DNA of 24,563 bases from a virus, in the IMG/VR virus record IMGVR_UViG_3300030333_004311, positions 1 to 24,563 of that record; one strand, given 5' to 3'. The notes under the pieces were generated by a model that saw nothing but the letters and a program-made list of their open reading frames with translations, searched no databases and was not told the origin of the DNA. Both the position numbers and the translations under genes were made by a program. Within the stretch, counting starts at the first letter, position 1. Every line of letters begins with the position of its first letter. This document shows, piece by piece, positions 1 through 24,563 of the stretch.

Positions 1-1521
1 GCTCCACTCGCTGATGCCATACGTGCGGTGCCGGGAATAGCAGAAGCGGGCGAAGCAATAGCGCAGCGAATCGAATACTCAAGTGCTGTTGAAGCAGATA
101 GTATTGCATTGAAACATCTTTCACCATCGAGGATTGATGATGTGCGTTCTTACCAATGGGTAGCACCTCACATGTTCAGCGCAGGTGGGCAGAATAGAAT
201 CCTGATTGCTGACGGTATGGGATTAGGGAAATCGTTACAGGCTATCCTTTGTGTTCTCAATGGGAGATTCAGTAGAACTCTCATTGTGTGCCCTTCAGTA
301 GTGAAGGTGAACTGGTCTAATGAGATAGAGAAATGGACAGACAAGACATGGAGTATCATTAATGGACAGAGTGGTGAGTATGAGGTGGAGGATTTCACCA
401 TCATCAATTACGACATTCTATACCACCGCTCATCACAGTTGATACAAGACAGATACGATTGCATCATCTTCGACGAATGCCATGCGTTGAAGAATCCGAA
501 AAGCAAGAGAAGCATTGCGGCAGAACAGATAGTCGCAGAAGGATGTATAGGAGGATTGATTCATCTATCAGGGACACCTATACTCAACCGGCCTATCGAA
601 GCCTATCCTATATTGAAAATGTTGAAGCCTGAGACTTTCGCTAACAAGTTCTTGTTCGGTAAGAAATACTGCGCGGCTGTGAATAATGGATACGGTTGGG
701 ATTTCAATGGGGCGAGTAACATCGAGCACAGTAGCGACGGGCAGACTCTCCCTCTTATGAAACTCCTGATGGATGTCATGCTTCGCAGGACGATGGATGA
801 CGAACGACTGAGTGAGCAGATGCCTTCTCTTATCCAGAACATCATACAGATAGAACTCGACTCTGTTGAGCGCACGAAATATGATTCACTATTCAATTCA
901 TTGATGGACGAATGGGACCATTATCGTGTGAATGAAGGCACAATGCCACAAGGCTTTGTGCTTAATATGATGACCGAACTACGTCACATGGCAGGTCGTT
1001 GTAAAGTCCGTGCTGCCCTTGAATGGGCAAGGGACTATCACGCTATCACCGGCAAGTCTCTCATCATCTTCGCCCATCATATCGATGTGCTTCAAGCACT
1101 TGGTCAAGGCATTGGGGCAGAGCATGGTTATATCGATGGGCAGACGACGGACAAGCATCGACAACGCATCATCAAAGAGTTCCAAAATGGTGACTATCCT
1201 TTCCTCATAGCGTCAACCACTGCAATGAAGGAAGGAGTGAATCTCGACAAAGCAGATACTACATTGTTCGTCGAACGTCAATGGGTACCCGCTTGGGAAC
1301 AGCAAGCAGCGGCGCGTGTTCGTAGAATGACTCAGCAATCAGAGATATGTCAGCAGGTAATTATCAGCGCGCAGAACACCATAGACGGCCACTTCGACAA
1401 AGTGGTCGCTGGGAAAGCAGCAATAGTTGAGGCGGCATTAGATGGTAGTGAACAAATCAAACATGAAATAGCAGAGGCTCTTGCGGAGTCTTTGCGCTCA
1501 GGGGAGGTAGTGATACAATGA
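1..1521 (+). CDS. SNF2-family (superfamily 2) DNA helicase/translocase, 5' end outside window
   Basis: The frame is open from base 1, so the N-terminus is cut off by the window; the first possible internal start is GTG at 28. Counting from that GTG, the helicase motifs appear in order: motif I ADGMGLGKS (about 61-69), a DECH motif II (149-152), SGTP motif III (181-184), and a C-terminal lobe with a DGQT block, an EGVNL motif V and a QQAAARVRR motif VI. This is the core of SMARCAL1/HepA-like SNF2 ATPases, which translocate on or anneal DNA. Both RecA-like lobes look intact, so the enzyme is probably active. In a virus it could serve fork remodelling, recombination or transcription; the sequence does not decide. 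It overlaps the next gene by ATGA. Family call firm, role inferred. Confidence 0.9.
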   Translation, partial: APLADAIRAVPGIAEAGEAIAQRIEYSSAVEADSIALKHLSPSRIDDVRSYQWVAPHMFSAGGQNRILIADGMGLGKSLQAILCVLNGRFSRTLIVCPSVVKVNWSNEIEKWTDKTWSIINGQSGEYEVEDFTIINYDILYHRSSQLIQDRYDCIIFDECHALKNPKSKRSIAAEQIVAEGCIGGLIHLSGTPILNRPIEAYPILKMLKPETFANKFLFGKKYCAAVNNGYGWDFNGASNIEHSSDGQTLPLMKLLMDVMLRRTMDDERLSEQMPSLIQNIIQIELDSVERTKYDSLFNSLMDEWDHYRVNEGTMPQGFVLNMMTELRHMAGRCKVRAALEWARDYHAITGKSLIIFAHHIDVLQALGQGIGAEHGYIDGQTTDKHRQRIIKEFQNGDYPFLIASTTAMKEGVNLDKADTTLFVERQWVPAWEQQAAARVRRMTQQSEICQQVIISAQNTIDGHFDKVVAGKAAIVEAALDGSEQIKHEIAEALAESLRSGEVVIQ

Positions 1522-2117
1522 AGATAGAAGGAGAATGGACAATAGGAGATGCACGGCTGTTGAAAGAAATATCAAAGGCCGTGAAGAAGAGAGAGGAGAT
1601 AGGTGTAGACCTTAGTATAGACAACAAAGGCTTACCTGACCTCTTAGTAATGAATATGAACACTGGGCATTCAGTGAGGGTGAAAGGTGATGTTTTACGA
1701 AAGGCTGACCACACTCAACGAATTCGCCATAAGCGACCACCGAAGGTAGTAGAAGCATTACTCATGGAGGTATTAGAGTATTCACTGGAGGGTAAAGATG
1801 CCGCAGTGAAGCAGAAGTTCTGGAAAGACCTACGAGAATGGCTTGCGCAAGCCAAGGTGGGTGAAATCTGGAAGAAGTGGGAAAGGAAACACGAACAACG
1901 AATCAAAGCGATTGAGTCAATGCTCGACGAACATCTCGAACAGACTCTCACGAAGTGCACTGGTCAGACTTTCATCAAGTCTGAAATCGTGTCACAAGAA
2001 CAGCGCGCTGTTTTAGAGCGTGTACCCAACCTCTTCGCAGAGGTTGAAGGCTGGGACGAGCCTGAAATCGTCGAACAAATGGAGGAAGAATATGAACCCG
2101 ACCAAACGATTGAATGA
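1518..2117 (+). CDS. Hypothetical protein, charged and helical, 199 aa
   Basis: It starts at the ATG that overlaps the SNF2 stop (ATGA), so it is probably translated by coupling with the helicase. I do not recognise the family. The middle (about residues 75-150) is rich in Lys, Glu and Trp and looks helical or coiled-coil. The tail is strongly acidic (EMEEEYEPDQ). There is no signal peptide, membrane segment or cysteine cluster. Its position suggests a partner of the helicase, but that is only context. Confidence 0.75.
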   Translation: MKIEGEWTIGDARLLKEISKAVKKREEIGVDLSIDNKGLPDLLVMNMNTGHSVRVKGDVLRKADHTQRIRHKRPPKVVEALLMEVLEYSLEGKDAAVKQKFWKDLREWLAQAKVGEIWKKWERKHEQRIKAIESMLDEHLEQTLTKCTGQTFIKSEIVSQEQRAVLERVPNLFAEVEGWDEPEIVEQMEEEYEPDQTIE

Positions 2118-2379
2118 ACTGGAGAAAGAAGTCATGGATATTACTATCCGTGCACATGAACTGGAAACTGAACGAAATGGACTATTAAAAATGCAAGACT
2201 GTTGGGGTAGTGGGCACTACTGGGAGATACTTGATGTAGTTGCCGACTTCACAACGACATCAGAGGTAGCAATTACATGTCAAATATGTGGTTGTGAGTC
2301 TCGATTGATACAAACTGCGCAGAATGTCTTCGGCCCACAAAGTATCCCTTTGGGGGAAATGGTGAGTGAGGAAGAATGA
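2092..2379 (+). CDS. Hypothetical protein with N-terminal coiled coil and CxxC, 95 aa
   Basis: The start is the ATG at 2092, preceded by a good ribosome-binding site (GGAGGAAG) lying inside the end of the previous gene; the longer open frame starting at 2020 is less likely. The first 35 residues form a charged heptad-like helix (MNPTKRLNELEKEVMD onward). A later CQICGC, with an earlier Cys and His (CWGSGH), may bind zinc. Overlaps its upstream neighbour by 26 bases and its downstream neighbour by 4. Function unknown. Confidence 0.7.
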   Translation: MNPTKRLNELEKEVMDITIRAHELETERNGLLKMQDCWGSGHYWEILDVVADFTTTSEVAITCQICGCESRLIQTAQNVFGPQSIPLGEMVSEEE

Positions 2380-2513
2380 GTGGGTGTATTTTATGTGGTG
2401 GCACTGGTGGTAGTCATCCAGCGATTATCAATACGATTAGTACCCCTTCAGGTACTGTGTGTATGAAATGCGTGTATAGTGTTGTACAGCAAGCAGTGGA
2501 GGTGGCAGAGTGA
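2376..2513 (+). CDS. Zinc-ribbon microprotein, 45 aa
   Basis: Begins with an ATGA overlap on the previous stop. It has two CxxC pairs, CILC (residues 4-7) and CMKC (29-32), spaced as in a rubredoxin-like zinc ribbon. The last residues (VEVAE) are written by the GGTG ribosome-binding motif of the next gene. No catalytic feature is visible; likely a protein- or nucleic-acid-binding knuckle. Confidence 0.7.
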   Translation: MSGCILCGGTGGSHPAIINTISTPSGTVCMKCVYSVVQQAVEVAE

Positions 2514-2602
2514 TTGAGGCGACAATATGGGTTTGTCCCAAATGTGATGACTTTCGCTTCCGTCTTTGGGAATGCGATTGTGTAGAGGTGGCCGTAGCAT
2601 GA
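2510..2602 (+). CDS. Zinc-knuckle microprotein, 30 aa
   Basis: GTG start inside a GTGA overlap. Cysteines form CPKC (residues 9-12) and CDC (22-24), enough for one zinc site. Very short, so its reality rests on the unbroken chain of 4-base overlaps on both sides and the cysteine pattern. Confidence 0.55.
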   Translation: MIEATIWVCPKCDDFRFRLWECDCVEVAVA

Positions 2603-2703
2603 CAGAATGTGAGTGTAACGGAAAGCAATATCCATTGAAAGAAACAGGGTACTGGTTATGCATCGAATGTGGCGTACAATCCCCAATGGAGGGAGAGAAA
2701 TGA
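2599..2703 (+). CDS. Zinc-knuckle microprotein, 34 aa
   Basis: ATGA overlap with the preceding gene. It carries CEC (residues 4-6) and CIEC (21-24), with the spacing of a small zinc ribbon. It ends in the GGAGG-containing stretch that serves as ribosome-binding site for the gene at 2700. Confidence 0.6.
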   Translation: MTECECNGKQYPLKETGYWLCIECGVQSPMEGEK

Positions 2704-3224
2704 ACATCTTCGTACTTGATACCGACCCTCATGCTGCTGCACGAATGATGTGTGACAAACACATCCCGAAGATGCTTATTGAGTCTGCACAGATGATGGC
2801 ATCAGCACTACGACGCCATGGTTTAGGCGATGAAGACCTTCCTCTCACAAGGAGGGGTACGCCGTACAAAGGAGGATATCCACACCACCCTTGTACAAGG
2901 TGGGCAGGCGATTCATATGAGAACTTCATGTGGTTGTATCAACACGCAGAATCATTAGCACGAGAGTACACCAAAAGATTCGGTAAAAGGCACCGTACAC
3001 GTCGAGCCATTCGTGAAATGCATCAGACCTTCGACAAGCACTTTACCACTTTTGATTTCCCTGAAGATGGCCTCACACCATTCGCACTGGCTATGCCTGA
3101 CGAGTACCAGAATCAAGACCCTGTGAAGGCATACCGTGATTACTACAAGGCTGACAAGTCCTACTTCGCTAAGTGGGACAAGGGGACACCTGCTCCTAAC
3201 TGGTGGCAAGGGGTGACAGCATGA
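2700..3224 (+). CDS. Conserved phage-type protein of unknown function, 174 aa
   Basis: The chosen start is the ATG at 2700 (MNIFVLDTDP), which overlaps the previous stop and follows GGAGGGAG; a longer frame from 2658 only runs through the upstream gene. The pattern MNIFVLD-DP, DKH-KMLIESAQM, HPC-RWA and LTPFALAMPDEY resembles, from memory, a family common in marine phages that usually stays annotated as hypothetical. Several conserved His, Asp and Cys residues suggest an enzyme, but I cannot name a reaction. No signal or membrane segment. It ends in GVTA, encoded by the next gene's ribosome-binding motif. Confidence 0.85.
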   Translation: MNIFVLDTDPHAAARMMCDKHIPKMLIESAQMMASALRRHGLGDEDLPLTRRGTPYKGGYPHHPCTRWAGDSYENFMWLYQHAESLAREYTKRFGKRHRTRRAIREMHQTFDKHFTTFDFPEDGLTPFALAMPDEYQNQDPVKAYRDYYKADKSYFAKWDKGTPAPNWWQGVTA

Positions 3225-3400
3225 GTAAACCTGACATAACCGTTTATCGTTCAGAGATAGATGGTCATTGGGTGGTCGAGATAGACACACCTGAGATGCC
3301 CGAAACTAATGAAGGACCAGTCATGCGTATTTACCTAAACGGTGGACAAGTCTACAATGTTGGAGAAGATGTGGAGGTGACAGAGTGTCAACTACGATGA
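3221..3400 (+). CDS. Small conserved hypothetical protein, 59 aa
   Basis: Starts at the ATGA overlap at 3221. The sequence looks like a single small beta sheet: a WVVEIDTPE strand, then MRIYLNGGQVYNV. From memory this resembles short proteins seen in phages (an ...IDTP...R.YLN...VY pattern). No catalytic residues are evident. Confidence 0.7.
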   Translation: MSKPDITVYRSEIDGHWVVEIDTPEMPETNEGPVMRIYLNGGQVYNVGEDVEVTECQLR

Positions 3401-3543
3401 GATTCAGCAAAAAGTTGGAGGATGGGACATTCGTGAAATTGTGCTGGTATTGCGCTAATCGCAAACACATCCTCACACCAAATGGTAACAGAATGTATGC
3501 ACCGAACTGTAAGTGTGATGAGGGCGCGGAGGTGATGATGTGA
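3397..3543 (+). CDS. Zinc-binding microprotein, 48 aa
   Basis: ATGA overlap start. CWYC (residues 16-19) and CKC (38-40) bracket a basic, polar loop, as in a small zinc ribbon. It is followed by an overlapping GTG start for the next microgene. Confidence 0.6.
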   Translation: MRFSKKLEDGTFVKLCWYCANRKHILTPNGNRMYAPNCKCDEGAEVMM

Positions 3544-3689
3544 AGAAATGTGACAGTTGTAAAAGAGAAATTGAGAATGGAGAAGAGTGCTGGGAAATTC
3601 ATGGATTTCATGTTTGTATCAATGATGAGTGTCTCGGTGATGTTGGGATGAGCGTACTTCGTAACATCCGAACGGTGGTGACAGCGTGA
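3540..3689 (+). CDS. Zinc-binding microprotein, 49 aa
   Basis: GTGA overlap start. CDSC (residues 4-7) is followed by a lone Cys, HGFH and C-x4-C (about 26-31), a pattern like a treble-clef or LIM-type knuckle. The C-terminal TVVTA is produced by the GGTGACAGC motif that precedes the next start. Confidence 0.6.
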   Translation: MKKCDSCKREIENGEECWEIHGFHVCINDECLGDVGMSVLRNIRTVVTA

Positions 3690-3943
3690 AAGTGGAAATG
3701 GTACCAATAGATGGAATGATGATTAGAGCATTAGTTGTTGATGGGAATGATGAGTATCAGAACTGTGAGAATTGCGGCAATCGCTGTTATAATCACCCTG
3801 ACCTCGCCAAAGAGGATAAGGACTGGTGCCTCAATTGTAATGATGCTGAACTACAATCCAAGATGAGTGATACAGAGATGGCCTTGTGGACTATTCAACA
3901 AATGGACGCTGGGAAGATTGTAATTGTGGTGAGAGAATCATGA
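3686..3943 (+). CDS. Zinc-ribbon protein, 85 aa
   Basis: GTG start in a GTGA overlap, preceded by GGTGGTGACAGC. A beta-rich N-terminus is followed by CENCGNRC (about residues 28-35) and CLNC (about 51-54), a typical four-Cys ribbon with one extra Cys. The C-terminal third is helical, then ends in a hydrophobic strand (KIVIVV). Likely a small adaptor or nucleic-acid-binding protein; function unknown. Confidence 0.7.
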   Translation: MKVEMVPIDGMMIRALVVDGNDEYQNCENCGNRCYNHPDLAKEDKDWCLNCNDAELQSKMSDTEMALWTIQQMDAGKIVIVVRES

Positions 3944-4038
3944 GTAGTTGCAGGCATGAAAAAACTACAACCCATCTTTTCACTGGTATGATATGGTGCT
4001 CTGATTGTGGATTGACGTTAGGGGGTGAAGAGGAATGA
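3940..4038 (+). CDS. Zinc-knuckle microprotein, 32 aa
   Basis: ATGA overlap start. The ligand set Cys4/His6 with His12 and CSDC (20-23) would make a C-H/C-C zinc site. Short, but flanked by two perfect 4-base overlaps. Confidence 0.55.
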   Translation: MSSCRHEKTTTHLFTGMIWCSDCGLTLGGEEE

Positions 4039-4280
4039 GTCTCATGTACCATCGTGTCACTATCCCATTCGAAGATATAGACCACGCACTTGGTCTATAT
4101 AAGAATCTACAAAAAAGAGGAGTGAGTTTCGATATAGGTTTCGGCCCAGAAGGTATGGATTGGGAACTTGATTGGTCCATTAAGGGATATTATACCGCGC
4201 AAGATATCCTCCTCGAACTTGAGGACTTAGGTATAGACTACACTGTCACACTTGAACGGGGGAGGAAGGAAGATGAATAA
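4035..4280 (+). CDS. Hypothetical protein, 81 aa
   Basis: ATGA overlap start. It reads as an alternating alpha/beta domain: a helix at residues 12-27 (FEDIDHALGLYKNLQK), a strand with FDIGFGPEGMDWEL, then a second helix ending in GIDYTV. The shape recalls small ferredoxin-like folds, but no family is recognised. No cysteines, unlike most of its neighbours. Confidence 0.7.
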   Translation: MSLMYHRVTIPFEDIDHALGLYKNLQKRGVSFDIGFGPEGMDWELDWSIKGYYTAQDILLELEDLGIDYTVTLERGRKEDE

Positions 4281-4371
4281 TTCAGTATATGTCTTTCTTC
4301 TCTGTGCTGCTACTTATGGTGGTGTTTTATTCTGGGCATGGAAAAAAGGCAGGGATGGGTTGTATAAATGA
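4273..4371 (+). CDS. Single-pass membrane microprotein, 32 aa
   Basis: Starts inside the end of the previous gene (8-base overlap ATGAATAA) after AAGGAAG. Residues 5-24 form one hydrophobic helix ending in Trp, followed by a basic tail (KKGRDGLYK), so the C-terminus should face the cytoplasm. The next gene starts at an ATGA overlap. Possible roles include a holin-like or envelope-associated peptide; nothing specific is shown. Confidence 0.6.
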   Translation: MNNSVYVFLLCAATYGGVLFWAWKKGRDGLYK

Positions 4372-4679
4372 CAGGCAATTACAAACCGTATGAGCGCAGA
4401 GTCATCAAAAGGAAAAGAACGAGCGACATGGCAAGAAAGCGCATTGATAGAATAATGTCTGATGGGAAGAAGAGAACACTGAGCGAAATCATTTCTGCAA
4501 TGTGGGATGAGCAGGGCTGGAGGACTGGTCAACATATCCCTACAAGAAGCGAATTGCGACACCATATGGCCCGCTACTCGTCCGAAAAATACGAGAGTGG
4601 TGAATTCGACATCATTACTGGGAATAGGCGTGCCAGTCGAGGTGTCTACAGCGAGAGGAAATATTGGTGTAAGACATGA
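4368..4679 (+). CDS. Basic, probable winged-helix DNA-binding protein, 103 aa
   Basis: ATGA overlap start. The first 30 residues are very basic (KRKRTSDMARKRIDR). Residues 30-75 contain TLSEIISAMWDEQGW and PTRSELRHHMARYS, which fit the helices of a winged helix-turn-helix, followed by a Gly/Arg-rich wing and a short tail. A transcription-regulator or nucleoid-type role is plausible; the family call is from pattern only. Confidence 0.65.
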   Translation: MTGNYKPYERRVIKRKRTSDMARKRIDRIMSDGKKRTLSEIISAMWDEQGWRTGQHIPTRSELRHHMARYSSEKYESGEFDIITGNRRASRGVYSERKYWCKT

Positions 4680-4801
4680 GGAAAAAGATTAGAGGTTGTT
4701 GGTGTCACGGCGGCGCTGTGACCTGTTGGGAGTGCATGAAATATTGCACCTGCTATCAGCCGAATGATAGAGAGGGGCACTTATTGGAGGGTGTTAAATG
4801 A
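4676..4801 (+). CDS. Cysteine-rich microprotein, 41 aa
   Basis: ATGA overlap start. Six cysteines in 20 residues (CWC 8-10, CWEC 17-20, CTC 24-26) with a His could hold one or two metal ions. The tail carries GGAGGGTG, which is the ribosome-binding site of the next gene. Confidence 0.65.
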   Translation: MRKKIRGCWCHGGAVTCWECMKYCTCYQPNDREGHLLEGVK

Positions 4802-5031
4802 GTTATAGAATAGGAATTGATTATTATCAAACTGAATGTGATGAGAAGAAAGAAATGAAGTGTAGAGCATGTAAGGCAGTTATGGATGTAAGTCGTGGAG
4901 TCATGACAAGAACTGGTCCCTATCATCCTAAATCGAAAATGGATACTTTCAGTTGTCCTAACAACGGACTGCCATGGCACGATAAGAAGGTGAAGAAAAT
5001 CGTGCGTAAAGTCAGAGATGCATTTTGGTGA
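4798..5031 (+). CDS. Zinc-finger-like protein, 77 aa
   Basis: ATGA overlap start. CRAC (residues 22-25) is followed by a positively charged stretch and SCPNNGLPWH, where one Cys and a His complete a possible site. It ends with a basic helix (KKVKKIVRKVRDAFW), suited to nucleic-acid contact. The AT-rich base composition seen from here on begins in this gene. Confidence 0.7.
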   Translation: MSYRIGIDYYQTECDEKKEMKCRACKAVMDVSRGVMTRTGPYHPKSKMDTFSCPNNGLPWHDKKVKKIVRKVRDAFW

Positions 5032-5255
5032 GTAAAATGAGGACAGAAGAAGAAATCATCAACAAGATGTTTGAGGCCGAAAAGGTCATGCGACATTGGG
5101 AAAAAGAGTTGCGTATGCTTACTGCTACTCACGGATTAGATAAAGCGAAGAATCGTAAAGACTTCATGGAGGCTGTAAGAAACTACAACGCTTTACGTGG
5201 AGTTGTAAAGACATGCCATTACATGTTAGGGAATCAGGAGTGTCCATTAATATGA
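5028..5255 (+). CDS. Hypothetical helical protein, 75 aa
   Basis: The start is taken as the GTG at 5028 in a GTGA overlap; ATG 5037 is an alternative. The protein is almost entirely helical and charged (TEEEIINKMFEAEKVMRHWEKE), probably a coiled-coil hairpin. No metal or catalytic motif. Confidence 0.65.
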   Translation: MSKMRTEEEIINKMFEAEKVMRHWEKELRMLTATHGLDKAKNRKDFMEAVRNYNALRGVVKTCHYMLGNQECPLI

Positions 5256-5476
5256 GACATACAGTAAGTCATCGTTGCGAAATGTGTGATGGGGTTAGAA
5301 GCAGCCAAAAAAAGAGTCGAAGAGTAAAGAATACTTGGTTCATGTGTTCAGAGTGTATGAATAGTACACCACCAGATGAATACAGATGTAACGGTAAAAC
5401 CGTAAATAAACAAAGATGTAAGAGATGGATATTAGGAAGAAACCACAAGTATTGTTCTATACATGAGGAAAAATAA
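5252..5476 (+). CDS. Cys/His-rich zinc-finger protein, 74 aa
   Basis: Start at the ATGA overlap at 5252 (MRHTVSHRC); the longer frame beginning at 5213 lies within the upstream gene. It contains two modules: CEMC with CSEC (a ribbon), then C-x9-C, a later Cys and a final His (YRCNG, QRCKRW, YCSIH), which resembles a short treble clef. It is highly basic. This is the last gene of the continuous zinc-microprotein train. Confidence 0.7.
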   Translation: MRHTVSHRCEMCDGVRSSQKKSRRVKNTWFMCSECMNSTPPDEYRCNGKTVNKQRCKRWILGRNHKYCSIHEEK

Positions 5477-5619
5477 TGTTAGGTGCAATTATATTTGTAA
5501 TGTGTTTTGGTTTCTCTTATTTCATCATACCACTTTCTGTTTGGTGGTCTAAAAAAACAGAGCAAAAAAATATTCAACAGTTATGGAGAGAAAGAAATGA
5601 AATGGATAGAATTCAGTAG
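5476..5619 (+). CDS. Single-pass membrane microprotein, 47 aa
   Basis: Stop and start share one base (TAATG). Residues 2-23 form a hydrophobic helix ending in WW, followed by a charged cytoplasmic tail. The tail overlaps the ligase start by 23 bases and supplies its ribosome-binding site. Function unknown. Confidence 0.6.
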   Translation: MLGAIIFVMCFGFSYFIIPLSVWWSKKTEQKNIQQLWRERNEMDRIQ

Positions 5620-7114
5620 ATTAAACCAAGCGATAGAAGGACTAACACCAACAAGAACAATCAGATTATTATCCAAAGATTACCCTGAAGAGTATCTTTC
5701 ATTTATTCAAATATTAGCATTAGAATTACCACCTAATAATTTGGCAAGTAAGAAAGCCATGAAGTGGATAACTAACGCTTTAGAAGTGTTTGATGATGAA
5801 GTAGAGTCCGCTATTTACATTCACGGTGATATAGGGGAAGCAATGTATCATTTTACTGAAGATGCTGATGATTCTGATTTTAGCCTTGAGAGAGTTATAG
5901 AATTCCTATCTATGGATTGTAGTAAAAGTGATGGGCAATCATTTGAAGTATTCAGAAACGCTTTCTCTGCTATGTCTGCATTAGAAAAGAAATGGTTTCT
6001 TAGGTATTGGTTGAGGACGCCAAGAAATGGAATTAATGCTGGATTGGTACAAAAACTACTAGCGAAGGTTTACGACAAGAAGTTAGTCGAAATCAAGAAG
6101 CATCATCAATTACATTCACTTTCAGATATCGCCCTCTATTATGGCTCAGGAAGAGAACCTCCCAACGATTTGACAGTGGGTAGATTCGTTGCTCCTATGT
6201 TAGCAAAGGTTGTTCCTAAAGAAAAGTGGCCTTCTCGATTTATTATTGAATACAAGTACGATGGGGCAAGATATCAAATCCACAAAGGAGATACAGTCAT
6301 CATCTTCAATCGTAAGGGGAAAGTAGTTACAGAAAAATTCCCTGATATGGTAGAGTTAGTAGGCTCTTGGGATATACCTGAGTCTTTCATTATTGATACT
6401 GAAATTTATCCTGTTGAGGATGATGGACGACCAGCCCCTTTCAAGAAAATGGGAACTCGTATTCATTCTAAGAATGTGCAAGAGGCTGTTGAAAAATGCC
6501 CCGTAGAACTGGGAGTATTCGATTGTATGATGTTCAATGATGAAAATCTAATGGATTTGTCTTTTGAAGAAAGACTGAATGTAATAAATGGATTTCCAAA
6601 ATTAACGAAAAGAACCCCTCAAATGCAACATCATATATTCTACAATTTAGCAATTAACGATGGTTATGAAGGAATTATGATTAAAGATTTAGATGCTCCA
6701 TATGAAAGTGGAAAGCGTTCTACTGCTTGGGCCAAACATAAACCTCCACGATTTGAATTAGATGTAGTGGTAACCGGAGTTAGATACGGAGAAGGAAAAA
6801 GAGCAACGGTGTTTAGTTCATACGATATTGCTGTTAAAGATAAAAATGATTTTATTTCTATTGGAAGTATAGGTACAGGTTTTTCAGAAATAGATTTAAT
6901 TTATCTAACTAATGAAGCAAAGAAGATAATTCTCTCAGTTGAAAATGGGACTCACAATCTTTCCCCAAGAATAGTCTTAGAAGTGACTTGTGATTTGATA
7001 ACCACTGACAGTGAAGGTAACTTAGGATTAAGGTTCCCAAGACTTCTCAGAATAAGACATGATAAACCTGTATCGGATATTAACACAATAGAAGATATTC
7101 AAAGTATGGTGTAG
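5597..7114 (+). CDS. lig: ATP-dependent DNA ligase, 505 aa
   Basis: Seals nicks by lysine adenylation. The start is ATG 5597 (MKWIEFSRLN) after GGAGAGAAAG; upstream frame to 5507 belongs to the membrane microgene. Residues 1-190 form the helical DNA-binding domain typical of archaeal and eukaryotic ligase I. The nucleotidyltransferase core follows: motif I EYKYDGAR with the adenylated Lys220, motif III-like FIIDTEIY (Glu269), VFDCMMFN, motif IV YEGIMIKD (357-364) and motif V WAKHKP (378-383). The last 100 residues fit an OB fold. The length is a little short of cellular archaeal ligases (about 550-600). It opens the replication block, so it likely joins viral Okazaki fragments. Confidence 0.95.
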   Translation: MKWIEFSRLNQAIEGLTPTRTIRLLSKDYPEEYLSFIQILALELPPNNLASKKAMKWITNALEVFDDEVESAIYIHGDIGEAMYHFTEDADDSDFSLERVIEFLSMDCSKSDGQSFEVFRNAFSAMSALEKKWFLRYWLRTPRNGINAGLVQKLLAKVYDKKLVEIKKHHQLHSLSDIALYYGSGREPPNDLTVGRFVAPMLAKVVPKEKWPSRFIIEYKYDGARYQIHKGDTVIIFNRKGKVVTEKFPDMVELVGSWDIPESFIIDTEIYPVEDDGRPAPFKKMGTRIHSKNVQEAVEKCPVELGVFDCMMFNDENLMDLSFEERLNVINGFPKLTKRTPQMQHHIFYNLAINDGYEGIMIKDLDAPYESGKRSTAWAKHKPPRFELDVVVTGVRYGEGKRATVFSSYDIAVKDKNDFISIGSIGTGFSEIDLIYLTNEAKKIILSVENGTHNLSPRIVLEVTCDLITTDSEGNLGLRFPRLLRIRHDKPVSDINTIEDIQSMV

Positions 7115-7117
7115 AAA

Positions 7118-7609
7118 ATGAAGACTGATACAGTTTGTTATTATACTGGAAATATACATAATGGACATATTCTTTGTGATAAATTCCTAACAGATACTGT
7201 AGTTACTCCAGACAAAACTATTGTTTCCTGCCCCGATTGTTTACGAATATTAGGAACGAAAGTTAAACAGAAATATCATACTCATTTGAATTATGATTTT
7301 CTTAAGGCAGGTAAATTAAACAAAGATAATATTCTAGAGTTTGCTGAGTATGAATCTAATCCTGATGATAAAGTAATATGTGTTACACCTAAAAACAAAA
7401 CTCATTATGTTACTAATGACCCAAGGGAAGTAACTTGCTTACATTGTAGAAAATATAAATGGGGTACGAAAGATAATAGAATATTCATTCTAACTGGGCT
7501 TTTAGTTGAAAGTGGAATGGAAATGAGTAGACTCTCTAAATTAAATAAATTAGGCAGCCAACAATTAGAGAAAATGCTAGATGTTTATCTTCACGGAGGT
7601 AATGTATAA
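7118..7609 (+). CDS. Hypothetical protein with duplicated CxxC module, 163 aa
   Basis: Starts 3 bases after the ligase stop. Two similar segments are visible: one around residues 25-45 ending VSCPDCLRIL, and one around 93-113 ending VTCLHCRKYK. Each has a hydrophobic/Thr stretch before the CxxC, suggesting an internal duplication in which two half-sites combine into a zinc ribbon. The C-terminus is helical (SRLSKLNKLGSQQLEKMLDV). I do not recognise the family. Its position suggests a replication-associated accessory protein. Confidence 0.75.
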   Translation: MKTDTVCYYTGNIHNGHILCDKFLTDTVVTPDKTIVSCPDCLRILGTKVKQKYHTHLNYDFLKAGKLNKDNILEFAEYESNPDDKVICVTPKNKTHYVTNDPREVTCLHCRKYKWGTKDNRIFILTGLLVESGMEMSRLSKLNKLGSQQLEKMLDVYLHGGNV

Positions 7610-7627
7610 GGGGTGAGATTATTACTA

Positions 7628-7651
7628 CCATCAGATATCAACATCTGGTGG
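7628..7651 (+). other. Hairpin in short intergenic gap upstream of a GTG start
   Basis: CCATCAGA (7628-7635) pairs with TCTGGTGG (7644-7651), 8 pairs with one G-T wobble and an 8-base loop. It lies in the 49-base gap and ends 7 bases before the GTG at 7659, over the only purine-rich stretch that could act as ribosome-binding site. A translation-control hairpin is possible, but a single hairpin of this size can arise by chance. Confidence 0.35.
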
Positions 7652-7658
7652 GGGCAAA

Positions 7659-8021
7659 GTGAGAGCGAAAAGCCGTAATGGTGGCAATATAAAACAGAAA
7701 TGGACAGATATATACGGAAAAATCACCGTCATTAATTACATGATTTATGGCGATATAGGTGAGAGAGATATGTCTGTCATTAACTATGCAATAAGGAAAA
7801 CATTTGGCTTGAATAAATCTGCTCAGATTTTAGAACACATTGATTTTGAGATGGCTGAATTGTTTAATTTATATCAAGGAACCCACGTTCAGTGGGTATT
7901 TCCAGATGAGATTGAAAATAAAGAAAAGGTCATTCATTTGATATCTGAAGGATTAGAATTTCAAAGAATAAAGAGTGAATTTTTAGGAGCGACCATAGAT
8001 GTTTACGAAAGAACAACTTGA
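7659..8021 (+). CDS. Hypothetical protein, up to 120 aa
   Basis: The start is uncertain: GTG 7659 after GGGGGC, or the first ATG at 7740 (MIYGDIGERD), which would leave 93 residues. A small alpha/beta protein: a basic N-terminus if the long form is right, then IDFEMAELFNLY and VIHLISEGLEFQRI helices and a final strand. No known motif. It overlaps the LAGLIDADG-like gene by 23 bases. Confidence 0.65.
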   Translation: MRAKSRNGGNIKQKWTDIYGKITVINYMIYGDIGERDMSVINYAIRKTFGLNKSAQILEHIDFEMAELFNLYQGTHVQWVFPDEIENKEKVIHLISEGLEFQRIKSEFLGATIDVYERTT

Positions 8022-8406
8022 AGGGATTATTGTGGCTTTAGCAAGCCCTGAGATTTCCATAGAGAGAGATGACAAGCAATCCATTGGTTACAGAATAAGA
8101 TTAAGAGTGCATTTCAGAGCAATGAATAATGCTTTCATTTTAGGTTTGAAAGAAGCATTGGAAGAGAACGGAATAGATACTTATTATAGGAGTGAAGAGA
8201 AAGGAAGCAGACCTTATCCTTTACTTAGAATAACAAAGGTGGATAATCTATTAGATTTGTTCAGATTAATTCCACCTAAATTAGAGAACTGGAATGATAA
8301 ATTTAATTCATTTCTTGAGGTCTTAACAATAGTATCAAACAAACATCATCTAACCCAAAAAGGGTTTGATAGAATATTAGAAATCAAAGGAGAGTGGAGT
8401 ACCTGA
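7999..8406 (+). CDS. LAGLIDADG-like single-domain protein, 135 aa
   Basis: The central part matches what I know of the LAGLIDADG homing-endonuclease-like fold of archaeal and viral small proteins. It has a beta strand GYRIRLRVHF, a helix ILGLKEALEENGID, a strand PLLRITKVDNLLDLFRLIP, and a helix ending in the characteristic HHLTQKGFDRILEIKGEW. Only one domain is present and the acidic residue at the end of the canonical LAGLIDADG helix is not clear. It may therefore be a dimeric nuclease, a degraded homing enzyme or a repurposed DNA-binding protein. No intein or intron is visible next to it. Confidence 0.6.
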   Translation: MFTKEQLEGIIVALASPEISIERDDKQSIGYRIRLRVHFRAMNNAFILGLKEALEENGIDTYYRSEEKGSRPYPLLRITKVDNLLDLFRLIPPKLENWNDKFNSFLEVLTIVSNKHHLTQKGFDRILEIKGEWST

Positions 8407-9254
8407 CATTAGTTTCAATGGGAAATAAAGAAAGACCAGTGTTGATAACAGGAAAGACCGGAACAGGAAAAACCACAATGGCTAAGTCGTTAGTAGATGA
8501 TAATCACGTTGTTTACTATGCTAATGAAATAGAAGCCAAAGATTGGAAATCAGTAGAACACGATATTATTATCGAAGAGGTCCACTATAAGGCCAAGAAA
8601 GATATTATCATGAACGTGATACGTCACTGTAAAACAACAATCATATTAACTTCTAACAACGAAAAGGACGTCCCTGCTGACATTAAGAATTCCTGTAAAT
8701 TAAGGAGAGCGGGAACAACCCCTCATATCTTAGAAGAGATTAAAAAATTAGCACCAAGAAGTCAGAACCCCAAGAATACTGAAATGAGTGTTTTTGAATT
8801 GGTTCAAGATTATCTAAAAAACACAGATAGGGATGAAGTGGCTAATAATTTGAAAGAGAATAAACCGGCTGATGTTCAAATAATGACGTGGTTAGGTATG
8901 AACTTACATCCTAACAAATTAGCCTTTGTTGATGGTAGAGTCAAAAGAAGATGGTCACAGAAGTATTTCTATGAATTATTGGCTTACTGCCATGATGGTA
9001 GAATGCATTCCAAGATTGAGTATCCCAAAAGAGGAGCATATTCCAAAGTACCCACCATATTGAGAAAATTGAAAATAAAACCAAATCAAGGTTATTTGCT
9101 ACCTCAGTTATTACAAGATGAAGAGTTTGAGATGTGGGCTAAGAAGAGACTAAGAAGCGATGAAAGTAGAGTGATAGGTATGAAAGATAGAAAGAAGAAA
9201 AGAAATGCACCAATTACACCAGATAGAACTTTGAAATTAGAAGGATGGTTTTAG
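8394..9254 (+). CDS. Clamp-loader large-subunit-like AAA+ ATPase, up to 286 aa
   Basis: P-loop GKTGTGKTT lies at about residues 20-28 and a Walker-B-like IIIEEVHY at about 59-66, with a SNN sensor-1 region near 88. The second half, including DVQIMTWLGMNLHPN and RRWSQKYFYELLAYC, recalls the collar of RFC large subunits. The protein ends in a basic linker and TLKLEGWF, a PIP-box-like tail for PCNA. At under 290 residues it is much shorter than cellular RFC-L (about 480). It overlaps the RFC small-subunit gene region, as expected for a clamp-loader pair. The start is GTG 8394 or ATG 8418; both lack ideal spacing. The RFC-L call relies partly on context. Confidence 0.65.
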   Translation: MEYLTLVSMGNKERPVLITGKTGTGKTTMAKSLVDDNHVVYYANEIEAKDWKSVEHDIIIEEVHYKAKKDIIMNVIRHCKTTIILTSNNEKDVPADIKNSCKLRRAGTTPHILEEIKKLAPRSQNPKNTEMSVFELVQDYLKNTDRDEVANNLKENKPADVQIMTWLGMNLHPNKLAFVDGRVKRRWSQKYFYELLAYCHDGRMHSKIEYPKRGAYSKVPTILRKLKIKPNQGYLLPQLLQDEEFEMWAKKRLRSDESRVIGMKDRKKKRNAPITPDRTLKLEGWF

Positions 9255-9256
9255 AC

Positions 9257-10168
9257 ATGTTATGGACAGAGAAGTATAGACCCAAGAGTATTCATCAATT
9301 GATTGGACAAGAGAGTTTCAAGTTAGATGCCGAGCATTGGATTGAGAACAAAGATATGCCAAATGTATTGCTACATGGTCCTGCTGGAGTAGGAAAGACT
9401 GCCGCAGCAGGTATTCTCGCATTAGAGATATTGAAGCGAGAAATAGATTCTAATTTCTTTGAGATTAATGCAAGTGATGATAGAAGGTTAGAGGTGGTAC
9501 GAACTACCATTAAAGACGTTGCACAACAAAAAGCAATTGGAGATGTTCCATTCAAGATTATTCATCTTGACGAATTAGATGGTATGACTCCCGATGCTCA
9601 GAATGCATTGAAGAGAATTATGGAAAGGTATGCACATAATGTGAGGTTCATCATAACGGCCAACGATAGAAGTAAGATAATTTATCCACTACAATCTCGT
9701 TGTGCTAACTATTATTTTTCAATATTAGATAACGATACAATCTCAACATTGTTGAGGACGATTCTACAAAATGAAGAATTGCCCCTGCCTTCAGAAGAAG
9801 ACTTAGCCACTTTTATAAGCCACTATAACGGTGATGTTCGTAGAACAATAACGGAATTGCAAGCCGCACTTGCAAGTGGAATAAGCCTGAGAAAGCAGAC
9901 CGACAAAAGTTTGGAGCGTTATGATAAGATACTGAACTTGTTAGTAGAGGAAAAATACAATCAAGCACTAATGACGTTACACGATGCTCTATATTCTGGA
10001 AAAACTGTGAAAGACATTTGTTATGGATTACATGAAGTTATTGTTAAAAGTGATATGACTGATAATCTCAAATTCAAATATCTTAGAGCAGTAGGTGAAG
10101 CAGAATGGCGAGGAAATTCAATGACCCCAAGAGTGTTAGTTTCTTGGGTAGTATCTCAATTGAGGTAA
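9257..10168 (+). CDS. rfcS: Replication factor C small subunit (clamp loader), 303 aa
   Basis: Loads PCNA onto primed DNA using ATP. It opens with the family signature LWTEKYRP, which favours ATG 9257 over ATG 9245 (that start overlaps the upstream stop). Motifs: P-loop GPAGVGKT (41-48), NASDDR (71-76), Walker B LDELDGM (104-110), sensor 1 TAND (134-137) and the SRC arginine-finger motif (147-149), then the helical lid and collar. Length is close to that of cellular archaeal RFC-S (about 320), and all catalytic residues are present. It is expected to form a hetero-pentamer with the neighbouring large-like subunit. Confidence 0.95.
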   Translation: MLWTEKYRPKSIHQLIGQESFKLDAEHWIENKDMPNVLLHGPAGVGKTAAAGILALEILKREIDSNFFEINASDDRRLEVVRTTIKDVAQQKAIGDVPFKIIHLDELDGMTPDAQNALKRIMERYAHNVRFIITANDRSKIIYPLQSRCANYYFSILDNDTISTLLRTILQNEELPLPSEEDLATFISHYNGDVRRTITELQAALASGISLRKQTDKSLERYDKILNLLVEEKYNQALMTLHDALYSGKTVKDICYGLHEVIVKSDMTDNLKFKYLRAVGEAEWRGNSMTPRVLVSWVVSQLR

Positions 10169-10211
10169 GTAAAGAAAGGAAAAAAGAATAGAAAAAAAGG
10201 AGAATGATAAA

Positions 10212-11435
10212 ATGGAAGAACAAATGAAAGAAGAAATAGAAAAGTATGCTGAGGTTATCGGCATTACTGTTGAGGATGCTTCAAGCATCTTTGATGGTAT
10301 TGTCAAGGATAACAGTTTGGACGTAAAAACCGAAGAGGGACTCTTAGTAGCCCGAAGCGTTTTCAGGTCTAAATTCGCTCAGACAAGAGCACGAATGAAG
10401 AAAGAAGAAGGTGGAGAAGAAACGACAACAGAATACACTGGACCTACATATACCCAAAAGGCAAAAGGTTTCTTTTGGGCTGTAGAGAATGCCACTGATT
10501 GGGAAGAGAGGAATAGGAATAACATCTTGGCTGAATACCAAAGAGATGCTGATTCTGTTCTACAGGCTGGAAAGGCTGCAATGGCAGTTCAATTGTCTGA
10601 TGGCCGATATGAAGTTACTCTCGTATTAGACGGAGAGCAGAACACTAAGGTTATGGAGAAATTGCCTGAAGTAAACCCAATGCAAGTTGATGATGACCGA
10701 TGGCTTATCCCTGTAGATACTCGGAAAGCATGGGCAAGCGGTCAATCAAATCAATCTTATGGTAAACCTCTACCTGCTAACCGTTGGCAAAGAACGTTGA
10801 TGTTCATTGGAACTCTTGGTGAAGGAGAACCTCAGCAATATCAATTGAGAGTTAATGGGGAACAAGCAGTAGATTTCCATCCAAGGACTTTTGCGCTATG
10901 TGAATTTGATTGTGTGCCTAACTCTAATAACCCGTCTAATCTTAGTGCAAGGAAAGACGGTAGCACAATTAATTCACTGAATTATCTGGATGAAGAAGTA
11001 GAGATTTTGGAAATCGTTCAGAAACTATTAGGTGAGAAGATTTCTGCATTAGTCGCTCTTGACTCTTATCATGCAGATAATTCACATAAGCCTTATTCTG
11101 AGCGCATTGTCGTTACAGATGGTAATGTGGCTAATATGAATCTTCAGCCTTATGATAACGGAAATCGAGTTATTTATCTGAGTGATTTGAACGCAGATTT
11201 CGATTATGAAGGAGAAGGGTTCTCTTCAACTGCGTGTTGGGTTCCTTCTAATATTGAAATTGATTTCGGAATTGGCAGCAACATTGTTGTTGTTGGTCGA
11301 ACCTCCCAAAGAGAAGTTGATGGTGAATTGTCAAACGTTAGCATCAACGTTCTAGGGTTATATGTTGTGGATAGACATGGTAGTGCAGATGTTCCTGTGC
11401 AACCAGAGGAGGACGACGATTACAGTTGGTTCTGA
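10212..11435 (+). CDS. Probable single-stranded DNA-binding protein (RPA-like), 407 aa
   Basis: ATG 10212 follows a strong AAAAAAGGAG site. The N-terminal 65 residues are helical, then a Gly/Glu/Thr-rich linker leads into a long beta-rich region (about 80-390) with patterns expected of OB folds (ALCEFDCV, NVSINVLGLYVV). The last residues are an acidic run ending in aromatics (EEDDDYSWF), like the protein-docking tail of bacterial SSB. There is no P-loop or zinc ribbon. It sits between the clamp loader and the RecA-like gene, and no other gene here fits an SSB. The assignment is inference from tail, beta content and context; another DNA-binding structural role is possible. Confidence 0.6.
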   Translation: MEEQMKEEIEKYAEVIGITVEDASSIFDGIVKDNSLDVKTEEGLLVARSVFRSKFAQTRARMKKEEGGEETTTEYTGPTYTQKAKGFFWAVENATDWEERNRNNILAEYQRDADSVLQAGKAAMAVQLSDGRYEVTLVLDGEQNTKVMEKLPEVNPMQVDDDRWLIPVDTRKAWASGQSNQSYGKPLPANRWQRTLMFIGTLGEGEPQQYQLRVNGEQAVDFHPRTFALCEFDCVPNSNNPSNLSARKDGSTINSLNYLDEEVEILEIVQKLLGEKISALVALDSYHADNSHKPYSERIVVTDGNVANMNLQPYDNGNRVIYLSDLNADFDYEGEGFSSTACWVPSNIEIDFGIGSNIVVVGRTSQREVDGELSNVSINVLGLYVVDRHGSADVPVQPEEDDDYSWF

Positions 11436-11436
11436 A

Positions 11437-11544
11437 TAAGATAGAGTTTAGGGGTTGGCCCAGTAATAGTAGAAAATCATCTTCCATGTTCATCGGGTGA
11501 GGAGGCTTCCATGTCCTCCTTTCTACTTCCCCTTCTCAATCTTA
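11437..11544 (+). ncRNA. Structured 5'-leader element A (before RecA-like gene)
   Basis: This gap folds into nested helices: 11437-11442 with 11539-11544, 11444-11446 with 11535-11537, GGGG 11451-11454 with CCCC 11529-11532, a 13-base 5' bulge (11455-11467), AGTAGAAA 11468-11475 with TTTCTACT 11520-11527, and an inner GGAGG/CCTCC hairpin (11501-11505 with 11515-11519). GTTCATCGG lies at 11488-11496. The outer helix runs into the AAGGAG ribosome-binding site of the next gene. Element B (12437-12551) shares the same architecture. Seen directly; a regulatory function is inferred. Confidence 0.6.
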
Positions 11545-11557
11545 AGGAGAGATAATT

Positions 11558-12436
11558 ATGGGATTAACATCAATGAGTAAACCAAAGCAAGCCGTAGATT
11601 CTGAACTTCAGAAGGAACTCCAATATCAAAATTGGAAGAAATTGACTTCTGAAGCAAGGAAGGAACAATTAGCAAGGAAACATTCCTTCATGGTTCTATC
11701 AATAGAAGGCCAAGCAAAGAAAGGTAAATCGGGATTAGGTCTGGATATCAGAACAGAAAAAGAAATTGAAGAAGGACACATTATTCGTTTCTTAGATTTT
11801 GATGATGGAGCAGAAGCAACTTGGAAAACATGTTGGGATTCAGACGAGAATATTTTCGTTTATTGTCCTAATCATTACAATAGTGATGGGACAGAGAATT
11901 ATTCCTTGACTATGCAGAATGCGCTAAACTTTATCCGAGAAACAGAAGAAATGATTGCAGATGAAGACACGAATGTCAGAGCAATTGTTGTAGATGGAAT
12001 GGATAAGTGGAATGACTGCGTGACTAACAAACTTCGTTATGAAAGAGTAAAAGGTGATAGAAAGAAAATGCAAGAGCCGATTCCGCCAACAGCATATGGA
12101 GCAAGAAACATTGACCATAACGAGTTGTTTATCAGTGTCTTGAAATTGAATTGTGATAAAGTATTCATCACTCATTTGAAGCCGACATTCAATGACCACA
12201 TGAATCCTACACCAACAGGTTTCGTACCTTCTTGGAACAAAGACGTTCCAGATAAGATGCTTCAAATGGTGAGTATTAGGGACGAGAGTGTAGGTAACAA
12301 CATCAAGTATGTTGCTCGGCTCAAGGCAAGTAAAACCAATCCCGGTATGATTGGTAAGACGTGGACTATCTTTGAATCTAAAGGAAACGAAGCCACATGG
12401 AACGGTATTCCTGAAATGCAAACGAGGGAAATTTGA
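11558..12436 (+). CDS. RecA-like P-loop ATPase, Sak4/RadA-related, 292 aa
   Basis: Likely promotes single-strand annealing or strand exchange in viral recombination. The start is ATG 11558, eight bases after AAGGAG. Walker A GQAKKGKS spans residues 51-58 and Walker B RAIVVDGMD 141-149 (Asp146). A RecA-core alpha/beta pattern follows, with VFITHLKP near 210 and a C-terminal ARLKASKT-like strand. There is no N-terminal DNA-binding domain as in full RadA, which fits the compact phage Sak4 group. It follows the SSB candidate, a common pairing for Sak-type annealing systems. ATPase call firm; subfamily moderately sure. Confidence 0.8.
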   Translation: MGLTSMSKPKQAVDSELQKELQYQNWKKLTSEARKEQLARKHSFMVLSIEGQAKKGKSGLGLDIRTEKEIEEGHIIRFLDFDDGAEATWKTCWDSDENIFVYCPNHYNSDGTENYSLTMQNALNFIRETEEMIADEDTNVRAIVVDGMDKWNDCVTNKLRYERVKGDRKKMQEPIPPTAYGARNIDHNELFISVLKLNCDKVFITHLKPTFNDHMNPTPTGFVPSWNKDVPDKMLQMVSIRDESVGNNIKYVARLKASKTNPGMIGKTWTIFESKGNEATWNGIPEMQTREI

Positions 12437-12551
12437 TTCACTACGGGGTTTGCCAAATAAAAACAACACAGTTCATCGGCTCTTTTCTCGCAGACTTGCG
12501 AGAAGTGCGGCAAGGGAGGGTGGTATCTTCCGGTTGTTCCCCATTAGTGAA
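12437..12551 (+). ncRNA. Structured 5'-leader element B (before PCNA)
   Basis: TTCACTA 12437-12443 pairs with TAGTGAA 12545-12551, GGGG 12445-12448 with CCCC 12539-12542, then a 13-base 5' bulge (12449-12461), AACAAC 12462-12467 with GTTGTT 12533-12538, and a perfect hairpin TTCTCGCA/TGCGAGAA (12485-12492 with 12497-12504). TTGCC 12450-12454 could pair with GGCAA 12509-12513 as a pseudoknot. GTTCATCGG lies at 12471-12479, as in element A. The element ends just before the AAGGTGAT site of the PCNA gene. A regulatory role is inferred. Confidence 0.6.
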
Positions 12552-12565
12552 AACAAGGTGATAAT

Positions 12566-13345
12566 ATGGAAATAGAAGTAAACAAAAAAGAGATTGTTGA
12601 AGCGTTGAAAAATGTAGAGATGAAAGGAAAATGGGCCACTTCAGGTGGGCTATCTTCAAAGTCTTTGGGAAATTATATTTCTTTTCAATTAGAGGATAAC
12701 TCTCTATTATTGATTAATTCAGATGAATCAACAACAGTCATAGAATCTATATCTGTTGATTCTGAAGATGAAGGTTCTTTCGTTTTAGATATTGAAACTC
12801 TAAAGAAGTACTTGACTAAAATGAATGATACGATTACATTTGAAATTGGAGATACAATCGTAATGAAGTCTGATGGTAAAAGAGCAACAATGCCTGTTGT
12901 TATTGAGCATCCCTTTCATGGTAGAATTGGTAGATTTATTTCGCAATGGCCGAACCTTTCCTTTGAAGAAGAATTAGAGAAGATACCTACTATTGGTTCA
13001 ATGAATCTAACCTGTGCTATTCAGATGACAGGAGAACAATTGTTCGATGCGATTGATGCTTGTGAGATTGTTAACAATGGAGTCTACAAAATTGATTATG
13101 TAGAAGAAGATGAGTTAAGCGAATCTAAGTGTGTTATCTCATCTGAAGAAATCATCTCATCTTATCGAGAAGAGATTGAATATTTATCCTCGATTGGGGA
13201 ATCTTCCACTGTTCTTTTCAGTGGACCATTACACCGATTCTTCGGTAAGAAAGACACTATCAATGTCTTCATCGGGGATGACCAACCAATAATTATGATT
13301 AGTAATAAGAGCGCATTGATACGTGCTCCAAGATTGAATATTTGA
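12566..13345 (+). CDS. pcn: PCNA-like sliding clamp, 259 aa
   Basis: A ring-forming processivity factor that tethers the polymerase, ligase and nucleases to DNA. ATG 12566 follows AAGGTGAT. The length is close to archaeal PCNA (about 245-250). The sequence has the two-domain beta pattern, a central charged linker, and the closing strands IIMISNKSALIRAPRLN, where the APR near the C-terminus matches the PCNA IAPR signature. It is divergent elsewhere, as viral clamps often are. Its neighbours are the polymerase and clamp loader, and several of them carry PIP-like tails that would bind this protein. Confidence 0.85.
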   Translation: MEIEVNKKEIVEALKNVEMKGKWATSGGLSSKSLGNYISFQLEDNSLLLINSDESTTVIESISVDSEDEGSFVLDIETLKKYLTKMNDTITFEIGDTIVMKSDGKRATMPVVIEHPFHGRIGRFISQWPNLSFEEELEKIPTIGSMNLTCAIQMTGEQLFDAIDACEIVNNGVYKIDYVEEDELSESKCVISSEEIISSYREEIEYLSSIGESSTVLFSGPLHRFFGKKDTINVFIGDDQPIIMISNKSALIRAPRLNI

Positions 13346-13354
13346 GGTGAAGGA

Positions 13355-13474
13355 ATGAGAAGAAAAACACCCGCACGCTGGACATTGAAGAATCTACGTC
13401 AATTCTATTTTTCTAAATTGAAAGCAAAAGTTGTCACTGATGAATATGAATATGAGGAATGGGAATATCAGTGA
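13355..13474 (+). CDS. Small protein with basic head and acidic Tyr/Glu tail, 39 aa
   Basis: ATG 13355 follows GGTGAAGGA. The first 27 residues are basic and aromatic (RRKTPARWTLKNLRQFYF), the last 12 very acidic (DEYEYEEWEYQ). The bipolar charge suggests a peptide that bridges a nucleic acid and a protein. It overlaps the polymerase gene by 16 bases, so translation is likely coupled. Function unknown. Confidence 0.55.
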   Translation: MRRKTPARWTLKNLRQFYFSKLKAKVVTDEYEYEEWEYQ

Positions 13475-15138
13475 TTATAACTTGGATAGATAGAGATAAG
13501 TCTATCAAAATAAGATGGAGAGATGAAAAGAATAATCGTAAAGAGAAAAACATAAACGACTTTGAACCTTATTTCTTTATTCGTTCTACTGATAAAAGAC
13601 CAGAAACATACAAGACTCGACATTATATTGGTCAAGGTAAATCAATTAAGCAAACTGGATTCTTCAAATATAAGACTGGAAATTACTACAACCTGAATAA
13701 AGAATCTCTGACAAAGGTATTCTATTCTCACCCTAAAGATGCAAAGAATGCAAGAAAGGTCTTTGCTGCTACTTGGGAAGGAGATGTTCCTATTCTCCGC
13801 AGATATTGCGTTGATGAATTGAAGACTGTTCCTGAATACGAATTACGTAAATGGTATTGGGATATGGAATGGCTACCAGATGAACACGAACATGGTGGAG
13901 CAATTACCGCAATTAGTGTATATGATAATTATACGAATAAAATCAAACTGTATTGGTGGAGTCATTGGCACGATAAATCAAACCAAATTATGAGAAGATT
14001 CAATTCCGAAAAAGCAATGTTGGAATGTTTCGTAAAGGACATGCAAAAGCAAGACCCTGATATGTTAATTGCTTGGTGGGGATTACAGTCTGACGTTCCT
14101 AAATTGATTCAAAGATTATTCGAAAATGGTATTGACCCAAGGGGCCTTTCTCCATACAAGGAAGTAAAGGGAGTAGGATTCAATCATATAGGGAAATTAG
14201 AGTATAGTGGAATTGAACAACCTATACGTGGGCGTCTTTGTCTTAACTTAGATTTAGCATTTGAAAGACAATGGATGGATGCTCAAAGAGGAACCCTACC
14301 TTCAACTTCATTAGAATATTGTGCGAGCGTTTCTGTTGGTGAAGGGAAGAAAAAGGAATCTAAATTTACTGATAGGAATGAATTCTTTATGAAAGCGTGG
14401 GAAGAAGATACCACGAATTATTTGGAATACTGTATGCAAGATTCAGAATTACTCTACAGGATAGATGAAGAGATGGGATTGAGTGAAGGAGTATTAGCAA
14501 TCCAAAAGTTGGTTAAAGCACCCTTTGAGGACTGCTTCTTTGTCAGTCATATGGGGAGTACATATTTCATGAGAAACGCATGGTGGAAAGCCCCAACGGG
14601 TGAGTATGCTGAAAAGAAAGAATATGATGGAGCACTCATCTATAATCCGCTTGATGAAGGGACTAATGGATTACACACTAATGTTGCTGCATTCGATTTT
14701 GCCTCCCTGTATCCATCATGTATTCTTGCAAGGAATATATCTTGGGAAACTAAGAGTGAAACAGAAACAGAATTCGCAGTTAACATAAGGACACCAAGAG
14801 ACTTTTCAGATTGCATACAAGAAGATTGGAAATATTACAAGACAGATGAGTTGGGTCTTTTGCCAAATGCCATCGCTACTTTGAAACCATTGAGAAAGGA
14901 ATACAAGGCTAAAATGTTAGAGGCACTCAAATCTGAAAATAAGAAAGACTACATCAAGTGGAATTCTATGCAAATGGCAACTAAGCGACTATTGGCTTCT
15001 TTCTACGGTGTAGTGGCTCTACAGGGCTTTGGATGGTATGATGTGGATTTGGCTGCAAGTATAACGGCAAGTGCAAGAGAAGCAATTAGAGAAGCAGCAT
15101 TCAAAGTGAGAGAAATAGGAGAAGAGGTGGCAGCGTGA
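13459..15138 (+). CDS. polB: Family B DNA polymerase, N-terminal part (exonuclease, motifs A and B), 559 aa
   Basis: The larger piece of a split replicative polymerase. The proofreading exonuclease looks complete: Exo I DMEW (Asp135, Glu137), an Exo II-like GLQSDVP (Asp212) and Exo III YCMQD (Tyr324, Asp328). The polymerase palm and fingers carry motif A FDFASLYPS (Asp413) and motif B KRLLASFYG (Lys509-Gly517). The protein stops after AREAIREAAFKVREIGEE plus VAA, exactly where family B enzymes run into motif C. Motif C is on the gene starting at 15233. The final VAA is encoded by the GGTGGCAGC junction motif of the inserted microgene. The two products should assemble into one enzyme. Confidence 0.95.
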   Translation: MGISVIITWIDRDKSIKIRWRDEKNNRKEKNINDFEPYFFIRSTDKRPETYKTRHYIGQGKSIKQTGFFKYKTGNYYNLNKESLTKVFYSHPKDAKNARKVFAATWEGDVPILRRYCVDELKTVPEYELRKWYWDMEWLPDEHEHGGAITAISVYDNYTNKIKLYWWSHWHDKSNQIMRRFNSEKAMLECFVKDMQKQDPDMLIAWWGLQSDVPKLIQRLFENGIDPRGLSPYKEVKGVGFNHIGKLEYSGIEQPIRGRLCLNLDLAFERQWMDAQRGTLPSTSLEYCASVSVGEGKKKESKFTDRNEFFMKAWEEDTTNYLEYCMQDSELLYRIDEEMGLSEGVLAIQKLVKAPFEDCFFVSHMGSTYFMRNAWWKAPTGEYAEKKEYDGALIYNPLDEGTNGLHTNVAAFDFASLYPSCILARNISWETKSETETEFAVNIRTPRDFSDCIQEDWKYYKTDELGLLPNAIATLKPLRKEYKAKMLEALKSENKKDYIKWNSMQMATKRLLASFYGVVALQGFGWYDVDLAASITASAREAIREAAFKVREIGEEVAA

Positions 15139-15236
15139 GTCAATGTATAGAATGTGAGAAACCTGTTCCTCAAAAAGAATTGATTGATGGGGATTTTTGT
15201 TTTGAGTGTTGGTATAAGGATGAGTGGAAGAGATGA
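15135..15236 (+). CDS. Zinc-ribbon microprotein lodged between the two polymerase genes, 33 aa
   Basis: GTG start in a GTGA overlap with the polymerase stop; its own stop overlaps the downstream polymerase start (ATGA). Two clean pairs, CIEC (residues 4-7) and CFEC (22-25), make a minimal zinc ribbon. It is like the microproteins of the first 5.5 kb and the one at 17006. The upstream junction (GAGGTGGCAGCGTGA) is of the same type as junctions in that train, which suggests a cassette insertion. It might help the two polymerase parts assemble, but no sequence feature shows this. Confidence 0.65.
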   Translation: MSQCIECEKPVPQKELIDGDFCFECWYKDEWKR

Positions 15237-16159
15237 AGGTAGTATATGCACACACTGATTCTTTGTACGTCCCTGTTCCCTCAATAGAGATGGCTCAAGA
15301 CATTCAGAAAGTATTGAATGAGCACATACAACAAAATGTATTTCCTAATATTATGGGATTAGAAGACCACCCAATGGATTTAGAATTCGAGAAATACTAT
15401 TCTGTATTAGGAGTAGGAGCAACAAGAAATAGAAATGCTGGTTACATTAATTGGAAAGATGGAGTATATCTTGCTGAACCTGAGTTCTTCGCTACAGGGT
15501 TCTCCGTCAAGAGAATAGCCGAATCCAAATTAGCGAAAGAGGTACAGAAGAAAACCTTAGAGATGTGGATTAATCAGAAAACAGAACAAGAGATTGTTAC
15601 CTTTGTTAAGAAAAAATATAATGATGTTCTTAAAGGTAGAATAGATAAATTAAACTTAGTTAAAAGAAGTAGAGTCAAAGAGAATAGATTGACTATAAAA
15701 TGTCGTTGTGGTAAGAAATACAATGTAGATTATGTTAGAAAATTATTGAGTATATTGCCTGATTCATTATGTGAAAAGGATACCTGCAATAGCAAATTAA
15801 TATCTTGCACTACTGTAGAAAACAAAAGACCCACATTTGGCGGAGGGTTTGCTGGAATGCTCTATTACAATGAGCACGTAAATCCTCAACAGAAATTAGA
15901 TGATTCGTTTTATCATATCAAATGTAAATTTAATCCGAATCAAAAACAGACCTTTACTAATTGGAATGGTAAAGAGAATAAAGCGGGATATATAGCCGTT
16001 AGAAATTTAGAAGAATTGGAACCCTTTGAACCAGATTGGGCCTTCTTAGCAGAGGCTGAGGTTCTCAAAAAGGTGAAGCCCATATTTGATGCAATGGAAT
16101 GGGACGCATCACAAATAAAAATAGATGAAAGTCAAACAAGTTTAGGAGATTGGTTTTAA
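15233..16159 (+). CDS. polB: Family B DNA polymerase, C-terminal part (motif C, thumb, PIP box), 308 aa
   Basis: Start taken as ATG 15233 in an ATGA overlap; GTG 15224 is an alternative. It begins directly with motif C, VVYAHTDSLYV, where the usual DTD is HTD: the catalytic Asp9 is kept but the first Asp is His7. Next come a KKRY-region equivalent (YYSVLGVGATRNRNAGY) and the thumb pattern TGFSVKRIAESKLAKEVQ. An unusual Cys cluster follows (Cys157, 159, 180, 185, 192). The C-terminus is QTSLGDWF, a canonical PCNA-binding PIP box. Together with the gene at 13459 this makes a complete polymerase of about 865 residues. Confidence 0.93.
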   Translation: MKVVYAHTDSLYVPVPSIEMAQDIQKVLNEHIQQNVFPNIMGLEDHPMDLEFEKYYSVLGVGATRNRNAGYINWKDGVYLAEPEFFATGFSVKRIAESKLAKEVQKKTLEMWINQKTEQEIVTFVKKKYNDVLKGRIDKLNLVKRSRVKENRLTIKCRCGKKYNVDYVRKLLSILPDSLCEKDTCNSKLISCTTVENKRPTFGGGFAGMLYYNEHVNPQQKLDDSFYHIKCKFNPNQKQTFTNWNGKENKAGYIAVRNLEELEPFEPDWAFLAEAEVLKKVKPIFDAMEWDASQIKIDESQTSLGDWF

Positions 16160-17004
16160 TGGAATACACGTATCAATGGAATCCCGAATGGGAAGAAGAC
16201 CCCTCAATGCCGCAATTAAAAGTAACAAAATCATCTTTGAATACTTTTGAGTTTTGTAGGAAGCAATATCAATTCAGTTATGTAGAGCGTATGAAGAGTG
16301 AGCCTAATGCTGCAATGGCAAGAGGTTCAGCCGTTCACGATTCCTATGAAAATTTTTACAATGAATTCAATCTAAAGAAAGCAGAGAATTTAGACCAAAG
16401 TAGTTTGTTCCAATATTGTATAGGTTTGTTTCCTATAGATGATTATGGAGAAGTTTACCAAACTATGGCTGCTTTTGAAACTGAAAGATTCATGGCGTCA
16501 AAGGTAGAGAAATCTCTGGATAGTTATCTACCAGTGGGCAACGAAGTAGCATGTAATGCTAAACTCTTAATCAAGAAAGATATCAATCCTAAGTTTGAAT
16601 TGAAGAGGGATTATACTGTTCATATACAAGGTATCATAGATAGAGTATTCATAGAAGGGGAAGGATATATTCCTGTAGAATTGAAGACTGGAGTATGGAA
16701 GGATAGAAAACAAACTCACATGCGAAACGAAATGGCCTTCTACAAGGTGCTAATGGATGCTGACCCTGATTGTAATTTTGACCCAATTACTCATTGGGCT
16801 TGGTACTATCCAGACTCAAATTATTTTCAGGTTGAGGAGGTCAAGAAAAGAAACCAAACTAACATCCCTAAGAGGATTGCTAAGTTAATTTACGCATATG
16901 AGCAGGGCATATTCCCCGCTTCCTACTTTCCAAATAAGTGTCAGCATTGTTCCTTTATTGGTATATGCGATTCAGCACAACAGGCGGAACTATGGGCGTG
17001 GTGA
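16159..17004 (+). CDS. Cas4/RecB-like PD-(D/E)XK nuclease with Fe-S cluster, 281 aa
   Basis: Start ATG 16159 shares one base with the polymerase stop (TAATG); the longer frame from 16150 uses TTG. The nuclease motifs are GSAVHDSYENF (His60), Asp161, the VELKTG core (Glu174, Lys176) and a NEMAFY motif near 190-195 that matches the QxxxY position with Glu in place of Gln. Cys33, then Cys261, Cys264 and Cys270 at the C-terminus, form the four-Cys 4Fe-4S set of Cas4 and AddB nucleases. There are no cas1, cas2 or CRISPR repeats nearby, so its role is probably DNA end resection for recombination or replication. Confidence 0.9.
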   Translation: MEYTYQWNPEWEEDPSMPQLKVTKSSLNTFEFCRKQYQFSYVERMKSEPNAAMARGSAVHDSYENFYNEFNLKKAENLDQSSLFQYCIGLFPIDDYGEVYQTMAAFETERFMASKVEKSLDSYLPVGNEVACNAKLLIKKDINPKFELKRDYTVHIQGIIDRVFIEGEGYIPVELKTGVWKDRKQTHMRNEMAFYKVLMDADPDCNFDPITHWAWYYPDSNYFQVEEVKKRNQTNIPKRIAKLIYAYEQGIFPASYFPNKCQHCSFIGICDSAQQAELWAW

Positions 17005-17005
17005 T

Positions 17006-17167
17006 TTGTCCTGCAAAAATTGTAGGAAGCCTCTTGGTCAGATAGAGAATAAAGATGAAAAATGCATCGAATGTGGGAGAGAGATAGTTCACTACAATAA
17101 AGAGTTGAATTTTTGGGATAAAATAAAAATTAAAATTAATACTTGGAGGAATAGAAATGAAGGATAG
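17006..17167 (+). CDS. Zinc-ribbon microprotein, 53 aa
   Basis: The only in-frame start near the nuclease stop is TTG 17006, so the start is uncertain. CKNC and CIEC, near residues 3-6 and 20-23, form a zinc ribbon similar to the one inside the polymerase locus. A basic amphipathic helix follows (WDKIKIKINTWRNRNE). It overlaps the next gene by 11 bases and carries its GGAGGAAT ribosome-binding site. Confidence 0.6.
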   Translation: MSCKNCRKPLGQIENKDEKCIECGREIVHYNKELNFWDKIKIKINTWRNRNEG

Positions 17168-17618
17168 AATATTAGAAAAAATAAATAATAAAAATTGGAA
17201 GTTTCATGAACTTTTAAAATTAAAAGATGCGGCAGAAAAGGTCGCTGAAGAATTATATCATGAATTAGAAGTAACAACTTTGTTAGATATAATATGGAAT
17301 AAGAAAGTTGGTAGTGGAACTTGGGGTTCTGCATTCAAGAAACATGTGATTGAAGAATTAGAAGATGAAGTTATGAAGGTATTCCAAGATAAATTTGAAT
17401 CAGCCACAGTTAATTTCGACGAAGAGGAAGCACCCACCATTATAGAGGAAGCACCCGAAAAGCCTGCGTCTTTAACTGAGAAATATAATAAAAGTGAAGA
17501 CCCAATGAAAGACCTCATTGAAGGGAAAGATGTTCTTGTTGAAGAAGAACCTACTCTTGAAGAAAAAGATGGCATGGTTAAGACTAGAGCGGGTAACGTG
17601 AAAGTAAAGAGGGTATAG
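17157..17618 (+). CDS. Hypothetical acidic protein, 153 aa
   Basis: ATG 17157 follows CTTGGAGGA. The first 85 residues are helical and mixed-charge (KLKDAAEKVAEELYHELE, then AFKKHVIEELEDEVMKVFQDKF). The rest is an acidic, Pro/Glu-rich, probably disordered tail with repeats of the type EEAPTIIEEAPEKPA, ending in a short basic strand. No catalytic or metal motif. It lies between the nuclease and primase genes; a scaffold or adaptor role is possible, and I do not recognise the family. Confidence 0.7.
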   Translation: MKDRILEKINNKNWKFHELLKLKDAAEKVAEELYHELEVTTLLDIIWNKKVGSGTWGSAFKKHVIEELEDEVMKVFQDKFESATVNFDEEEAPTIIEEAPEKPASLTEKYNKSEDPMKDLIEGKDVLVEEEPTLEEKDGMVKTRAGNVKVKRV

Positions 17619-17619
17619 A

Positions 17620-17775
17620 ATGGTATTTGATGAGATGCTAGAAGGACAAAAGAAACTAACAAAAACGATGGAAGAAATACATACCACATTAAGATTCAGT
17701 AATCGGATAATCATGATGGTGAATGTAGTTAATATTGCAACAATTATTGTGGTTGGTCTGGTGTTATTGAGATGA
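17620..17775 (+). CDS. Single-pass membrane microprotein, 51 aa
   Basis: ATG 17620, one base after the previous stop, with GAGGGTA as a weak ribosome-binding site. An amphipathic helix (residues 1-28) is followed by a hydrophobic helix from 29 to 50. The layout is that of a tail-anchored peptide. Overlaps the primase start by ATGA. Function unknown. Confidence 0.6.
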   Translation: MVFDEMLEGQKKLTKTMEEIHTTLRFSNRIIMMVNVVNIATIIVVGLVLLR

Positions 17776-18854
17776 AATTTCCAAGAGAAGTTTGGCCAAG
17801 TGCAAATAAGCAAACGAACTCTTTCGCCAGTAAAAGAAAATTAGTTCACAGTCAAAAAGAATTCAATGATTTTGTTAAACTATACACTGGCAAAATGAAT
17901 TGCTTTACTTCAGTATATGACTATGATGAGTACACTGAGAAGCAAGCAATTGTATCAACTGTAATTCTTGATAGGGTATTTTTGGATTTTGATGCTCATC
18001 ATGGTGATGTTAACCCTATTACTGGCGCTCAAATAATTAAACCAGAAGCGATTGGAAAATGCTTAGAAGATTTATTCTTAGTCTTAGACTACTTACATTC
18101 TAAAGATTACAAATATGATATGTCATTTTCAGGTAGAGGATTTCATGTATATGTTTACGGGGAACCAACAAAAGACATTCGTAGATTAACTGCTTTCTTT
18201 AATCAAGTAAAACAATACACTGTTAATGGGACTTTAGATAGTTCTGCTATTTCCAGTAGAAGATTAAGACGTATTCGCAACACTATGAATATGAAAGCGT
18301 CATATGGAGAAGGTTGCTATTATTGCATACCTTTGGATTATTCTGATTTAGAAAAGAAGACATTTATTGATGACTTACTAGATATGGCTAAGAAGCCTAA
18401 TTTTACATCTATTACTTACAGGGGAGATAAGTTAGTATCTTGGCCTGAAGTACCACCCATTGAGGAATCAGAAATAGAAGCAGAAGTAATCAATGTGGGA
18501 AATCTACCTATGCCCCCTTGTATGCATAGTGCGATAATGGTTGAGAATCCAACTGATGAAGCAAGAGCCTATCTTGTTAGTTGGTACAAAGACTTACTAT
18601 TATGGGCTGACCCCAATGTAGGATTTACAGATAGTAAGGCCACACCGAGTTTAGAGTCGAGAAATAAAATAACGAGTAAAATAGTAAAGGAGATTAAACA
18701 CTTACATGAAGAACATGAAGTTTGGTTAGACTTCAAAGAGAATGTCACTAAGTATAGAGTGAACTTCATTGTAGAAGGAAACTATAGTTTCCCTAATTGT
18801 GATAAACTAATATCTAATGGATATTGTATAGGAAAATGCTGGAGGATGAAATAA
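17772..18854 (+). CDS. Archaeo-eukaryotic primase, PriS core fused to PriL-type Fe-S domain, 360 aa
   Basis: Synthesises primers for viral replication. ATGA overlap start. The catalytic half shows the AEP motifs: VFLDFDAH (Asp72, Asp74), SFSGRGFHVYVYG (Ser/Gly-x-Gly-x-His, His125) and a third motif around LDSSAISSRRLRRIRNTMN (Asp156). The C-terminal part from about 245 has PPC (Cys250) and then Cys343, Cys352 and Cys356 in the order expected of the PriL 4Fe-4S domain. Cellular archaea encode the two subunits separately; here both are on one short chain and the rest of PriL is missing. The Fe-S assignment rests on the Cys pattern and flanking residues. Confidence 0.88.
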   Translation: MKFPREVWPSANKQTNSFASKRKLVHSQKEFNDFVKLYTGKMNCFTSVYDYDEYTEKQAIVSTVILDRVFLDFDAHHGDVNPITGAQIIKPEAIGKCLEDLFLVLDYLHSKDYKYDMSFSGRGFHVYVYGEPTKDIRRLTAFFNQVKQYTVNGTLDSSAISSRRLRRIRNTMNMKASYGEGCYYCIPLDYSDLEKKTFIDDLLDMAKKPNFTSITYRGDKLVSWPEVPPIEESEIEAEVINVGNLPMPPCMHSAIMVENPTDEARAYLVSWYKDLLLWADPNVGFTDSKATPSLESRNKITSKIVKEIKHLHEEHEVWLDFKENVTKYRVNFIVEGNYSFPNCDKLISNGYCIGKCWRMK

Positions 18855-18950
18855 ATGAAAGAAGGAAAACAAAGAACGCTATATGAATTTGGATTAAGAA
18901 TAAATGGACAAACAAGCCTACTTGACTTTGTATCGGAAGAAGAAGAATGA
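18855..18950 (+). CDS. Micropeptide with two PIP-box-like motifs, 31 aa
   Basis: ATG 18855 immediately follows the primase stop and follows GGAGGATG; its own stop overlaps the next start (ATGA). The peptide holds KQRTLYEFGL (Gln6, Leu9, Phe12) and GQTSLLDFVS (Gln19, Leu22, Phe25), then an acidic tail. Both follow the PCNA-binding Q-x-x-L-x-x-F pattern, and the second closely resembles the C-terminal PIP of the polymerase here (QTSLGDWF). It could crosslink or occupy two faces of the PCNA ring, or bring the nuclease encoded next to it to the clamp. Function inferred. Confidence 0.7.
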   Translation: MKEGKQRTLYEFGLRINGQTSLLDFVSEEEE

Positions 18951-19642
18951 CTCTGATAATAGATAGTAGAGAGTCATCTGATTTATCTGAAGAAGTTGAA
19001 GAAAAAGCAAAGAAGATGAATATCCCTGTAAAGAAACAATGGATAGAAGTAGGGGATTATGTAATTGGTAACGTATGTTTTGAGGCTAAATCTACTCATG
19101 ACTTTTTATCTTCAATAGTGAGTAAAAGGCTGTGGACTCAATTAGATAACATGGATAGATGTTATGAGAATAATATCGTAATTATCTACGGTAGTTTGCA
19201 GGAAGCACTCACATATACGAAGTATTCAGCCAAGTACAACAGTATGCCAAGACAAAGAAAAATACAACTACTAACCAATAATTTCTATGGTGGTATAGGT
19301 CGCATCATGCTTGATTCAGATACCAAACCCCTTTGGGTCAAAGATGCTTATGCAGCCGCTTCAATCATCTGTAGTGTTGCTAAGATGCAGCCTGTAGATA
19401 GACCACCAATTAAGCCTCATATTTTCAAGAGGCAGACTACTGATGACATCAGAATAAACATGTTAACGAGCATAAAAGGTGTTAGTGAAAAGAAAGCAAA
19501 GACACTTTTAAAACAATACGGGTCACTTATGGAAATAGGTGATTGCGATAAAAGAGAATTGTGTTCCTTAGAAGGGATAGGGGATACAACAGCAGACAGA
19601 ATATTATCTGTCTTTAATTCCGAAAAGGAGGTTAAACAATGA
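18947..19642 (+). CDS. XPF/ERCC4-type structure-specific nuclease with helix-hairpin-helix, 231 aa
   Basis: Cuts branched or flapped DNA. ATGA overlap start. The nuclease core has IIDSRES, VGDYVIG (Asp37), and then EAKSTHDF, where the signature ERK is EAK (Glu46, Lys48, Asp52 kept). R-x3-Q follows (Arg61, Gln65). Residues about 165-225 hold two helix-hairpin-helix units (SIKGVSEKKAKTLL and SLEGIGDTTADRIL) for DNA binding. There is no helicase part and, unlike crenarchaeal XPF, no PIP box at the C-terminus. It overlaps the helicase gene by ATGA. Likely removes flaps or resolves forks during viral replication. Confidence 0.9.
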   Translation: MTLIIDSRESSDLSEEVEEKAKKMNIPVKKQWIEVGDYVIGNVCFEAKSTHDFLSSIVSKRLWTQLDNMDRCYENNIVIIYGSLQEALTYTKYSAKYNSMPRQRKIQLLTNNFYGGIGRIMLDSDTKPLWVKDAYAAASIICSVAKMQPVDRPPIKPHIFKRQTTDDIRINMLTSIKGVSEKKAKTLLKQYGSLMEIGDCDKRELCSLEGIGDTTADRILSVFNSEKEVKQ

Positions 19643-21198
19643 ATTACGATGAAGAATATGGCCACGATGAAGAAACATTAGATGAAGAACAAGAATTAGT
19701 TCAAGAGGTTGATTTACCTGCTATTGTTAGGAATTGGGAAAAGGTGGCAACCTCTTATTCTAGATTGAACAATATACCAGCAATAATAGGGTTCTATTCT
19801 CTATTAGGAGATATGGTCAAAAATATGGTAGAGATACCTTTCGGTGAAACTACTAACGATACTAGAATTCATTTCTGTTGGATTCAAACTGCAAGGTCAG
19901 GAAAAACTACTCTTCTAACGTATGTTCTAACTCCAGTTGCTAAAGAAGTGTATAAAGAATTACAAGATGACCCGTATATTGATTCTGATGTCATTAACCT
20001 CACTGATTACAATACTTCTTCTTTGATAGGTAGTCATTTTGATAATCCAGATTTTAACGAGAATGCTGAAGAAATATTCAATCAAACGATGGAAGCCATA
20101 GATAATAATGAATTATTGAATATTGATGAAAGGATTCAACGTATTAATGAAGCCACCACAATAAGGGATAATTCTCAAGAAAGATATGTAATTCATTATG
20201 GACCTATCAACGGGGAAGGGATATGGTTTGCAGATGAATTTGAAGGAAGTGGAGTCTTCAAAGATAAAAATCATAAAGAAAATATAAACATTGTATTTCA
20301 AACTTTAATGAATAATTTCCATAGTGGGGCAAACGTTTACGAAAAAATATTGACGGGTAAACCAACTATAACTCTCGACTCTAAATATACAGTTATTGCC
20401 TGTACTTTTCCTCCAGAACATCTATACAAAACAGTAGCACAAAAGGGGATATTACAACGGTTTCTTCCTTATATTTGGGATGTACCTGATGACATTATTA
20501 CTGGTATGAGAAAAGATGTTATGAGTAAATTTGGAACAGTTTCAAAAAACCCCGGTCCTCCTTTACAGTTGAAAACAGGATTAATTAATTTATACAAGTT
20601 AACTAAAGAAAGATATGAAAAAGTAGGTAAAGACCCACTCCAAACCATAACTTACCATCCTACTGCTAAAGATGTAATGGATATGGAACATGATAATTTA
20701 TTGAGATATATTGACAACGTTAATCCTAAAATAAGGAAAGTAATCAGATTATTCGAAATGAATTTGATTGAATTCATTGGTAAATTAGCCGTCCTTAATT
20801 GCATCTCTATGTCAGCAGGTATTGCTAAGGAAAAGGAAAGATTCATTGTTCACGCTCAGAATGTAAGACAAGGTGCTTACATAGTGCGAAAATGCTACAT
20901 GGCTCTTGTAGATTGGTTAGAAACTGCTATCAAGATAGATAGAAGGACAATGATTACCAAGAGTAATTGGAAAGAATTCCAACAAGCATATGAGACCTCT
21001 AAGGAAAAAGCAAAGGGAACGGAAACTTTAGATGGAGGATATGTCTGGAAAAAATTAGTCTTAAATGAGGCGGGTAGGATATTACAGCAGGGTAAGGTCT
21101 GGATATACAAAAAATACAACGACCTGAGTGAGATGTTTGAAAGCCAAAAGAAAGGAAGATTAGTCTATATTAGACCTAAAACGGAGGAAGAAAAATGA
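19639..21198 (+). CDS. P-loop ATPase, candidate replicative helicase, 519 aa
   Basis: Acidic N-terminus (about 25 residues), helical region, then Walker A TARSGKTT (84-91) and Walker B GIWFADEFEG (194-203, Asp199 Glu200). About 75 residues on come YTVIACTFPPE (sensor-1-like) and KGILQRFLPYIWDV, which resembles the arginine-finger RF motif of MCM and of phage DUF3987-type helicases. A long helical C-terminus and a possible winged-helix end (KKLVLNEAGRILQQGKVWIYKKY) follow. No other replicative helicase is in the window and it follows the primase and nuclease, so fork unwinding is the best guess. Its family (MCM-like or DUF3987-like) is unsettled. Confidence 0.7.
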   Translation: MNYDEEYGHDEETLDEEQELVQEVDLPAIVRNWEKVATSYSRLNNIPAIIGFYSLLGDMVKNMVEIPFGETTNDTRIHFCWIQTARSGKTTLLTYVLTPVAKEVYKELQDDPYIDSDVINLTDYNTSSLIGSHFDNPDFNENAEEIFNQTMEAIDNNELLNIDERIQRINEATTIRDNSQERYVIHYGPINGEGIWFADEFEGSGVFKDKNHKENINIVFQTLMNNFHSGANVYEKILTGKPTITLDSKYTVIACTFPPEHLYKTVAQKGILQRFLPYIWDVPDDIITGMRKDVMSKFGTVSKNPGPPLQLKTGLINLYKLTKERYEKVGKDPLQTITYHPTAKDVMDMEHDNLLRYIDNVNPKIRKVIRLFEMNLIEFIGKLAVLNCISMSAGIAKEKERFIVHAQNVRQGAYIVRKCYMALVDWLETAIKIDRRTMITKSNWKEFQQAYETSKEKAKGTETLDGGYVWKKLVLNEAGRILQQGKVWIYKKYNDLSEMFESQKKGRLVYIRPKTEEEK

Positions 21199-21422
21199 AA
21201 GCAACTTGGGAAAATAAGTATGTGGTATTTGACGTGCAAGACGGACCTAAAACTATGATAGAAGCATTGAACACCGAAGGAGTGGATGGTTGGGAAGTAG
21301 CCTCTATTGTCAGTGTTGCAGGGAATAAATTATGCGCTTTTTTGAAGCGTGGAGATTACACCGTAGAGCCAACACCAGATGAAGAAAAGAAAGAAGAAGT
21401 ATTGGCACTATGGGGGAAATAA
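21195..21422 (+). CDS. DUF4177-like small protein, 75 aa
   Basis: ATGA overlap start after GGAGGAAG. The pattern W-x-KYVVFD, IEALNTEGVDGWEVASI and LCAFLKRG matches, as I remember it, the small DUF4177 fold (KVV...LN-x-GxEGWELV...FLKR), followed by an acidic tail ending VLALWGK. Function of that family is not established; here it sits between a helicase and an exonuclease. Confidence 0.7.
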   Translation: MKATWENKYVVFDVQDGPKTMIEALNTEGVDGWEVASIVSVAGNKLCAFLKRGDYTVEPTPDEEKKEEVLALWGK

Positions 21423-22022
21423 ATGTCAAATGTTATGGCAATTGATTTAGAAACTAAAAATCTATCATCAGATATAGGTGGGTGGGGAAACACCCACATG
21501 TTTCTTGTTTCCACAGTAACAACTTGGAATGGGAATACTGGAACCATTTATGTCGATGAGCCAGTGTCTGATTCTTTTGTTAAATCAGGGGTGCAAACAA
21601 AGCCCCTTAATGAATTAAAATTTGATTTAGATGAGCACTTCAAAAAGGGTGGACTTCTGTTAGGTCACAACATTGTGTCTTTTGATTTACCAGTTCTAAG
21701 AGATGCTATGGATATTTATTGTATCCGAAAATATATGTCTCAACAACAATACATTGACACAAGCCAATATCTCCTAAAGGAAAGGGGAGAAAGATACGCA
21801 CTGAATAATTTAGTTGACCACACATTAGGAAGGCAAAAAACGCTACACAGTATGGATGCTCCTCGATTATGGAAAGATGGAGACTACGATGCGGTAGTAG
21901 ACTATTGTTTAAAAGACTCACAATTAGTATATGATTTGTGGAAATATGGACAAAATGAAGGGACAGTAAAGGCTTTTAATATAGACCAAGAGGAGGAAAT
22001 AGAGATGGAGGTGAATTGGTGA
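21423..22022 (+). CDS. Stand-alone DnaQ/RNase H-like 3'-5' exonuclease, 199 aa
   Basis: The start ATG directly follows the previous stop. The three exonuclease motifs are in order: AIDLETKN (Asp8, Glu10), LGHNIVSFDLPVL (the N-x3-FD Exo II pattern) and YCLKDSQLVYDL (Tyr-x3-Asp Exo III). They resemble those of the family B polymerase exonuclease domain. The polymerase at 13459 already has its own proofreading motifs, so this enzyme probably acts elsewhere, for example in primer or end processing. The tail is acidic (DQEEEIEMEVNW). Confidence 0.85.
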   Translation: MSNVMAIDLETKNLSSDIGGWGNTHMFLVSTVTTWNGNTGTIYVDEPVSDSFVKSGVQTKPLNELKFDLDEHFKKGGLLLGHNIVSFDLPVLRDAMDIYCIRKYMSQQQYIDTSQYLLKERGERYALNNLVDHTLGRQKTLHSMDAPRLWKDGDYDAVVDYCLKDSQLVYDLWKYGQNEGTVKAFNIDQEEEIEMEVNW

Positions 22023-22177
22023 TGAGTACAGGAGAAGTCTTCGGATGGATTATGTTTATCATTTTCATTAGCATTTTATTCTTCGCCGCCTTCGGTAGTA
22101 CTTCTATTACAGAAGAAACTGTCGAGGATTACATCAGTAATCTGATGAAAGATGAAGATATAAACGTTAGAAGATAG
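22022..22177 (+). CDS. Single-pass membrane microprotein, 51 aa
   Basis: Shares one base with the previous stop (TGATG) after GGAGGTGAAT. Residues 6-25 form a Phe/Ile-rich membrane helix, followed by an acidic helical tail (ITEETVEDYISNLMKDED). No function assignable. Confidence 0.65.
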   Translation: MSTGEVFGWIMFIIFISILFFAAFGSTSITEETVEDYISNLMKDEDINVRR

Positions 22178-22179
22178 AT

Positions 22180-22311
22180 ATGGTTTTGAAAAAGAAATGT
22201 ATAGCGTGTGGAAAGTATAGCGTCCCAAGACGAATCAAAGGAGCCTACATAGGCTCAAATGATATCATCAAAATTTGGGAATGTCGGGTCTGTCTTCACT
22301 TGTGGAGATAG
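22180..22311 (+). CDS. Zinc-ribbon microprotein, 43 aa
   Basis: ATG 22180, two bases after the previous stop. It is basic (MVLKKKCIACGKY) with CIAC (7-10) and CRVC (35-38) pairs and aromatic residues around the second knuckle, as in a small zinc ribbon. Similar in kind to the microproteins near the window start. Confidence 0.6.
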   Translation: MVLKKKCIACGKYSVPRRIKGAYIGSNDIIKIWECRVCLHLWR

Positions 22312-22357
22312 TAACAATTATACAATCTAACCAAGTGTAGAAATTAAAGTGACCAAC

Positions 22358-22531
22358 ATGTCAGTGGGGATAGGTGTCATTAGTTTTGGTCTATTCCTCC
22401 TATTCTTGTTTGCTTTCTACTTCACTATAATGACTCAAATCAATAAGGTGTTTGAAGAGGCACTATCAGATATTTTTGCTGAAGGTGAAATGCAAGAATT
22501 GGCTTGGTCAGGTCTTCACAACAAAAAGTAG
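22358..22531 (+). CDS. Small membrane protein, 57 aa
   Basis: The start is ATG 22358 or GTG 22349; neither has a clear ribosome-binding site. Residues 2-26 are a long hydrophobic helix rich in Phe and Leu, followed by a charged helix (FEEALSDIFAEGEMQELAW). It is the last plus-strand gene before the terminator. A holin-like role is possible from shape, but not shown. Confidence 0.6.
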   Translation: MSVGIGVISFGLFLLFLFAFYFTIMTQINKVFEEALSDIFAEGEMQELAWSGLHNKK

Positions 22532-22532
22532 G

Positions 22533-22570
22533 GCGAGGGGCTTCGGCCCCTTGCTCTTTTTTTTTATTTT
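22533..22570 (+). terminator. Hairpin/U-tract terminator of the plus-strand block
   Basis: GCGAGGGGC (22533-22541) pairs with GCCCCTTGC (22546-22554), 9 pairs with one wobble, around a TTCG tetraloop, followed by TC and nine T residues (22557-22565). It lies two bases after the last plus-strand stop. Its form is that of a bacterial intrinsic terminator; the U-tract alone would also suit archaeal termination. Confidence 0.85.
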
Positions 22571-22638
22571 CATTTTTATTGGGGTAGATTATTATTCCCT
22601 ATCTTATCTTCATTTAAAAGTGACTAAAAATGAAAGAT

Positions 22639-22710
22639 GACTTTTTTCAATAGAATTTCAACATTACACTTTTTTTCTTCACGGTTTATAACGTATTCCG
22701 ACTTTTTTCA
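22639..22710 (+). repeat. Direct repeat of GACTTTTTTCA in convergent gap
   Basis: The 11-mer GACTTTTTTCA occurs at 22639-22649 and 22700-22710, with another T-tract (seven to eight T) near 22670. The whole gap 22570-22716 is very AT-rich and has no plus-strand gene. On the plus strand the T-runs could act as backup archaeal termination sites after the hairpin. No other structure is seen. Confidence 0.4.
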
Positions 22711-22716
22711 CAAATT

Positions 22717-22824
22717 TCACCATAATAGTCCCGATTTTTCTAAAATATAATCAATATGGCGAATTCCCGTACCTATCAGATAACCAGCAAGAAGAAAAAA
22801 GACTGAACCAGAAGTGACAGTCAT
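22717..22824 (-). CDS. Single-pass membrane microprotein, 35 aa
   Basis: Minus-strand frame beginning with ATG at 22824, six bases after the stop of the fibre-like gene, with GGAAAT upstream. Residues 6-22 are hydrophobic (SVFFLLAGYLIGTG), followed by a short charged tail. It is co-oriented with the fibre gene and may be translated from the same transcript. Short, so only moderately certain. Confidence 0.5.
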   Translation of the reverse strand: MTVTSGSVFFLLAGYLIGTGIRHIDYILEKSGLLW

Positions 22825-22830
22825 ATTTCC

Positions 22831-24563
22831 TCAAGCAGCAGGTAAAGATATCCAACCTTCAGTTCCATTCAATCCGTGAGAACCACTTGTAGAACCAAAT
22901 TGCCCATCAGTATAGGCCATTAGAGTTATTGATTGCATACTAGTTAATGTAATTGTATTTGCGCTAGTAACTAACGAATGAGCAGTAGAACCCCCATCTA
23001 TTAAATCTGAACCAGAACCACTCATGATGCTACTATTATTAGGTATAATTGTAACATCTCCCCCACTAATATTTTTGAATATGAAAAACATTTGTGCTAC
23101 CCCACTTGCAGAAGGTAAACGATAAGCGTGAGCAGTAGAACTAGCATGATTTAGACAAATTATTGTTTTAGTTAAAGTTAAGTTATCTACCCCACCTCCA
23201 CCAGAATTAACTACTTCTACTGGTTCTAAAGAAGTATAACCGTTAGTGATTAATCCGGTAGTAGCAGTAACAGTAGTAGTCGCTGTAAGAGCACCGCCAG
23301 CAGTTACGTTATCTGAAGTATCCATCGTAATTGTAGTTCCACCATCAGATGCCTGAATTACGTTTCCAGCAACTCTTATTTTCCCATCAGAAGTGATTCT
23401 GAATCCTTCATCTCTTGTTCCACTACCGCTATGCGGGCTAAATACAATATCAGTAGCACCAGTACCTGTGTTTCTTAATTCCCACTCAATGTCTCCAGCA
23501 GGAACAGTATTCCAATATCCCTCAATACCTATTCTTTCTCCAACTGCGTTAACTGATGAATCTCTTAATCTAACCATTAAATTTTCAGTAGAAGACGATA
23601 ATCTTTCTACATGTAATGGTTGTGCAGGGTCATCTGTTCCAATACCAACCTTACCTGTTGAATCAATGAACATCTTAGTGCTATTTGTCCCATTAGTGGA
23701 AGTTTGGAAAACAAGTTGACCATCTTCACTACCATTTGTATTATCTTCTATACCACCATATATTGCAGCATAATCATGTCCAGCAGTAGCAGAGGCAGAA
23801 TCACCCAATTGGAAATGTATTCCTGTACCATAGCCGTTACTATTGGCTTCTCTTTCAATAGTTAGAAGTTGATGGCCTGCGCCTGAAATATGAAGTTCAC
23901 CGTCTGGAGAAGAAGAACCTATACCTACCCTTCCATTTTTGATAACCATTGTGTCATTATCAGAACCAGCAACTTTAGTTCTAAATACAAGAGTACCATC
24001 TTCAGTGCCATCTGAGTAATCAGATATTACGGCAAATATCTGAGCGTAATCAATTTCTTCAGGTGAGCCTGCATCATTTTTACCGGAGAAAATTAAAGTC
24101 GCTATGGAATCATCATCTGCTGGACTTGAACTATTTCTGTAGAGTTTGATATCAGGAGAAGTTGAACCACTTGTGGATGTACTTTCTAATAATAATAATG
24201 GGGTCGTGTCACTATCTAATGCATATTTAATGTGTAAAGGAGCATCGGGTGTGGTTTCTCCAATACCTACATTTCCACCATTGAATAAAGCAGCATAATT
24301 AGTATCACCACCTGAAACTGTAACATCAAGACCAGTAACAGTTTGAGTTCCAGTACCCGCTCCTACAACATCAACATCCATACCTATTGCAGTTGAAGTT
24401 CCTTTACTCGATGAAGTAACATCTAAATCAATTCCTATATCGTTATGGGCAGCAGTTCCGCTATTTTGGGTTGCTCTATCAAAATCAATTTTTAATGTGG
24501 TAATATCTTCAGCACTAACAACAGTTGCTGCTCTATCTTTATCAATTATAACTCCGCCAAGAG
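22831..24563 (-). CDS. Repeat-rich tail-fibre-like structural protein, 5' end outside window
   Basis: The minus frame is open from the window edge (24563) to the stop at 22831, giving 576 visible residues; the first ATG inside (24381) is probably internal. The sequence is Gly/Ser/Thr-rich with VGIG-x4-P-x3-LH repeats (VGIGETTPDAPLHI, VGIGSSSPDGELHI, VGIGTDDPAQPLHV), typical of marine phage fibre shafts. Near the window edge shorter repeats of about 16 residues occur (GIDLDVTSSS, GMDVDVVGAG, GLDVTVSGGD). The C-terminal 130 residues form a distinct beta-rich head with Gly runs. No chaperone domain is visible. Likely a trimeric host-contact fibre; the family assignment is by repeat style. Confidence 0.8.
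   Translation of the reverse strand, partial: LGGVIIDKDRAATVVSAEDITTLKIDFDRATQNSGTAAHNDIGIDLDVTSSSKGTSTAIGMDVDVVGAGTGTQTVTGLDVTVSGGDTNYAALFNGGNVGIGETTPDAPLHIKYALDSDTTPLLLLESTSTSGSTSPDIKLYRNSSSPADDDSIATLIFSGKNDAGSPEEIDYAQIFAVISDYSDGTEDGTLVFRTKVAGSDNDTMVIKNGRVGIGSSSPDGELHISGAGHQLLTIEREANSNGYGTGIHFQLGDSASATAGHDYAAIYGGIEDNTNGSEDGQLVFQTSTNGTNSTKMFIDSTGKVGIGTDDPAQPLHVERLSSSTENLMVRLRDSSVNAVGERIGIEGYWNTVPAGDIEWELRNTGTGATDIVFSPHSGSGTRDEGFRITSDGKIRVAGNVIQASDGGTTITMDTSDNVTAGGALTATTTVTATTGLITNGYTSLEPVEVVNSGGGGVDNLTLTKTIICLNHASSTAHAYRLPSASGVAQMFFIFKNISGGDVTIIPNNSSIMSGSGSDLIDGGSTAHSLVTSANTITLTSMQSITLMAYTDGQFGSTSGSHGLNGTEGWISLPAA
23608..24051 (-). repeat. Two diverged 55-56-residue repeats in the fibre-like gene
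   Basis: Counting from the internal ATG at 24381, residues 111-165 and 203-258 align: DYA-I---I-D---G-EDG-LVF-T, then M-I---G-VGIG---P---LH. At DNA level they have diverged, so the duplication is old or under sequence-diversifying selection. Confidence 0.6.

Follow-up and report, generated by a model that had tools for sequence, protein, structure and literature searches.

In T4, the leader of gene 32, which encodes a single-stranded DNA-binding protein (SSB), contains a pseudoknot and serves as an autogenous translational operator (PMC535899, PMC3014915). For the STAXI motif, doubt has been raised as to whether the element acts as DNA or as RNA (PMC2864571), a doubt comparable to the one weighed here. 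We describe a structured RNA of which two copies flank the RecA-like gene of a viral sequence. In this RNA an outer stem clamps an H-type pseudoknot whose ARUAAW loop is conserved. The element forms a new RNA family within a known kind, the cis-acting structured leader, and is unusual in both host range and architecture; its independent members show compensatory changes in a common structure, and the pseudoknot itself covaries. Surface oceans are rich in viruses that infect Marine Group II archaea (Poseidoniales), and no description of gene regulation in Poseidoniales viruses was found in the open-access literature.

The window, by which we mean the whole stretch of 24,563 nucleotides that was analysed, comprises positions 1 to 24,563 of the IMG/VR record IMGVR_UViG_3300030333_004311. 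Its gene set presumably places it near the magroviruses, i.e. marine archaeal viruses, whose gene content it resembles. A search of INPHARED (annotated phages) with the RecA-like protein found nothing and no named relative. In the open reading frame list of the window, a frame closing at 11435 is followed by one that opens at 11558, and a frame closing at 12436 by one that opens at 12566; the genes around the two gaps are as follows.

10212..11435, + strand: SSB-like gene upstream of copy 1 (OB folds, acidic tail ending in WF)
11558..12436, + strand: RecA-like ATPase gene (AlphaFold model and RecA/RadA/KaiC match)
12566..13345, + strand: sliding-clamp gene, DNA polymerase processivity factor (profile matches)

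These identities were assigned because of fold and profile matches. The SSB-like protein was modelled by AlphaFold with a pLDDT of 81, and its best Foldseek matches were SSBs and other OB-fold binders of single-stranded DNA; the model of the RecA-like ATPase has a low pLDDT of 59, and its match to RecA/RadA/KaiC has an E value of about 5e-6. The sliding clamp matches PHROG 947 (E 8e-7) and the profile of DNA polymerase III beta (1vpk; E 2e-5). The family B DNA polymerase is present as two ORFs, 13459-15138 and 15224-16159, with 85 bases between them (a split gene, a frameshift or an insertion).

An earlier note on this DNA had drawn the gaps 11436-11557 and 12437-12565 with an outer helix, a GGGG/CCCC helix and an inner helix each, the outer helix ending next to a Shine-Dalgarno sequence, and the sequence bears all of this out in both gaps. 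They are not the only gaps of more than 100 bases, as had been stated, since 2380-2657, 3401-3685, 4680-4797 and 13346-13458 are also of this size. The strand order of the element, from 5' to 3', is P0, P1, the pseudoknot 5' strand, the ARUAAW loop, P2, a variable loop or hairpin P3, the pseudoknot 3' strand, hairpin P4, and then the closing strands of P2, P1 and P0. The 13-base 5' bulge of the original drawing has to be divided: its 3' half (ARTAAW) is indeed conserved and unpaired, but the 5' half forms a pseudoknot with the inner loop. In copy 1 the following parts were distinguished.

11437..11544, + strand: copy 1 of the pseudoknot RNA at the SSB-like/RecA-like boundary (match of model R2 and homologous viruses)
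11437..11446, + strand: P0 5' strand (TAAGAT and GAG), pairing with 11535-11544
11451..11454, + strand: P1 5' strand GGGG, pairing with CCCC at 11529-11532
11458..11461, + strand: pseudoknot 5' strand GCCC, inside the former bulge, pairing with GGGT at 11495-11498
11462..11467, + strand: conserved loop L1, AGTAAT (ARTAAW in nearly all copies)
11468..11475, + strand: P2 5' strand AGTAGAAA, pairing with TTTCTACT at 11520-11527
11495..11498, + strand: pseudoknot 3' strand GGGT, partner of GCCC at 11458-11461
11501..11519, + strand: hairpin P4 (GGAGG ... CCTCC); P4 covaries in type I copies
11544..11549, + strand: AAGGAG, a Shine-Dalgarno-like site for the RecA-like gene, directly adjoining P0 (from the sequence)

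Copy 1 is kept at the SSB-like/RecA-like boundary of homologous viruses, and its outer helix (TAAGAT 11437-11442 with ATCTTA 11539-11544) belongs to a P0 that is re-formed from different sequences in L003, L009, L011, L013, L015 and L019. Its pseudoknot is weak, with four base pairs only, one of them G.U, and covaries in relatives. Copy 2 has the same plan, with a longer pseudoknot.

12437..12551, + strand: copy 2 of the pseudoknot RNA at the RecA-like/clamp boundary (models R1 and R2)
12437..12443, + strand: P0 5' strand TTCACTA, pairing with TAGTGAA at 12545-12551
12445..12448, + strand: P1 5' strand GGGG, pairing with CCCC at 12539-12542
12449..12454, + strand: pseudoknot 5' strand TTTGCC, pairing with GGCAAG at 12509-12514
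12455..12461, + strand: conserved loop L1, AAATAAA (alignment of homologs)
12462..12467, + strand: P2 5' strand AACAAC, pairing with GTTGTT at 12533-12538
12485..12504, + strand: variable hairpin P3 (TTCTCGCA/TGCGAGAA), from single-sequence folding
12509..12514, + strand: pseudoknot 3' strand GGCAAG, partner of TTTGCC at 12449-12454
12515..12531, + strand: hairpin P4 (GGAGG ... CTTCC), from the sequence and present in relatives

Across the relatives at the clamp boundary, P0 of copy 2 varies with compensation and P2 is paired in 100% of cases, with double changes in four of its six pairs, while the P3 hairpin is variable or missing. Homologous loci were pulled from IMG/VR with the RecA-like protein alone, a selection independent of RNA structure, and they keep all three drawn helices through compensatory changes, as the earlier note had proposed from its two copies. 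A joint MAFFT alignment of all copies misaligned the helices; these were parsed sequence by sequence, and the types were aligned separately. Between the pseudoknot and P2, copies of type I have GAUAGU, a hairpin and GAA, whereas type II, comprising the clamp copy of the window and its relatives, has a longer pseudoknot and another small hairpin. In alignment A6 (the protein-recovered clamp-gap set), 91.4% of cells were paired, against 37-48% when the partners were slid by one to three columns, and double changes were seen in 9 of 18 pairs. In alignment A8, made of 28 type I copies from elsewhere, the corresponding values were 85.4% and 40-46%, with 17 of 23 pairs doubly changed; these copies had been pre-filtered for pairing in P1 and P2, which biases those two helices and leaves the pseudoknot and P4 unfiltered. 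Altogether, 59 distinct copies were parsed into helices, and 27 different P2 helices occur among them, the copies having been selected for pairing.

The pseudoknot was examined separately. Its core in A8 (columns 16-18 with 60-62) is paired in 83 of 84 cells, the exception being a visible misalignment, and one of its pairs shows all four Watson-Crick types. A permutation test, in which the pairing of each inner loop with its own 5' strand was set against its pairing with 5' strands taken from other copies, gave 0/5000 for the clamp set, 1/5000 for the combined protein-recovered set and 33/5000 for the others; the RecA set alone gave 379/5000, and no significance was reached when the pseudoknot was sought at free positions in single sequences. 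Beside the pseudoknot helix, columns 15 and 63 of A8 are A.G in 21 copies and G.A in 4, possibly a covarying non-canonical pair. In single-sequence folding the drawn structure is not the minimum for copy 1, and the z values against shuffles were -1.2 and -1.9; folding is barely better than that of shuffles, and the evidence for the fold is therefore comparative and not thermodynamic.

Within the helices, 37 cells are G.U and 5 are A.C, and the element therefore acts as a sense-strand RNA. This asymmetry bears on a reading at the DNA level, for example as a cruciform or a replication-origin structure, which would suit neighbouring genes that act on DNA; the strong excess of G.U over A.C, together with the constant sense orientation, leaves it highly improbable, and the strand asymmetry largely refutes it already.

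Model R2 was built from A8 with the window excluded from its seed, and it recovered copy 1 (11446-11536, 32.4 bits, E 1.8e-5) as well as copy 2 (12440-12547, E 0.003). Model R1 scored copy 2 at 87.7 bits, its seed including L001, whose sequence in this region does not differ from that of the window. A search of relatives by covariance model, which the earlier note had called for, found further copies, and the test it had set beforehand as able to refute the idea did not refute it: copies recur and pair changes are compensated. In total, about 60 distinct copies are present in magrovirus-like contigs, and a record usually has one to three of them. Searching IMG/VR with a degenerate pattern had yielded 43 stretches. 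R2 matches occur in 33 of 35 viral records examined, which were mostly chosen as relatives or matches, so that the fraction is not a prevalence, and three viral records have adjacent tandem copies by R2. In a control of 80 unrelated viral loci (735 kb), R2 gave one match, a known copy, and nothing new. A loose viral pattern, GGTTTNNNNANTAATN{18,48}GATAGT, produced chance matches that were re-scored by R2 as a negative control.

It could be argued that two gaps merely fold somewhat alike by chance, without a functional element; the unremarkable single-sequence folding fits this, and so does the 9-mer GTTCATCGG shared by the gaps, whose sharing is a coincidence. This 9-mer had been put forward as a conserved motif, but its place in the structure differs between one copy and the other and homologs do not retain it, and it was dropped after the homolog alignment. 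The roughly 60 copies, the compensatory changes, the blind recovery by covariance model and the empty 735 kb control refute the chance reading and reduce its probability to almost nothing.

The element is present in the clamp gap of all near relatives fetched by the RecA-like protein and in the RecA gap of most, being missing there in L010, L012 and L021-L024, where its loss coincides with overlapping or nearly abutting genes. It was not found at the RecA and clamp boundaries of distant relatives, some of which carry it before other genes instead. The element can be lost, duplicated in tandem or found at another boundary in a different lineage. Rfam 15 at gathering score gave no match in the window and only tRNA matches in nine relative loci, and relaxed thresholds applied to representative copies gave nothing credible, in line with the earlier statement that the fold matches no known riboswitch or ribozyme class. 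No paper describing the element was found in the open-access literature, a search that did not cover subscription papers and preprints. The proposal of an uncatalogued, sense-oriented structured RNA in the leaders of the RecA-like and clamp genes is upheld by the homologs, the covariation and the lack of an Rfam match.

Most copies begin 1-16 nt past the upstream stop codon (some up to about 33); the stretch from their end to the next start codon mostly measures 13-26 nt and contains the Shine-Dalgarno sequence. Exceptions to this spacing are tandem copies, helicase-leader copies (31-132 nt) and host copies (42-53 nt), and in a few cases 58-125 nt separate the element from the start codon. About a dozen unrelated gene families are found downstream, always with the element in sense orientation relative to the gene: the RecA-like ATPase, two clamp families, a UvrD-like helicase, a small Zn-ribbon protein, several small unknown proteins and possibly a GNAT acetyltransferase. 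Control specific to the RecA-like ATPase and PCNA, as originally suggested, does not agree with this variety, nor with a copy that forms a tRNA intron. In L146 (1807-1965, minus strand), an otherwise intact tRNA-Lys(UUU) is interrupted at 37/38 by an 85-nt intron that is a full copy of the element, and a helicase gene of the kind that follows other copies begins 132 nt later. Position 37/38 is the usual position of archaeal tRNA introns. No tRNA was found in the window, so copies 1 and 2 have no tRNA exons there, and only L146 satisfies the definition of an archaeal tRNA intron.

The intron makes relevant a reading as an RNA-processing or stability element, which would block nucleases or mark cleavage, segment polycistronic mRNAs by lifetime and also act in a tRNA intron. 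The exactly intercistronic placement of a compact, autonomous domain, the tandem copies and the tRNA-Lys(UUU) intron at 37/38 fit such a role, which we nevertheless consider rather unlikely given that the element keeps strikingly close to the next Shine-Dalgarno sequence and not to 3' ends in general.

To learn about the distribution in hosts, 293 Poseidoniales genomes were searched by pattern. Among the 32 matches, those read showed the structure only in G044 and G045; G063 has the same core sequence, a sequence match in which the structure was not read, so that the element occurs in 3 of 293 genomes by pattern when G063 is counted on its core. The other matches were rejected as mostly coincidences within coding sequence. 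R2 over 146 Poseidoniales genomes found G044 only, with a filter that loses weak matches. It is therefore in essence a viral element, which hosts carry rarely and at a single locus. This rare Poseidoniales copy (L153 1501-1582 and L183 1262-1342) is followed after about 42-53 nt by a small cysteine-rich ORF, and the L153 contig also bears purM-like and gatB-like genes. Pattern matches in bacteria were dismissed as chance with the exception of L169, assigned to a Maricaulis MAG, which has tandem copies and an ORF resembling that at 2658-3224 of the window; it is probably a mis-binned virus contig.

Such a host range matters for a reading as a ligand-binding riboswitch class, in which the ARUAAW loop and the pseudoknot would form a small-molecule pocket for translational control of replication genes. 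A highly conserved unpaired core amid freely varying helices, the H-type pseudoknot architecture, the tandem copies and the several unrelated genes are what such a class might display. Riboswitch classes usually occur in cells too, whereas this element is nearly absent from the host (3/293 Poseidoniales by pattern, 1/146 by model); the downstream genes do not belong to a metabolic pathway and no conserved expression platform was seen, which makes a riboswitch an improbable explanation.

A further 80 loci were fetched with the SSB-like protein. The element is found at the SSB-like boundary in 18 of 22 close relatives (L004 counted and duplicates included), and R2 finds no copy at that boundary in the distant loci. 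Many of the distant loci bear other conserved leaders just after the SSB-like stop codon, which fall into three classes.

Class A leader, after the SSB-like stop: two hairpins (L429, L431, L441, L452, L453, L455, L456)
Class B leader, longer, after the SSB-like stop: outer helix UCUAAUCUC/GAGAUUAG and CCCC/GGGG (L407, L410, L415, L417, L420, L424, L454)
Class C leader, after the SSB-like stop: CUCC/GGAG and ACAAGU/ACUUGU pairs (L408, L423, L426, L443, L448, L450)

The class A consensus is GUGUAGYCGUUGGCGUUAAUGACGGYCAUANAGGUGCGAAGCCU, and among six sequences compared, three pairs are doubly changed; class B varies too little for covariation to be judged, and class C ends in a AGGUGCGAAGCCU hairpin that it has in common with class A. 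Rfam gave no match in 15 loci with these alternative leaders. Different structured-looking leaders at the SSB-like boundary are expected if this boundary is a control point, and their variety suggests widespread post-transcriptional control of replication genes in such viruses. Strict autogenous control by the SSB is doubtful, as the copies follow the SSB-like gene and none precedes it.

Position, conservation and the pattern of gain and loss suggest that the element probably regulates gene expression. Our main proposal, in which we have about even confidence, is a cis-acting, factor-binding leader that would control the downstream cistron. The compact pseudoknot domain would form part of the 5' leader of certain cistrons in polycistronic magrovirus mRNAs, and its fixed loop and pseudoknot core would be the putative binding site of one trans-acting factor, most likely a viral replication or RNA-binding protein and less likely a small ligand. 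In the window copies the outer stem reaches the ribosome-binding site or its close vicinity, and the fold, bound or unbound, might set initiation downstream and uncouple that cistron from the upstream gene, as the T4 gene-32 operator and ribosomal-protein leaders do. Covariation, the sense strand, placement between stop codon and Shine-Dalgarno sequence and recurrence before unrelated genes argue for such a leader. Against it stand the tRNA-Lys intron copy, for which translational control makes no sense, copies that were lost in some viruses without an obvious substitute, and the few elements at 58-125 nt from a start codon. Inspection of the alignment of homologous loci revealed no conserved alternative pairing that would hide the Shine-Dalgarno sequence. 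The intron copy and the lack of an evident Shine-Dalgarno switch leave the processing/stability, riboswitch and ribozyme readings some probability beside the factor-binding leader.

For a new self-cleaving ribozyme with the HDV-like pseudoknot order (P1a-P2a-P3-P1b-P4-P2b), one can cite the shared strand order, with the pseudoknot as P1 and P2, P3 and P4 as their namesakes, and the many conserved unpaired bases. We regard it as very unlikely, given that the segment equivalent to J4/2 is a conserved GAA without the catalytic C, the counterpart of loop L3 varies, the whole RNA is closed by an additional helix and no Rfam ribozyme matches; membership among HDV-like ribozymes was rejected on the invariant GAA where the J4/2 active-site C belongs. 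More broadly, we tentatively entertain the idea that archaeal viruses possess a new class of autonomous RNA, which might sense a ligand or a viral protein reporting the replication state, or might cleave itself, and be used as an interchangeable module across a replication regulon and a tRNA. A defined fold, some 60 copies, gain and loss, and the tandem and tRNA-intron forms make the mechanism testable in vitro, a route that is open although virus and host are uncultured.

Among known systems, the T4 gene-32 pseudoknot operator would be the best analogy to the factor-binding leader. In both, a pseudoknot precedes the ribosome-binding site of a viral gene for DNA replication, and translational control of replication genes, established in T4, would be shared by the element as inferred here. 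The T4 knot is small, H-type and located at the start of its own mRNA, whereas the knot of the element is clamped by an outer stem and precedes many genes; no sequence relation is claimed. STAXI (Rfam; PMC2864571) is likewise a pseudoknot, often in tandem and near SSB and other DNA-handling genes, but it is bacterial, and the element has no Rfam match at gathering or relaxed thresholds. The leaders of ribosomal protein S15 and other ribosomal proteins resemble the situation at the SSB-like boundary, where different RNAs occupy one leader across lineages, although the element involves no ribosomal protein genes. HDV-like ribozymes share the order of paired strands and differ from the element in the J4/2 catalytic C, which it lacks, in its variable L3 and in its additional closing helix. 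Archaeal bulge-helix-bulge tRNA introns are matched by the L146 copy, whereas all others lie between protein genes, without tRNA exons.

Follow-up and report, generated by a model that had tools for sequence, protein, structure and literature searches.

In the window, by which we mean the whole 24,563-nucleotide stretch of viral DNA that was analysed, a short open reading frame on the plus strand (18855–18950) translates as MKEGKQRTLYEFGLRINGQTSLLDFVSEEEE, a micropeptide of 31 residues. It lies between the gene of a primase-like protein (17772–18854, plus strand; PHROG 16345 primase, E 2e-7) and that of an ERCC4/XPF-type nuclease with a helix-hairpin-helix domain (18947–19642, plus strand), for which both domains scored above the Pfam cut-offs (ERCC4 9.8e-15, HHH_5 2.6e-10). 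The primase stop codon, TAA, occupies 18852–18854, and the micropeptide ATG begins at the very next base, 18855, with a Shine-Dalgarno-like GGAGG (18841–18845, plus strand) located 9 nt upstream of it within the last primase codons. At the other end, the micropeptide stop and the nuclease start (18947) overlap by 4 bases, ATGA. The ORF coordinates and the domain matches thereby confirm the arrangement given in the first-pass annotation, namely a gene between a primase and an XPF-like nuclease with a 4-base overlap.

The last codons of the micropeptide, GAAGAAGAAGAA (18936–18947, plus strand), are purine-rich and resemble a ribosome-binding site ahead of the nuclease start. Among the viruses that carry the gene, the codons preceding the nuclease are GAGGAA or GGAGGA, one of which occurs there in most relatives, or GGAAGAAGAAGAA, as in the window. 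The acidic tail described from the window alone is indeed present there, but a run of glutamates is not conserved, the forms at this place being EEEE, DEEE, FEE, LED and EGGR. We infer from the codons that the tail is at least partly a nuclease ribosome-binding site encoded as glutamates. In relatives that lack the micropeptide, TGGAGG at the primase end directly precedes the nuclease start; in the carriers, TGGAGG precedes the micropeptide.

Two PIP units and their conservation

The micropeptide contains two PCNA-binding (PIP) motifs, Q6-x-x-L9-x-x-F12 and Q19-x-x-L22-x-x-F25, with the glutamines exactly 13 residues apart, so the motifs and the spacing originally reported hold in both sequence and coordinates. 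Unit 1, QRTLYEF followed by GL (18870–18890, plus strand), has Q, T, L, E, [FY] and G invariant in ten distinct homologues, and unit 2, QTSLLDF (18909–18929, plus strand), which resembles QTSMTDFY of p21 (PMC10087552), has Q, L, D and [FY] invariant. The homologous micropeptides are 27–33 residues long and all of them keep the 13-residue spacing; their flanks vary, and in 10 of 10 distinct peptides both units retain the anchors, that is, Q, a hydrophobic residue (L) at +3 and an aromatic one ([FY]) at +6. We looked among the homologues for a gene that was kept while Q, L or F was lost and found none, the only change at these positions being an exchange of F and Y, and this conservation strongly supports reading the micropeptide as a double PIP. 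The second aromatic of a stricter PIP definition, at +7, is absent, with G or V there in all homologues. Archaeal PIPs have been defined as QxxLxxFx (PMC7776575), and single-aromatic PIPs are usual in the haloarchaeal RNase HII sequences that we read.

Over a 22-codon core, the homologues gave a pN/pS of 0.376, and by this ratio (about 0.38) the gene is under purifying selection. Compared by entropy with every possible set of six columns, the six anchors gave 3.5%, a modest result taken alone, because T, E, G and D within the units are also invariant and the F/Y exchange penalises the anchors. When the window was dinucleotide-shuffled 200 times, 1.5% of the shuffled windows contained a pair of such motifs in one short ORF; given this chance rate, the window sequence on its own is only suggestive of a real gene. 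A chance ORF is rejected by the conservation across relatives, and the aligned homologues show a genuine gene that is conserved and under selection at its PIP residues. The two units, in which 18 to 28 of 36 nt are identical, seem to have arisen when a 13-residue unit was duplicated in tandem. AlphaFold2 predicted no fold for the micropeptide alone (pLDDT 69.5, pTM 0.22), and a profile search for homology to a solved protein returned weak, chance-like matches (UPF0135 protein SA1388, E 0.09).

The purine-rich end of the ORF raises the question of whether the gene is mainly a translational spacer that supplies the nuclease with a ribosome-binding site, the peptide being incidental. GAGGAA or GGAGGA in the last micropeptide codons before the nuclease start would suit such a role. 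Against it, relatives without the micropeptide start the nuclease from GGAGG in the primase end, and the selection acts on amino acids, with all PIP anchors kept, which leaves the spacer explanation very improbable.

Distribution among related viruses and in cells

Profile and pattern searches found the same small gene after the primase in 11 other IMG/VR contigs, and a search of 2.9 million viral contigs with the exact degenerate tandem-PIP pattern gave 11 matches, all carrying this gene. With the nuclease as the query, 80 loci were fetched, and the micropeptide follows the primase in those whose identity is 74% or higher. In a tree of four neighbouring proteins, the carriers form one clade (UFBoot 99), and its sister clade (support 98) fills the slot with an unrelated micropeptide, which is hydrophobic and ~29 residues long. 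Contigs more distant than these, 66 in all, pass from the primase straight into the nuclease or have another ORF in the slot. No equivalent of the micropeptide was found elsewhere in the whole records of 18 more distant relatives (best profile E 0.026), nor were close relatives found among named phage records at the micropeptide locus. The simplest history is that the gene was gained once, on the stem leading to the carrier clade, although the sister clade may instead have lost it. We rejected the idea that the presence of the micropeptide is tied to the type of clamp, as sister viruses without it share the clamp type (~60% identity). The sister-clade micropeptide itself, found in the primase–nuclease slot of loci L009–L012 and L065, is conserved and hydrophobic (MKEIKLAISLLVIRLIIWWDSLVAKIRRE, MGKVKEVLLVWFMVLLITWDSIIQKLRGR) and likely membrane-associated.

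These distributions bear on the earlier proposal that the micropeptide recruits the nuclease in trans. As an adaptor of this kind it would tether the PIP-less XPF-type enzyme (or the primase) to the clamp, binding PCNA through one unit and the enzyme through its remaining part. The two genes are adjacent, with the 4-base overlap both in the window and in the related magrovirus G001, none of 80 homologues of the viral nuclease ends in a PIP, and Sulfolobus XPF requires PCNA for its activity (PMC7776575). However, nearly all conserved residues lie in the PIP units, leaving no evident part to bind an enzyme, the relative G006 has two unrelated ORFs between the peptide and the nuclease, and about 70 relatives retain the PIP-less nuclease without the peptide. 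The gene separation and the peptide-less relatives weaken the proposal, and we regard such an adaptor as improbable. We also considered that the nuclease gains a PIP where the peptide is missing, and found no such gain among the 80 homologues; the window nuclease has no canonical PIP of its own. At locus L006, the interval between the micropeptide (2427–2516) and the nuclease (3001) contains two additional small ORFs, which have Cys pairs and probably bind zinc.

A scan of cellular genome contigs with the exact pattern gave 7 matches, and the only convincing PIP pair among them is in the tail of a Halovenus RNase HII (L111:970–1668), whose end, QSALSEFGDEDRDQRSLSEF, carries two PIPs that are likewise 13 residues apart. 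The other six were discarded, two Planctomycetota contigs being short DNA repeats and the rest looking like chance. A single PIP was present in 22 of the 23 haloarchaeal RNase HII sequences that we read, and a pair in the remaining one. The micropeptide units are of the same Q-x-x-L-x-[DE]-F type as the C-terminal PIP of archaeal RNase HII; there, however, the PIPs are the tail of an enzyme, whereas in the micropeptide they are the whole protein.

We assigned the virus and its lineage to marine archaeal viruses of magrovirus-like type from gene content and the literature, which is not a formal classification, and the virus group points to a Marine Group II host. Our literature search, whose coverage was partial, found no tandem-PIP microproteins in archaeal viruses. 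The window falls into two parts by similarity: positions 1–5255 (GC about 0.42–0.47) are 89–99% identical to L199 (IMGVR 3300030329_005488), whose DNA beyond the matching part has no match to the window, and positions 5248–24563 (GC about 0.36) match G001 at 80–87%. The switch near 5250 is due to recombination or to a chimeric assembly.

The viral clamp and other PIP-tailed proteins

The candidate target of the micropeptide is a viral sliding clamp of PCNA fold, 259 residues long (12566–13345, plus strand). By sequence profile alone it matched only beta clamps, and weakly; it has a PHROG processivity-factor match and no Pfam match. Its AlphaFold2 model, built on 15 homologues (pLDDT 89.6), has the two-domain DNA-clamp fold and the residues of the PIP pocket, and Haloferax volcanii PCNA is the solved structure that it matches best (PDB 3ifv; Z 21.6 over 216 residues, 2.5 Å). 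Matches of the model also include 1isq, in which PCNA is bound to the PIP peptide of RFC-L, and 5da7, in which it is bound to a small inhibitory protein; the identity of the clamp to archaeal PCNA structures is 16–18%. Among the homologues, P241 is invariant and A254-P255 is conserved; P241 and the A254-P255-R256 end presumably correspond to P234 and A252-P253-K254 of human PCNA, which are PIP-pocket residues. The interdomain connector (residues 111–149) is unusually long, and an extra helix is predicted in it at 118–130. Between the two magrovirus clades, the clamps share 25–36% identity, compared with about 58% for the nuclease.

The C-terminal part of PolB (15224–16159, plus strand; Pfam DNA_pol_B) ends in the PIP QTSLGDWF, so unit 2 of the micropeptide does share QTSL-D with the polymerase tail, as the first-pass annotation had it, and a C-terminal QxxLxxWF is present in 17 of the 18 relatives read. 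Aromatic tails are found on the RFC-L-like and RPA-like proteins as well, and in this virus they are WF; in related magroviruses, the RFC-L-like proteins carry non-WF PIPs (QQTLEEYI, QKTLGDYL). The micropeptide units have the Q-x-x-L-x-[DE]-aromatic core of these PolB and RFC-L-like PIPs, but the latter stand at the extreme C-terminus with WF or YL/YI, whereas the micropeptide has an internal [FY]G. The window PolB (13459–16159) is split into two genes, like the PolB-NTD/CTD split already recorded for Aoguangviridae; the split falls just before the YAHTDSLY motif, and a 33-residue Cys-rich ORF (15135–15236) lies between the halves. Two other magroviruses (L142:2436–2669 and L197:20–244) encode an unrelated protein of 75–78 residues ending in QTSL[SD]DF (RQTSLSDFKQ, VQTSLDDF), which is possibly another small clamp ligand, and small PIP-tailed proteins may be recurrent in the magrovirus group.

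The difference between the WF tails and the [FY]G units would fit another possible function, in which the micropeptide would jam the PCNA of the archaeal host and spare the viral clamp, thereby stopping host replication. The units are nearer to cellular archaeal PIPs (RNase HII, QxxLx[DE]F) than to the WF ends of the viral PolB, RFC-L-like and RPA-like proteins, the low identity of the viral clamp to cellular PCNA makes selectivity conceivable, and the virus encodes its own clamp, loader, polymerase, ligase and primase. On the other hand, the non-WF PIPs of the related RFC-L-like proteins mean that the WF contrast is not decisive, and the gene lies within the replication operon. We consider such a host-selective decoy unlikely; if true, the micropeptide would be a replication-takeover factor consisting of a peptide only, with no enzymatic or folded part.

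Proposed action at the clamp

We consider it highly probable that the micropeptide binds a clamp at all. As to what it does there, we favour a p21-like competitor, that is, a disordered, PIP-only ligand that would regulate the occupancy of the clamp pockets, because hardly any conserved residue lies outside the PIP units and the peptide has no predicted fold or other domain; we hold this reading at about even probability. We infer binding, competition and target as follows. The PIP pocket of a PCNA subunit would receive Q, L and F/Y from each 13-residue unit (consensus QTTLxxFGLxxE), and the G-[LM]-x-hydrophobic stretch after the anchors would follow the interdomain loop. With no further domain to act through, the micropeptide would work by filling pockets and so compete with other PIP-bearing proteins in the manner of the p21 PIP, and the second unit would give higher avidity by rebinding. 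Its nearest target would be the viral clamp encoded in the same operon, and host PCNA may be bound too.

PIP ligands compete by affinity for equivalent pockets, and the disordered p21 is a high-affinity blocker whose binding is strengthened by basic flanks (PMC7225939). Like the PIPs of p21 (CDKN1A) and p15, the micropeptide would be a disordered Q-x-x-[LM]-x-D-F peptide from which pocket competition is expected; unlike p21, it consists of two PIPs only, comes from an archaeal virus and has neither the second aromatic nor a CDK-binding part. Several points count against a competitor: the second aromatic of QxxhxxAA is missing in both units, the tail is acidic where p21 has its strengthening basic flanks, and the sister clade manages without the gene, which is thus dispensable for this type of replisome.

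Another protein to compare is TIP, the Thermococcales inhibitor of PCNA (PDB 5da7), which the first-pass annotation had brought up. TIP has 64 residues with a PH-like half and prevents assembly of the PCNA trimer (PMC10506467), and it possibly has an N-terminal PIP (PMC4929162). TIP serves as an analogy only, being a small archaeal protein that binds PCNA, as the micropeptide is predicted to do. A sequence relation between the two was not found, the PDB sequence search having given no TIP chain, and whereas TIP is confined to Thermococcales and has a PH-like C-terminal half in its ~64 residues, the micropeptide has 27–33 residues and no predicted fold.

The presence of two units also suggests that each might engage a pocket at the same time, on adjacent subunits of a single ring or on separate rings, as the invariant spacing between the units in all homologues would allow. 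However, the six residues between F12 and Q19 (seven steps) span at most about 27 Å, and neighbouring pockets of the PCNA ring are roughly 50 Å or more apart, as estimated from general ring geometry; the fixed spacing would also follow from a tandem duplication of the 13-residue unit. By this estimate the bridging of two subunits of one ring proposed earlier is doubtful, and we regard simultaneous occupancy in general as quite improbable. Among the three functions put forward at the outset, displacement of other PIP proteins is the best fit.

As a ligand dedicated to the sliding clamp, the micropeptide would rank with the smallest known and, to our knowledge, be the first made only of tandem PIP motifs. 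Short enough for synthesis, it would offer a ready-made natural peptide for studying how bivalent PIPs compete on PCNA, and a handle on how viruses with an archaeal-type replisome may control traffic on their own or the host clamp.
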